DNA of 64,000 bases from the NCBI GenBank assembly GCA_016235765.1, contig JACRIZ010000043.1, positions 43,021 to 107,020 on the forward strand, given 5' to 3'. This DNA comes from Rhodocyclales bacterium (lineage in GTDB: Bacteria; Pseudomonadota; Gammaproteobacteria; Burkholderiales; Rhodocyclaceae). Below are positions 1-64,000 of this stretch, in pieces (within the stretch, counting starts at the first letter, position 1; the number at the start of each line of letters is the position of its first letter). The notes under the pieces are model-generated. The model had not been told where the DNA came from, ran no database searches, and saw nothing but the letters and a program-made list of their open reading frames with translations. The position numbers and the translations under genes are program-made.

Positions 1-1149
1 CGCCAGCGTGTAGCCCTTGCCGGTGTCGGCCGGGTTCTGCGGCAGGCGGAAGAGGGTGGAGACGGGCAGGCCGAGGAATTCGCGCGCCTTGGCGGTGAGG
101 CCGCGGCCGATGATCAGGTTGATGCGGCCGCCGGCGCGCACTTCGTCGAGCAGCACTTCCGACTTGTAGTCGAACGTGGCAATGAGCTTGCCGGCCTTCT
201 CGACCTTCTTGTCATAGGGAAGGATGTCGATCACGTCGCCCATGTTCATCTGCGCGACATCGCACTCGATGGGGAAAGCGCCCGCGTCTTCCTGGGTGTT
301 GAAGAAGATCGGCGCGATCTTGTTGCCCAGGCAGTAGCCGCCGTAGCGCTTGTTGGGCACGAAGGGGATGTCGTCGCCGGTCCACCACAGCACGGAGTTG
401 GTGGCGGACTTGCGCGAGGAGCCGGTGCCCACCACGTCGCCGACGTAGGCGACCGGGTGGCCCTTCTTCTTCAGTTCCTCGAACAGCTTGATCGGGCCGC
501 GTTCGCCGGGCTTCTCGGGCGTGATGCCGTCGCGTGCGTTCTTCAGCATGGCCAGCGCGTGCAGCGGGATGTCCGGGCGGCTCCAGGCGTCGGGGGCGGG
601 CGAAAGGTCATCGGTGTTGGTTTCGCCGGTGACCTTGAAGACGGTGACGCTGATCTTCTTCGGTACTTCGGGGCGCGAGGTGAACCACTCGGCGTCGGCC
701 CAGGATTGCAGCACGGCTTTGGCGTTCGCGTTGCCGGCCTTGGTCTTCTCGGCGACATCGTGGAAGGCGTCGAACATCAGCAGGGTGCCCTTGAGCCCCT
801 TGGCCGCGACGGCGCCGACTTCCTTGTCGTCGAGCAGGTCGATCAGCGGCTTGACGTTGTAGCCGCCGAGCATGGTGCCGAGCAGCTCGGTGGCCTTGGC
901 GCGCGAAATCAGCGCACATGGCGTGTCGCCACGGCTGACTTTGGCCAGGAACTCGGCCTTGACCTAGGCGGCGTCGTCGACGCCGGCCGGCACGCGGTGG
1001 GTGATCAGGTCGACGAGGACGGCTTCCTCACCCTTGGGCGGATTCTGCAGCAGGGCGACCAGGGATTCGGTCTGCTGCTTGGTCAGGGGCAGGGGCGGGA
1101 TGCCGAGGGCGGCGCGTTCGGCGGCATGGGCTCGGTAGGCTTCCAGCAT
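1..1149 (-). pseudogene. acnB: Aconitate hydratase B, 3' part off the left edge; reading frame interrupted by an in-frame TAG at 964-966
   Basis: Minus-strand start MLEAYRAHAAERAALGIPPLPLTKQQTESLVALLQNPPKGEEAVLVDLITHRVPAGVDDAA, then TAG, then the same frame continues VKAEFLAKVSRGDTPCALISRAKATELLGTMLGGYN...GETNTDDLSPAPDAWSRPDIPLHALAMLKNA, which matches AcnB. It may be a functional gene with a sequencing error. Confidence 0.85.
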
Positions 1150-1166
1150 GGGGGTATCCTCGTTGG

Positions 1167-2171
1167 TCATTGTTGGGGTTGGGGGAAAAAGCGGGAAAGC
1201 GCCGGCTCGGCAACGGTCATCCCGGTCGACCGCGCCCGTTGCAGGAGTTCCCAGTAATAGCGGTACGAAGCGCGGTCGTGCAGCCGGCCCCCACGCTGGA
1301 TCGGGCCCCAGTCGGCATCCTGGGCGACGACCAGGACCGCGGCGGCCTCGCTGACTTCCGCGAAGTCCGGTTGCATCGCCTCGACGATAGGCCGGATCTG
1401 GTTCGGGTGGATGCTCCACATGCGCAGGTAGCCGAACTCCAGGCGGGCGCGGCGGGCATCGTCGGCGACCACGGCGAGATCGCGCATCTCGGTGGTGACG
1501 TTATGACTGGGCACGATCCCGTTGCCGAGCGCGGCGGCAGAGATTTCGGTCTTGGCGCGCGCGACCAGCGGGTGCGCGAACTGGCCGGGCGATCGCATCG
1601 CCGTGGCGGGAATCGCACCATGGTGCGCGGAGACGAAATCCATCAGGCCGAAGTCGAGCGACTCGACGTGCGGCAGGCGAGCGATCTCCCACGCCTCGCG
1701 CAACGCACCGGGTGTTTCGATCAGCACGTGCACCGGAATCTCGCGGGTGATGCCGTGGCGACTGCGCAACCGGTCGAGTTCGGCAATCTGCGTCAGCGCG
1801 TCGTCGGCAGACTCGGGCTTCGGCAGCACGATGTAGGCGATGCGGGTACCCGCGACGGCGATCAGGGCGTCCAGCTCGTCTCGCCACGCGCGGTGGCCGA
1901 CGTCGTGGATGCGTGCGCCGATGCGGCCAAGGCGGTTGTCCGGGCTAGCGACGACACGCGCGATCATCTCGGCGTGGGCACGCTCGCCACCGACCGGCGC
2001 GCCGTCCTCGCAGTCGCCGGTGATGTCGAAAACGGGGCCCAGTTCGTTCTGCAACTGGAGCGCCTTGCCGAGCAGCTTTTCGCTGCCCGCATAGTGTTCG
2101 CAGGCGGCCAGTGCCGGAAACGGCCGGCCGCCCGCGTGGAGCACTTCGGCGGGATGAAGTGCCATTGCCAT
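1167..2171 (-). CDS. HpcH/HpaI aldolase / citrate lyase beta-subunit (CitE-like) family CoA-ester lyase
   Basis: ORF with MAMALHPAEVLHAGG...ELGPVFDITGDCEDGAPVGGERAHAEM...RIGARIHDVGHRAWRDELDALI; starts 8 bp after the mdh stop. The start within the longer ORF was chosen by position. Confidence 0.8.
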   Translation of the reverse strand: MAMALHPAEVLHAGGRPFPALAACEHYAGSEKLLGKALQLQNELGPVFDITGDCEDGAPVGGERAHAEMIARVVASPDNRLGRIGARIHDVGHRAWRDELDALIAVAGTRIAYIVLPKPESADDALTQIAELDRLRSRHGITREIPVHVLIETPGALREAWEIARLPHVESLDFGLMDFVSAHHGAIPATAMRSPGQFAHPLVARAKTEISAAALGNGIVPSHNVTTEMRDLAVVADDARRARLEFGYLRMWSIHPNQIRPIVEAMQPDFAEVSEAAAVLVVAQDADWGPIQRGGRLHDRASYRYYWELLQRARSTGMTVAEPALSRFFPQPQQ

Positions 2172-2178
2172 GCGGCAA

Positions 2179-3168
2179 TCAGGCGAACAGGTGCTTGACG
2201 CCGTCGCGCTCTTCGGTGAGTTCCTTGAGCGTGAAGTCCATCTTTTCGCGCGAGAAGGCGTCGATTTCGAGCCCCTTGACCACTTCCCACTTGCCGCCGG
2301 CACAGGTGCAGGGCATGCCGTAGATCATGCCTTCCGGAATGCCGTAGGAGCCGTCGGAAACCACGCCCATGGTCACCCATTTGCCGTTGGTGCCCATGTT
2401 CCAGTCGCGCATGTGGTCGATGGCGGCATTGGCGGCCGAGGCGGCGGAGGAAAGGCCGCGCGCTTCGATGATGGCGGCGCCGCGCTTGCCGACCTTGGGG
2501 ATGTACTCGTTCTTGTACCAGGCTTCATCGTTGACCAGCGCCGGTGCCGCTTTGCCGCCGACGGCGGCGAATCGGATGTCGGGATACATGGTGGGCGAGT
2601 GGTTGCCCCAGACGACCATCTTCTCGATATCGGTGACCGAGGCGCCGGTGCGCGTGGCCAGTTGCGAGATGGCGCGGTTGTGGTCGAGGCGCATCATCGA
2701 GGTGAAGGCGGTCCGCGGCAGGCTCTTCGCGGTGTTCATGGTGATCAGCGCGTTGGTGTTGGCGGGGTTGCCGACGACGATCAGCTTGAGGTCGCGGGCG
2801 GCGACCTGGTCGATCGCCTTGCCCTGTTCGGTGAAGATCTTGGCGTTCTCGAGCAGCAGGTCCTTGCGTTCCATGCCCGGGCCGCGCGGCTTGGCGCCGA
2901 CCAGCAGGGCCTGCTGGACATCCTTGAAGGCGACCTTCGGGTCGGACGTGCCGATCATGCCGGCCAGCAGCGGGAAGGCGCAGTCTTCCAGTTCCATCAT
3001 CACGCCCTTGAGCGCCTGCTGGGCCTTGTCGATCGGGAGTTCGAGCATTTGCAGGATGACGGGCTGGTCCTTGCCCAGCATTTCGCCGCTGGCGATGCGG
3101 AACAGTAGTGCGTAACCGATTTGGCCGGCGGCGCCGGTGACGGCGACTCGGACGGGGGCTTTGGCCAT
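2179..3168 (-). CDS. mdh: Malate dehydrogenase
   Basis: 329 aa; [67 protein letters not shown]. Confidence 0.97.
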
Positions 3169-3317
3169 TTTGGGACTCCTAGGCAGCAGGTTGAAGGAAA
3201 GCGAAACGGACTCGGCGAAGCTTGGGGTCGGGGGTGGCGGGCTGGGCTGTCGTCAAAGCGCGGGCGTCAGTACCGGGCACCAGGCCAAATCATAGTCTCG
3301 CGTTGTGCAGCGTGTCA

Positions 3318-3353
3318 ATAGTTATGAGATAAAAGATATAAGACATAAGATGG
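3318..3353. promoter_or_regulatory. A/T-rich ATAAGA-type repeat region between divergent mdh and the gntR-sdh operon; candidate operator/promoter
   Basis: atagttatgagataaaagatataagacataagatgg: repeated A-G-A-T-A/A-T-A-A-G-A words in an otherwise high-GC divergent intergenic region. Confidence 0.4.
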
Positions 3354-3384
3354 ACTATGGACGAGCAGAAAAAAATGTGCTCCA

Positions 3385-4122
3385 ATGCGCCGCATGGTCA
3401 GCGAGTCCCCCACCTTCAGTCCACTCTACCGTCAGATCAAGGGCCTGATCCTGCAGGCCCTGGACGGCGGCGAATGGCGTCCGGGCGAGGTCATTCCGAG
3501 CGAGACCGAACTCGCGGTCCGCTTCGGCGTCAGCCAGGGGACGGTGCGCAAGGCGGTGGACGAACTGGCCGCGGAAAACTATCTGCTGCGTCGACAGGGC
3601 AAGGGCACTTTCGTTTCCTCCCATAACGATCCGCGGGCCTTCTTCCGCTTCCTGCGCCTGCAGAGGCTGAATGGCGACGTCGAAACCTCCCGCAGCGTGC
3701 CGCTCGAATGCTGGCGCGCCAAGGCCGGGCAGGAAGCCGCGCGGATGCTGGGCATCCAGTTGGCCGATCCGATCATCATTGTCCGCCGCGTGCTCGAGTT
3801 CGCCGGCAAGCCGGTGGTGCTCGACGAAATCTACTTGCGCGGCGATACCTTCGCCGGCCTGTCGCTCGATACCTTGCGGGAGTGGCAGGGCTCGCTCTAT
3901 GGCTTGTTCGAATCGCGCTTCGGCGCGCGCATGGTGCGCGCCGAGGAGAAACTGCGCGCGGTCGCGGCGGATCGGACCGCCGCGGATCTCCTCAAGGTTC
4001 AGGAAGGCAGTCCGCTTTTGTCCGTCGAGCGGGTCAGCTACAGCTATGGCGATCGGCCGATGGAATGGCGGCGGGGTTTGTACTCGACTGCCGAGCATTG
4101 CTACGTAAACGAATTGGGCTAG
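3385..4122 (+). CDS. GntR-family (HutC/UTRA subfamily) transcriptional regulator
   Basis: N-terminal wHTH SPLYRQIKGLILQALDGGEWRPGEVIPSETELAVRFGVSQGTVRKAVDELAAENYLLRRQGKGTFV plus a UTRA-like C-terminal domain. Confidence 0.93.
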   Translation: MRRMVSESPTFSPLYRQIKGLILQALDGGEWRPGEVIPSETELAVRFGVSQGTVRKAVDELAAENYLLRRQGKGTFVSSHNDPRAFFRFLRLQRLNGDVETSRSVPLECWRAKAGQEAARMLGIQLADPIIIVRRVLEFAGKPVVLDEIYLRGDTFAGLSLDTLREWQGSLYGLFESRFGARMVRAEEKLRAVAADRTAADLLKVQEGSPLLSVERVSYSYGDRPMEWRRGLYSTAEHCYVNELG

Positions 4123-4241
4123 GGTGGAAGAGACTTACCCGAGGCTCGCGCTCGACATTATCGATAACAATGGCTTCTGTCGGGTGCAGGCGGCTTTATA
4201 AGTAGAATCTGCTGCGGTGTAACAAACATAGGAGTGGAATC

Positions 4242-4625
4242 ATGGCTGAGCTGGTCAAGAAGCGGCCGAAGTACCTGAATCTATTCGAAATAAAGTTGCC
4301 GCTGGCCGGCTGGGTTTCGATCTTGCACCGCGTCAGCGGGGCCGGCCTGTTTCTGATGCTGCCCTTGCTGATCTGGCTGCTTGGGCTGTCGTTGGGTTCT
4401 GCCGACAGCTACGCGACCTTCAAGTCGATTACCGGCCATCCCCTGGTCAAGCTGATCCTGCTGGGCCTCTTGTGGGCCTACCTGCATCACTTCTGCATGG
4501 GCATCCGCATCCTGCTGCTCGACATGCACATCGGCATCGAGAAGGCACAGGCGCGTACCACGGCCATCGCCGTGCTGGTCGTCAGCCTGGCGCTGACCGC
4601 ACTCCTGGGGGCGAAGCTATGGTGA
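4242..4625 (+). CDS. sdhC: Succinate dehydrogenase cytochrome b556 subunit
   Basis: KKRPKYLNLFEIKLPLAGWVSILHRVSGAGLFLMLPLLIW; HHFCMGIRILLLD; followed by sdhDAB. Confidence 0.95.
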   Translation: MAELVKKRPKYLNLFEIKLPLAGWVSILHRVSGAGLFLMLPLLIWLLGLSLGSADSYATFKSITGHPLVKLILLGLLWAYLHHFCMGIRILLLDMHIGIEKAQARTTAIAVLVVSLALTALLGAKLW

Positions 4626-4963
4626 CCCGCGTCGTGGTCGGAGCCCATTACGGGCTCAAGGACTGGCTGGCCCAGCGCGTCACCGCCGGCTTCATGGCCA
4701 TCTATACCTTGGTGATGGCGATCCTGCTGCCGCTGGCCGGCGACGGCTACGAAGGCTGGCGCGCGCTGATGGCGCACGGCTTCGTCCGCTTCATTACCTT
4801 CCTGTTCATCGTCAGCCTCTGCTACCACGCCTGGGTCGGCATCCGCGACATCTGGATGGACTATGTGCAATCCACCGCGGTTCGCCTCACCCTGCACGTG
4901 CTGACCGCCCTGGCGCTGGTCGGCTACGCAGGCTGGGCCGCGCAGATCATCTGGAGGCTCTGA
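4619..4963 (+). CDS. sdhD: Succinate dehydrogenase hydrophobic membrane anchor subunit
   Basis: ATG overlaps the sdhC stop (ATGGTGA); MVTRVVVGAHYGLKDWLAQRVTAGFMAIYTL...CYHAWVGIRDIWMDYV. Confidence 0.93.
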   Translation: MVTRVVVGAHYGLKDWLAQRVTAGFMAIYTLVMAILLPLAGDGYEGWRALMAHGFVRFITFLFIVSLCYHAWVGIRDIWMDYVQSTAVRLTLHVLTALALVGYAGWAAQIIWRL

Positions 4964-4965
4964 TC

Positions 4966-6753
4966 GTGAGCATCACCGTTCGCACTTTCGATGCGGTCAT
5001 CGTCGGCGCCGGCGGCGCCGGCCTGCGCGCCGCCATTCAGCTCTCCGAGTCCGGCTTCAAGACCGCCGTCCTCACCAAGGTCTTTCCGACCCGATCGCAC
5101 ACGGTCGCCGCCCAGGGCGGCGTCGCGGCATCCCTGGGCAACTCCGAGGAAGACCACTGGCACTGGCACATGTACGACACCGTCAAGGGGTCGGACTGGC
5201 TCGGCGACCAGGACGCCATCGAGTTCATGTGCCGCAAGGCCAACGAATGCGTCATCGAACTCGAGCACTACGGCATGCCCTTCGACCGCACCGACGCCGG
5301 CAAGATCTACCAGCGGCCCTTCGGCGGCCACATGTCGAACTTCGGCGAGAAGCCGGTGCGCCGCTCCTGCGCCGCGGCCGACCGCACCGGCCATGCAATG
5401 TTGCACGCCATGTACCAGCGCAACGTCAAGGCCAATACGCAATTCTTCGTCGAGTGGATGGCGCTGGACCTGATCCGCGACGCCGACGGCGAAGTGCTCG
5501 GCGTCACCGCGATGGACATGGAAACCGGCGAGATCGTCGCCTTCCATGCCAAGGCGACCATCTTCGCCACCGGCGGCGCCGGCCGCATCTTCTACAGTTC
5601 GACCAACGCCTTCATCAACACCGGCGACGGACTGGGCATGGCGGCACGCGCCGGCATTCCGCTGGAAGACATGGAGTTCTGGCAGTTCCACCCGACCGGC
5701 GTGGCCGGCGCGGGCGTGCTGATCACCGAGGGCGTGCGCGGCGAAGGCGGCATTCTGCGCAACAGCGCCGGCGAACGCTTCATGGAGCGCTATGCGCCCA
5801 ACGCCAAGGACCTCGCCTCGCGCGATGTGGTGTCGCGTGCCATGACCACCGAGATCAACGAAGGTCGTGGTTGCGGCCCGCACAAGGACTTCGTGCTGCT
5901 CGACATCTCGCACCTCGATCCGGCGACGATCATGAAACGCCTGCCCGGCATCCGCGAGATCGCCATCCAGTTCGCCGGAGTCGATTGCATCAAGGAGCCG
6001 ATCCCGGTCGTGCCGACCGCGCACTACCAGATGGGCGGCATTCCGACCAACTACTTCGGCCAGGTCGTGGTGCCGCAGGGCAATTCGAAGGCCGCGGTGG
6101 TACCGGGCTTCTACGCCGCCGGCGAATGCGCCTGCGCCTCCGTGCATGGCGCCAACCGCCTCGGCACCAACTCGCTGCTCGACCTGCTGGTGTTCGGCAA
6201 GTCGGCCGGCGAGACGGCCGTCGAGGAATTGAGGAAGTCGCCCAAGGCGCACAAGCCGCTGCCGCAAGCTGAGCTCGACCGGGCGATGGCGCGCGTCAGC
6301 CGCATCGATACGCAGAAGGGCGGCGCCAGTGTGCACGAGACGCAACTGGCCATGCGCCGCACCATGCAGAAACATGCCGGCGTGTTCCGTTTCGCCGACT
6401 TGCTCAAGGAAGGGGTCGAACGGATCGGCGAGGTACGCAACGCGGCGCTGAGCACCGAGATCGCCGACAAGTCGAAGGTCTTCAACACCGCCCGCGTCGA
6501 AGCGCTGGAACTCGAGAACCTGATCGAGGTGGCCGTGGCGACGATGGTGTCGGCCGAGGCGCGCAAGGAGTCGCGCGGCGCCCACGTGCGCGATGACGCC
6601 CCCGACACGCCCGCGCACCCGAACGGCCGCGACGACGAAAACTGGCTCAAGCACACGCTCTGGTATCGGGAAGGCAATCGCCTCGACTACAAGGCGGTGA
6701 AACTGACGCCGCTGACCGTCGATACTGTCGCGCTGAAGACGCGCGCCTACTGA
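4966..6753 (+). CDS. sdhA: Succinate dehydrogenase flavoprotein subunit (GTG start)
   Basis: [61 protein letters not shown]. Confidence 0.97.
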   Translation: MSITVRTFDAVIVGAGGAGLRAAIQLSESGFKTAVLTKVFPTRSHTVAAQGGVAASLGNSEEDHWHWHMYDTVKGSDWLGDQDAIEFMCRKANECVIELEHYGMPFDRTDAGKIYQRPFGGHMSNFGEKPVRRSCAAADRTGHAMLHAMYQRNVKANTQFFVEWMALDLIRDADGEVLGVTAMDMETGEIVAFHAKATIFATGGAGRIFYSSTNAFINTGDGLGMAARAGIPLEDMEFWQFHPTGVAGAGVLITEGVRGEGGILRNSAGERFMERYAPNAKDLASRDVVSRAMTTEINEGRGCGPHKDFVLLDISHLDPATIMKRLPGIREIAIQFAGVDCIKEPIPVVPTAHYQMGGIPTNYFGQVVVPQGNSKAAVVPGFYAAGECACASVHGANRLGTNSLLDLLVFGKSAGETAVEELRKSPKAHKPLPQAELDRAMARVSRIDTQKGGASVHETQLAMRRTMQKHAGVFRFADLLKEGVERIGEVRNAALSTEIADKSKVFNTARVEALELENLIEVAVATMVSAEARKESRGAHVRDDAPDTPAHPNGRDDENWLKHTLWYREGNRLDYKAVKLTPLTVDTVALKTRAY

Positions 6754-6763
6754 GGACCTGGAC

Positions 6764-7480
6764 ATGAGCACCCGTACCCTCCAATTCAAGATCTACCGCT
6801 ACGATCCGGACCAGGACGCCAAGCCTTACATGCAGGACATCGCGGTCGAGGTCGATGTCACCGACCGCAAGCTGCTCGACGCCCTGGTCAAGCTCAAGGC
6901 CAAGGACGATTCGATCGCCTTCCGCCGTTCCTGCCGCGAGGGCGTCTGCGGTTCCGATGCCGTGAACATCAACGGCCGCAACGGACTGGCCTGCCTGACC
7001 GACTTGAACACCTTCCCGGAAGGCAAGCCGATCGTGCTGCGGCCGCTGCCCGGCCTGCCGGTCATCCGCGACCTGATCGTGGACATGACGCAGTTCTTCA
7101 AGCAGTACCACTCGATCAAGCCCTACCTGATCAACAACGATCCGCCGCCGGAGCGCGAGCGCCTGCAATCTCCGGAGGATCGCGAGGAACTCGACGGCCT
7201 GTACGAGTGCATCCTCTGTGCCTGCTGTTCGACCTCCTGCCCGTCGTTCTGGTGGAACCCGGACAAGTTCGTCGGCCCGGCCGGCCTGCTCGCCGCTTAT
7301 CGCTTCATCGCCGATACGCGCGACCAGGCGACCAGCGAGCGGCTCGACAACCTCGAGGATCCATACCGGCTGTTCCGTTGCCACACCATCATGAATTGCG
7401 TCGACGTCTGTCCGAAGGGGCTGAATCCCACCAAGGCGATCGGCAAGATCAAGGACATGATGGTGCGGAGGGCGGTCTGA
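6764..7480 (+). CDS. sdhB: Succinate dehydrogenase iron-sulfur subunit
   Basis: SCREGVCGSDAVNINGRNGLACLT; CILCACCSTSCPSFWWN; CHTIMNCVDVCPKGLNPTKAIGKIK. Confidence 0.97.
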   Translation: MSTRTLQFKIYRYDPDQDAKPYMQDIAVEVDVTDRKLLDALVKLKAKDDSIAFRRSCREGVCGSDAVNINGRNGLACLTDLNTFPEGKPIVLRPLPGLPVIRDLIVDMTQFFKQYHSIKPYLINNDPPPERERLQSPEDREELDGLYECILCACCSTSCPSFWWNPDKFVGPAGLLAAYRFIADTRDQATSERLDNLEDPYRLFRCHTIMNCVDVCPKGLNPTKAIGKIKDMMVRRAV

Positions 7481-7483
7481 GCC

Positions 7484-7729
7484 ATGGACGAGCAGCGGCG
7501 CGTGCGTCGGGAGAGGTTGCGCTGGCACTGCCGGCGCGCGCTGCTGGAACTGGATATTGTCTTTCAACGCTTCTGGGCGCGGGAAGAGGAGCTTGGCGAT
7601 AACGACGAAGCAGCTCTAGAGAAGCTGCTCGCATTGGAGGACCACGACCTGTGGTACCTGGTGAGCGGACGCACGGAGACAGACGATCCGCAACTGAAAA
7701 ACATGGTCGAACGCTTGTGTCGCGACTGA
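7484..7729 (+). CDS. sdhE: FAD assembly factor SdhE (YgfY/Sdh5 family)
   Basis: 81 aa, RRERLRWHCRRALLELDIVFQRFWAREEELGDNDEAALEKLLALEDHDLWYLVSGR; located between sdhB and gltA. Confidence 0.9.
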   Translation: MDEQRRVRRERLRWHCRRALLELDIVFQRFWAREEELGDNDEAALEKLLALEDHDLWYLVSGRTETDDPQLKNMVERLCRD

Positions 7730-7773
7730 CGCGGCGATAGACCGGTGAGTGACAACCTGACAGGGGCAACGAT

Positions 7774-9066
7774 ATGAACGCGCAACGCATGGCAACGCTG
7801 ACGGTCGACGGCAAGAGCGTCGAACTTCCCGTTTACTCCGGAACCATCGGCCCGGACGTGATTGACGTCCGTCCGCTGTATGCCAAGACCGGAACCTTCA
7901 CTTTCGACCCGGGCTACATGTCCACGGCTTCCTGCAAGTCGTCGATCACCTACATCGACGGCGACAAGGGCGAACTGTTCTATCGCGGCTATCCGATCGA
8001 GCAACTGGCCGAGAAGTGCAACTTCCTGGAAGTCTGCTACCTGCTCAAGAACGGCGAACTGCCGAACAAGGCGCAATTCGACGATTGGCAGGCGCGCGTA
8101 CGCAACCACACCATGGTGCACGACCAGTTGACGCGGTTCTTCCAGGGGTTCCGGCGCGATGCGCACCCGATGGCGGTGCTGGTCGGCGTGGTCGGCGGCC
8201 TGTCGGCCTTCTATCACGACTCGCTCGACATCAACAATCCGGAGCACCGGCTGACGGCGGCGATCCGCCTGATCGCCAAGATGCCGACGATTACTGCCAT
8301 GGCCTACCGCTACAACATGGGCCTGCCGTTCATGTACCCGAAGAACAGTTACGACTACGCGACCAACTTCCTGTACATGATGTCGGCCAATCCCTGCGAA
8401 GACTTCGTGCCGAATCCGGTGCTGTCGCGGGCACTCGATCGCATCCTGATCCTGCATGCCGACCACGAGCAGAATGCCTCGACCTCGACGGTGCGCCTGT
8501 CGGGTTCGTCGGGCGCCAACCCGTTCGCCTGCATCGCCGCCGGCATTGCCTGCCTGTGGGGGCCCGCGCACGGCGGTGCCAACGAGGCCTGCCTGAAGAT
8601 GCTGGAAGAGATCGGCGACGTCTCGCGGGTACCCGAATACATCAAGCGCGCCAAGGACAAGAACGACAGCTTCAAGCTGATGGGCTTTGGCCACCGCGTC
8701 TACAAGAACTTCGATCCGCGCGCCAAGCTGATGCGCGAGACCTGCCACGAAGTGCTGAACGAACTGGGTCTGCACAACGACCCGCTGTTCAAGCTGGCGC
8801 TCGAGCTGGAGCGCATCGCGCTCGAGGACGAGTACTTCGTCGAGAAGAAGCTCTATCCGAACGTCGACTTCTACTCGGGCATCGTCCAGCGCGCGCTGGG
8901 CATTCCGACCAAGCTGTTCACCGGCATCTTCGCCATGGCACGCACCATCGGCTGGATCGCCCAGTGGCACGAGATGATCTCCGATCCCGAGCAGAAGATC
9001 GGCCGGCCGCGCCAGTTGTACACGGGTGCCGCCCGGCGCGACGTGGCAACGATGGACAAGCGATAA
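7774..9066 (+). CDS. gltA: Citrate synthase (type II, hexameric-like)
   Basis: [63 protein letters not shown]. Confidence 0.97.
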
Positions 9067-9130
9067 GGGTTGGAACGGGGGCGGGCGACCGCCCCCTGTT
9101 CCGCTACACCCCATAAAGAGAGGTGACGAG

Positions 9131-11959
9131 ATGATGAGACAACAGTTGGCCAATTCCTATTTGTTCGGTGCCAATGCACCGTTCATCGAGGAACTCTACG
9201 AGCGCTATCTGGAAAATCCCGGTGCGGTCGAACCGGCCTGGCGCGACTACTTCGACAAACTGGGCGCATTGCCTGGCGTCAGCCAGTCGACCGCGCCCGA
9301 CGTTCCCCACGCTCCTGTAATCGCGTCCTTCGCCCAGCGCGCCAAGGAGGGCACGCTGCAGGCGCCGGCGCGCGCTTCGACCCAGCACAACGAGAAGCAG
9401 GTCCGCGTGCTGCAGTTGATCAATGCCTACCGTTTCCTCGGCAATCGCTGGGCGCAACTCGATCCGCTCAAGCGCCACGAACGGCCGCAGATCGTCGAGC
9501 TCGATCCGTCCTACTATGGCTTCACCGAGGCCGACCTCGGTCAGCATTTCAACTGCGGTTCCTTCGCCGCCTGTCCAACCGAACCCAACCTGCGCGAGAT
9601 TCTCGAAGCCGTCCGGCAGACTTACTGCGGTTCGGTCGGTTCCGAGTACATGTATCTGTCCGATGTGGGCCAGAAGCGCTGGATCCAGGCCCGTCTGGAG
9701 CCGATCCGCGCCACCCCGGCGTATGCGCCCGACGAAAAGAAGCGTCTGCTGGAGCGGCTGACCGCAGCCGAGACGCTGGAGCGCTACCTGCACACCCGTT
9801 ATGTCGGCCAGAAGCGCTTCTCGCTCGAGGGCGGCGAGTCGCTGATCGTCGCCATGGACCAGTTGATTCGCGGCGGCGGTGCGCTGGGCGTCAAGGAGAT
9901 GGTCATCGGCATGGCCCACCGCGGCCGTCTCAACGTGCTGGTCAATACGCTCGGCAAGCAGCCTGGGATGCTATTCGAGGAGTTCGAGGGCAAAAAGGCC
10001 CAGGACCTGTCGGCCGGCGACGTGAAGTACCACATGGGTTACTCGTCGGACGTTTCGACGCCTGGCGGTGCGATGCACCTGACGCTGGCGTTCAACCCGT
10101 CGCACCTCGAAATCGTCAATCCGGTCGTCTGCGGTTCCGTGTATGCGCGCCAGGTGCGCCGCGGGCCGACCGGCAAGAAGGAAGTCGTGCCGGTGCTGAT
10201 CCACGGCGATGCCGCGGTGGCCGGTCAGGGCGTCAACCAGGAGATGCTCAACTTCTCGCAGACGCGTGGCTACGGTACCGGCGGCACGGTGCACATCGTG
10301 GTCAACAACCAGATCGGCTTCACGACTTCCGACCTGCGCGACTATCGTTCCTCGCTTTACTGCACCGACATCTTCAAGATGGTCGAGGCGCCGATCTTCC
10401 ACGTCAATGGCGACGATCCGGAAGCGGTGGCCTATGTGACGCAACTGGCCATGGAATTCCGCCAGGAATTCGGCAAGGACGTCGTGGTCGACATCGTCTG
10501 CTTCCGCAAGCTCGGCCACAACGAGCAGGACGAGCCGATGGTGACCCAGCCGCTGATGTACAAGAAGGTCAATGCCCATCCGGGCACGCGCAAGCTGTAC
10601 GCCGACAAGCTGGCGGCGCAAGGCGTCATCCCGGCAGATGGTGGCGACAGCATGATCAAGGACTACCGCGCCGCGCTCGACGAGGGACGCCACCTGATCG
10701 ACCCGGTGATCTCCAACTACCAGAGCAACATGGGCATCGACTGGGCGCCCCACGTCAATGTGCCCTATACGGAAAAGTGCGACACCACGGTCTCGAAGAA
10801 GGAATTGCAGCGCCTGGCGCAGCAACTGACCGCGATTCCGCCCAATTTCGTGCTGCATCCGCGTGTGCAGAAGATCATCGACGACCGTCGCCAGATGGGG
10901 GCGGGCAAACTGCCGGTCGACTGGGGCATGGGCGAGAACCTGGCCTACGCGACGTTGCTGGCCGCCGGTTTCAACGTGCGCGTGTCGGGCGAGGACGTCG
11001 GCCGCGGCACCTTCTTCCACCGTCATGCCGCGCTGCACGACCAGCACCGCGAGAAGTGGGACGAGGGCACCTGGTGGCCGCTGCAGCACCTGCAGGAGAA
11101 GCAGGGCTGGTTCCACTGCTTCGACTCGGTGCTCTCGGAGGAGGCCGTGTTGGCCTTCGAGTACGGGTTCGCCACGGCCAGCCCGAACGAGATGGTGATC
11201 TGGGAAGCGCAGTTCGGCGACTTCGCCAATGGCGCCCAGGTGGTGATCGACCAGTTCCTCAGTTCCGGTGAGGCCAAGTGGGGCCGCGGCTGCGGCCTGG
11301 TGCTGCTGCTGCCGCACGGTTACGAGGGCCAGGGCCCGGAGCATTCGTCAGCCCGCCTGGAGCGCTACATGCAGCTCTCCGCCGAGTTCAACTGGGAAGT
11401 CTGCCAGCCATCCAGCGCCGGGCAGATATTCCACTTGCTGCGGCGGCAGATGCTGCGCAAGCAACGCAAACCCCTGATCGTGATGACGCCGAAGTCGCTG
11501 CTGCGGCACAAGGACGCGACGACCACCCTCGAGGACCTGGCCAAGGATACCTTCCACACGGTGATCGGCGAGATCGACGATCACGATCCGAAGAAGATCA
11601 CCCGCATCGTTGCCTGTGCCGGCAAGGTCTACTACGATCTGCTGGCGGCGCGTCGCGAGCGGAAGATCGAAAACGTCGCCCTGCTGCGCATCGAGCAGCT
11701 CTACCCGATGGATGACCAGCGCCTGGCGGTGGAACTGGGCAAGTACCCTAACGCCAGGCAAATCGTCTGGTGCCAGGAAGAGCCGCTCAACCAGGGCGCG
11801 TGGTACGCCAAGGCGCATACCCTCGACAAGGCACTGCGCAAAGGCCAGACGCTCGACGTGGTGGCGCGCCCGGCGTCGTCTTCGCCGGCCGTCGGCTACG
11901 CCGCCAAGCATGCCATCCAACAGAAAGAAATCGTCGACGCAGCGCTCGGCGACAAATAA
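9131..11959 (+). CDS. sucA: 2-oxoglutarate dehydrogenase E1 component
   Basis: QQLANSYLFGANAPFIEELYERYLENPGAVEPAWRDYFDKL; GMAHRGRLNVLVN; LPHGYEGQGPEHSSARLERYMQL. Confidence 0.97.
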   Translation: MMRQQLANSYLFGANAPFIEELYERYLENPGAVEPAWRDYFDKLGALPGVSQSTAPDVPHAPVIASFAQRAKEGTLQAPARASTQHNEKQVRVLQLINAYRFLGNRWAQLDPLKRHERPQIVELDPSYYGFTEADLGQHFNCGSFAACPTEPNLREILEAVRQTYCGSVGSEYMYLSDVGQKRWIQARLEPIRATPAYAPDEKKRLLERLTAAETLERYLHTRYVGQKRFSLEGGESLIVAMDQLIRGGGALGVKEMVIGMAHRGRLNVLVNTLGKQPGMLFEEFEGKKAQDLSAGDVKYHMGYSSDVSTPGGAMHLTLAFNPSHLEIVNPVVCGSVYARQVRRGPTGKKEVVPVLIHGDAAVAGQGVNQEMLNFSQTRGYGTGGTVHIVVNNQIGFTTSDLRDYRSSLYCTDIFKMVEAPIFHVNGDDPEAVAYVTQLAMEFRQEFGKDVVVDIVCFRKLGHNEQDEPMVTQPLMYKKVNAHPGTRKLYADKLAAQGVIPADGGDSMIKDYRAALDEGRHLIDPVISNYQSNMGIDWAPHVNVPYTEKCDTTVSKKELQRLAQQLTAIPPNFVLHPRVQKIIDDRRQMGAGKLPVDWGMGENLAYATLLAAGFNVRVSGEDVGRGTFFHRHAALHDQHREKWDEGTWWPLQHLQEKQGWFHCFDSVLSEEAVLAFEYGFATASPNEMVIWEAQFGDFANGAQVVIDQFLSSGEAKWGRGCGLVLLLPHGYEGQGPEHSSARLERYMQLSAEFNWEVCQPSSAGQIFHLLRRQMLRKQRKPLIVMTPKSLLRHKDATTTLEDLAKDTFHTVIGEIDDHDPKKITRIVACAGKVYYDLLAARRERKIENVALLRIEQLYPMDDQRLAVELGKYPNARQIVWCQEEPLNQGAWYAKAHTLDKALRKGQTLDVVARPASSSPAVGYAAKHAIQQKEIVDAALGDK

Positions 11960-11974
11960 GAGGAAAGAGAGACC

Positions 11975-14669
<2,695 letters not shown>

Positions 14670-14709
14670 TCCCTTGCCGCATCGGGTTCTCAAGGTCCCG
14701 AAGGACGGG

Positions 14710-15807
14710 ATGATCGAAGGCTTCAATGCCGCGCTAGCCGAGCGCGGCATTGTCGCCGACCCCGCGCAATTGATGGCCGCGATGCGGCTGCAGCAGTTCT
14801 ACGACGAATTGCTCGCCTTCAAGGCAGCGCGGCGGACGAAGTTGCGCAAGCTGCTGGTGCGGCCTGGATTGCCGCGCGGCGTCTGGTTCTGGGGTGGCGT
14901 CGGGCGCGGCAAGAGCCTCCTGATGGACTGTTTTTTTGCCGCGGTGCCGTACCAGCGCAAGCGGCGCGTCCATTTCCATGCCTTCATGCGCGAGATCCAT
15001 GAGCGCCTGCAGGCGTTGAAGCACGAAGCCGATCCGCTCGCCAAGGTCGCGGCGCAGGTGGCCAAGGAAACGCGCCTGATGTGCTTCGACGAATTCCATG
15101 TCTCGGACATCGCCGACGCCATGATCCTCAGCCGGCTCATGGAAGTGTTGTTCGAGGCTGGCGTACTTTTCTGCGTCACCTCCAACTATCCGCCAGACGG
15201 CCTCTATCCGCATGGCCTGCAGCGGGACCGCCTGCTGCCGACCATCGAGCTGCTCAACGACAGGCTCGATGTGATCAAGATCGATGCCGGCATCGACTAT
15301 CGGCTGCGTGCGTTGCAGCAAGCCGACATTTATCACTGCCCCGCCGACCCGCTGGCCGAGCAGGCGATGATGGCCACCTTCGGGCGCATCGCCGGCGGCG
15401 GCGGCCATGACCGACCGCTCGAGATCATGGGCCGCAAGCTGGCCGTGGTACACCGCGCGCCCGGCATCGCCTGGTTAGAGTTCGCGACGCTATGTGGTGG
15501 CCCGCGTTCGCAGAACGACTACCTCGATCTCGCGCATCGCTTCCACACTCTGTTCTTGTCGGGAGTACCGCGCATGGGGCCGGACCAGGCGTCGGAGGCG
15601 CGCCGTTTCACCTGGCTGGTCGACGTGCTCTACGACCATCGCGTCAAGCTGGTGATCACCGCCGCGTGCCCGGTCGACGAGCTCTACCTGAAGGGTCCGC
15701 AGGCCGGCGAATTCCAGCGCACGATTTCGCGCTTGGTCGAGATGCGCTCCCATGAGTATCTGGCGACCGGTCATCGCCGTTTCGAGACCCACGCTCAGGC
15801 CGCCTGA
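14710..15807 (+). CDS. zapE: Cell division protein ZapE / AFG1-like ATPase
   Basis: GVWFWGGVGRGKSLLMDCFF Walker A; LMCFDEFHVSDIADAMIL; CVTSNYPPDGLYPHGLQRDRLLPTI. The start inside the longer ORF was chosen as MIEGFNAALAERG. Confidence 0.93.
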   Translation: MIEGFNAALAERGIVADPAQLMAAMRLQQFYDELLAFKAARRTKLRKLLVRPGLPRGVWFWGGVGRGKSLLMDCFFAAVPYQRKRRVHFHAFMREIHERLQALKHEADPLAKVAAQVAKETRLMCFDEFHVSDIADAMILSRLMEVLFEAGVLFCVTSNYPPDGLYPHGLQRDRLLPTIELLNDRLDVIKIDAGIDYRLRALQQADIYHCPADPLAEQAMMATFGRIAGGGGHDRPLEIMGRKLAVVHRAPGIAWLEFATLCGGPRSQNDYLDLAHRFHTLFLSGVPRMGPDQASEARRFTWLVDVLYDHRVKLVITAACPVDELYLKGPQAGEFQRTISRLVEMRSHEYLATGHRRFETHAQAA

Positions 15808-15835
15808 GCGATCGGCGCGGCGCAACATTTCGCGC

Positions 15836-15866
15836 TTGCAAGAGGGTACAAGGACTCGGTTAGAAT
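15836..15866 (+). promoter_or_regulatory. Possible sigma70-type promoter upstream of the peroxiredoxin gene
   Basis: TTGCAA at 15836-15841 and TAGAAT at 15861-15866, with a long 19-nt spacer; about 30 bp upstream of the CDS. Confidence 0.35.
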
Positions 15867-15896
15867 CGAGACGTCACCCGACTGAGGAGTTCGTCC

Positions 15897-16400
15897 ATGT
15901 TGCAGCCCGGCCAGCAGGCACCGATGTTCTCATTGCCCGATGCCGACATGGAAGACTTCGACCTGGCTTCGCTGCGCGGCAAGCAGCATGCAGTGGTCTT
16001 CTTCTATCCGAAGGACGGCACGCCCTATTGCACGCGCGAGGCCATCGAATTTTCCGACCATGAGGCGGAATTCAATCGCCACAGTTGCGTCATCCTCGGC
16101 ATCTCGCGCGACGACTGCCTGGCACATGCGGAATTCCGCGACAAGAACGGCCTTTCGGTACGACTGCTGTCCGATGTCGACGGTACGGTCGGGCACAAAT
16201 ACGGCGTCTATCACTACCGGGAGCAGGATGGCCACAAGAAGCTGGTGGTCTCGCGCTCGACCTTCATCATCGACAAGCAGGGTATCATCCGCCATGCCTT
16301 CTATGAAGTGCCTACCAAGGGGCACGCTGCGGAGGTGTTCCAACTGGTCAAACAACTCAACGGAAGCCGTCAGCCATGCAAGTCGCAAAAAACACCGTAG
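15897..16400 (+). CDS. bcp: Peroxiredoxin (Bcp/PrxQ-like)
   Basis: LQPGQQAPMFSLPDADMEDFDLASLRGKQHAVVFFYPKDGTPYCTREAIEFSD. Confidence 0.88.
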   Translation: MLQPGQQAPMFSLPDADMEDFDLASLRGKQHAVVFFYPKDGTPYCTREAIEFSDHEAEFNRHSCVILGISRDDCLAHAEFRDKNGLSVRLLSDVDGTVGHKYGVYHYREQDGHKKLVVSRSTFIIDKQGIIRHAFYEVPTKGHAAEVFQLVKQLNGSRQPCKSQKTP

Positions 16401-16858
16401 TCACTTTGAGCTATCAGGTCGCCGATAGCGACGGCAACGTGGTCGATGGCGGCGAACAGCCGATCGTCTACCTGCATGGCGGCTACGACGGGATCTTTCC
16501 GGTCATCGAAGAGGCGCTGCAGGGCAAGGCCGTTGGCGACAAGCTGGAAGTCAAGTTGCAGCCGGATGAGGCCTTTGGCGACTACGACGCCGAACTGGTG
16601 ATGATCGAGGCGCGTTCGCTGTTTCCGGACAACATCGAGGTCGGCATGCAGTTCGAGCGCGCCACCGAGGAAGGCGACGACGGCGAGCTCTACACCATCA
16701 CCGACATTGCCGACGACAAGGTCGTCGTCGACGGCAATCATCCGCTGGCCGGCATGGCCCTGGTGTTTTCCTGCACCGTCGCCGAAGTGCGGGCGGCGAC
16801 GGCCGACGAGATCGACCATGGCCATATTCATGGCCCGGCAGGACACCACCACCACTGA
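16376..16858 (+). CDS. slyD: FKBP-type peptidyl-prolyl cis-trans isomerase, SlyD-like
   Basis: MQVAKNTVVTLSYQVADSDGNVVDGGEQPIVYLHGGYDGIFPVIEEALQGKAVGD; His-rich C-terminus HGHIHGPAGHHHH; overlaps the upstream gene by 25 bp. Confidence 0.93.
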   Translation: MQVAKNTVVTLSYQVADSDGNVVDGGEQPIVYLHGGYDGIFPVIEEALQGKAVGDKLEVKLQPDEAFGDYDAELVMIEARSLFPDNIEVGMQFERATEEGDDGELYTITDIADDKVVVDGNHPLAGMALVFSCTVAEVRAATADEIDHGHIHGPAGHHHH

Positions 16859-16864
16859 GCGCGC

Positions 16865-19447
16865 CTAGCGCTTTTCCAGCAGCCGCTTGAGTTCGTAGAG
16901 CTTTTCCAGCGCCTCGCGCGGTGAGAGCGCGTCTGGGTCGAGCGCGGCCAGCGATTCCACCGCCGGATGCGGTTCCGGCTCGGGGGCCGCTTCCGGCAGC
17001 CGCGCGAACAGGTCCGGCTGCGGGCCTGTGACGGCCTCGCGGTTCTCCAGTTGCACCAGGCGCCGCCTGGCGTCGCGCACGACGCTGCCGGGTATGCCGG
17101 CCAGCGCCGCCACCTGGATGCCGTAGCTCTGCGAAGCCGGCCCCTCTTCCACCGCGTGCAGGAAGACGATCCTGTGCGCATGCTCCACGGCGTCGAGGTG
17201 GATGTTGGCGCATTCGGGATAGTCCTGCGCCAATCGGGTCAATTCGAAGTAATGGGTCGAGAACAGCGTCCAGGCGCGGTTCTTTTCGATCAGGTGGCGG
17301 GCGATGGCGAAGGCCAGCGCCAGGCCGTCGAAGGTCGAGGTGCCGCGGCCGATCTCGTCCATCAGTACCAGCGACTTCTCGGTGGCGCCGTGCAGGATGG
17401 CGGCAGCTTCGGTCATTTCGACCATGAAGGTCGAGCGGCCGGAGGCGAGGTCGTCGGCGGCGCCGATCCGGGTGAAGATCGCGTCTACCGCGCCGAGCCG
17501 GCAGGCGCGGGCGGGTACGTAAGCGCCGCAATGGGCGAGCAGCACGATCAGCGCTACCTGGCGCATGTAGGTCGATTTGCCGCCCATGTTGGGGCCGGTG
17601 ACCAGCAGCAGCTTGCGTGTTGCCGACAGCCGGGCGTCGTTGGCGATAAAGGCGTCGATCTGGCCTTCGACGACCGGGTGGCGGCCGGCTTCGATGTCGA
17701 TCGTCGGTTCGACGACGAACTGCGGACGCGTCCAATCCAGGCGCACGGCGGCATCGGCGAACGCGCACAGGCCGTCGAGGAGTGCCAGGGCGCGGGCGAT
17801 ACGCTGGAGTTGTGGAATATATGGCGCCAGTTGATCGAGCAGCTCCTCGTAGAGTCGCTTCTCCAGCGCCAGGGCGCGGTCGTTGGCCGATAGCGCCTTG
17901 TCCTCGAAGGCCTTCAGTTCCGGTGTGATGTAACGCTCGGCGTTCTTCAGTGTCTGCCGACGGCGATAGTCCTCCGGTATGCGCTCGACATTGGCATGCG
18001 TGACTTCGATATAGAAGCCATGCACCTTGTTGAATTCGACCTTCAGGCTGGCGATGCCGGAGCGCTCCCGCTCCCGGCGTTCCAGGTCGAGCAGGAACTC
18101 GCCGCAGTTGGCCTGCAGGGCGCGCAGTTCGTCGAGTTCCGCCGAGTAGCCAGGCGCGATCACGCCGCCGTCACGGACCTGCAATGCCGGCTCCGCGGCA
18201 ATGGCCTGGGTGAGGAGGGCAAGGCAGTCGGCTGGCATTTCAAGCTCGGCGGCGAGAAAAGTCAGCCGTGGTGACGCGCCTCCGGAGAGCAGGCTGGCCA
18301 GTACCGGCAATTGCATCAGGGTTTCGCGCAGTACCGAGAGGTCGCGCGGGCGCGCGTTGCGGAGCGCGATGCGGGCGGTGATGCGCTCGACGTCGCCCAC
18401 CGCGCGCAATTCGCGGCGCAGATGTACGTGCAGGCCGTCGCCGGACTCGCCGATCAGGTCGGCGACGCCGTCGTGCCGCTGGATGGCTTCGTTGCGGTCG
18501 GCCAGCGGATGATGCAGGCAATGGCGCAACCAGCGCGAGCCCATGCTGGTCGAGCAGGTGTCGAGCAGCGACAGCAGCGTTGGTTCGGACTGGCCGCGCA
18601 GGGTCTCGGTGATTTCCAGGTTGCGTCGCGTCGCTGCATCCAGCCGCAGATAGGCGCCCTCGTGTTCGACCACCAGGCCGGTGATATGCGCCAGGGACTG
18701 CATCTGGGTGGCGCGGGCGTACTGGTAGAGCGCGCCGGCCGCGGCTACGGCCAAGGGCGAAGCGTCGGCGCCGAAGCCTGCCAGATCGCGGGTGCCGAAG
18801 TGCGCAGCCAGTTGCTTCCCGCCGGCCTCGCCGTCGAAATGCCAGTCGGGCAGGCGCTTGACGCTGCTTTCGCTGCCATCGCCAGGCAGCGGTGCGGAGC
18901 TGTCCGCTACCAGCAGTTCGGCCGGCCGCAGGCGTTCGAGGTGGGTCGGCAGCATGGCGAGCGGCGTTTCGAGCAGCCGGAAGTCGCCGCTGGCGAGATT
19001 GAGCCAGGCCAGTCCGGCACGCTGGCGCTCGACGGCGACGGCCAGCAGCAGGCTGTCGCGACGGTCGTCGAGGAGGTTGGCGTCGGTGAGCGTGCCGGGC
19101 GTGACGATGCGCGTCACGGCGCGCTCGACAGGGCCCTTCGACGTGGCCGGATCGCCGATCTGTTCGCAGATAGCCACCGATTCGCCGAGTTTGACCAGTT
19201 TGGCGAGGTATTGCTCGACGGCGTGGAAGGGCACGCCGGCCATCGGTATCGGCTTGCCGGCAGACTGGCCGCGCTTGGTCAGGGTGATGTCGAGCAGGCG
19301 GGCGGCCTTTTCGGCATCTTCGAAGAACAGTTCATAGAAATCACCCATCCGATAGAAGAGCAGCAGATCCGCATGCTGGCGCTTGAGCGCCAGATACTGC
19401 TGCATGACCGGAGTGTGCCTGGGTGTGGTTTCCCGTTCTTCTGCCAT
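16865..19447 (-). CDS. mutS: DNA mismatch repair protein MutS
   Basis: [91 protein letters not shown]. Start placed at [15 protein letters not shown]. Confidence 0.97.
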
Positions 19448-19461
19448 GTGCGGGAAAGCGC

Positions 19462-20844
19462 CTACTGCGCGCCTTTGCCGCTCAGGACGACGCCGACGGT
19501 CTCGAACAGGATCACCATGTCGAGAAACAGCGTGTGGTTCTTGACGTAGTAGAGGTCGTACTGGAGCTTCTGCGCGGAATCGTCGATGGACGCGCCGTAA
19601 GGGTAGCGAACCTGCGCCCAGCCGGTCACACCGGGCTTGACGCTGTGCCGGACGGCGTAGAAGGGAATCACCGGCGTCAGCTTGTCGATGAAGTGCTGCC
19701 GTTCCGGACGGGGACCGACCAGGCTCATGTCGCCCTTCAGCACGCTGATCAGTTGCGGCAGTTCGTCGACGCGGATCTTGCGGATGATGCGGCCGACCCG
19801 CGTCACGCGGTTGTCGCCGGAGGTCGCCCACTTGGGGCCATCCTTTTCGGCATCGGTGCGCATGCTGCGGAACTTGATGACACTGAACGGCTTGCCGTCC
19901 AGGCCGACGCGCTCCTGGAGATAGAAGATCGGGAAGCCGTTCTCCAGGACGATGGCAATGGCGGCCACGATCATCATCGGCGCCGCCAGGATCAGCAAGA
20001 TCAGCGAACAGACGATATCGAATACGCGCTTCACGGCATTGCGCAGGAAGGTCTGGCGGAATCCGGTGCCAAAGATCAAGTAGCTCGCCTTCAGCGAGTC
20101 GAGGCGGATCTGGCCGAGGAACTGCTCGAAGTGGGTGGCCAGGTCGAGTACGCGAACGCCGTAGAGCTTGCAGTCCAGCAATTCGCGCAGCGGCATGGCG
20201 CCGCCGCGCCGCTCGGTGATGGCGAGGATGATTTCGTCGACGTCGTGCTTGCGTGCCGTCATCGCCAGCGAACCGTCGGAAGCAATGATCTGCTCGGGCG
20301 GTACGGCCGTCTTCTCGCCCGTCGGCGCCGGCACGTAGCCGACGATTTCGACGTAGCGGTCCGACTTGGCAATGATCTTGGCGACCTCCAGGGCCTTGTC
20401 GCCGCAGCCGAAGATGAGTACCCGGCTCATCATGACCTGCGGTGGCGGCATGTGGTAGGCGCGCAGGCGGTTGACCAGCATGCCGAACACCGCGCCCATC
20501 ACGGCCAACTGCAAGAACTGTTTGTTGACCGTTGTGTCTGGCAACAGCAGGAGGTAGAGGCCGTAGGCAATCGGTATGGACAGGTGCAGGGTCAGGATCG
20601 CGCGCGCGCGCGTTTGCATGAAAGTATGAGTCTGCACCCGGTGGTAGAAGCCGAGCGACGCGTTCAGCATCAGCATCGTCAGGGCCAGTACCACCGAGTA
20701 GAGCGCCACGACGTCGAGTTCCACCGGCAGGCCATGGCCGACCCAGGCAAAGGCGATGCCGATGCCGAGCAGGATGAAGGCAAAATCGGAGACCACGCCG
20801 ATGATGGTCGCGGGCTGAACCCAGTGGCTGAATACCCTGATCAC
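19462..20844 (-). CDS. Exopolysaccharide biosynthesis polyprenyl glycosylphosphotransferase (WcaJ/EpsB-like)
   Basis: 460 aa; N-terminal TM segments, then [31 protein letters not shown]...[81 protein letters not shown]. Confidence 0.95.
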
Positions 20845-20962
20845 ATCGGCTCCCTGACGCGCTCGAACGAAATTGTCATTATTTGGCTAGGTACCTGCGT
20901 TGGCGGGCTATTTTGCCACAGCGGGCCATGCTCTCGGGCCGATGGAAGTCAAATTCGCTCGC

Positions 20963-20994
20963 AATTGCCATTAAAATGGAATCTGATGGCAATT
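20963..20994. repeat. Inverted repeat AATTGCCAT-N14-ATGGCAATT in the divergent intergenic region upstream of gspC
   Basis: 9-bp perfect arms (20963-20971 and 20986-20994) with nested CCATTAAAATGG. Confidence 0.6.
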
Positions 20995-21046
20995 TCCCCG
21001 ACTGCTTTCGTCTAGGGCTCGCGCAGAGGTCGATACACTCGCCAAG

Positions 21047-21652
21047 ATGCTGGCAATTTCCAAATTTCTTTCTGGGAGCGTTGCCGCGGTGCAAGGGCGC
21101 TGGGCGCAATCGCCGGTGCTGATTCGCGCCGGTGCGTGGTCCCTCGCCGCATTGATCGTCGGTTGGGTCGTTGCGACCTGGTTCTGGCAGATTGCCGCGC
21201 CGGACACGGCGCCGCGGATCGAGGCGGCGCCGCTGCTGGATCACCAGGCGGCGGCGAAGGCAGTGGCCTCACGGCACCTGTTCGGGGTCGCGTCGTCGGC
21301 CGGAGACGAACAGGGTGGCGCGCGCGCTGGGATAAACTTGCGCTTGCTTGGCGCGATGACGGCAAGTCCGGAAGCTGCGGGGTTTGCCATCCTCGCCGAG
21401 GATGGCAAACCGTCCATCGCTGCCGTCGAAGGCGAAACCTTCATGCCGGGAGCGACTTTGCTGGAAGTGCTGCCCGGGCAGGTGCGCGTGAAAATCGGAG
21501 AGCAGGTTGAAACCATCGAAATGACGAAATCAGCAAATTCAGCCCAAACGGCGCCTGGGGAGCCGGGGGTAGTCGTGCAAGCCGGCCCGTCCGCGCGCGG
21601 CGCGGCGGTTCGATCAGCTTCCCGTCCCCGGCCGGACGGTGTCCGCCCATGA
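21047..21652 (+). CDS. gspC: Type II secretion system protein C
   Basis: N-terminal TM segment LIVGWVVATWFWQIAAP, then HLFGVASS...GINLRLLGAMTASPEAAGFAILAEDGKPSIAAVEGETF; first gene of the gsp operon. Confidence 0.88.
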   Translation: MLAISKFLSGSVAAVQGRWAQSPVLIRAGAWSLAALIVGWVVATWFWQIAAPDTAPRIEAAPLLDHQAAAKAVASRHLFGVASSAGDEQGGARAGINLRLLGAMTASPEAAGFAILAEDGKPSIAAVEGETFMPGATLLEVLPGQVRVKIGEQVETIEMTKSANSAQTAPGEPGVVVQAGPSARGAAVRSASRPRPDGVRP

Positions 21653-23670
21653 CCGAACGTCGTGCCCGAATGTTTGGCATCGCCCTGTGGGCGCTGCCGC
21701 TGCTGTGCGCTTCGGCCTGGGCGCAAAAGGCTGACGAAGTGGTGTCGCTGACCTTTGCGAATGCCGACATCGAAACGGTGATCAGGGCAATCGGCAAGAT
21801 ATCCAATCGCAACATCCTGATCGATCCCCGCGTCAAGGGAACGCTCAATATCGTCACCAGCAAGCCGGTTTCGTCGGAAGAGGCCTATCAGATCATGCTG
21901 TCCGCCTTGCGCATGCAGGGCTACAGCGTGGTCGAGGATCGCGGCATCGTCAAAGTGGTTCCGGAGGCCGAGGCCAAGACCCATTCCGTTCCGGTCAGTC
22001 GCGCCCGGAGCAGCCTGAAGGGCGAGCGGATGGTTACGCACGTCTTCCATATCAGGAACGAATCGGCCACGCAGTTGCTGGCGGTAGTCAGGCCGTTGGT
22101 GTCGCCGAACAATTCGATTACCGCCTACGCCAACAACAATACGCTGATCGTCACCGACTATGCGGACAACGTTGCGCGGATCGCCAAGATCATCGATGCG
22201 CTTGACGTGCCCCAGGGCGACATCGTCATCATCCCGCTCAAGCATACGTCGGCGCAGGACATCGCGCCTCTGATCGCCAAGTTGATGGGCGAGTCGTCCG
22301 GGCAGGGGCAGCCGGCCGATCCCAGCCAGCGTGCAACGGTCGCTGCGGACAGTCGCCTGAATGCGTTGCTGGTCAGGTCGGAGAACCCCTCGCGGATCAA
22401 TTCGATACGCCAACTCGTGGCCAGCATGGATCAGCCGGGCGCGGCCGGCAACATCCACGTCGTCTACCTGAAGAACGCCGACGCGACCAAGGTGGCACAG
22501 ACGCTGCGCAGCGTACTGACGGGGGACTCGAGGGCGGCGGCGGCCGGCAGCACGTCCGGTACGACGACGGCAAGCGGGCTGACGCAGACTGCGGCAACCG
22601 CCGCGGGTGGCAGCGAAGGTGGCCAGATGGTGCAGGCGGATCGCAGCACCAACTCCCTGATCATCACGGCATCGGAGGCGGTCTATAACAACCTGCGTTC
22701 CGTCATCGACCAGTTGGATAGGCGCCGTGCGCAGGTGTATGTCGAGGCGCTGATTGCCGAGGTCACGGCGGACAATGCGACCGAGTTCGGCGTCCAGTTC
22801 CAGCACAGCAACCTGAACGCCAGCGGTGCAACCGGTTTTGGCGGAACCAACTTTTCATCCGGCGGCAGCAACATTCTCGGTCTTGCCAGCAATCCGCTCA
22901 ACGCGGCGAAGGGAGTGAATCTCGCGGTCGCCAAAGGCATCCTGACGCTGCCCGATGGCACCGAGATCCTCAATCTGGCGATGTTGGCACGCTTCATGGA
23001 GACGCAAGCCAATTCGAACATCCTGTCGACGCCGAATCTGCTGATGCTGGACAACGAGGAGGCCAAGATCGTCGTGGGCCAGAATGTGCCATTCGTGACC
23101 GGCCAATACACCAATACCGGTGGCGGCACGACGCCCGCCAACCCCTTCCAGACCATCGAGCGCAAGGACGTCGGTCTGACGCTGAAGGTGAAACCGCAGA
23201 TATCGGAAGGCGGCGCGCTGGTGCTGCAGATATTCCAGGAATCGTCGTCGGTGGTGGCCACTTCGGTGACGAGTACCAATGGTCCGACGACCAACAAGCG
23301 TTCCATCGAGACGACTGCGGTCGTCGACGACGGCGAGATCATCGTTCTCGGCGGCCTGGTCCAGGACAGCTATTCGACCGGCGCCGAAAAGGTGCCGCTG
23401 CTGGGCGACATTCCCGTACTTGGCCAGTTGTTCCGCTATGACACGCGCCAGCGCACCAAGACCAACCTGTTCGTGTTCCTGCGGCCGATGATTCTGCGCG
23501 ACGGTGCGAGCTACAAAGCCATGACGACCGACCGGTACATGTACATCGTCGGTCAGCAGCGCAGCCTCGGCAAGGCTGGCAAGCCGACTTCGCCGGAAGG
23601 CGATGCACCGGAGTTGCCGCCGTTGCCGCCGGGCAATGTCCCGCCAGCCGGTGCCCCGGCCACGCAATGA
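21649..23670 (+). CDS. gspD: Type II secretion system secretin D
   Basis: [44 protein letters not shown]; secretin domain [34 protein letters not shown]. Confidence 0.97.
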
Positions 23671-23692
23671 TCGGCTGCGCCATCGCCCGGCC

Positions 23693-25159
23693 ATGAGCGC
23701 GCTCCTGCCTTACGGGTTTGCCAAGACTCACGGCATCCTGCTGCTCGATGTGTCCTCCGGTCCCGCTGAAATCGTCTTGCGGCGGGGCGCACGACTCGAC
23801 CTTCTGGCCGAGGTCAGGCGACGTGCCGCGGGGCCGGTATTGCTGAAGGGAACGCTCGAAGCACCGGCATTCGACAGCCTGTTGGGCGAAACTTACGCCG
23901 GCAGCGAGAATCAGGCGGCCGAACTGGCGGACGATCTCGGCCAGGATGTTGACCTGACCAAGCTGATGCACGAGATGCCGATCGTCGCCGACTTGCTCGA
24001 GTCGCAGGACGAGGCCCCCATCATCCGGCTGATCAACACGCTGTTCACCCAGGCGGTGCATGAACGGGTGTCCGATATCCACATCGAGCCGTTCGAGCAG
24101 AGTTCCGTGGTCCGCTATCGACGGGACGGCGTGCTGGGCGAGGTCGCGCGGCCGCATCGGGCCCTGCATGCCGCCATGGCTTCGCGGATCAAGATCATGG
24201 CAAACCTGGACATCGCCGAGAAGCGGCTGCCCCAGGACGGCCGCATCGCGCTGCGCCTGGGCGGTCGTTCGATCGACGTGCGCGTTTCGACGGTGCCGAC
24301 CAGCCACGGCGAACGCCTGGTGCTGCGGCTGCTGGAAAAGGACAGCGAGCGCCAAAGCCTGGATGCGTTGGGGATGCCGGCCGACACGCGCGAGCGCTTC
24401 GCCGCGCTGCTCGGCTACGCGCACGGCATCGTGCTGGTGACCGGCCCGACGGGTTCCGGCAAGACCACCACGCTGTATTCCGCCTTGCAGACGATGGATC
24501 GCCGTACCCGCAACATCGTCACGGTGGAAGATCCGGTTGAATACGATCTGCCCGGCATCGGCCAGATATCGGTCAACACCAAGATCGAACTGGGTTTCGC
24601 CAGGGCCTTGCGCGCCATCCTGCGCCAGGATCCGGACGTCATCATGATTGGCGAAGTGCGCGATCTCGAGACAGCGCAGATCGCTGTCCAGGCCAGCTTG
24701 ACCGGCCACCTGGTGCTGGCGACCTTGCACACCAACGATGCCGCCTCTGCGGTAACGCGTCTCATCGACCTGGGGATAGAGCGATTCCTGCTGGCGTCTG
24801 CGCTGCGGGGCGTCCTGGCGCAGCGCCTGTTGCGTTGCTTGTGTCCGGTCTGCCGACGGGCGCAGCCGGCGACGGCCGCCGAGCGCGAGTTGCTTGGTCC
24901 AGGTGCCCCGACGCGCATCTGGACAGCAGTCGGTTGCCCGGCATGTAATGGAATCGGCTATGCCGGTCGCACGGGCATCTACGAGCTCCTGGCCACGGAC
25001 GAGCACTTGACCGCGCTGATTCACGATGGTGCGTCCGAAGCCGAGTTGCGCAGCTACGGCGAGCGTACCGGCTGCCGCTCCCTGCGTGCGGACGGCCTGC
25101 GCTTGCTGGAGAACGGCACGACCTCGCTGGAGGAACTGCTGCGTGTTTCCGAGGACTGA
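23693..25159 (+). CDS. gspE: Type II secretion system ATPase E
   Basis: [82 protein letters not shown]; tetracysteine CPVC/CPAC. Confidence 0.97.
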
Positions 25160-25168
25160 GGTGCTGCG

Positions 25169-26377
25169 GTGACGGAATTCCGCTACCGTGCCCTCGACGA
25201 TACCGGCAACAAGCTTGCTGGTTCGATCGACGCCGATTCCGGGCGGGATGCCCGGGCTCTGTTGCGGAGGCGCGGTTTATACCCGCTCGAAATCGAGGAA
25301 GCGGCGGCTCGCGGTCGTGCAGTCGATGCCGTGCTGTCTGGCGGCCTGCGCTCATCCGAACTCTGCCTGTTGACGCGCCAATGGGCGACGCTGCTGATTT
25401 CGGGCCTGACCATGGAGCAGTCGCTGAACACCATGATCGAACAGGCCGAGCGCGATCTGGTGCGGACCGTCCTGGCCGGTTTGCGGCGGGAAATCCTCGC
25501 CGGCGCCTCGCTACGGGCCGCGCTCGACCGCTTTCCAACCGACTTTCCGGCCATCTATCGGGCATCCGTGGCCGCCGGCGAAAAGTCAGGCGAGTTGTCG
25601 AAGGTGATGCTGCAACTGGCCGACTACCTCGAGCAGCGTAGCGCGCTGCGCCAGAAGACCATCCAGGCGCTGGTATATCCGATCCTGGTCGCTTCGGTGG
25701 CGATGATCGTCGTGATCGGCCTGATGACCTACGTCGTACCGTCGGTGGTGTCGGTGTTCCAGCAGGGCAAGCAGGCACTGCCCTGGTTGACCCGGGCGTT
25801 GATCGCCATTTCCGCATTCATTCGGGACTGGGGCTGGCTGGTGGGGCTGGGGGCGATCGCCGCCGGCCTTGGCTTGCGGGCGGCGCTGCGCGACGAGACC
25901 TTCCGGATGAACTGGGACAAGCGGCTCCTGCGCATGCCGGTGCTTGGCACCTATCTCAGAAACCTCGATGCCACCCGCTTCGCGAGCACACTATCCATTC
26001 TGGCCAGCAGCGGCGTGCCGCTATTGGAGGCGCTGGACGCGTGCAGCCGGGTGGTCGTGCGACGGCCACTCGTAGAGGCCATCGGCCATGCTACTGTTCA
26101 TGTACGCGAAGGCATGCCGCTGTCGAGGGCGCTGATGCGAACGCGCCAGTTCCCGCCGATCCTGGTGCACATGATCGCCAGCGGCGAGGCAACCGGCCGC
26201 CTGGGTGCGTTGCTGGAACGTGCGGCGCAATTGCAGCAGGCGGATGTCGAGAATCGCACCGCCATGTTTACCGCGCTGATCGAGCCGGTCATGCTGCTGG
26301 CGATGGGGGGGCTGGTATTACTGATCGTCCTGGCGGTGATGCAGCCGATCATCGAACTCAACGTATTGATCCATTGA
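25169..26377 (+). CDS. gspF: Type II secretion system inner-membrane protein F (GTG start)
   Basis: FRYRALDDTGNKLAGSIDADSGRDARALLRRRGLYPLEIEE; three-TM PilC/GspF domain pattern. Confidence 0.96.
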   Translation: MTEFRYRALDDTGNKLAGSIDADSGRDARALLRRRGLYPLEIEEAAARGRAVDAVLSGGLRSSELCLLTRQWATLLISGLTMEQSLNTMIEQAERDLVRTVLAGLRREILAGASLRAALDRFPTDFPAIYRASVAAGEKSGELSKVMLQLADYLEQRSALRQKTIQALVYPILVASVAMIVVIGLMTYVVPSVVSVFQQGKQALPWLTRALIAISAFIRDWGWLVGLGAIAAGLGLRAALRDETFRMNWDKRLLRMPVLGTYLRNLDATRFASTLSILASSGVPLLEALDACSRVVVRRPLVEAIGHATVHVREGMPLSRALMRTRQFPPILVHMIASGEATGRLGALLERAAQLQQADVENRTAMFTALIEPVMLLAMGGLVLLIVLAVMQPIIELNVLIH

Positions 26378-26388
26378 ATGGAAGAGCC

Positions 26389-26814
26389 ATGAACAAGAGC
26401 ACCCGATGCCGCGGTTTCACCCTGATCGAAGTCATGATCGTCATCGTCATTCTCGGCGTATTGGCGGCGCTGATCGTTCCGAAGGTCATGAGCCGTCCCG
26501 ACGAGGCGCGGGCGGTGGCGGCCCGGCAGGACATTGCAACCATCACGCAGGCCCTGAAGCTGTATCGGCTCGACAACCGGCGCTATCCGACCACCGAGCA
26601 GGGACTGGCGGCGCTGGTGCGCAAGCCTGAGGTCGAGCCGCTGCCGCCGAACTGGAAGTCATATGTCGAACGCCTGCCCCAGGATCCCTGGGGCAGCCCG
26701 TACCAGTACCTGAATCCCGGCCTGCGCGGCGAGATTGACGTCTTCAGCTTCGGCGGCGACGGCAAGGCGGGCGGCGAGGGCGTCGACGCCGACATCGGGT
26801 CATGGCAGTTGTAA
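26389..26814 (+). CDS. gspG: Type II secretion system major pseudopilin G
   Basis: RGFTLIEVMIVIVILGVLAALIVPKVMSRPDEARAVAARQDIATITQALKLYRLDNRRYPTTEQGLAAL; PWGSPYQYLNPG. Confidence 0.97.
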   Translation: MNKSTRCRGFTLIEVMIVIVILGVLAALIVPKVMSRPDEARAVAARQDIATITQALKLYRLDNRRYPTTEQGLAALVRKPEVEPLPPNWKSYVERLPQDPWGSPYQYLNPGLRGEIDVFSFGGDGKAGGEGVDADIGSWQL

Positions 26815-27281
26815 AGGTCCATCCGGCAGTCGGCATGACCTTGATCGAAGTCATGGTCGTCCTGCTGCTGATCGCGCTCAGCACCGCATTGGCAACCGGC
26901 ACGGTCCGTTCCTGGCAACGCACGGACAGCGAGATCGAGCGTCTGGCGCTGGCGGTCGAGACTGCCGCCGAAAGAGCACGGGTGCGCGGTACGCCGATCC
27001 GATTCGAGTCGACGCGCCATGGCTATCGCTTTTCGCGCCTGGATACGGCGGGTAACTGGCAGACGGTCGCCGACGATCCGCTGTTCGCCGAACGCGCCTT
27101 GCCGACCGACGTGACCTTGAGCCGGGTGACGCGCGACGGCCAGGAGATCGCCAATGGCCTGGTGTTCGGCAGCGACGTGGTGCTCTATACGATCGAAATC
27201 CTCGCGGCCGACGGCACCGTGACCCTGGCGGGCCAGGCCTCCGGCTCCATCAAGAAGATATCCGCGGCGTCCCCGGCGTGA
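26802..27281 (+). CDS. gspH: Type II secretion system pseudopilin H
   Basis: VGMTLIEVMVVLLLIALSTALATGTVRSW; 13-bp overlap with gspG. Confidence 0.92.
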   Translation: MAVVKVHPAVGMTLIEVMVVLLLIALSTALATGTVRSWQRTDSEIERLALAVETAAERARVRGTPIRFESTRHGYRFSRLDTAGNWQTVADDPLFAERALPTDVTLSRVTRDGQEIANGLVFGSDVVLYTIEILAADGTVTLAGQASGSIKKISAASPA

Positions 27282-27652
27282 TGCGACGGAGCGGCGGATT
27301 CACGTTGATCGAAGTGCTGGTGGCCCTGACCATCTTCGCGGTGGGCGTGCTGGCGACCCTGCGCGCCATGGGGATTGCCATCGGCGGCAGCGACGAGCAG
27401 CGAACGCGCTTGCTGGCCGGCTGGGTGGCCCAGAATCGGCTGGCGGAGATGCGGGCGACCGGACGCTTCCCGCCGATCGGCGCCAACGAAGGGGAGGTCT
27501 CGATGGGGGGGCGGGTCTTCTTCTGGCGCGAAGAAACCAAGGGCACGCCCAATCCGCTCTTTCGACGGGTCGATGTCACCATCCATGCGGCCAGGGGCGA
27601 TGGGCATGCGCTGAGCCGCTTGTCCGGATTTGCCGTGGAGCCCTTGCGATGA
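27278..27652 (+). CDS. gspI: Type II secretion system pseudopilin I
   Basis: GGFTLIEVLVALTIFAVGVLATLRAMGIA...LLAGWVAQNRLAEMRATGRFP. Confidence 0.94.
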   Translation: MMRRSGGFTLIEVLVALTIFAVGVLATLRAMGIAIGGSDEQRTRLLAGWVAQNRLAEMRATGRFPPIGANEGEVSMGGRVFFWREETKGTPNPLFRRVDVTIHAARGDGHALSRLSGFAVEPLR

Positions 27653-28260
27653 CGTGCCGGCCCGGCGGGGAAAGTCAGTCGTGGTGTTACGCCGAGCGCG
27701 GCCTGACGCTGATCGAGATGCTGGTCGCACTGGCGGTATTCGCCGTGCTGGGCGTGATGGGCTATCGGGCGTCTGCGACGGCGATGGAGAGCCAGCAACG
27801 CGTGGCCGCGGAATTGCAGCGTTGGCGGGACATCGCCAACTTCGTGCAGGTCATCGAGTCGGACCTGACCCAGTTCGTCGAACGTCCCGGCAGTGTCGGG
27901 ACCGGCAATTCGGCCATCGCCGGCGGGCTGCTCCTTGCGCAGACCGGCGGCAGCCCGGAAGTCAGCTTCCTGAAGCTCGATGGCGGCGGGGCCACCGTCC
28001 GGCGCCGTGGCTATCGGCTCGACGGGCAGCGCCTCATGCAGTTGCGCTGGCCCGGTACGGACGTGGTCGCCATCCCGGAAGCGCACCTCATTCTGGAAAG
28101 AGTCGCGACCATGCATTGCACGGTACTTGGCACCGACGGTCAGCGCTACCCGGTCTGGCCGGATGCGAAGGGCGGACGCCAGGTCAGGCCGGCCGCGGTC
28201 GATGTCGAACTGGAGCTCCCCGATGCCGGGACGATACGGCGACTGGTCACCCTGCGCTAG
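27649..28260 (+). CDS. gspJ: Type II secretion system pseudopilin J
   Basis: RGLTLIEMLVALAVFAVLGVMGYRASATAMESQQRVAAELQRWRDIANFVQVIESDLTQFV. Confidence 0.94.
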   Translation: MTCRPGGESQSWCYAERGLTLIEMLVALAVFAVLGVMGYRASATAMESQQRVAAELQRWRDIANFVQVIESDLTQFVERPGSVGTGNSAIAGGLLLAQTGGSPEVSFLKLDGGGATVRRRGYRLDGQRLMQLRWPGTDVVAIPEAHLILERVATMHCTVLGTDGQRYPVWPDAKGGRQVRPAAVDVELELPDAGTIRRLVTLR

Positions 28261-29191
28261 GCGTGCGCGCCGGCGGCTGCAACGCGGGGCGGCGCTCCTG
28301 CTGGCGATGTTGACGCTGGCGTTGATGGCCGAAATTGCGGCGCTGGTCGTCGCCGACTATGGGGCGGCGATGGAATTGCTGGTTGGGCGGCAGGATCAGG
28401 GGCAGAGTCGCTGGTTGGCACGTGGGGCCGTCGATTGGGCGCGCAACGTCCTCGCCGAAGATGCGCGGACCAGTACCAGCGACCATCCGGGCGAGATTTG
28501 GGCGACGCGAATCGCGCCGACGCCGGTCGATGATGGCGAGGTGGGCGGCGAGATCATCGACTATTCCGGGTACTTCAACCTGAACGGACTGGTCGAGAAC
28601 GGGGTCGCGGTGGCGGAACAGGTGGAATCCTACCGGCGCCTGCTGCAGTTGATCGGCGCGCCGCCGCAGGACGCGGCGAGTCTCGCCGCCGCGCTGGTGG
28701 ACTGGCTCGACGCGAACAACGAACGGGAAAGCAATGGCGCCGAATCGGACTGGTATGCGGCACAGGGCAAGCAATACCGCGTTGCCAATGGTCCGCTGGC
28801 GGACATCGACGAACTCGGGCTGGTGCGTGGCTACAGCGAGGATGTGATCAATCGCCTGCGCTCGGTCGCGGTCGTGTTGCCGGAATCGACGCCTATCAAC
28901 GCCAATACTGCGCCACCGGAGGTGTTGAGCGCCTTGATTCGGAACCTGAGCATCGACGATGCACGCGTCATGGCGGTGCGCCGCCGGGCCAATCCCTTTG
29001 CCGATGCCGCCGGATTCCTGGCGCAGTTGCCACGCGGCGCGACGCCACCCCCCGCGGGACGCTTTTCTGTGACGAGTCGTTACTTTCTGGTCGGCGGGCG
29101 GGCAAAATACGGAATGGCGGTTACCCGCATGCAGGTTCTGCTCGATCGCAGATCCGTGTGGCCCGAAATTGTTTGGCAGAAGATACTGTGA
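28223..29191 (+). CDS. gspK: Type II secretion system minor pseudopilin K
   Basis: RRRLQRGAALLLAMLTLALMAEIAALVVADY...IIDYSGYFNLNGLVEN...LVDWLDANNERESNGAESDWYA...INANTAPPEVLSALI. The start inside the longer ORF was chosen by overlap with gspJ. Confidence 0.92.
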   Translation: MPGRYGDWSPCARRARRRLQRGAALLLAMLTLALMAEIAALVVADYGAAMELLVGRQDQGQSRWLARGAVDWARNVLAEDARTSTSDHPGEIWATRIAPTPVDDGEVGGEIIDYSGYFNLNGLVENGVAVAEQVESYRRLLQLIGAPPQDAASLAAALVDWLDANNERESNGAESDWYAAQGKQYRVANGPLADIDELGLVRGYSEDVINRLRSVAVVLPESTPINANTAPPEVLSALIRNLSIDDARVMAVRRRANPFADAAGFLAQLPRGATPPPAGRFSVTSRYFLVGGRAKYGMAVTRMQVLLDRRSVWPEIVWQKIL

Positions 29192-30393
29192 CCACAACAC
29201 TGAGAGTATTTGTCGGCGAGCACTGGCCCGAACGACCGAGCACACGCTGGACTCTGATCAGCGCCGCCGGGACCGTGCTCGAACAGGGCGAGTCGGACGC
29301 ATTGCGCTGGCCGGTCGCCGACTACTGCGAGGCGGTCATATCAGCCCCGGAGGTATCGTGCCTGCGCGCAGCGATTCCGCAGCGCGTTGCGCGCCGGGAC
29401 CTGCCGCAGGTCGTCGCGGGGGTGCTCGAAGACCAGTTGCTCGAGGATCCGGACCGTTGCCACCTGACGGTGTGCCGTCATCACCGCGACTCGGCGGACG
29501 TGCTGGTAATCGGACGGGAACGCCTGCGCAATATCCTTGCGCAGTTCTCGGCGCTGGGTCGCCCCTTGTCAGCCGCATACAGCGAGTTGCGGGCCTTGCA
29601 CGCCGAGCGCCATGATTGGGTGGTCGCCCTGGCGAGCGACGGCGTGATCCTCTCCCGCCCCCACGAAGTGCCGCTGGTGCTTGACGGCACGAACGACGGG
29701 ACGCCGCCGGCCCTGCTCGTGACCATCGCGAAGGACCCCCGATCCAAGGCCGGCAACCTCAGGATGCTTATCCGGGCAGAAGCCGGCAAGCAGATCGATC
29801 TTGCCGCCTGGACGGCAATGTTGCGCACGGAGCACATCCGGATCGGTCCGGAGTATCGGTGGTATTCGTTGACCGAATCGTCTGTCGACCTCCTGCATGA
29901 CGAGTTCGCCTCCCGCTTGCGACGCAACAATGCATGGTTGCTGATAAAGCCCGCTGCGCTTGTTGCCGCGTCCTTCTTGCTCGCGTACTTGGTGATCGGG
30001 TTGTTCCAGGTCCTGCTGTCGGGCTATAGGATCAACCAGGCCGAGGGACGCATCGACGAGCTTTTTGCTGCGTCGTTTCCGGGAATCCCGGCGGTTTCCC
30101 CCGTGGCGCAGACGCGCCGCCAACTGGATCAATTGCGCGGTACTCATGGTCTGGCACGAAGTGATGACGTCCTGGTGCTGCTGGCAGCGCTGTCCGAGGC
30201 GCTGGGGACGACCGGCGAGAACTCCATCAAGGAACTCGGCTATACCGAACATCGGCTGACCGCGGTGTTGGACGCGGCCCAGGCCGGGCGCATCGACGGC
30301 TTGCGTCAGCAACTTCAGGATCGCGGCTACCAGGCAACATTGCGCGAAGCGCAGCCGCCAACACTGGTGATCGAACTGGATGTGACGAGATGA
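29188..30393 (+). CDS. gspL: Type II secretion system protein L
   Basis: GTG start; cytoplasmic GspL-like domain, a TM segment (KPAALVAASFLLAYLVIGLFQVLLSGY), and position between gspK and gspM. Confidence 0.88.
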   Translation: MTTTLRVFVGEHWPERPSTRWTLISAAGTVLEQGESDALRWPVADYCEAVISAPEVSCLRAAIPQRVARRDLPQVVAGVLEDQLLEDPDRCHLTVCRHHRDSADVLVIGRERLRNILAQFSALGRPLSAAYSELRALHAERHDWVVALASDGVILSRPHEVPLVLDGTNDGTPPALLVTIAKDPRSKAGNLRMLIRAEAGKQIDLAAWTAMLRTEHIRIGPEYRWYSLTESSVDLLHDEFASRLRRNNAWLLIKPAALVAASFLLAYLVIGLFQVLLSGYRINQAEGRIDELFAASFPGIPAVSPVAQTRRQLDQLRGTHGLARSDDVLVLLAALSEALGTTGENSIKELGYTEHRLTAVLDAAQAGRIDGLRQQLQDRGYQATLREAQPPTLVIELDVTR

Positions 30394-30875
30394 GTGCACT
30401 CGCGACTTTCCTGCAACAGGTTCGGGGGCAGTTGGAGTTGCCACGCTATCGGCATCTGCCCAAGGTGCTGGCGCTCGCGGCGGTTTTCTGCGTTGCTGCC
30501 ACGTTGGCTTGGCTTCCCGGTGTGACGGAGCGGCTGGCGCAGCGGGAAAACAAGGTTGGCGATGCGCTGAAATCGATCCAGACGGACATCACGGAACTGG
30601 ACCGCCTGAAGGGCCGGGCGCTGCCGACAAAGATGGCTGGCGTGCCCCTCAAGGAAGCCGTCGCGGCCTCGTTGGCAAGCCAACGCCCGGCGCTGTCGGT
30701 GGAGCTGGTCGATGCCGCGCGCGTCCGCGTTCAAGGAACTTGCGACTTCGATTCCCTCGTGCGCTGGCTTGGCGACGTGCAGCGCAGCCATCGGCTTGGC
30801 GTGGTCTCACTGGCGGTGACCCGAAGGGATGCAGGCGTAGCGGTGGATATGATCTTGTCATCAAGTCGGGAATGA
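30390..30875 (+). CDS. gspM: Type II secretion system protein M
   Basis: 161 aa with one N-terminal TM segment and a small periplasmic domain; position between gspL and gspN. Confidence 0.85.
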   Translation: MSALATFLQQVRGQLELPRYRHLPKVLALAAVFCVAATLAWLPGVTERLAQRENKVGDALKSIQTDITELDRLKGRALPTKMAGVPLKEAVAASLASQRPALSVELVDAARVRVQGTCDFDSLVRWLGDVQRSHRLGVVSLAVTRRDAGVAVDMILSSSRE

Positions 30876-31615
30876 GACGTTTCCTTCTTGTGCTGCTTGC
30901 GTTGGGCGTGATGGTCGCCAGCGCTCCGGCCACGCTGGTGGATCGCACCGTTTCCGAGCTAAGTCGCGGTGGCGTGCGCGTTGGCGCCAGCAGCGGAACG
31001 ATCTGGAGCGGGCGCGGAGTTGTCAGCGTCCGTGACGTGACAACGCAGGCTTGGCAACCTTGGTTCGGAGTCGAGTGGTCGTTTGATCCGATCGGGCTAT
31101 TCCGGGGCAAACTGTCCTGGAAGATAATCAACAACAGTACAAGCGCGTCCGAGTTGGCGATCGGCGTGTCCGGGTGGCACGTCTCCGGACTGCATATCGC
31201 AGGACCTGCGCGGTACTTCCTGCAGCGGATACCCGGGACCTTTTCCGGATTCGGGTGGGAAGGAGACATAAGTCTGGAAGTCAGTCAGCTCGAATGCTCC
31301 TGGCGAAGTTCATGTACCGGCAGGATCGACGCGAACTGGGCGGCGGCCGGATCGGACTTTCTACCCGGGCAGGTGTTTGGCGACTACCGGATTGTTGCTG
31401 ATGCGGTCGAGAGTACGTTTGCGTTCGATTGGAGCAGCAGTGACAAGAGCTTCGTTCGGACTTGGGGCAAGGGCGAGATATCGGCTACGGGTGCACTACG
31501 CCTTTCTGGCAACGTGAAGGGCAACCCGGAATTGTTGGCTCGGCTGCCGGCGGTCGCCGGTCCTTGGGTGCGGCCGACTGCGGTAGGCGACACCTGGAAA
31601 ATCGTTTTTCCCTGA
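30872..31615 (+). CDS. gspN: Type II secretion system protein N
   Basis: MRRFLLVLLALGVMVASAPATLVDRTVSELSRGGVRVGASSGTIWSGRGVVSV; last gene of the gsp operon. Confidence 0.85.
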   Translation: MRRFLLVLLALGVMVASAPATLVDRTVSELSRGGVRVGASSGTIWSGRGVVSVRDVTTQAWQPWFGVEWSFDPIGLFRGKLSWKIINNSTSASELAIGVSGWHVSGLHIAGPARYFLQRIPGTFSGFGWEGDISLEVSQLECSWRSSCTGRIDANWAAAGSDFLPGQVFGDYRIVADAVESTFAFDWSSSDKSFVRTWGKGEISATGALRLSGNVKGNPELLARLPAVAGPWVRPTAVGDTWKIVFP

Positions 31616-31733
31616 CCAGGGTGTTTAACGGAATACGGGTTATGATTTGCCCGATTGTCATCGGAATTTGTGGAATGCGTCCGTAGCGGCGTGTTTGCGT
31701 AAGCGTAAGGGTCTCTTTCAGGAGGATGATGGA

Positions 31734-32345
31734 ATGTTCAGGTCTATAACGTTGCCTATTGTTGGCCTGCTGTTGGCAGTTTCGGCGCTGATTTCAGGGT
31801 GTTCCTCATATCCGGCGGCGCCGGCCTCCGCTGCCTCGTCGAATTACAAGTACATCATCGGCCCGGGTGATACGCTCAATATCGTTGTCTGGCGCAATCC
31901 CGAACTCTCGACCATTGTTCCGGTTCGTCCGGATGGCAAGATTGCCGCGCCACTGGTGGAAGACTTGCCTGCCATGGGCAAGGATGCGACCACGCTCGCA
32001 CGCGATATCGAAAAGGCGTTGGCCAAGTACATCCGCGATCCGGTCGTGACAGTCGTCGTGACGAATTTCGTGGGCCCGTATAGCGAGCAGATTCGTGTCG
32101 TCGGCGAGGCCGCCAAGCCCCAAGTGCTTCCCTACAAGCAGAAGATGACCCTGCTCGACGTGATGATCGCGGTCGGCGGCATGACCGACTTCGCGGACGG
32201 CAATGGTGCTTCCATTCTGCGTACCGCCGAAGGCAACAAGCAATACGGTGTTCGCATCGCAGACCTGGTCAAGCGCGGCGACGTCTCAGCCAACGTGGAA
32301 ATGCAGCCGGGGGACGTCCTGATCATTCCCCAGGGCTGGTTCTGA
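31734..32345 (+). CDS. Polysaccharide export (Wza/EpsE-like) lipoprotein
   Basis: Lipobox LISGCSS; YKYIIGPGDTLNIVVWRNPELSTIVPVRPDGKIAAPLVEDLPAMGKDATTLARDIEKAL; GDVLIIPQGWF. Confidence 0.94.
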   Translation: MFRSITLPIVGLLLAVSALISGCSSYPAAPASAASSNYKYIIGPGDTLNIVVWRNPELSTIVPVRPDGKIAAPLVEDLPAMGKDATTLARDIEKALAKYIRDPVVTVVVTNFVGPYSEQIRVVGEAAKPQVLPYKQKMTLLDVMIAVGGMTDFADGNGASILRTAEGNKQYGVRIADLVKRGDVSANVEMQPGDVLIIPQGWF

Positions 32346-32397
32346 GCGATCGATCGGAGATTCCTTGCCATCCGTGTCTGCCAAGTAGGTGTTGTCG

Positions 32398-33969
32398 ATG
32401 AATGACAAACTGCTCCTGACTGTTCTGCTGCACTTGCGTGCGATGTGGAAATACCGCTGGCGTGGGCTGTACACCGCGTTTGGTGTCGCCTTGCTCGGTG
32501 TCCTGATCGTGATGATCGTTCCAAAGCGGTACGAAGCATCGGCTCGCATTTTCGCCAACACTGATTCGATATTGAAGCCCCTGATGGCGGGCATGACGGT
32601 GCAGCCGGATATCAACCAGCGCGTCGTGATGCTGAGCCGGGTCGTCATCAGCCGTCCCAACGTCGAGCACATCATTCAGGCCACCGGTCTGGACGAGAAG
32701 GTGAAGACTGCCGAGCAGCGAGAGAAACTGGTTGACGAAGTCATGAAGTATCTCGAACTGCAAAGGTCTCCGGAACGCGGGGCGAACATCTACGTCGTCA
32801 AGTTCAAGGATACCAAGCCCGAGCGCGCAAAACACGTCGTTGAACTGCTCGTCTCGATGTTCATCGATACAAGCAAGGGCGGGGGCGAAACCGACGCCGG
32901 TGCCGCCAAGGCGTTTCTGGATGAGCAGGTTGCGCTTTACGAGAAGAAGCTTCGGGATGCCGAGAATCGCTTGAAGGAGTTCAAGCTGCACAATATCGAC
33001 GGCACCGCGCCCGCCGAGGGCAGGGATTTCCTGACCCAGATGGCGACCGTCGGCGAGCAGCTCAATCAGGCGCAGCTTCAGTTGCACGAGGCCGAGAATT
33101 CCCGCGACGCATTTCGGCGCGGGCTCGCCGGGGAAGACCTGGCTGCAGCACCTGCCGGCAATATCGGTGCGATGGGCGCCGACAATCTCGTCGACATCGA
33201 CGCGCGGATCGACTCGCAGAAGCGCAGCCTCGACGGGCTGTTGCAGCGCTATACCGAGAGCCATCCTGATGTCGTGGGCGCGCGCCGGGTCATACGCGAA
33301 CTCGAGGAGCAGAGGCAGCGCCTGGTTGAGAGCTATCGCAAGGCTGGAATTCCCCTGACTCAGGCGGTTACCACGGGACCGCGGGCATCGGAGCAGATCA
33401 AGGTGTCGCTTGCCCAGGCGGAAGCCAATGTTGCCTCATTGCGGGCGCGGGTGGCGGACTATTCGGCTCGCCATAGGCAACTGCGGGAAATGGCGCGACG
33501 CATGCCGGAGTACGAGGCAGAACTTGCCCAGCTCAATCGAGATTACGAGGTCAATAAGCGGAACTACGAGAACCTGATTTCGCGGCGAGAGCAGGCCAAC
33601 ATTTCCGGCGACATGCAGGCCGTGGCCGGAGTGGCCGATTTCCGCCTGGTCGATCCTCCGCGAGTTGCGCCTGGGGCGGTATCGCCTAACCGGCTGCTGC
33701 TGATTGCTCTTTCGCTTGTTGTCGCCATCGGTGCAGGCATTGGTACGATGTTCGTGTCGAAAGAAGTCCGCCCGTGTGTCTATGATCGGCAGCAACTGCG
33801 CGCAGTTTCGGGACTGCCGATCCTCGGTGTCGTGTCGCTCGTCGATAACGATCAGTTGCGGGGCGAGAGGAAGCGCGACTTGCGGCGATTGCTCAATGTC
33901 GCGGGGGGACTCTTGGCTGCTTACACCCTTCTTGTTGGCACCATGCTTCTATTGACTCGGGCGGCATGA
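32398..33969 (+). CDS. Polysaccharide chain-length determinant (Wzz / XrtA-system chain-length family)
   Basis: Two terminal TM segments flanking coiled coil; RGLYTAFGVALLGVLIVMIVPKRYEASARIFANTDSILKPLMAGM. Confidence 0.93.
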   Translation: MNDKLLLTVLLHLRAMWKYRWRGLYTAFGVALLGVLIVMIVPKRYEASARIFANTDSILKPLMAGMTVQPDINQRVVMLSRVVISRPNVEHIIQATGLDEKVKTAEQREKLVDEVMKYLELQRSPERGANIYVVKFKDTKPERAKHVVELLVSMFIDTSKGGGETDAGAAKAFLDEQVALYEKKLRDAENRLKEFKLHNIDGTAPAEGRDFLTQMATVGEQLNQAQLQLHEAENSRDAFRRGLAGEDLAAAPAGNIGAMGADNLVDIDARIDSQKRSLDGLLQRYTESHPDVVGARRVIRELEEQRQRLVESYRKAGIPLTQAVTTGPRASEQIKVSLAQAEANVASLRARVADYSARHRQLREMARRMPEYEAELAQLNRDYEVNKRNYENLISRREQANISGDMQAVAGVADFRLVDPPRVAPGAVSPNRLLLIALSLVVAIGAGIGTMFVSKEVRPCVYDRQQLRAVSGLPILGVVSLVDNDQLRGERKRDLRRLLNVAGGLLAAYTLLVGTMLLLTRAA

Positions 33970-33982
33970 GGAAGTCATTGCT

Positions 33983-34876
33983 ATGAGCCTAATCGAAAAG
34001 GCCGTTGAGCGGTTGGAGGGTCTGCAACCGGACCCGCTGAAGAAGAGTGGTTCGCCTGTGCCACGCGATAACCCGCCACTCCCGACTCGCCCTGGCGAGG
34101 CGGGGGCCGATCACAGGTGGGCGGCCCCGGACACGGCGGGGCCAGCGGCAAGCCGGCAGGCCGACATCGATGTCGATCGATTGGCTGCGGCGGGCTTTAT
34201 TACCCAAAGTGCCACGGGGAGCCTGATCGCCGAGGAATTTCGGGTCATCAAGCGCCCGCTGCTGCAAAACGTACTGGGCGGCGCTGCCCCCGTTCGCAAC
34301 GCCAATCTGATCATGGTGACCAGCTCGCTGCCTGGTGAGGGCAAGAGCTTTACGGCGATCAATTTGGCCATGAGCATTGCGATGGAACTCGATCGCACCG
34401 TGTTGCTGGTGGATGCCGACGTGGCGAGGCCGTCGTTACCTCGGGTGTTGGGGCTGCCTGACCAGAAGGGGCTATTGGATGTCTTGCAGGACAAGTCCCT
34501 CAAACTGAGTGACGTCCTGCTGCGAACCAATGTGGATAAGCTTACCGTACTCCTGGCGGGTACTCAGGACGCGCAGGCAACCGAATTGCTGGCCAGTGAG
34601 GCGATGGGACGCCTGCTGGACGACATCGCGCGGCGCTATGCCGATCGCATCGTCATCTTCGATTCGCCGCCTCTCCTGATGACGACCGAGTCGCGGGTAC
34701 TTGCGAGCCGCATGGGCCAGATTGTATTCGTCGTACGAGCAGAGGAGACCCCGCAGAATGCCATAAAGGAGGCCCTCGGAGCCATCGACGCGTGTCCGGT
34801 CAAATTGATGGTATTGAACCAGGCGCGCAATGTCGAAAATGTGGCTTACGGGTATGACTATGGCTACGGATACTAG
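33983..34876 (+). CDS. XrtA-associated tyrosine autokinase (BY-kinase family)
   Basis: MSLIEKAVERLEGL; LIMVTSSLPGEGKSFTAINLAMSIAMELDRTVLLVDADVARPSLPRVLG; Tyr-rich tail YGYDYGYGY. Confidence 0.94.
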   Translation: MSLIEKAVERLEGLQPDPLKKSGSPVPRDNPPLPTRPGEAGADHRWAAPDTAGPAASRQADIDVDRLAAAGFITQSATGSLIAEEFRVIKRPLLQNVLGGAAPVRNANLIMVTSSLPGEGKSFTAINLAMSIAMELDRTVLLVDADVARPSLPRVLGLPDQKGLLDVLQDKSLKLSDVLLRTNVDKLTVLLAGTQDAQATELLASEAMGRLLDDIARRYADRIVIFDSPPLLMTTESRVLASRMGQIVFVVRAEETPQNAIKEALGAIDACPVKLMVLNQARNVENVAYGYDYGYGY

Positions 34877-36416
34877 AGCGCGGGTGTCCTTTCGGGGCCG
34901 GCATCGATCGATCCTGACTGCCGTCGCCGTGCTTTGTTCGGGGGCACTGGGGGCCGCACATGGTGCATCCTGGCGCGTTGTCCCCGATATCGGTGTCAGT
35001 GAAACCTATAGCGACAACGTCGCCATGGTTAGCGATGCGGCAGCGGAGGATGGCTGGATTACGACCGTATCGCCGGGCTTGCGGGTAAGCGGCCTGGGGC
35101 CGCGCATCCAGGCTTTCCTTGACGTTCGGCACGACGAGTCCTACTACCACAGCCAAACGTCCTCGAACGTAGGCCGCAGCTTCCTGACCTCCTACGCTAC
35201 CGTCGAAGCCATAGACAACTGGCTGTATGTCGACGCGTCTGCGGCGGTTGCGCCGCGCAGCAGGTCGATATTTTCCGCAGTTACCACGAATACGAGCAAC
35301 GTCATCGGCAACCAGGACGAAACACGTGTCGTGCAGGTTTCTCCCAACATCCGTGGCCGGATGTTTGGCAATACCGACTACTTGATGCGCTATACGCGCA
35401 TCGATGCGCGCTCAAAGGAGGACTCACTCGGTCATACCCAAATCGACCAGGCAACGGGTTCGTTGCGGAAGCCGGCCGGACAAGGTGCAATCGGCTGGTT
35501 TGCCGATGCCATGGGAACCGGGGTCGATAGAAGTACTACGGGCGATGAGCGGCGCGACGATCGAGTACGAGGCGGGCTGATCGTGCCCGTGATTCCCCAT
35601 CTGCATGTACTTGCATTCGCAGGCCGTGAGCGTACCGATTTTGTCTCGGGTGTCTATGAGTCCTTTTCTGCTCCCGGGGTGGGCTTTGAATGGCGTCCGA
35701 CCGAGCATACCGAGGCAATCGGGATGCGGGAGAAGCGGTTCTTTGGCAACGGCCACGACGTGTCGGTTACTCACAGGACACCGCGTACCGCCTGGCGATA
35801 TTCCGACGTCAAGGATGCGGCAGCCCTGCCCATGGGCTTGGCGGGATTCACTCGCGGATCGGTATACGATCTGATGTCGGATCTTCTTACGGTATCCATC
35901 GCCGATCCGGTTGCGCGTGACGAAGCAGCTCGGGCCAGAACCGACCAGATCGGCGGGGCGACGACTGCGGTCGTTGATGCAACGGGAGTATTGGCATCAC
36001 GCATCTTCCTGGACAGAACGCGGCAGGCGTCCTTGGCATTGTTGGGAACACGAAGCATCGTTACGTTGATCCTGCAACGGAGGGATCAGCAACTTCTGGA
36101 AAACAGCGCGACGTTTCTCCAGGACGACTTCGAGTTGAGCCCTGATATTCGAGATAGCAGCGGCTTTTTGTCATGGATCCATCGATTGACCCCGGTATTG
36201 GACCTAAGCCTTTCGGCGTCCTACGTCAAGCGTGAGGGCCTGAGCGTTCCGGATCTCGAGGCGACGCAGCGATCGGGCATCGCGGCATTGAATTTCTCGT
36301 TGAGTCCGAAGGCAAGAGGGTCGTTGGCTGTGAGATTCACGAATTTCTCGAACCTCAGAGATGACTCTGTGATTCACGAGCGTGCTTTCGTTGGCACTTT
36401 GACTCAGGGCTTCTGA
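34854..36416 (+). CDS. TIGR03016-like (PEP-CTERM-system-associated) outer-membrane beta-barrel protein
   Basis: Signal peptide; SWRVVPDIGVSETYSDNVAM...GWITTVSPGLRVSGLGPRIQAFLDVRHDESYYH; C-terminal beta strand ending in F; start overlaps the kinase gene. Confidence 0.8.
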   Translation: MTMATDTRARVSFRGRHRSILTAVAVLCSGALGAAHGASWRVVPDIGVSETYSDNVAMVSDAAAEDGWITTVSPGLRVSGLGPRIQAFLDVRHDESYYHSQTSSNVGRSFLTSYATVEAIDNWLYVDASAAVAPRSRSIFSAVTTNTSNVIGNQDETRVVQVSPNIRGRMFGNTDYLMRYTRIDARSKEDSLGHTQIDQATGSLRKPAGQGAIGWFADAMGTGVDRSTTGDERRDDRVRGGLIVPVIPHLHVLAFAGRERTDFVSGVYESFSAPGVGFEWRPTEHTEAIGMREKRFFGNGHDVSVTHRTPRTAWRYSDVKDAAALPMGLAGFTRGSVYDLMSDLLTVSIADPVARDEAARARTDQIGGATTAVVDATGVLASRIFLDRTRQASLALLGTRSIVTLILQRRDQQLLENSATFLQDDFELSPDIRDSSGFLSWIHRLTPVLDLSLSASYVKREGLSVPDLEATQRSGIAALNFSLSPKARGSLAVRFTNFSNLRDDSVIHERAFVGTLTQGF

Positions 36417-36438
36417 GAGCCGGCACTGGCGGACATTC

Positions 36439-37530
36439 ATGTACGAAGAGTATTACGGACTTACAGCAAAGCCTTTCCAGACAAATCCAGACCCTTCTTT
36501 CTATTTCGGCAGCCGCCAGCACCGGCGGGCAATGGCCTATCTGGATTATGGGCTGCATCGAAACGAGGGGTTCATTGTCATTACCGGTGAGGTTGGCGCC
36601 GGCAAGACAACCCTGGTGCGAAGCCTGCTGGGCAAACTCGACCCCGAGAAGTTCATTGCCGCGCATCTCGTCAGTACCCAGCTCGACGCGGACAATGCAT
36701 TGAGGCTCGTGGCAGCAGTATTTGGCGTGCCGACCGCAGCGGAGTCGAAAGCTGACCTGTTGGTCGCGCTCGAAGGATTCCTCGTCAGTACCTATCGAGC
36801 CGGTAAACGGTGCCTGCTGGTCGTCGACGAGGCCCAGAACTTGAGTATGCAGGCGGTTGAAGAACTGCGCATGCTGTCGAATTTTCAGCTCAATACGCAC
36901 GCACTCCTGCAAAGCTTTCTGGTCGGGCAGCCAGAGTTCAGGTTCACGCTACAAAGCCCGCAACTGACCCAACTCCGGCAGCGGGTAATTGCCGCCTGCC
37001 ACATCGGGCCAATGGATGTAAATGAAACGCAAGCCTACATCGAGCATCGGCTGACGCATTGCGGGTGGACGAATTCGCCGAGTTTCGCGCCAGACGCCTT
37101 TCCCGCCTTGTTCGAGGGCAGCGGCGGTATTCCGAGAAGAATCAACGCCATTTGCGATCGGCTGCTCTTGTCGGGATTCCTTTCCAATATCAAGCACTTT
37201 TCCGAGGCGGAGGTGTTTGAGGTCGTTCGCGAGATCGAGAACGAAACCCTTGCCCCGAATTTGCCTGCGACGCCCTTGGCGGGGGATTCCCGCGGCGGGA
37301 TTCCCTTGTCGACAGTTGCCGCCGATTCTCCTCGCGCGATCGTCAATTCGCTTGCGCAGGATGACCTGGCATTGCGCCTGAGTCAGGTAGATGACCGGAT
37401 CGCCCGGATCGAGTCGGCGCTCGATCGCTTGTTGCGCAGCAATTCCAGCGCAGTGTCCCTGCTGGGGAAGCTGGTCGATGGGCTTGATCGATCCTCGACA
37501 CCGCAGCCCCCGGCGAAAGGCGCATCGTGA
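36439..37530 (+). CDS. XrtA-associated ATPase (ExeA/TIGR03015-like)
   Basis: MYEEYYGLTAKPFQTNPDPSFYFGSRQHRRAMAYLDYGLHRNEGFIVITGEVGAGKTTLVRSLL; LLVVDEAQNLSMQAVEELRMLSNF. Confidence 0.93.
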   Translation: MYEEYYGLTAKPFQTNPDPSFYFGSRQHRRAMAYLDYGLHRNEGFIVITGEVGAGKTTLVRSLLGKLDPEKFIAAHLVSTQLDADNALRLVAAVFGVPTAAESKADLLVALEGFLVSTYRAGKRCLLVVDEAQNLSMQAVEELRMLSNFQLNTHALLQSFLVGQPEFRFTLQSPQLTQLRQRVIAACHIGPMDVNETQAYIEHRLTHCGWTNSPSFAPDAFPALFEGSGGIPRRINAICDRLLLSGFLSNIKHFSEAEVFEVVREIENETLAPNLPATPLAGDSRGGIPLSTVAADSPRAIVNSLAQDDLALRLSQVDDRIARIESALDRLLRSNSSAVSLLGKLVDGLDRSSTPQPPAKGAS

Positions 37531-37580
37531 GTCGGATTGAGGTTGTTCAGTCAAGACATCCATCGATTTGCTGACATGAT

Positions 37581-38720
37581 ATGAACTCCGAAAATCCGAT
37601 GCCGCACCGGATACTGTTTGTCGTGGATGGCCGCTATCCGAGCACGGGCGGTGCAGAAATGCAGGTGCGCCTTCTCAGCAGGGCCTTCCATGCCGCCGGA
37701 AATCGCGTTGAAGTCCTGGTGCCGCATCTCGAACCCGAACGATCGCTGCGCGAGGTCATCGACGGTGTACCTGTTGAGCGCATCGGTTACCCGAAGATCA
37801 AGGTATTCGGAGCGGCATTCCTGTGCCTTCGCTTCGCCATGCTTCTACTTGCCCGTCGTCGACGCTACGACGCGATCCACGTCCATATGGCGAAGAATCT
37901 GGCCGCGATCGCGGGCTTGGTGCGGCCATTGCTGTCTGCAACCGTAACCACGAAGATTTCCGGCGCATGGGAGTTCCAGGGGGGCATTCTTGATCCTGCG
38001 CGCCGGAAGCGACCGTTCTATCGCCTGCTGAATCGATGGGTAAGGGGGGCGGATCACATTCAATGCGTAAGTGAATATACCCGTGACATGTTGCGCCTGG
38101 CAGGATATCCCGACAACCGGTTGGCGATGATTCCGAATGCTGTCGACATGTCGAGATTCCGGCCGAGCGGCGTGGCGCCAGATTCGGTAAAGGTCGTCTT
38201 TGTCGGACGCCACGTTCCGGTCAAGGGCCTGGATGTCCTGCTGGCAGCTTGGAAGGAAATCGCAGGATTGGGAGGTGCGCGTCTGTTCCTTGCTGGAGAT
38301 GGCCCCGAACGGGCAAGGCTAGTCGAACTCTGCAGGAGCTGGGGGCTGGAATCGTCAGTGACATTTCTGGGCAACGTTGCGGATGTCCCCGGGCTTCTGA
38401 CGTCGTCAAGCATATACGTGCAACCGTCATATCAGGAGGGGCTCTCAAACGCGGTTCTGGAAGCAATGGCCAGCGGATTGCCTGTCGTTGCAACCCGCAT
38501 TAGCGGCAATGAGGATCTGATCGCCGATGGAGAAAGTGGCGTGTTGGTGCCGTCCGGGAATTCGGCCGCAATTGCCGCTGCGCTGCGCATGCTCATCGAG
38601 CAGCCGCTGACTGCCCAAAGAATGGGGCGGCGGGGTCGCGAAATAATCGAGTCGCGATTTTCGCTGCCGGCAGTGATGGACAAGCTGATGGACGCTTATC
38701 GTACTGCCGTGCCAAGATAG
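37581..38720 (+). CDS. Glycosyltransferase, GT4-like family
   Basis: GGAEMQVRLLSRAFHAAGNRVEVLVPH...VKVVFVGRHVPVKGLDVLLAAWKEI...YVQPSYQEGLSNAVLEAMASGLPVVATRISGNEDLIADGESGVLV. Confidence 0.94.
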   Translation: MNSENPMPHRILFVVDGRYPSTGGAEMQVRLLSRAFHAAGNRVEVLVPHLEPERSLREVIDGVPVERIGYPKIKVFGAAFLCLRFAMLLLARRRRYDAIHVHMAKNLAAIAGLVRPLLSATVTTKISGAWEFQGGILDPARRKRPFYRLLNRWVRGADHIQCVSEYTRDMLRLAGYPDNRLAMIPNAVDMSRFRPSGVAPDSVKVVFVGRHVPVKGLDVLLAAWKEIAGLGGARLFLAGDGPERARLVELCRSWGLESSVTFLGNVADVPGLLTSSSIYVQPSYQEGLSNAVLEAMASGLPVVATRISGNEDLIADGESGVLVPSGNSAAIAAALRMLIEQPLTAQRMGRRGREIIESRFSLPAVMDKLMDAYRTAVPR

Positions 38721-38793
38721 TCGCGGCGGATCGACTGCCTGGCATCGGTGCGGGTATGGGGGAGAAGCGCGTTACAAAATTCCTTCGTTGGGG

Positions 38794-39765
38794 ATGCCTA
38801 TCGTGTTGAAGAAACTGCTGAAGGCGGCAATGGCCTCGCAAGTCGGCTGGAAACTAGCGCAGCCGCTGCGTCCGAATGGCATTACCGTGCTCATGTACCA
38901 TCGCGTCAATCGCACTCGTGATGCGGAGATGCCCGGGATTGGCGTTGACCAGTTTCTCGAGCAGATGACATGGCTCCGCGCTCGCTGCCGCATCATCGCG
39001 CCGGAGGAGTTCACCGCGACATTGCGCCAGGATCGTTCTGGCACTCCGGCGGTACTGGTGACCTTTGACGACGGATATCGAGACTTCTTCGACAATGCGT
39101 ATCCGATCCTGGCAGAACTCGACATTCCGAGCCTGGTCTTTCTGGCAACCCGATTCATGGACGACGGCGGACTGATCTGGACCGACGCCGTAGCCACGGC
39201 GGTACTTCGAACGCGGCGCGCGGACGTCGTCCTGCCTTGGAACAACCAACGTCATGGTCTGGCCGACAAGGCTGAACGTAATGCATGCCGGCGCATGTGT
39301 ACCCAGTTCCTCAAGGGCATTCCCGATCCCGAGCGAGTCGCTTGGCAATCGGAACTGTTTCGTCTTCTCGATATTGTTCCGGAGGACGTCATCGGTGATC
39401 GTCAAATGCTGACATGGGACGAAATCCGAGCCACCAGGCCTCTGACTCGCTATGGCGGGCACACCCATTCCCATCCGATACTTTCGCAACTCGATCGTGC
39501 GACCGCGGAGCAGGAGATCCGCACGTGCCGCGATCGAATCACGACTGAACTTGGCGACCCGCCCAGGTATTTCGCCTACCCGAACGGGCGGGCTCAGGAC
39601 TTTACGGACGAAACCAAGGCTGTTCTGCAGAACCATGGGTTTGAGCTGTCGTTTTCGACCATCGAGGGTATCCATCAGTCCGGCACAGACTTGTACGCGA
39701 TCCGTCGCCAACCGACGGGTTGCAGCACACTGGGCGATTTTGCGTCGCTGGTGTTGGGGCGGTAG
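38794..39765 (+). CDS. Polysaccharide deacetylase (CE4/NodB domain), copy 1
   Basis: VLMYHRVN, AVLVTFDDGYRDFFDNAYPIL, GGHTHSHPILSQL, FAYPNGR. Confidence 0.92.
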   Translation: MPIVLKKLLKAAMASQVGWKLAQPLRPNGITVLMYHRVNRTRDAEMPGIGVDQFLEQMTWLRARCRIIAPEEFTATLRQDRSGTPAVLVTFDDGYRDFFDNAYPILAELDIPSLVFLATRFMDDGGLIWTDAVATAVLRTRRADVVLPWNNQRHGLADKAERNACRRMCTQFLKGIPDPERVAWQSELFRLLDIVPEDVIGDRQMLTWDEIRATRPLTRYGGHTHSHPILSQLDRATAEQEIRTCRDRITTELGDPPRYFAYPNGRAQDFTDETKAVLQNHGFELSFSTIEGIHQSGTDLYAIRRQPTGCSTLGDFASLVLGR

Positions 39766-39767
39766 CC

Positions 39768-40895
39768 ATGGCGATCGTCGTCTTCTGGCTGGCCGTACTC
39801 TTCATCGCCTACACCTACGTGGGGTATCCACTGGGCGTGTGGCTGCTTGCGCGGAGGCGGCCGGAGGAGACCCCGGAGCAATTGGACGCTTGCGACTGGC
39901 CACCGATTACCGTGGTCATTGCGGTGTACAACGAAGCGCAACGTATTGCGAGGAAGATCGCGAATCTCAGGAATCTGGATTACCCGCAGGAAAAGATGAG
40001 CATCCTGTTCGTCTCCGATGGCTCGACCGATGCGACCAATGAACTGCTTGCCAAGGCATCGGGAATTTCCTGGCATGCCTATGCAGAGAGAAGAGGAAAG
40101 CCGTATGCTCTGAACTGCGGACTCCAGAGGGTCGGCACCGAGATCGTCGTGTTTTGCGACGTTCGGCAGGAAATCGAGCGCACCGCCTTCAAGCATCTCA
40201 TCGGACGGTTGGTGCAGCCAGGGGTCGGGGCGGTCAGCGGGGAACTTGTACATCGCGATCCGCAAAGCCATGTTGCTGCCAACATCGGTCTTTACTGGCG
40301 CTACGAGAAGTGGATTCGCAGGTCCGAAAGCCGCGTTGCGTCCTCGATCGGCGCGACCGGCGCCCTCTACGCGATCCATCGCAGCGACTTCGAGCCGTTG
40401 GCCGAGGACACGATTCTCGACGACTTCGAAATACCCATGGCAGTCGTCCGTCGGGGACGACGGAACGTATTCGAGCATCGTGCGATATTCTTCGATGAAC
40501 TCCAGCAGGATACCGCCGGCGAACGGAAGCGAAAGGTACGGACACTGACTGGAAACTATCAGGCATTCTCGCGGCATCGGTGGCTGTTTTCGCCGCGGCA
40601 GAATCCCGTCTTCGTTCAGTTCATGTCCCACAAGGTATTTCGTCTGCTGGTCCCATATGCGCTGATGCTTGCATTGGGGGCGTCCCTTGCCGCGGAGGGC
40701 TGGTTCTATGCCGGCATTGCAGTAGTCCAGGTGGCCTTCTACACGATTGCGATTGCCGGTTCGCGCGCAGCGCGGATGCGTAGCAACAGGATCGTCAGCT
40801 TTGCAGTGGTATTTCTGGAGCTGAACTGGGCGGCGGTATTGGCTTTGGTCAATTTCCTGTCGAGCCGCACGGATGCTAAGTGGGAGAAGACATGA
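39768..40895 (+). CDS. Membrane glycosyltransferase family 2
   Basis: ITVVIAVYNEAQRIARKIANLRNLDYPQEKMSILFVSDGSTDATNE; GAVSGELV; QAFSRHRWLF; C-terminal TM segments. Confidence 0.92.
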   Translation: MAIVVFWLAVLFIAYTYVGYPLGVWLLARRRPEETPEQLDACDWPPITVVIAVYNEAQRIARKIANLRNLDYPQEKMSILFVSDGSTDATNELLAKASGISWHAYAERRGKPYALNCGLQRVGTEIVVFCDVRQEIERTAFKHLIGRLVQPGVGAVSGELVHRDPQSHVAANIGLYWRYEKWIRRSESRVASSIGATGALYAIHRSDFEPLAEDTILDDFEIPMAVVRRGRRNVFEHRAIFFDELQQDTAGERKRKVRTLTGNYQAFSRHRWLFSPRQNPVFVQFMSHKVFRLLVPYALMLALGASLAAEGWFYAGIAVVQVAFYTIAIAGSRAARMRSNRIVSFAVVFLELNWAAVLALVNFLSSRTDAKWEKT

Positions 40896-41683
40896 ACTCC
40901 CTGGTGGTATTCATGTACCACGGACTGTACCGAGGCGATCGGGAGCTTGACACTATCGATGCTTCGGAACGGCCATACGCGATCTCGCTGGAGAAGTTCG
41001 AGCAGCAACTCGATTCTCTCGCCCGGTCCGGGATTCCGGTGCTCGATCCCGATTCGCTCACGACCGGGGCAGTCTTGCGGGGCGGGGTGGTGCTTACATT
41101 TGACGACGGCCACGAGAGCAACTTTCGTCATGCGCTGCCGATACTCGCCGATCGGGGAATCCGTGGCGCGTTCTTCGTGACGAGCGACTTCATCGGCAAG
41201 CGCCCTGGTTACTGCAGTTGGATGCAGATCCGGGAAATGGCAGACCGCGGAATGCTTATTGGCTCCCATGGGCGCACCCACCGGTTCTTCGACGACATGA
41301 CGGCCGAAGAGGCGGAGTCGGAGCTCCGTACGTCCAAGGATGCAATCGAGCAGGCTATCGCGAGTCCCGTCCGGCAGATATCGTTTCCCGGCGGCCGCTA
41401 CCGCGGCGATCAGATCGCGATCGGAAGGCGGGTTGGGTATCAACTATTCCACTCGTCGAGGATCGGGGCGACCGCGCCGCAGCGTGTCTCTACAGGCGCC
41501 GTTCTGTGTCGTATCCCGATTCGGCGCACCACGACGGACGAAGCCTTCGACGCCTACGCCCGGGCGGATTCGATGACCCTGCTACGGGCCAGATTCCTGG
41601 CGGGGGCAAAGCAGGGCATCCGCTACCTGATGGGAAATCGCTTGTACCATCGCCTGTATGAGAGGGTCGCCGGACGTGGTTGA
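40892..41683 (+). CDS. Polysaccharide deacetylase (CE4/NodB domain), copy 2
   Basis: VFMYHGLY, VVLTFDDGHESNFRHALPIL, IGSHGRTHRFF, ISFPGGRYRGDQ. Confidence 0.92.
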   Translation: MNSLVVFMYHGLYRGDRELDTIDASERPYAISLEKFEQQLDSLARSGIPVLDPDSLTTGAVLRGGVVLTFDDGHESNFRHALPILADRGIRGAFFVTSDFIGKRPGYCSWMQIREMADRGMLIGSHGRTHRFFDDMTAEEAESELRTSKDAIEQAIASPVRQISFPGGRYRGDQIAIGRRVGYQLFHSSRIGATAPQRVSTGAVLCRIPIRRTTTDEAFDAYARADSMTLLRARFLAGAKQGIRYLMGNRLYHRLYERVAGRG

Positions 41684-43130
41684 ACGTTCACCAGGAACCC
41701 TGGTCGAGGGTACGATTCCCGAATCGAGTTTCGGCGGGCCGGAGTTCCGGGCGACTCTGCGGCTGTTGATGCTGCCGGCACTCCTGGCCGCGATGGTTGT
41801 ATTGGGCGTGCCCTTGTCGGGGGGGGCTCTGTACGCATTTGCTCTCATCGCTTGCGTGCCTGTGCTGCTGGCATTGCCGCGCAACCCCGAGCCCTTGTTG
41901 GCATTGTTCGTCTTGTATTTGCCCTTGTGCAAGAGCTATGCGATCCCGATCGCGCCAGGCATCAACGGCACCAACATGTTTGAAGCCGGTTTGCTCCTGG
42001 CGCTGATGTTCTCCAGGAGTCGGGGGCGCGAGGCGCCAATCGTTGACAAGCCCCTGCAATGGCCAGTCGCGCTCTGGGCGTTCCTCTCGTTGCTTTCCTT
42101 CGTTACGACAATGGAGCGCGTCGGCGTCGGCGAGGTCGTCATCGGTTACGCCTATTTGCTGAAGGCGTGGCTGGATCAGTTCATCGTGTTCTTTGTCGTT
42201 GGCGCGCTGATCAGTGACCGCAGCATGGCACGTCGGGTCATCATCTACCTGATGATCGGTACCATCCTGGTCATGTTCATAGGCTTCCAGGAATGGCTTG
42301 ATTCGCGGTTTCTGGATAGCATCGAAAAGTCGCGGCTGCTCGGACCGCAACTGCAACCCAACGATTTCGGCGCTTACCTGACCTACTCCGCGGGACCTTT
42401 TATCGGCCTGTTCCTCGTCAACTGGACAAGATGGCGTTCCTGGTTTCTGTTGGCATATTTCATCGTCCTCGCCCGGTTGACCCTGGCAACATTCTCCCGG
42501 GGAGCCTATATCGGACTCGGCGCGGCTCTGCTGGCCGCAACCTACGTTCGAAGCAAGCTGCTTCTCATCTTCGCCATCGGGCTGGTATTCGGGCTGATCA
42601 ACTTTGAACCAGCACTGATGCCGGAGTCCATGAAGGCCCGCGTCGGGCAGACAACTGGCGAAGCCGAATCGGCGGAGGAACTCGACAAGAGCTCCGGGAC
42701 CAGGATCGTTCTATGGGATGCGGCCATTGCCATGACACTGGAAAGGCCAATACTTGGTCACGGATTTGCATCCTTCCCGATGATGAAAGGCAAGTACACC
42801 GAAATTCCGGTTGAGGAGTCCGACAACCACAATATGTTCCTGTACATTTGCTCGCAAATGGGTATCCCGGCCCTGGCGGTCTTCCTCTTTTTGATTTGGC
42901 GAACCTACGTGTGCGGAGCCAGGCTATTTCGCTCATCGGCGAACACATTCGACAAGTCCATTGGCCTGGGCGCGGTAGCAATCGCTGGCGGCATTATTGG
43001 CGTCAACATGTTCGGCAGTCGAATGGTCGACATTGCGGTCTCGGGATATTATTGGGTCTATCTCGCCGCATTGGCTGCATTGCTTGGAAAGAACAATGCT
43101 TCTTCGCATACTCCGGGGAGACCCTCGTGA
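41658..43130 (+). CDS. O-antigen ligase / Wzy-like polysaccharide polymerase, multi-TM
   Basis: About 10-12 hydrophobic segments; RIVLWDAAIAMTLERPILGHGFASFPMMKGKYTEIPVEESDNHNMFLYICSQMGIPAL resembles the Wzy_C region with a conserved His. Confidence 0.88.
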   Translation: MRGSPDVVERSPGTLVEGTIPESSFGGPEFRATLRLLMLPALLAAMVVLGVPLSGGALYAFALIACVPVLLALPRNPEPLLALFVLYLPLCKSYAIPIAPGINGTNMFEAGLLLALMFSRSRGREAPIVDKPLQWPVALWAFLSLLSFVTTMERVGVGEVVIGYAYLLKAWLDQFIVFFVVGALISDRSMARRVIIYLMIGTILVMFIGFQEWLDSRFLDSIEKSRLLGPQLQPNDFGAYLTYSAGPFIGLFLVNWTRWRSWFLLAYFIVLARLTLATFSRGAYIGLGAALLAATYVRSKLLLIFAIGLVFGLINFEPALMPESMKARVGQTTGEAESAEELDKSSGTRIVLWDAAIAMTLERPILGHGFASFPMMKGKYTEIPVEESDNHNMFLYICSQMGIPALAVFLFLIWRTYVCGARLFRSSANTFDKSIGLGAVAIAGGIIGVNMFGSRMVDIAVSGYYWVYLAALAALLGKNNASSHTPGRPS

Positions 43131-44305
43131 CAACCTTGCCCGACACGCGACCGCTGGTCGTCCATCTGATCGATGAACTTCCACCTGACGGTGCCGAGCG
43201 TCTGGTCGTCGACATACTTCGGTATCCGAACCCGCGATTTCGCTACGCAGTGGGTTGCGTAATCCGTGGCGGCGTCCTGGAAGACGAGCTGCGGGCAATG
43301 GGCGTCCCCGTCGTCGTCTTCGGGAGACGTGGACGTCTCGATATCGGCCTGATCTTTCGACTGGCCCGGTGGATGCGTCGCGAGCAGGTGAAGGTACTCC
43401 ATACGCACCTGTTCACCGCCGATACTTACGGGCGGATTGCGGCGCGCATCGCGGGGGTCCCGGCCATATTCTGCACGGTGCACAATATCGTCAACCCGTG
43501 GAAGGGCCGGATCCATGCGGCGATCGATTGGCTGCTCGCACGGATTTCGACCCGTGTCATCGGGTGCACCGACGAAGTCGCGGAGGTGCTCAAGACGCGT
43601 GACCGCCTTCCCGCCGCACGAGTCGTCGCGATTCGAAATGGAATCGACTTGCGCCGTTTCCAGTCGATTTCGGGCGCCGGCGTCCGTGAGGAGTTCGGCA
43701 TACCTCCTGATCGGCTCCTGCTCGCGGTAATAGGGCGTCTGCATCCGCAGAAGGCCCATCTCGATTTGCTGCAGGTCTTTGCCTCGCTCCGCCCCGAGGT
43801 CAGAAGCAAATTCGCCTGCCTGATCGTCGGCGACGGCGATCTTCGCCAGACACTGGAGGAAGAGACGGCGCGCCTGGGCTTGCAGGAGCAGGTGATATTC
43901 ACCGGCTTGCGACGCGACGTTCCCCGTCTCTTGTGCGCGTTGGATCTGTTCGTAATGTCGTCGCGCTGGGAGGGACTGCCGATCGCCTTGCTCGAGGCGA
44001 TGGCCTGCGGCGTGGCCCCGTTGTCGACCGCCGTTGGCGGTGTCCCGGACGTAATTGAGAATGGCGTCAACGGCATACTCGTGGACGCCGGCGATGCCCC
44101 CGCAATGGCGGCCAAGCTTGCCTTGCTGATCGAGGATTCCGCGCTGCGCTTGCGCCTGGGGCGACAAGCGCAAGCGGACGTGTTGCGCCGCTATGACGTG
44201 CTTCGCACCGCCGAGGCGTACGACGCGCTCTATCGCGAGGCGCTTGGCATTGCCGGGCAAGTCGATGCCCTGAAGCCGATAGGCGCGATTGCGGCGAACG
44301 ACTAG
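43127..44305 (+). CDS. Glycosyltransferase, GT4-like family (GTG start)
   Basis: VVHLIDELPPDGAERLVVDIL; LLLAVIGRLHPQKAHLDLLQVFASL; VMSSRWEGLPIALLEAMACGVAPLSTAVGGVPDVIENGVNGILV. Confidence 0.93.
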   Translation: MTTLPDTRPLVVHLIDELPPDGAERLVVDILRYPNPRFRYAVGCVIRGGVLEDELRAMGVPVVVFGRRGRLDIGLIFRLARWMRREQVKVLHTHLFTADTYGRIAARIAGVPAIFCTVHNIVNPWKGRIHAAIDWLLARISTRVIGCTDEVAEVLKTRDRLPAARVVAIRNGIDLRRFQSISGAGVREEFGIPPDRLLLAVIGRLHPQKAHLDLLQVFASLRPEVRSKFACLIVGDGDLRQTLEEETARLGLQEQVIFTGLRRDVPRLLCALDLFVMSSRWEGLPIALLEAMACGVAPLSTAVGGVPDVIENGVNGILVDAGDAPAMAAKLALLIEDSALRLRLGRQAQADVLRRYDVLRTAEAYDALYREALGIAGQVDALKPIGAIAAND

Positions 44306-44306
44306 C

Positions 44307-45179
44307 ATGGGTATCGGTGGGGTGTTGCTCAGGCGACTGGCGGGAGCGGCGTTTCTGCCGGGTGCCTGGCTGCAGAGCAGATTCCAAGGTGGCATCCGCA
44401 TCCTGATGTATCACCGCGTTTCGCCAGCACCCGTCTATGACCAACTCACGGTAACCCCCGAGCGATTCGCCAGGCAAATGGAATATCTCCGTCGCCACTG
44501 CCGAATCCTCGGTCTTGCCCAGGCCGTCGACGAACTGCGAAGCTCCGAGTTCGTGCGGTCGGGAATCGTAGTCACTTTTGATGACGGCTACCGAGACAAT
44601 CTGGAGTTTGCGCTACCGATATTGAGGCGATTCGAAATTCCGGCAACCATTTTTGTCACTACCGCGTTCTGCGACCAGACGGCACGCCATCCGCGGTATC
44701 CGGAGAGTCCGGAACGTCTGCATCTCGACTGGCATGAGGTGCGTGAACTTGCCAATACACCGGGTATAAGCATCGGCTCCCACACGTTGACCCACCCGTA
44801 TTTGTCCCGAACAACGGATACCCAGGCATCGGTCGAGATTTGCTCGAGCAAGGACAGGCTGGCTTCGGAGGTTCAAGGGCCGGTGGACTACTTCTGTTAC
44901 CCCTCCGGTGACGTTACCGAGCGCGAGCAACAGATGGTCCAGTCGGCCGGGTATCGTGCGGCGGTCACCGTTGCGCCGGGTGTTAACGCTTGCGGCGTGG
45001 CGCTGCATGCTTTGCGAAGAACCGAAATCACGGATCGCGACGGCGTTGTCGATCTCTTCATGAAGGTGAAGGGTGCATATGATCCGATCCACCGGCTGCT
45101 CCATTGGCGCCGGCGCCGGAGTTTTGCGAAAGCGGCGACTGCCGCGCGTCTTGGAGTGGCATCGGGAGCGAACAAGTGA
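44307..45179 (+). CDS. Polysaccharide deacetylase (CE4/NodB domain), copy 3
   Basis: ILMYHRVSPAPVYDQLTVTPERFARQMEYL; IVVTFDDGYRDNLEFALPIL; IGSHTLTHPYLSRT; FCYPSGDVTEREQQMV. Confidence 0.92.
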   Translation: MGIGGVLLRRLAGAAFLPGAWLQSRFQGGIRILMYHRVSPAPVYDQLTVTPERFARQMEYLRRHCRILGLAQAVDELRSSEFVRSGIVVTFDDGYRDNLEFALPILRRFEIPATIFVTTAFCDQTARHPRYPESPERLHLDWHEVRELANTPGISIGSHTLTHPYLSRTTDTQASVEICSSKDRLASEVQGPVDYFCYPSGDVTEREQQMVQSAGYRAAVTVAPGVNACGVALHALRRTEITDRDGVVDLFMKVKGAYDPIHRLLHWRRRRSFAKAATAARLGVASGANK

Positions 45180-46306
45180 GAATCCTGTATCTGATGACGG
45201 AACCCCTCGGGATTGGCGGAGTTCAGTCCGACCTCCTGACACTCAGTGAAGATCTGACCAAGCGCGGACATGAGGTGCATGTGGCGGCAATGTCGGGCGT
45301 GCTGCTCGATGAAATCAAGGCCAAGGGCGCCAGGCATGTCGAGATCGATTTCCATTTTCGCGGGATCTTTGCCTTCGTCAAGGCCGTCAGGCTCTTGCGG
45401 CGATGCGTGCGCGAGCAGGAAATCGAGCTTGTGGCGCCGCAATCGGTACGCTCCACCGTCGTTGCATATTTCGCGCTGCGCTTGCTGCCATTCGGCTATC
45501 GGGTCAGGGCCACGGCGCGGCGGGTTCCGATTGTCACGACAATTCACAATATCCATAACCCGATCCATTTTCGCTATGCCGGTGCCATTCTGGAGCGCTG
45601 TGCGGATTACGTGATTTTTGAATCCCACTATGAGCGTAACCGCTTGCTGAAGAGCGGCCTCGACGAAGCAAAATCGACCGTGATCCACAGCGGTATCGAC
45701 ACCGACCGCTTCGTACCAGGGCTGCGCGCCGATTCGCTGGAAAAGCGCTACGGCCTCGATAAGGAGACTCACTTCGTTTTCGGTATCGTGGCCAGACTCT
45801 CGGAAGAAAAGGGGCACCGGTACCTGGTGGAGGCATTCAGGCGGGTGGTTGGTCGAATGCCCAACGCCAGGCTGATGATTGTCGGCGACGGGCCGCTGCT
45901 GGATGAGACCGTACGCCAGGTTGAGTCGCTGGCGCTGACCGGGACGGTGATCTTCACGGGGCTGCAACGCGATATTCCCGAATATCTCGCGTTGTTCGAT
46001 ACGTTCGTTCTTTCATCCACGCGGGAATCGTTTCCCCTGGCTGCGCGTGAAGCCATGGCGGCAGGAAAGGCCGTGATCGCTCCCCGCATTGGCGGGTGTC
46101 CGGAAGTGGTGGACGACGGTGTAACCGGATACCTGTTCGAGTCCGCCAACGTCGGCCAGCTCGCAGACTGCATGCTTCGCCTCGCGGAGAACGGTCAATA
46201 CCTCCAGTACGGTCGTGCTGCGCGCGAACGAGTTGAGCGGCTCTTTTCGCGGCGATCATGGGTCGACGGCGATGAAGATGCATATCTGCGTTGGTTGGCA
46301 AAATAG
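45176..46306 (+). CDS. Glycosyltransferase, GT4-like family (GTG start)
   Basis: ILYLMTEPLGIGGVQSDLLTLSEDLTKRGHEVHVAAM; GIVARLSEEKGHRYLVEAFRRVV; FVLSSTRESFPLAAREAMAAGKAVIAPRIGGCPEVVDDGVTGYLF. Confidence 0.93.
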   Translation: MRILYLMTEPLGIGGVQSDLLTLSEDLTKRGHEVHVAAMSGVLLDEIKAKGARHVEIDFHFRGIFAFVKAVRLLRRCVREQEIELVAPQSVRSTVVAYFALRLLPFGYRVRATARRVPIVTTIHNIHNPIHFRYAGAILERCADYVIFESHYERNRLLKSGLDEAKSTVIHSGIDTDRFVPGLRADSLEKRYGLDKETHFVFGIVARLSEEKGHRYLVEAFRRVVGRMPNARLMIVGDGPLLDETVRQVESLALTGTVIFTGLQRDIPEYLALFDTFVLSSTRESFPLAAREAMAAGKAVIAPRIGGCPEVVDDGVTGYLFESANVGQLADCMLRLAENGQYLQYGRAARERVERLFSRRSWVDGDEDAYLRWLAK

Positions 46307-46323
46307 TCCCGACACTCTTGTAT

Positions 46324-47703
46324 ATGGCCATTAACTCTGTTCGATTGCCTACGCTCAACGCAAAGGCGGTAGCCAGGTTCCCGTTGCTGCCGTGGTTGCT
46401 GGTGGGCTCCGCGTCTCTCGCCGTTGCGCTGGGTCTGGTTGTTCGGCGCTATCCTCCGTCGTTCTGGCTGGACCAGCCGGCTGCAGTCGCCAACTCGGGG
46501 TTCTGTGCCGGAATGGTGACGGACAAGCTGCCGCATCCGATGTCCAGTGTGCCGAAACCCGCAATGGGTGTCCCGTTCGTCGATCCGGCATTCGGCACCA
46601 GGGTGATACGGATCACCGACGTACAGGCTGAGACCGGATTCGTGGGCGGACGGGTGCCGATGTATTCGACGGTGCCGGCCTGGAATGCCGACGAGTCCTA
46701 TCTCATCGTCTTTCAGACGCATGCGTATTCGCAATCCGGCTTGCGGTCCCGGCACCTGCTGTATGACGGGAAGACCTACCAGTTCATCAGGGAACTCGAT
46801 ATCGGTCCGGCCGACGTCGAACACGTCTATTGGGATAGCAAGGATCCGGACGTACTTTACTACCCGTTTACCTACGAGGCCTCGGGGCGGCCGATTCGCC
46901 AACTCGTCAAGTATCACGTCGGATCGGGGCAAAGGGAAGTGCTGGAAAATTTCGCTTGCCCAGGCACGCTCGATTTTGGTCATCCGAAGTACATGGCCTG
47001 GGACGGGAGTCGTATCGGAATGCGGTGCCGGGGCAGGTACCCCGCTGCGGAGACCTTCGTTTTTGATCTATTGGCGTCGCGCGAAAGTCCGCGCATCAAC
47101 AGTCCCAGGGACATCGGCATCCAGGTTGCTCCGAGCGGCAAGTTGGGGATGTTCGGTTCATCGGTCATCGATCTTTCCTCGATGACACCGGTGCGGACGT
47201 TGAAGACCAACCCATGGGAGCACGGAACATTGGTCCCGACCGCTGGCGGCCAGGATGCCTTCGTTTCTGTTCAGTTTGACGGCAATTACATTGGTACGCT
47301 CATGCTGGAGAACCTCCAGACGGGGGGAGTCCGGGAGATCATCGGCAAGAAGACCGGCTGGCGGTCATATCCCCCGGTGACGACCCACATCTCCACCACG
47401 GCCTTCCAGGCGCGCGGCTGGGTGGCGGTTTCGATCGAAGGCGAACATGCCGGACGGAATGTTCTGGACCAGGAGCTCGTGATTGCGAACGTCGATACCG
47501 GCGAGGTTTGTCGAGCGGCACATCATCACTCGCGCAGCACGAGCGGACCGCGCGGCTATTGGGCAGAGCCCCATGTGGTGATCAGCCCGACGGGAACGCG
47601 CCTGATGTTCGGCAGCGACTGGGGCGGCGGTACCACGGTCGATACCTACATCGTAGAGTTGCCGGGATACACCAAAGGCCGTAGCCGCGCAACAGCCAAG
47701 TAG
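46324..47703 (+). CDS. Uncharacterised N-terminally anchored/secreted propeller-like protein (PD40-like), paralogue of 47791-50184
   Basis: N-terminal hydrophobic segment LLPWLLVGSASLAVALGLVV; repeated beta-type segments; DPAFGTRVIRITDV...TVPAWNADESYLIVFQTHAY...YWAEPHVVISPTGTRLMFGSDWGGGTTVDTYIVELPGY. Confidence 0.75.
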   Translation: MAINSVRLPTLNAKAVARFPLLPWLLVGSASLAVALGLVVRRYPPSFWLDQPAAVANSGFCAGMVTDKLPHPMSSVPKPAMGVPFVDPAFGTRVIRITDVQAETGFVGGRVPMYSTVPAWNADESYLIVFQTHAYSQSGLRSRHLLYDGKTYQFIRELDIGPADVEHVYWDSKDPDVLYYPFTYEASGRPIRQLVKYHVGSGQREVLENFACPGTLDFGHPKYMAWDGSRIGMRCRGRYPAAETFVFDLLASRESPRINSPRDIGIQVAPSGKLGMFGSSVIDLSSMTPVRTLKTNPWEHGTLVPTAGGQDAFVSVQFDGNYIGTLMLENLQTGGVREIIGKKTGWRSYPPVTTHISTTAFQARGWVAVSIEGEHAGRNVLDQELVIANVDTGEVCRAAHHHSRSTSGPRGYWAEPHVVISPTGTRLMFGSDWGGGTTVDTYIVELPGYTKGRSRATAK

Positions 47704-47747
47704 GCAGAGTTGGCGCTGCGAAACGTAACTCGGTAGATCACTGCTGC

Positions 47748-47774
47748 TGGCGGCCCGCAATCGCGTGGCCGCCA
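47748..47774. terminator. Putative hairpin (bidirectional terminator-like) between convergent genes
   Basis: TGGCGGCC-CGCAATCGCGT-GGCCGCCA: 8-bp perfect stem, 11-nt loop, in an 87-bp gap between convergent CDSs; no T-tract seen. Confidence 0.45.
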
Positions 47775-47790
47775 GACAAGCAGAGCGGTC

Positions 47791-50184
47791 TCAAGGAACG
47801 TAGGTCGGCAGTTCGATCACGTAGGTATCGACGGTCGAACCCTTGTACCAGTCGCTCGGGAACAGAATCCGGGTACCGCGCGGGCTGAGTATGACGTTAG
47901 GCTGCGCCCAGTAGTTCTGGTTCGACGAATTGGCGTCGTAACCAAAGCTGCGGTGATGCGCGAGACGACAGAAGCTTCCCGTGTCGACGTTGGCCAGCAG
48001 GATTTCCTGGGTGAGATAGGTCGCTGCCGGATTGGAAACATTGAGGCCATTCCCCGTCGCGCCGACTGCAACCCATCCCGGTTTCTGGAATGCCTTTCCG
48101 CTTACCAGAGTACCCGTGGGCGGATAGGGGTCGCCCTTGGCTTCGCCTATGATGGTCGAAACCGTGCCCTTGGTGAGGTTGGCGACCATGAGCGTACCGC
48201 TTCCGGACGGACCGTCGTACTGCACCCCGGCCACGAGATCGTCGCCGGCAGCATTCTTCATCATGTCGCTATGTTCCTCGCCGCTCCATGCCACCGTGCG
48301 GATGACCGTGTTGGTCGTCGCATCGAGCACCTTGCTGCTGGTGGTCCCCGCCAGATACCTCAGGGTACCCGATGGCGCCGCTTGGGGAACGAGAGCAATC
48401 AGATGCTGGGTGGGGCCGATGGTATTGGTGGAGAGCCGATAACTGAACCCCTCGAAGGTCGTATTGGCGCCCCCGGTCTTGCGGCATCCGAGTCCGATCA
48501 GATCGTTGTCGTAGCTCATGAAGAAGGGATCCTGGCCGCCACTCACCAGATCCGCCCCGGTACATACCGACTTGAGCACCCCACTGGCGATATCGGTGGC
48601 AAAGTTGTGGACCGTGTCCTTTGCTCCTGTCGAGACGTGCATGCGCGTCAGGACGTACGAATTCTGATCCACGTAGTAGATCAGGTCCGGATTCGTCCTA
48701 TCCCAGTAGAACTGTTCGACGTCGGCCGGATTGATGTCGAGCATCTTGATGAGGGCATAGGTTTTGCCATTGAGCAGCGCCCAGCCCCTGAACGGTTGGG
48801 TGACGTAGAGGAGCAGATAGGTTTCGTCAGCGTTCCAGGCGGGAATGGTCGGATATGCCGGGATGGCGACGGTGGCGCCTGGCCACTGGGTTGCCACATC
48901 GGTAATCCGGCGAATCGTCGTGCCGAAGTTCGGGTCCGTGACGGCCTGATAGAGGGCGGGCTTGGGCAGATTCGAATAGGCGACCAGACTCTTGCCGGTA
49001 TTGGCTACGCCGCTGCAAAGATCCGCCGACGGGCTGTTGGCTGTGCAGGTGATGCTGGCAGTGATATTGGCACTGCCCATCGTGCCGTTGCCGTTCGTCA
49101 CGCTGCAGGTCTGGCCCGATGGCTGCGCCAGGACCGAAACCGAATAGGGTGATCCGCTGGCAAGCGTGGTGCTGAAGGTATACGTTCCGTTGGCGGTCAC
49201 GGACAGGTTGTCGCCGCCGTTGTTTTGCGCGACGAAGCTTGTCGTTGCGGCCAGGCCGGATACCGTAGCGTTTACGTTGTAGTAAGTAGTCGTGGCGCAA
49301 TTGACGTTGACATTTGTGACATTCGACGCAGGTACGGTACCGCTGGCGTTCGAGATCACGCAGTTCTGGCCGACGGGCTGGGTCGAGACGGCGACCCCAT
49401 AGGCCGATCCGTACGACAGGGCCGTCGAGAAGGCAAAACTGCCGTTTGCCGAAACCGACGTCGTATTGCCGCCATTGTTTCGGAGCGAAACGGTCTTGCC
49501 GCTCCCCAACCCGCTCACCGTACCACCGATCGAGTAGGTCTTCGGAACGCACGACACGGCCACGCTGACATTGGCGGTGCCCACGTTGCCACTGCCGCTG
49601 GCAACCGTGCAAGTCTGGCCAAGTGGCTGTGTCAGCACCGTCACAGCGTATGCAGCTCCGCTCGTCAGCGGGGTGTTGAAATTGTAGGACGCATTGCCGG
49701 CGGCCGTCAGGTTGTCGCTCCCGTTGTTTTGCAGGACGACAGAGGTCCCTGCCACAAGCCCGGAGACGGCTATGCCTACATTGTAGGAAGAGCTGGAACC
49801 GGAACACGCTACGGATACGGTGGTGACATCGGCGTTGCCGACGGTACCGCTACCGTTGGTCACGGTGCAGGTTTGGCCGGTCGGTTGCGAAGCGACAGTC
49901 ACGGCGTAGGTTGCGCCGCTGGCGATGGGGGTACCGAACGCGAAGGTACCGTCTGCCGAAATTGTCTTGCTGTTCCCCCCGTTGTTCAGCAACCTCAGCG
50001 TGTTGCCGGAAGTCAGGCCGGTGACAGAGCCGCCGACAGCATAGGAGCTGGTGATAGCGGTACCGCTTACGGTGGTGCTCGTGCTGGTCGTTCCTTCGCT
50101 GCCGCCGCCGCCACCGCAACCGGATAGCATCGCCACAGAGGCGAACGAGGTGGCCAGAAAGACGTTCCTAAGATTTGATTTCAT
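47791..50184 (-). CDS. Uncharacterised lipoprotein: four Ig-like repeats plus C-terminal propeller-like domain
   Basis: Start MKSNLRNVFLATSFASVAMLSGCGGGGG (lipobox LSGC); four approx. 80-residue Y-x-V-x-x-x-V-x-G-L repeats; C-terminal DPNFGTTIRRITDV...TIPAWNADETYLLLY...YWAQPNVILSPRGTRILFPSDWYKGSTVDTYVIELPTYVP. Confidence 0.82.
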   Translation of the reverse strand: MKSNLRNVFLATSFASVAMLSGCGGGGGSEGTTSTSTTVSGTAITSSYAVGGSVTGLTSGNTLRLLNNGGNSKTISADGTFAFGTPIASGATYAVTVASQPTGQTCTVTNGSGTVGNADVTTVSVACSGSSSSYNVGIAVSGLVAGTSVVLQNNGSDNLTAAGNASYNFNTPLTSGAAYAVTVLTQPLGQTCTVASGSGNVGTANVSVAVSCVPKTYSIGGTVSGLGSGKTVSLRNNGGNTTSVSANGSFAFSTALSYGSAYGVAVSTQPVGQNCVISNASGTVPASNVTNVNVNCATTTYYNVNATVSGLAATTSFVAQNNGGDNLSVTANGTYTFSTTLASGSPYSVSVLAQPSGQTCSVTNGNGTMGSANITASITCTANSPSADLCSGVANTGKSLVAYSNLPKPALYQAVTDPNFGTTIRRITDVATQWPGATVAIPAYPTIPAWNADETYLLLYVTQPFRGWALLNGKTYALIKMLDINPADVEQFYWDRTNPDLIYYVDQNSYVLTRMHVSTGAKDTVHNFATDIASGVLKSVCTGADLVSGGQDPFFMSYDNDLIGLGCRKTGGANTTFEGFSYRLSTNTIGPTQHLIALVPQAAPSGTLRYLAGTTSSKVLDATTNTVIRTVAWSGEEHSDMMKNAAGDDLVAGVQYDGPSGSGTLMVANLTKGTVSTIIGEAKGDPYPPTGTLVSGKAFQKPGWVAVGATGNGLNVSNPAATYLTQEILLANVDTGSFCRLAHHRSFGYDANSSNQNYWAQPNVILSPRGTRILFPSDWYKGSTVDTYVIELPTYVP
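49045..50043 (-). repeat. Four tandem Ig-like protein repeats (approx. 79-86 aa each) within the lipoprotein gene
   Basis: Repeat starts YAVGGSVTGL / YNVGIAVSGL / YSIGGTVSGL / YNVNATVSGL; each contains an LNNGG/QNNGS-type motif, a QPxGQxC motif and a terminal Cys. Confidence 0.85.
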
Positions 50185-50398
50185 GATTCGTGCTCCCCGA
50201 GTCATACACCGACTTGTCAGCAGAGAAAAGTCCTTGATGACTCATTATGATAGTGCGTCCGCTTGCCACCGCTACGTCGTTTAACCACGACATGCTTGTC
50301 AGTTTAGATCGATTCTCGATGACTGTCGTCTCAATGGCATTCCTGCGTCATCTTGCTGTCGTGGAACTGTGGTACCAGACCGTCCGACGTTCGGCAGG

Positions 50399-51169
50399 CT
50401 ACCGCGCCCATCCGCGCAGTCGATAGTATTCGCGCCCCACCACTTCGTGAATGACCGCCGACCAAACGTCGGGTGCACCGTTGTCGGGAAACCAGATGCG
50501 CCAGGTTGGATCTTCCACCTGGCGATAGTCGCATGGCCAAGGAATGGCCTGAAGATCCAGTTGCGACGCGACGGCAAGTGCTCTGGGCATGTGAATTGCG
50601 CTTGTGACGATCCAGATGGTCGCTTGACTGGCGCCGATTGCATCGCGCGCGTGCAGCAGATCCTGATAAGTATTGTCGGAATTCGGTACCGCGATGATCG
50701 AGTCGGCCGGTATGCCGGCATCCATCGCAATTCCGCGCATGAGTGCGGCCAGCGACTGATTTGGTGTCTCGGCCGGGCCGCCCGTTACAACCAGTGTTCC
50801 GCCGACCATTTTCGAGAGTTTCACTCCGGCATTGAGTCTTTCCCATCCGGCGGCATCAAGTTTCGGGTGCGGTTGTCCGTTGCGCGCGCGCATCTGGCCA
50901 CTGCCAAGCACGACGATGAAGCGATCGTGACCGCGGGTGCTCTGTTCCGGGCGCAATTCGGAAACCGGCCCTTCCAGGTAGGAGACGGCTAGATTTGCCA
51001 GCCCCGGCGTCGAGAATGTCCAGACCCAAACCACCGCGACGAGCAGCGGGCCGGATAGCCGATGGATGCGCAGAGCGGCCGTTGACCGTAGTGAAAGTAC
51101 GGCAAGTACCGTGACCAAGGCCACGAGCAGCACAGGAGTTGGAAGCAGGAGATCGAGAAGATCGGCCAT
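50399..51169 (-). CDS. YdcF family (DUF218; ElyC/SanA-like) membrane protein
   Basis: Two N-terminal TM segments; DRFIVVLGSGQMRARNG...LVVTGGPAETPNQSLAALMRGIAMDAGIPADSIIAVPNSDNTYQDLLHA...WIVTSAIHMPRALAVA. Confidence 0.9.
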   Translation of the reverse strand: MADLLDLLLPTPVLLVALVTVLAVLSLRSTAALRIHRLSGPLLVAVVWVWTFSTPGLANLAVSYLEGPVSELRPEQSTRGHDRFIVVLGSGQMRARNGQPHPKLDAAGWERLNAGVKLSKMVGGTLVVTGGPAETPNQSLAALMRGIAMDAGIPADSIIAVPNSDNTYQDLLHARDAIGASQATIWIVTSAIHMPRALAVASQLDLQAIPWPCDYRQVEDPTWRIWFPDNGAPDVWSAVIHEVVGREYYRLRGWAR

Positions 51170-51253
51170 GGCCTGGCTACGAATCGGCGCGACGCAATCG
51201 AGCGCCGCGCGAGGCGCCGATCCTGGCTGGCATGCGTTGCACGCGAACCGCGC

Positions 51254-52327
51254 TCAAGGCGAGAGCTTCCTGTGCCGCCGATACTTGTCCAGGAGGCCGC
51301 GCGACAGCAGGAGTTTGGCGATTGTCTTCAGGCTCCGGAGGCGCAGGGCGCCATGCCCGATGCTGCTTAGCAAATACTTGACGGCAGTCGGCTTGTCTCG
51401 CTCGAGGGCCGCTTCTGCGGCATTCAAGTAGCATGCTCCGATGCGCCTGTGAAAACGGAACCGGTGGCGGAGATAGAGTTCTGGGTCACTTGCCCGCACC
51501 TTTTCCAGGGTGGCAATGACATCGAGGGATATCTGCTCGCTGTTCTTTGACGAACTGAGCTGGGTATCGGAATATCGATACTTGAGCAAGGGAGTGTCGA
51601 TATAGGCAGCCGGCCCGTGGCGGCAGACGCGAATGAACCAATCGTAGTCCGTCCCGTTGGGGATGCGCTCGTCGAATTCCCCGACTGTGTCGATTACGGT
51701 GCGTCTGACCATGACGGTCGGCGGATGGATGAAATTGCCCCAAATGATTTGCTCGTAGATCGTCCCGAACAATACATTTACCTGCCCTGTGCCGCTGGTT
51801 TTGCCGTCGACGAAACTCAACGGTTTCCTCGACGCATAGAAGGCGGCCAAGCCTCCGGGGGTCCTGGCGACGCTGCGATAGTAGGTCGCAATATGGGAGG
51901 TTTCAACGACCCGGTCTGCGACGAATGCAGAGAAGTCCGACGAGCACAGGATGAGTTCCGGGATTTGGGCAAAGCACTCCACTTGAAGGGCCAGTCGCCC
52001 CGGCAGGCAAATGTCGTCGGCATCCAGAAGGGCGATCAAATCGCCTTTCGCAACTTTGAGTCCAAGATTGCGAGCCGATGCCAAGCCGCCATTCGACTTG
52101 CGCCTGTATACAATCTTGTCGCGGTATCCTTGGAGTACTGCAGCGGTCGAATCCGTCGAACCGTCGTCGATGACGACTATCTCGACATTCGGATAGGACT
52201 GAGCCAATACGCTGTCGATGGTCTCTGAAACGAATGCCGCCGCGTTGTAGCAAGGAATGACGACGCTGACCAACGGTGGTACCGTGGGCTGGCCGGAGAT
52301 GGCAGTATGCGTTTGGGGTGGGATCAT
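51254..52327 (-). CDS. Glycosyltransferase family 2
   Basis: PLVSVVIPCYNAAAFVSETIDSVLAQSYPNVEIVVIDDGSTDSTAAVL...LIALLDADDICLPGRLALQ. Confidence 0.94.
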   Translation of the reverse strand: MIPPQTHTAISGQPTVPPLVSVVIPCYNAAAFVSETIDSVLAQSYPNVEIVVIDDGSTDSTAAVLQGYRDKIVYRRKSNGGLASARNLGLKVAKGDLIALLDADDICLPGRLALQVECFAQIPELILCSSDFSAFVADRVVETSHIATYYRSVARTPGGLAAFYASRKPLSFVDGKTSGTGQVNVLFGTIYEQIIWGNFIHPPTVMVRRTVIDTVGEFDERIPNGTDYDWFIRVCRHGPAAYIDTPLLKYRYSDTQLSSSKNSEQISLDVIATLEKVRASDPELYLRHRFRFHRRIGACYLNAAEAALERDKPTAVKYLLSSIGHGALRLRSLKTIAKLLLSRGLLDKYRRHRKLSP

Positions 52328-52330
52328 CGA

Positions 52331-53803
52331 TTACGCCCTTTGCGTCAGCCGCCCGACCAGCACGCGGACGATACTGCGAGACTGCTGATCGAATAACAGA
52401 ACCAGTACCGAGTAGGTCAGGGTGCCGCCCAGCACTTGTGCAACCAGGCTTGCCCATCGGTTGCTCAGTGATATTGAATCGACAATCGCAAACATGACCA
52501 GTGACAGGAGCGCAAATTTCGCCGCGCTGACTAACGGAACGGAGTAGGGCAGCACCTTGCGGCCGGCATGCCAGGCCCCAAGAGCCAGCGCAACGTAGGC
52601 CAGCAGCGTCGCGAGAGCCGCGCCGACAATGCCGAGGCCGGGAATCAATCCGATGTTCAATGCAACATTCAAGACTGCACAGGATGCCATCAACGCAGCC
52701 ATGATCAGGGTGCGCTTGTGGATGTAGAGCCCGGCCGCGAGAATGCTGATGGCACCTTCCACAGCCATTCCGCCTACGACATAAGGAATTATCGTGGCAC
52801 CTTCGGCATACTTGTCGGACGCCAGGATGACTAGCACTTCCCCGCCTATCGCGGAGACGCCGGCCACCAGCGGAAACGCAACCAACAGATAGTAATGCAG
52901 GGTCTGACGGACGAAACGTCCAGTTTCGTCGGGACCTTTGTCCTCCCAGCAGCGAACGACCATGGGCATCGCTGCCTGGCCCAAGGCGGCGAGAAACACA
53001 ACCTGAACATATTGGCAGAAGTTGTATCCGGCCGAGTAGACGCCCAACGATTCGCTCCCCAGCATGGCCTCGATCACATAGCGATCACCAATGTTCAGCA
53101 CGATTCCGGACAACTCGAAAGCGATCATCGGAATGCCAAAGGCGAGCATGCGTCGGAACAGTTCCGGGGAGTATTCGCGCGGCGAGAATCGCCGCGTGCG
53201 GCTCATCGCCGCCAGCAGTACCCCTGTTGCGATGGCTTCGGCGATGACGGTCGCCCAGAAATATCCATAGAGGTCGCGCGCAACGCCGAACAGCGTGACC
53301 AGGACCAGGGCCAGGGAGCCATAGCGCTTGGCGACGTTGTAGATGTTCAGGGTTCCGCTTCGCTCCTCGGCGCGCAGGAAATTTACCAGACTGCTGTCGA
53401 TGGTCCGGATGAACAGCAGTATTGCGGTTATCAGGAAGAGACCCGCAACCCGTGGGTCGTTCCACCAGGCGGTCGGTATCGACTGACTCACGACGGCCCA
53501 TGCGACCGTCGTTGCCAGCCCGACAGCCATCATGCCGAACAGGGTGGTCGACAGGTACTGTGAAACGCTCGCATCTCGATGTCCGGATCGCACTTCGCCG
53601 TAGAAACGAACGATGGAGTGTTGAACGCCGAGTTTGGATATCGCCAGCAGTAGACCGAGCGTTGCAGAGATCAGGTTGAGTACGCCGTACTCGCCGACGG
53701 AAAAGATTCGGGTGAAGATGGGAAAGGAAATGAAGCCCGAAATCGTAACCAGCAGGTTCCCGACGGAGTAGTTGGAGACGTGACGCGCTAGCCGCCTAAG
53801 CAC
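52331..53803 (-). CDS. Wzx-like polysaccharide flippase (oligosaccharide/MATE-like superfamily)
   Basis: 490 aa, about 12-14 TM segments; SNYSVGNLLVTISGFISFPIFTRIFSVGEYGVLNLISATLGLLLAISKLGVQHSIVRFY. Confidence 0.92.
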   Translation of the reverse strand: MLRRLARHVSNYSVGNLLVTISGFISFPIFTRIFSVGEYGVLNLISATLGLLLAISKLGVQHSIVRFYGEVRSGHRDASVSQYLSTTLFGMMAVGLATTVAWAVVSQSIPTAWWNDPRVAGLFLITAILLFIRTIDSSLVNFLRAEERSGTLNIYNVAKRYGSLALVLVTLFGVARDLYGYFWATVIAEAIATGVLLAAMSRTRRFSPREYSPELFRRMLAFGIPMIAFELSGIVLNIGDRYVIEAMLGSESLGVYSAGYNFCQYVQVVFLAALGQAAMPMVVRCWEDKGPDETGRFVRQTLHYYLLVAFPLVAGVSAIGGEVLVILASDKYAEGATIIPYVVGGMAVEGAISILAAGLYIHKRTLIMAALMASCAVLNVALNIGLIPGLGIVGAALATLLAYVALALGAWHAGRKVLPYSVPLVSAAKFALLSLVMFAIVDSISLSNRWASLVAQVLGGTLTYSVLVLLFDQQSRSIVRVLVGRLTQRA

Positions 53804-54965
53804 CGTGCTGCTTCCCTGCGTTGCTGCCGTGAGCGTTCCGATTGCGGGCCAGAGCGGGAAATATCCGCTTCAAGTGGCCTTTCAGTCTCGAGATGCCTTT
53901 GGTCTGGAGGAGATGGAGCGTCGTTTGCGCGCCGGGACGAAAGGCCGTGAAGGCGTGCGTCTCGCGGCGCGATTTTCCCCATTGCGTCTTGTAGCCATGG
54001 TCACCGCGAAGGAAGTCGTAAACGTCGTTGCCCTCCCCAATCGCGTGCTCCAGGGAGTATCCGATCAAGACCAAGCCCGGGCGAAGCCGCTCATAGTCCG
54101 GATCGAATCCGGCCTGAAAGTAGAAGATCTGGTTGCGAAAGCGGTAACAGTAAAGGACCGCAATGCGCTTGCCGTCTGCCTCGAGACAGTAAAGCCGGAT
54201 CCGGTCGTGACGGGCGATGGCGTGAACCACGTCGCGATGGAAGGCGATGTATTCGGGTGTCGAGAACGAGTGGCCTTCCGGATTTCCTTGCCAACGCTTG
54301 TGGTGCAGTTCGATGAGACTGCCGAGGACATCGTCGACCTGGTTCTCCTCGGTCACGACATAGAATCGACCCTGGTGCTGGGTTTCGATCTTCCGGCGTG
54401 TGCGCCGAATGGTGTTTCTTCGATCACCATTGAGGCTCGCCAGATAGTCATCCCAGGTTCGGGGCAGCGCCGCGAGTGCAATCGTCGCGGAAAGCTCTGA
54501 AGTGTGGAAATAGCCGCATGCCCGGAATTGGCGATCGAGTTCAGCGTAGAAGTCTGAACTCTGGTCGAGATCACTGAGGCACAGGATCGACCAATTCGGA
54601 AGCTGGTGGATGACAAAGGTCACCAAGACGGGGATGGTCAGGTTTGCCGACGCTGGATCAAGGATCGGGCCGAGATAATCCGGCGATGTGTCGCCACCCG
54701 TACCAATGAATCTGGCGGTGGTGGTTGGCCAAATTCGCAGGACTCTGGTTTGCTGCAGATAGATGGGCAATATGGCTTTGAGGCGGTCGTCGTCCCAAAC
54801 GGTGACGATGCAGAGACTATGGTGCTTCCCATAGTGTTGCCACCAATGGTGGTTCCACTCCCAAGTCATGAATATGCTTGCTGCGTCCGCCGTCTCGAGT
54901 AGTTCATTCCAGTCGGTCGCGATTGCAAGGAACTGCTCGGCGGAATCAATTACGCGAACTTCCAT
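53796..54965 (-). CDS. CelD/BcsL / FemAB-like GNAT-fold acyltransferase
   Basis: WNELLETADAASIFMTWEWNHHWWQHYGKHHSLCIVTVWDDDRLKAILPIYL...RFRNQIFYFQAGFDPDYERLRPGLVLIGYSLEHAIGEGNDVYDFLRGDHGYKTQWGKSRR. Confidence 0.9.
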   Translation of the reverse strand: MEVRVIDSAEQFLAIATDWNELLETADAASIFMTWEWNHHWWQHYGKHHSLCIVTVWDDDRLKAILPIYLQQTRVLRIWPTTTARFIGTGGDTSPDYLGPILDPASANLTIPVLVTFVIHQLPNWSILCLSDLDQSSDFYAELDRQFRACGYFHTSELSATIALAALPRTWDDYLASLNGDRRNTIRRTRRKIETQHQGRFYVVTEENQVDDVLGSLIELHHKRWQGNPEGHSFSTPEYIAFHRDVVHAIARHDRIRLYCLEADGKRIAVLYCYRFRNQIFYFQAGFDPDYERLRPGLVLIGYSLEHAIGEGNDVYDFLRGDHGYKTQWGKSRRETHAFTAFRPGAQTTLHLLQTKGISRLKGHLKRIFPALARNRNAHGSNAGKQHGA

Positions 54966-55523
54966 ATCTTCAACAGTATCGGATGGCAGCTCGACAGCCG
55001 ACGACGCGGCGGCACATGCCCATCGGCAAAGCCACCACAGGTGGTGTCGCTGGGGCCGCTGCGGCAGGGCAGTAGTTGTCGTACATCGTGATTCAGCGTT
55101 TGCCGGTTGAGAAATCGCAGCGGGCGGCGATTTCGCGTGGTTGGGAATGGGCGATCTCGACGGCGTCGAAGCAGGATTCTATTCGTTTTGCCGCGGCGGT
55201 TGGTTGCGCAGTTCATGAAGACACTATGGAAATCAGCGTTTCTTCATTCCCACTACAATCTTCATGGAATCTTGCGTGCCGGTGGCGAGGAACGCGGAAG
55301 GCTTTCCCGCCTCCAGGCTGGCAATAAGCGAGCGCGTTGGTACATTCGGACTAATAAATCGATCCATCGAATCGAAGCGTATAACATAGGCGCCGGGACG
55401 AGGGCCATCCTTCTTGACGTCGCGGCTTGCGTCGATGCCTTGATCATGATTCGTGCTTCGTTCCATGACGAACGAAACGGCTAGAATGCTGCCAATCTTT
55501 TACAACTATTGCAGGGAGTCGCA

Positions 55524-56810
55524 ATGTCTCGCGTCGTCGCCGTCTGTGGTTTGGGGTACGTAGGTCTGCCGCTTGCCGTCGAATTCGGCAAAAAGCATGA
55601 AACGATTGGCTTTGATCTCTCGGAAACGAAGATTGCCAATTACAAGAAGTTCATCGATCCAACCGGTGAAGTCAGTACCGAGGACCTGAAGGCCGCGCGC
55701 CACTTGTCGGTATCCACAGACCCCACAACGCTGGCAAAGGCGGACGTGATCATCATCGCCGTGCCGACCCCGGTTGATGAGGCGCATATCCCCGATTTCT
55801 CGCCGCTGGTCGGTTCCTCGACCACCGTCGGCAAGTACATGAAGAAGGGTGCGATCGTCGTCTATGAATCGACGGTTTATCCCGGCGCCACGGAAGAAGT
55901 CTGCATTCCCTTGCTGGAAAAGCACTCCGGCATGAAGTGGAAGAAGGATTTCCACGTCGGCTATTCGCCGGAGCGGGTCAACCCGGGCGACAAGGAGCGG
56001 ACGATCACCAGGATCGTCAAGGTCGTCTCGGGCGACGATGCGGCGACCCTCGATACGGTGGCGGAAGTCTATGGTTCCGTGATCACCGCGGGCGTCCATC
56101 GCGCCAGTTCGATCAAGGTCGCCGAAGCGGCCAAGGTCATCGAGAATACGCAGCGCGACCTGAACATCGCCTTGATGAACGAGTTGTCGATCATCTTCGG
56201 CCGCATCGGCATCGATACCCTGGAGGTGTTGCAGGCGGCCGGCACCAAGTGGAACTTCCTGCCGTTCCGTCCGGGTCTGGTTGGCGGCCACTGCATCGGC
56301 GTCGATCCCTACTACCTGACGCACAAGGCCGAGATGCTCGGCTACCATCCGGAAGTGATCCTTGCCGGCCGGCGCATCAACGACGGCATGGCGGCCTACA
56401 TCGCTCAGCAGACCATCAAGGGCCTGATCCGGAGCGGCAGCGCCGTCAAGGGCGCCAGGGTCGCGGTGCTCGGCCTGACCTTCAAGGAGAACTGTCCCGA
56501 CCTGCGCAACTCGAAGGTGGCGGATCTGGTTCGGGAACTCCAGGACTATGGCTGCGATGTCTCGGTGCACGACCCCATCGCGGAGGCTCCGGAGGCCAAG
56601 CATGAGTACGGCATCACGCTGTGCTCCTGGAACGACATGCCGAAGAATGCGGATGCGATCGTTGCGGCGGTTGCGCACCGCGAGTACCTGGGCATGCCGC
56701 TGTCGGACGTTCTTGGTCGCCTGAAGTCGGGTGGCCTTTTCGTCGATGTGAAGTCCGCCTACGATCAGGCTGCCATTGGCAAGGCCGGCTACGTGCTCTG
56801 GCGGCCCTGA
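55524..56810 (+). CDS. tviB: Nucleotide sugar dehydrogenase, TviB/WbpO-like (UDP-N-acetyl-hexosamine 6-dehydrogenase)
   Basis: VVAVCGLGYVGLPLAVEFGKKHETIGFDLSETKI; YESTVYPGATEEVCIPLLE; WNFLPFRPGLVGGHCIGVDPYYLTHKAEMLGYHPEVILAGRRINDGM. Confidence 0.92.
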   Translation: MSRVVAVCGLGYVGLPLAVEFGKKHETIGFDLSETKIANYKKFIDPTGEVSTEDLKAARHLSVSTDPTTLAKADVIIIAVPTPVDEAHIPDFSPLVGSSTTVGKYMKKGAIVVYESTVYPGATEEVCIPLLEKHSGMKWKKDFHVGYSPERVNPGDKERTITRIVKVVSGDDAATLDTVAEVYGSVITAGVHRASSIKVAEAAKVIENTQRDLNIALMNELSIIFGRIGIDTLEVLQAAGTKWNFLPFRPGLVGGHCIGVDPYYLTHKAEMLGYHPEVILAGRRINDGMAAYIAQQTIKGLIRSGSAVKGARVAVLGLTFKENCPDLRNSKVADLVRELQDYGCDVSVHDPIAEAPEAKHEYGITLCSWNDMPKNADAIVAAVAHREYLGMPLSDVLGRLKSGGLFVDVKSAYDQAAIGKAGYVLWRP

Positions 56811-56813
56811 GCA

Positions 56814-57848
56814 ATGACCGCCTATCAGCAACTGCAATCCCGCCTGCGGGGCGAGCGTCATGTATGGCTCGTCACCGGCGTCGCCGGCTTCATCGGCAGC
56901 AACCTGCTCGAAGCCCTGTTGAAACTTGACCAGTCGGTGGTGGGCCTGGACAACTTCGCGACCGGCCACCAGCACAACCTGGATCAAGTCCAGGGACTGG
57001 TGACGCCGGAGCGATGGGCGCGGTTTCGCTTCATCAAGGGCGACATCCGCAGGCTCGAGGATTGCCGCACCGCCTGCGCCGGCGTTGATTACGTCCTGCA
57101 CGAGGCGGCGCTGGGCTCCGTGCCGCGGTCGCTGGAAGACCCTATCACGACCAACGCGACGAACATCGACGGCTTCCTGAATATGCTGGTCGCCGCTCGC
57201 GACGCGAGCGTCAAGCGCTTTGTCTATGCGGCGTCGAGTTCAACCTACGGCGACCATCCTGGGTTGCCGAAGGTGGAGGATCGGATCGGCAAGCCCTTGT
57301 CGCCCTACGCGGTCACGAAACTGGTCAATGAGCAATACGCCGACGTGTTTACGCGCGCTTACGGTTTCCGGACCATCGGTCTGCGCTACTTCAACATCTT
57401 CGGCCAGCGTCAGGATCCGAATGGCGCCTACGCGGCGGTGGTGCCAAAGTGGACGGCGGCGATGATGGCGGGTGAGCAGGTTTGGATCAACGGCGACGGC
57501 GAGACCAGTCGGGACTTCTGCTATATCGCCAACACCGTACAGGCCAATCTGTTGGCTGCGACGGTGACGAGTGACGAGGCGACCAACCAGGTCTACAACG
57601 TCGCGGTCGGCGATCGTACGACCTTGAACGATCTGTTCGAGGCGATTCGCGTGCTGCTGGCGCCACGCTTCAAGCATCTTGCCGACTTCAAGCCCAGCTA
57701 CCGCGACTTCCGGGCGGGTGACGTACGGCATTCACTGGCCGACGTCACCAAGGCTCGGACCTTGTTGGGCTACGAGCCCAGCCATCGCATCGGCGAGGGC
57801 CTGCGGGAAGCGATGGACTGGTACGTCGCCAACGTCGGCGGCAAGTAG
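56814..57848 (+). CDS. tviC: NAD-dependent epimerase, TviC/WbpP-like (UDP-N-acetyl-hexosamine(uronate) 4-epimerase)
   Basis: [108 protein letters not shown]. Confidence 0.92.
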
Positions 57849-57862
57849 CGACGCACGGCGGA

Positions 57863-58666
57863 CTACGCCGCGAGCTTGCTCTTGCGGTGCGGGGCGATGA
57901 CTTGCAGTATCTGCGCGAAAACCTTGGGTGTGCCGCCGACGATGTTGCCGGTGGCGAGGTAGTTCGACTCGCCCGCGAGGTCGCCGACCAAGCCGCCGGC
58001 TTCGCTGATGAGCAACGCGCCAGCCGCCATGTCCCAGGGCGACAGGCCGAATTCCCAGAAGCCGTCCAGCCGCCCGCAAGCCACGTAGGCGAGGTCGAGC
58101 GAGGCGGCGCCCGGCCGGCGCACGCCGGCAGTCCGCTTGGTCATTTCCTTGAAAATCGCCAGATAGGCGTCGACGTGGTCGAACATGCGGTACGGGAAGC
58201 CGGTGCCGATCAGGGCTTCGTCCAGCCGGGTTCGTTTCGAGACGCGGATGCGCTTGTCGTTGAGGAATGCGCCGGCGCCTTTCGACGCCGTGAACAGCTC
58301 GTTGCGCGAAGGGTCGTAGATCACGGCGTGCGCCAATACGCCCTTGTGCGCCTGGGCGATCGAGACGGCATACTGCGGGAAGCCGTGGATGAAGTTGGTG
58401 GTGCCGTCCAGCGGATCGATGATCCATTGATACTCGCTGTCTTCGTCGCCGGAACGGCCGGTCTCCTCTGCTAAAATCGCATGCTTCGGATAGGCCTCGC
58501 GGAGCGTCTCGATGATGGCGGCCTCGGCTGCCTTGTCGATCTCGGTGACGAAGTCATTCTGTTGTTTGACGCTTACCGTGAGCTGGCCAATGTCGAGGCT
58601 GGCGCGGTTGATGATCTGGCCGGCGCGCCGGGCAGCCTTGATGGCAATATTGAGTGTGGGATGCAT
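57863..58666 (-). CDS. suhB: Inositol-1-monophosphatase family protein
   Basis: [64 protein letters not shown]. Confidence 0.96.
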
Positions 58667-58692
58667 GGCCGCGATTCTAGCAGACGGGCACT

Positions 58693-59418
58693 ATGAGCCT
58701 TCCTTCGCCGCTTGAGCGGATACGCGTCGTACTGTCTCATCCCAGCCATCCCGGCAATATCGGCGCCGCCGCCCGCGCGATGAAGACGATGGGACTGACG
58801 CGCCTCTACCTGGTCAATCCCAAGATATTTCCGGATCCGCAGGCGGATGCCATGGCGACCGGCGCCACCGACCTCCTGGTGAGCGCCAGGATCTGTGAGT
58901 CCCTCGCCGAGGCGCTTGCCGGAACAGTCTCGGCCACGGCACTCACCAGCCGCCGGCGCGACCTGGCCACCGAACCGACCTGGGCCAGGCAGGCCGCGGC
59001 GGAACTGGTGGCGCAGGCCGGTACCGGTGACGTGGCACTGGTGTTCGGCAACGAGACGGCGGGGCTGTCCAACGAGGAGGTTTCGTTGTGCCGCAATTGG
59101 GCACTGATTCCGACCAGTCCGGCATTCAAGTCGTTGAATCTCGCGCAGGCGGTGCAGATCCTCTGCTATGAGTTGCGCTTGGCCGCCGTGGATGTCGGTG
59201 CGCCGCCGTCGGTGACCGAGGCAGGCGAACCGGCCAGTCACGAGGAAGTCGAGGCGCTCATCGACCATCTGGAGCGGGCGGTGGTGGCAAGCGGTTTTCT
59301 CGATCCCGCCAAGCCGAAGCGCTTGATTCCGCGCATGCGGCGGATGTTCGCGCGGGCAGGTCTGGAAAAGGAAGAGATCAACATCCTGCGCGGCATGCTG
59401 TCTTCGTTCGAGAAATAA
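58693..59418 (+). CDS. trmJ: tRNA (cytidine/uridine-2'-O-)-methyltransferase, TrmJ-like SPOUT family
   Basis: IRVVLSHPSHPGNIGAAARAMKTMGLTRLYLVNPK; LVFGNETAGLSNEEVSLCRNWALIPTSPAFKSLNLAQAVQILCYELR. Confidence 0.94.
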   Translation: MSLPSPLERIRVVLSHPSHPGNIGAAARAMKTMGLTRLYLVNPKIFPDPQADAMATGATDLLVSARICESLAEALAGTVSATALTSRRRDLATEPTWARQAAAELVAQAGTGDVALVFGNETAGLSNEEVSLCRNWALIPTSPAFKSLNLAQAVQILCYELRLAAVDVGAPPSVTEAGEPASHEEVEALIDHLERAVVASGFLDPAKPKRLIPRMRRMFARAGLEKEEINILRGMLSSFEK

Positions 59419-59425
59419 GTTGACC

Positions 59426-59443
59426 CCCGGAGTCGGGATTTTT
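59426..59443 (+). terminator. Weak Rho-independent terminator candidate downstream of trmJ
   Basis: CCCG-GAGT-CGGG-ATTTTT: 4-bp GC stem, tetraloop and short T-tract directly after the trmJ stop. Confidence 0.4.
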
Positions 59444-59475
59444 AATATTTCACTACTTACTAATGATTGCGTTCA

Positions 59476-60228
59476 ATGTTCGCCCACTTTCGTGAAGACC
59501 TCGCCTGCGTTTTCGACCGCGACCCGGCAGCTCGGACGACCTGGGAAGTCCTGACCTGCTATCCGGGTTTCCATGCCCTGACGCTGCATCGTTTTTCCCA
59601 CTGGCTCTGGGGCCATCGCCTGCGCTGGTTGGCGCGTGCAACGTCGCATTTCACGCGCTGGATAACCGGAATCGAGATCCACCCTGGGGCGACCATCGGC
59701 CGGCGAGTCTTCATCGACCACGGCATGGGCGTCGTGATCGGCGAAACGGCGGAGATATCCGACGACTGCACCCTCTATCACGGGGTGACGCTCGGTGGTA
59801 CCTCCTGGAACAAGGGCAAGCGCCATCCGACGCTGATGCCCGGCGTCGTCATCGGCGCCGGGGCGAAGGTGCTGGGCCCGATCACGATCGGCGCGGGTGC
59901 CAAGGTGGGCTCGAATGCGGTGGTGGTGCGCGACGTGCCGGAAGGCGCGACGGCGGTCGGTATCCCGGCGCGCATCGTCGAGCCAGGCCGCGACCAGGCC
60001 CGGCACGAAAAGGCTGCCGAGATGGGGTTTTCCGCCTATGCCGTTACGCGCAGCGACGACGATCCCCTGTCGATGGCGATCCATGGTTTGCTGGATCATG
60101 CGGTCGAGACGGATCGTCGCATCGAACTGCTGCTACGCTATATCGAGCGTTGCGGGGTATCCGTGGAGGACGATGTGGCCACCGCCGACAAATTCGATCC
60201 GAAATACCTATCCAAAATTGTTGACTAA
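59476..60228 (+). CDS. cysE: Serine O-acetyltransferase
   Basis: [56 protein letters not shown]; left-handed beta-helix hexapeptides; adjacent to the isc operon. Confidence 0.96.
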
Positions 60229-60250
60229 TAAGGCCATTGCCCAATATAGT
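60221..60250 (+). promoter_or_regulatory. Probable sigma70 promoter for iscR, overlapping the 3' end of cysE
   Basis: TTGACT (60221-60226), 18-nt spacer, TATAGT (60245-60250), 61 bp upstream of the iscR ATG. Confidence 0.6.
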
Positions 60251-60310
60251 TGAGCGCAACGGTCAGGTATTCTGCCGTTGCCCTTCAACGAGAGACTTCG
60301 AGGTAACCCT

Positions 60311-60799
60311 ATGAGACTGACAACTAAAGGACGTTTCGCGGTCACGGCCATGATTGACCTTGCCCTGCGCCAACACTCCGGCCCCGTGACCCTTGCAGGT
60401 ATCGCGGATCGCCAGAAGATTTCGCTGTCCTACCTGGAACAACTGTTCGGCAAGTTGCGCCGCAACCATCTGGTTGCCAGCGTACGCGGCCCGGGCGGCG
60501 GCTATTGCCTGGCCAAACCGATGACCCAGATGTCGGTGGCGGACATCATCCAGGCCGTCGACGAAACGCTTGACGCCACGCAGTGCGGTGGCCGCGGCGA
60601 CTGCCACGACGATCATCCCTGCATGACGCACAACCTGTGGACCAGCCTGAACCAGAAGATGTTCGATTACCTGCGTTCGGTGACGCTGCAGGAACTCGTG
60701 GACCAGCAGAAGAACAACGCGGAATGCATCGCTGCCCTGCAGGAAGAGGCGCCCACGCGCCGCCCGGTTCGACGCATTCCGGTGGCGCTGACGGCCTGA
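60311..60799 (+). CDS. iscR: Fe-S cluster assembly transcriptional regulator IscR (Rrf2 family)
   Basis: MRLTTKGRFAVTAMIDLALRQHSGPVTLAGIADRQKISLSYLEQLFGKLRRNHLVASVRGPGGGYCLAKP; cluster ligands C-x5-C-x5-C (QCGGRGDCHDDHPC). Confidence 0.97.
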   Translation: MRLTTKGRFAVTAMIDLALRQHSGPVTLAGIADRQKISLSYLEQLFGKLRRNHLVASVRGPGGGYCLAKPMTQMSVADIIQAVDETLDATQCGGRGDCHDDHPCMTHNLWTSLNQKMFDYLRSVTLQELVDQQKNNAECIAALQEEAPTRRPVRRIPVALTA

Positions 60800-60808
60800 G
60801 GCCAACCC

Positions 60809-61966
60809 GTGTTTGCGCCTGCCTATCTCGATCACAACGCCACGACGCCCGTCGATGCCCGGGTGCTGGAGGCCATGCTGCCGTGGTTCTCGCGGCGCCA
60901 TGGCAATGCCTCCAGTCGCCATGAGTACGGGCGGGCGGCGCGGGCGGCGGTCGATGAGGCGAGGATGCGCGTTGCGATGGCCGTCGGTGCTCATGCCACG
61001 GAAGTGGTGTTCACCAGCGGCGGTACTGAAGGCAACAACCTGTTCCTGCGTGGGGCCGCGGCGGAGATGAAAGGCGGGATCGTGGCGATTTCGGCCGTCG
61101 AGCACCCGAGCGTGCGCGAACCGGCGCGGGCACTGCAACGGCAAGGCTGGCGGATGCGGGAAGTGGCTGTGGATGGCGCGGGGCGTGTCGCAACGGCTGA
61201 CTTTTCGGCGGCGCTGGCCGAGCGGCCCGCGATCGTGTCCGTGATGCTGGCCAATAACGAAACGGGTGTGCTCCAGGATGTCGGCATGCTGGCGGAAATG
61301 GCGCGGCCGACGCGTGCCTGGTTCCATACCGATGCCGTGCAGGCGCTGGGCAAGATGCCGGTCGATTTTCGTGCCCTCAATGCTCGCGGCGTGCATGCGC
61401 TGACGGTGTCGGCCCACAAGATCGGCGGGCCGAAAGGTGCCGGCGCGCTCGTTGTCGACAAGCGGCTCGAACTGGTGCCGCAGCTCGCTGGCGGCGGCCA
61501 GGAGCGCGGCCTGCGGTCCGGCACCGAGAACGTCCCGGCCATCGTTGGCTTTGGTGCGGCCTGCCAGTTGGTCGTCGAGCAGGAGTCAGCCGCGGCGACA
61601 CGCCTCCTGGCGCTGCGCGGCGAACTCGAACGCGGTTTGGCGGAGCAGGGGGCGACGATTTTCGGGCTGGCCGCCGAGCGTTTGCCGAACACGATCTTCT
61701 TTGCGCTGCCGGCCATCGACGGCGAGACACTGGTCGGCAAGCTCGATCGCGCCGGATTCGCGGTGGCCAGCGGGTCCGCATGCTCGAGCGTCGATCCGGA
61801 ACCGTCGCATGTGCTGATGGCCATGGGCGTGGCGCCGGATCTCGCCCAGGGTGCGGTGCGCATCAGCCTCGGTCGCGACGCGACGGAACAAGAGGCGAGA
61901 GACTTCCTGGGAGCCCTCGCCGAAACGGCTTTTCAATTGAGAAGGCTGGCCGCCCTGGCCGGCTAA
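60809..61966 (+). CDS. Cysteine desulfurase, NifS/IscS-like paralogue (GTG start)
   Basis: AYLDHNATTPVDARVLEAMLPWFSRRHGNASS; HTDAVQALGKMPVDFRALNARGVHALTVSAHKIGGPKGAGALVVDK; ASGSACSSVDPEPSHVLMAMGV active-site loop. Confidence 0.93.
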   Translation: MFAPAYLDHNATTPVDARVLEAMLPWFSRRHGNASSRHEYGRAARAAVDEARMRVAMAVGAHATEVVFTSGGTEGNNLFLRGAAAEMKGGIVAISAVEHPSVREPARALQRQGWRMREVAVDGAGRVATADFSAALAERPAIVSVMLANNETGVLQDVGMLAEMARPTRAWFHTDAVQALGKMPVDFRALNARGVHALTVSAHKIGGPKGAGALVVDKRLELVPQLAGGGQERGLRSGTENVPAIVGFGAACQLVVEQESAAATRLLALRGELERGLAEQGATIFGLAAERLPNTIFFALPAIDGETLVGKLDRAGFAVASGSACSSVDPEPSHVLMAMGVAPDLAQGAVRISLGRDATEQEARDFLGALAETAFQLRRLAALAG

Positions 61967-61978
61967 GGAGAAACGACG

Positions 61979-63193
61979 ATGTTGAAGCTGCCCATCTATC
62001 TCGACTACTCGGCGACCACGCCCGTGGACCCGCGCGTGGCGAAGAAGATGATTCCCTACCTGACCGAGCATTTCGGCAATCCGGCCTCTCGTTCCCACCC
62101 CTTCGGCTGGGAAGCCGAAGCGGCGGTGGAAAATGCGCGCGAAGAAGTTGCCAAGCTGGTCAACGCCGACCCGAAGGAAATCGTCTGGACCTCGGGTGCC
62201 ACCGAGTCGAACAACCTGGCGATCAAGGGTGCCGGCTTCTTCTACGCCGGTACCAAGGGCAAGCACATCATCACGGTCGCCACCGAGCACAAGGCCGTGC
62301 TCGACACCTGCAAGGAAATGGAGCGCCACGGCTTCGAGGTCACCTATCTCGAGCCGCAGGAAAACGGCCTCATCACCGCCGACCAGTTCAAGGCGGCGTT
62401 GCGCAAGGACACCGTGCTCGCCTCCGTCATGGCAGTCAACAACGAGATCGGCGTCATCCAGCCGCTTACGGAGCTGGGCGAGATCTGCCGCGACAACGGC
62501 ACCATCTTCCATGTCGATGCAGCGCAGGCGACCGGCAAGATGCCGATCGACCTGGGCCGGCTGAAAGTCGACCTGATGTCCTTCTCGGCGCACAAGACCT
62601 ACGGGCCCAAGGGCGTCGGCGCGCTGTACGTCCGCCGCAAGCCGCGCATCCGCATCGAAGCGCAGATGCACGGCGGCGGTCACGAGCGCGGCATGCGCTC
62701 CGGCACGCTGGCAACGCACCAGATCGTCGGCATGGGCGAGGCCTTCCGCATCGCCCGCGAGGAAATGGCCACCGAGAACGAACGCATTCGCAGCCTGCGC
62801 GACCGCCTGATGAAGGGCCTTACCGACATCGAGGAAGTCGTCGTCAACGGCGACCTCGAGAGCCGCGTGCCGCACAACCTCAACATCAGTTTCGCCTACG
62901 TCGAAGGCGAGTCGCTGATGATGGCGATCAAGGATATCGCCGTTTCTTCCGGCTCGGCCTGCACCTCGGCCTCGCTCGAACCTTCCTACGTGCTGCGCGC
63001 GCTGGGCCGCTCGGACGAACTGGCGCACAGTTCGATCCGCTTCACGCTCGGCCGCTTCACCACGGAAGAGGAAATCGACTACACGGTAAAATTGCTGCAC
63101 GAGAAGATCGCGAAGCTGCGCGAGTTGTCGCCGCTCTGGGAGATGTACAAGGACGGCGTAGACCTCAACAGCGTGCAGTGGGCCGCGCATTAA
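61979..63193 (+). CDS. iscS: Cysteine desulfurase IscS
   Basis: [93 protein letters not shown]. Confidence 0.98.
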
Positions 63194-63203
63194 GGAGAGC
63201 AAC

Positions 63204-63587
63204 ATGTCATACAGCACGAAAGTCATCGACCACTACGAGAATCCGCGCAACGTCGGCTCCTTCGACAAGGAGGACGGCGGCGTCGGTACCGGCATGGTCG
63301 GCGCACCGGCCTGCGGCGACGTCATGAAGCTGCAGATCAAGGTCGGCAAGGGCGGCATCATCGAGGACGCCAAGTTCAAGACCTACGGTTGCGGTTCGGC
63401 CATTGCCTCGTCCTCGCTGGTCACCGAATGGGTGAAGGGCAAGACGCTCGACCAGGCCATGGAGATCAAGAACACCCAGATCGCCGAGGAACTGGCGCTG
63501 CCGCCGGTGAAGATCCACTGCTCGATCCTGGCCGAGGACGCCATCAAGGCGGCCGTGGCCGACTACAAGAAGAAAGCGGGAGCCTGA
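63204..63587 (+). CDS. iscU: Fe-S cluster assembly scaffold IscU
   Basis: [94 protein letters not shown]. Confidence 0.98.
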
Positions 63588-63589
63588 AC

Positions 63590-63913
63590 ATGGCGGTTAC
63601 ACTGACTGAAAGCGCCGCGAAGCACGTCTCCAATTTCATCGCCAAGCGCGGCAAGGGTATCGGCATCCGCCTCGGGGTCAAGACCTCCGGGTGCTCGGGC
63701 ATGGCCTACAAGCTGGAATTCGCCGATGCCGCCGAGCCCGAGGATGTCGTATTCGACACCCAGGGCCTCAAGGTGCTGGTCGATCCGCGCAGCTTGCCGT
63801 ATATCGACGGCACGGAGTTGGACTATGCCAAGGAAGGTCTGAACGAGGGCTTCCGATTCAACAACCCGAACATCAAGGATCAGTGCGGTTGCGGCGAATC
63901 CTTCACCGTCTGA
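63590..63913 (+). CDS. iscA: Fe-S cluster assembly A-type carrier IscA
   Basis: [55 protein letters not shown]. Confidence 0.97.
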
Positions 63914-63914
63914 C

Positions 63915-64000
63915 ATGACGATCTTCGACCTGGAGCACTTCTCGAGCGACCACTTCGCACTGTTCGGCCTGCCGCGCCGCCAGGCGCTCGACGAACTCGA
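63915..64000 (+). CDS. hscB: Co-chaperone HscB, 5' fragment truncated by the window end
   Basis: MTIFDLEHFSSDHFALFGLPRRQALDELD; follows iscA. Confidence 0.85.
   Translation, partial: MTIFDLEHFSSDHFALFGLPRRQALDEL

Follow-up and report, generated by a model that had tools for sequence, protein, structure and literature searches.

In the window, which here means the whole 64,000-nucleotide stretch of DNA that was analysed, two convergent genes within an EPS locus encode proteins sharing an extracytoplasmic propeller domain that is best read as secreted and distantly related to oligogalacturonate lyase (PL22). Because the domain is lyase-like and protein 1 keeps most of the site residues, the pair may trim or hold the slime of its own cell. 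Tentatively, and with somewhat less than even confidence, we propose that this secreted PL22-like family acts on self-made uronate EPS, which protein 1 probably cuts and protein 2 probably binds. Both ORFs are present where the first-pass annotation had placed them, in the following arrangement (strand in parentheses).

31647..37530 (+): XrtA-type EPS export, chain length, tyrosine kinase, outer-membrane protein and ATPase genes, from NCBIfam models
37581..46306 (+): glycosyltransferases, polysaccharide deacetylases and Wzy-like ligase, upstream of protein 1 on the same strand
46324..47703 (+): propeller protein 1, 459 aa, with an N-terminal hydrophobic segment and a PL22-like propeller domain from about residue 55
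47747..47775 (no strand): GC-rich inverted repeat CTGGCGGCC...GGCCGCCAG, between the convergent genes of proteins 1 and 2
47791..50184 (-): propeller protein 2, 797 aa, with a lipobox, Ig-like repeats at about residues 47-383 and a PL22-like propeller domain from about residue 385
47794..49032 (-): propeller domain of protein 2, 78% identical to Propionibacteriaceae proteins L024/L025
49036..50046 (-): four Ig-like repeats of 83-86 aa each, within protein 2
50399..54965 (-): DUF218 (ElyC-like) protein, GT2, Wzx flippase and FemAB-like acetyltransferase, upstream of protein 2 on the same strand
55509..57848 (+): TviB-like nucleotide-sugar dehydrogenase and TviC-like epimerase, each the best family but below the equivalog cut-offs

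The EPS locus extends over 31647-57848 and, judging by its gene content, is of XrtA type. Five models (TIGR03027, TIGR03007, TIGR03018, TIGR03016 and TIGR03015) all exceed the NCBIfam cut-offs in 31647..37530 and, together with the glycosyltransferase, deacetylase, Wzy, Wzx and FemAB-like genes, they bear out the EPS setting proposed for the pair in the first-pass annotation. Protein 1 is the last gene of the same-strand EPS run 31647-46306 (+), and protein 2 the final gene of another such run, from 54965 down to 50399 (-). The inverted repeat between them, in which a T-run is absent, is a possible shared terminator; a promoter/terminator scan gave nothing above chance. A TIGR02602 search detected no exosortase in the genome, although this absence is not certain because the genome is 87% complete and in 136 contigs. 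The TviB-like product scores 496 bits against an equivalog cut-off of 592, and the TviC-like product 503 against 760. These two genes are the probable suppliers of UDP-GlcNAcA/GalNAcA, and because of their presence an N-acetylated uronic acid is a probable constituent of the polymer, in keeping with a uronate lyase.

Similarity between the two products is far beyond chance. In a BLASTP comparison, 170 of 424 positions are identical (40%, E=4e-84), and residues 60-449 of protein 1 pair with residues 389-795 of protein 2, i.e. with its C-terminal ~410 residues. The homology of protein 1 to the C-terminal half of protein 2, as first described from matching segments that are all present in the products, is thereby upheld.

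The N-termini of the two proteins differ in kind. In protein 1, a single strong hydrophobic segment covers residues 22-40 and may be a signal anchor or a signal peptide; the N-terminal anchoring first proposed is thus one of two possible readings. The start is ATG at 46324 or TTG at 46291, with a clear ribosome site at neither. Protein 2 has the lipobox AMLSGC followed by Gly-rich sequence, and the four Ig-like repeats noticed at first reading are found, with 43-52% mutual identity and beta-strand-rich units in the structure model. Foldseek matches of the full-length model (mean pLDDT 79) include the pilin PitA and the TIE protein, and these are probably due to the Ig-like region. Presentation at two cell-envelope positions, as suggested for the pair, would be consistent with these N-termini.

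Structure prediction and fold search agree with the propeller fold proposed earlier, with PL22 oligogalacturonate lyases as the top PDB match for both models. For the protein 1 domain, modelled from a 22-sequence alignment (pLDDT 84, pTM 0.87), the PL22 structures 3pe7 and 3c5m occupy Foldseek ranks 1-3 at E 2e-15 to 1e-14, followed by WD40 (6.5e-10) and TolB (3.5e-9). For protein 2, 3c5m_B ranks first at 2e-13 and the next propeller is at 5e-9. Oligogalacturonate lyases therefore lead other propellers by four to six orders of magnitude in both models, with a TM-score by target length of 0.65-0.67. For this reason the likeness to PL22 is the better of the two family guesses made from the sequence; for the other, PD40, no match was found in either protein.

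Pfam, NCBIfam and PHROGs searches with both propeller domains matched no family, PF14583 (PL22) matched neither protein and reached only E=0.0042 with the best relative, and a search of PDB sequences gave weak matches only, with PL22 at E=1. Across 150 genomes of the phylum, PF14583 produced weak or partial matches only, and none in this genome. A 22-sequence family profile compared with PL22 was also weak (57%, E=1e-4). With a profile of 60 domains against five real PL22 sequences, the result was 96.5% and E=1e-9 (for a single comparison) over 333 columns, in a full-length and collinear alignment. Its score is 75.6; 40 column shuffles gave no more than 27.3, and the reversed profile gave 15.8. 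A generic-propeller control, TolB, scored 63.1 over 161 columns only, in a set of 12 sequences of which one (L131) was in the wrong reading frame. Since TolB also scores high, part of the PL22 signal reflects generic propeller likeness; the score alone is not decisive, and the argument for a PL22 relation is carried by full length, blade register and fold rank.

Few residues are kept over the 60 diverged domains: H300, H355, Y412, E415 and H417 (H or Q) in most of them. The corresponding stretches of PL22 carry H242, H287, Q350, H353 and H355, of which we take H242 to be the base and the remaining four to be Mn ligands. The E-P-H motif of the family aligns exactly with H353-P-H355 of PL22, so that H417 equals H355 and E415 replaces H353, while the Q350 position is Y. 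In the automatic alignment, H355 of the family is offset by one residue from PL22 H287, and H300 by three residues from H242. Protein 1 retains H300, H355, E415 and H417 at the putative PL22-type site, whereas protein 2 has H, L, Q and N, the last three at positions 355, 415 and 417. Q and N are able to bind metals, and for that reason the site of protein 2 is described as changed and not as inactive. The same L, Q and N occur in its two actinobacterial relatives. Site-altered copies beside intact ones are found here and in three-gene clusters of two other genomes (G009 and G142, loci L042 and L044), where the third gene has Y and Q at positions 300 and 355; these altered copies belong to separate tree branches.

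The first-pass annotation described the pair as a duplicated module. As a local or recent event, this is contradicted by the closest relatives of protein 2, which are Propionibacteriaceae proteins 78% identical to it on contigs of two separate metagenome assemblies. Such identity points to transfer between phyla and, together with the rejection of a tree that has proteins 1 and 2 as sisters (p-AU 2.5e-11), speaks against recent tandem duplication in this locus; despite gene adjacency and 40% identity, we consider that origin highly improbable. A deeper common branch of the two, including actinobacterial proteins, is not rejected by the same test (p-AU 0.33), which makes an ancient duplication possible. 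A third copy of the family, 45% identical, lies just outside the window on the minus strand (G000:C130:40089-41213; L002, L040:7093-8514). This lipoprotein starts with Gly-rich sequence, has its site residues intact and adjoins acnB, far from EPS genes.

The family is rare and patchy. A single-sequence search detected it in 3 of 199 genomes of the order, and a profile search in 15 of 369 genomes of the class. Within the taxonomic family it occurs in one of 101 genomes, and the only other genome of the same genus is without it. Members are also present in Bacteroidota, Chloroflexota, Actinomycetota and Myxococcota. Plasmid and phage collections contained no relative, so there is no sign of mobile carriage. 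N-termini judged by eye resemble signal or lipoprotein sequences. In one member (L095:6571-9936, 1122 aa) the domain continues into a long acidic extension at the C-terminus, and two members carry tandem family domains in a single protein (L090:7304-11407, L098:9073-12198).

When an EPS setting is scored as at least three EPS marker classes in the region fetched, 10 of 37 family neighbourhoods qualify (L016, L017, L034, L042, L044, L081, L086, L098, L099 and L100), against none of 20 control regions drawn from the same genome set. A one-sided Fisher test done by hand gives p ~0.008, but loci such as L042/L044 and L099/L100 are closely related and do not count independently, and the markers were taken mainly from the window's own locus. 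Many copies, among them those of Bacteroidota and Actinomycetota and several gammaproteobacterial ones, have no EPS gene nearby. The link between propeller and EPS drawn in the first-pass annotation thus holds for part of the family; homologues widely found away from any polysaccharide locus had been named there as evidence against it, and this objection half applies: many are indeed away, while 10 of 37 are near EPS genes.

Outside the window, TviB is also present in the family-bearing EPS loci of G009, G142 and G641. Locus L081 has three family members with TviB, TviC and a DUF218 gene, as in the window, and L016 combines four members with two FemAB-like genes, DUF218 and a Wzy-like gene. 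The DUF218/ElyC-like gene of the window (50399-51169) lies beside protein 2, and DUF218 recurs in the family-bearing EPS loci L016, L042, L044 and L081. The FemAB-like gene of the window is located at 53796-54965; in L017 and L018, two FemAB-like acetyltransferase genes directly adjoin the propeller gene. In addition, L042:6847-13627 and L044:6891-13893 each contain three consecutive distant family genes inside an EPS locus, the third with altered site residues.

The main rival to a cutting role holds that both proteins are non-catalytic EPS-binding matrix or assembly proteins, with a role like that of the Bap1/RbmC propeller domains of Vibrio cholerae, and that conservation of the residues serves to keep up a funnel for binding sugar or metal. 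It draws on the changed site residues of protein 2, on the Ig-like stalk and lipobox that suit surface display of this protein, on the variable N-terminal stalks that suggest surface presentation of the relatives, and on the existence of known EPS-binding propellers (PMC11695861). However, almost every other member retains the site residues despite large divergence, a pattern better explained by a chemical role than by binding of varied kinds, and binding alone appears to us a rather unlikely explanation. Quite improbable, in our judgement, is that the domain is some other enzyme, either a hydrolase or a lyase whose substrates are non-uronate or foreign glycans, employed in feeding or matrix remodelling and associated with EPS loci only sometimes. 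Members of Bacteroidota, Chloroflexota and Actinomycetota outside recognised EPS loci, some with T9SS-like tails, would agree with such an enzyme, as would the varied chemistry of propeller carbohydrate enzymes, among which GH145 and PL42 use opposite faces (PMC8377490); the nearest fold is nevertheless a uronate lyase, and catabolic kdu-type genes were not recognised around the copies read.

Under the preferred reading, a PL22-like family acting on self-made uronate EPS, protein 1 would be located at the inner membrane or secreted, would bind the uronate-containing EPS of the locus in its central funnel, and would cut or trim it by metal-assisted beta-elimination. H300 is the candidate base, and H355, E415 and H417 are candidate metal ligands. 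Protein 2 would be a lipoprotein on an Ig-like stalk, and its part would be to hold EPS at the cell surface, not to cut it. A broader form of the proposal, in which widely transferred, secreted PL22-like uronate lyases of EPS loci comprise a catalytic copy and a site-altered, EPS-binding lipoprotein copy, is offered as doubtful. Because the domain lacks a Pfam or NCBIfam model, annotation currently misses a part that recurs in EPS loci. Should the domain prove to be a lyase, it would be a secreted PL22 counterpart directed at acidic EPS of the cell's own making, and enzymes of this kind are of use in dispersing biofilms and controlling flocs. Single mutants in the conserved residues could test the claim directly.

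Among known systems, PL22 (PF14583; 3pe7, 3c5m) is closest, as the top fold match of both domains and in the full-length collinear profile alignment, the x-P-H His motif before the last strands and the conserved His at similar places. In contrast to PL22, the family is without a PF14583 match, has Y and E at the Q350 and H353 positions, and combines a signal or anchor sequence with an EPS context instead of a pectin-catabolic gene setting: kduI, kduD and KdgM genes stand beside real PL22, and an EPS locus surrounds proteins 1 and 2. We do not file the proteins as PL22, since they match neither its Pfam model nor its gene context and conserve only part of its metal set. AlgL has an alpha-helical fold, unlike the propeller proteins 1 and 2. 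It is a uronate lyase encoded in the alginate biosynthesis cluster (PMC8988225), and the likeness is that of a lyase gene within the biosynthetic cluster of its own polymer. Together with RbmB, AlgL is a precedent for a lyase that is encoded alongside the EPS on which it acts. The PL24, PL25 and PL42 ulvan/glucuronate lyases are seven-bladed propellers which cut uronate linkages with His, Tyr or Arg, the PL42 example being metal-independent (PMC8377490); they share with the proposed lyase the cutting of uronates by a propeller, but are absent from the best 50 fold matches listed for protein 1. In V. cholerae, RbmB trims the Vibrio polysaccharide VPS, and the Bap1/RbmC propellers bind VPS and crosslink cells and matrix (PMC11695861). 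Lyase and propeller binders are different proteins there, and the Bap1/RbmC propellers are absent from the best 50 PDB matches listed for both models; by role, the likeness is of an EPS lyase and EPS-binding propellers working on a self-made polysaccharide.
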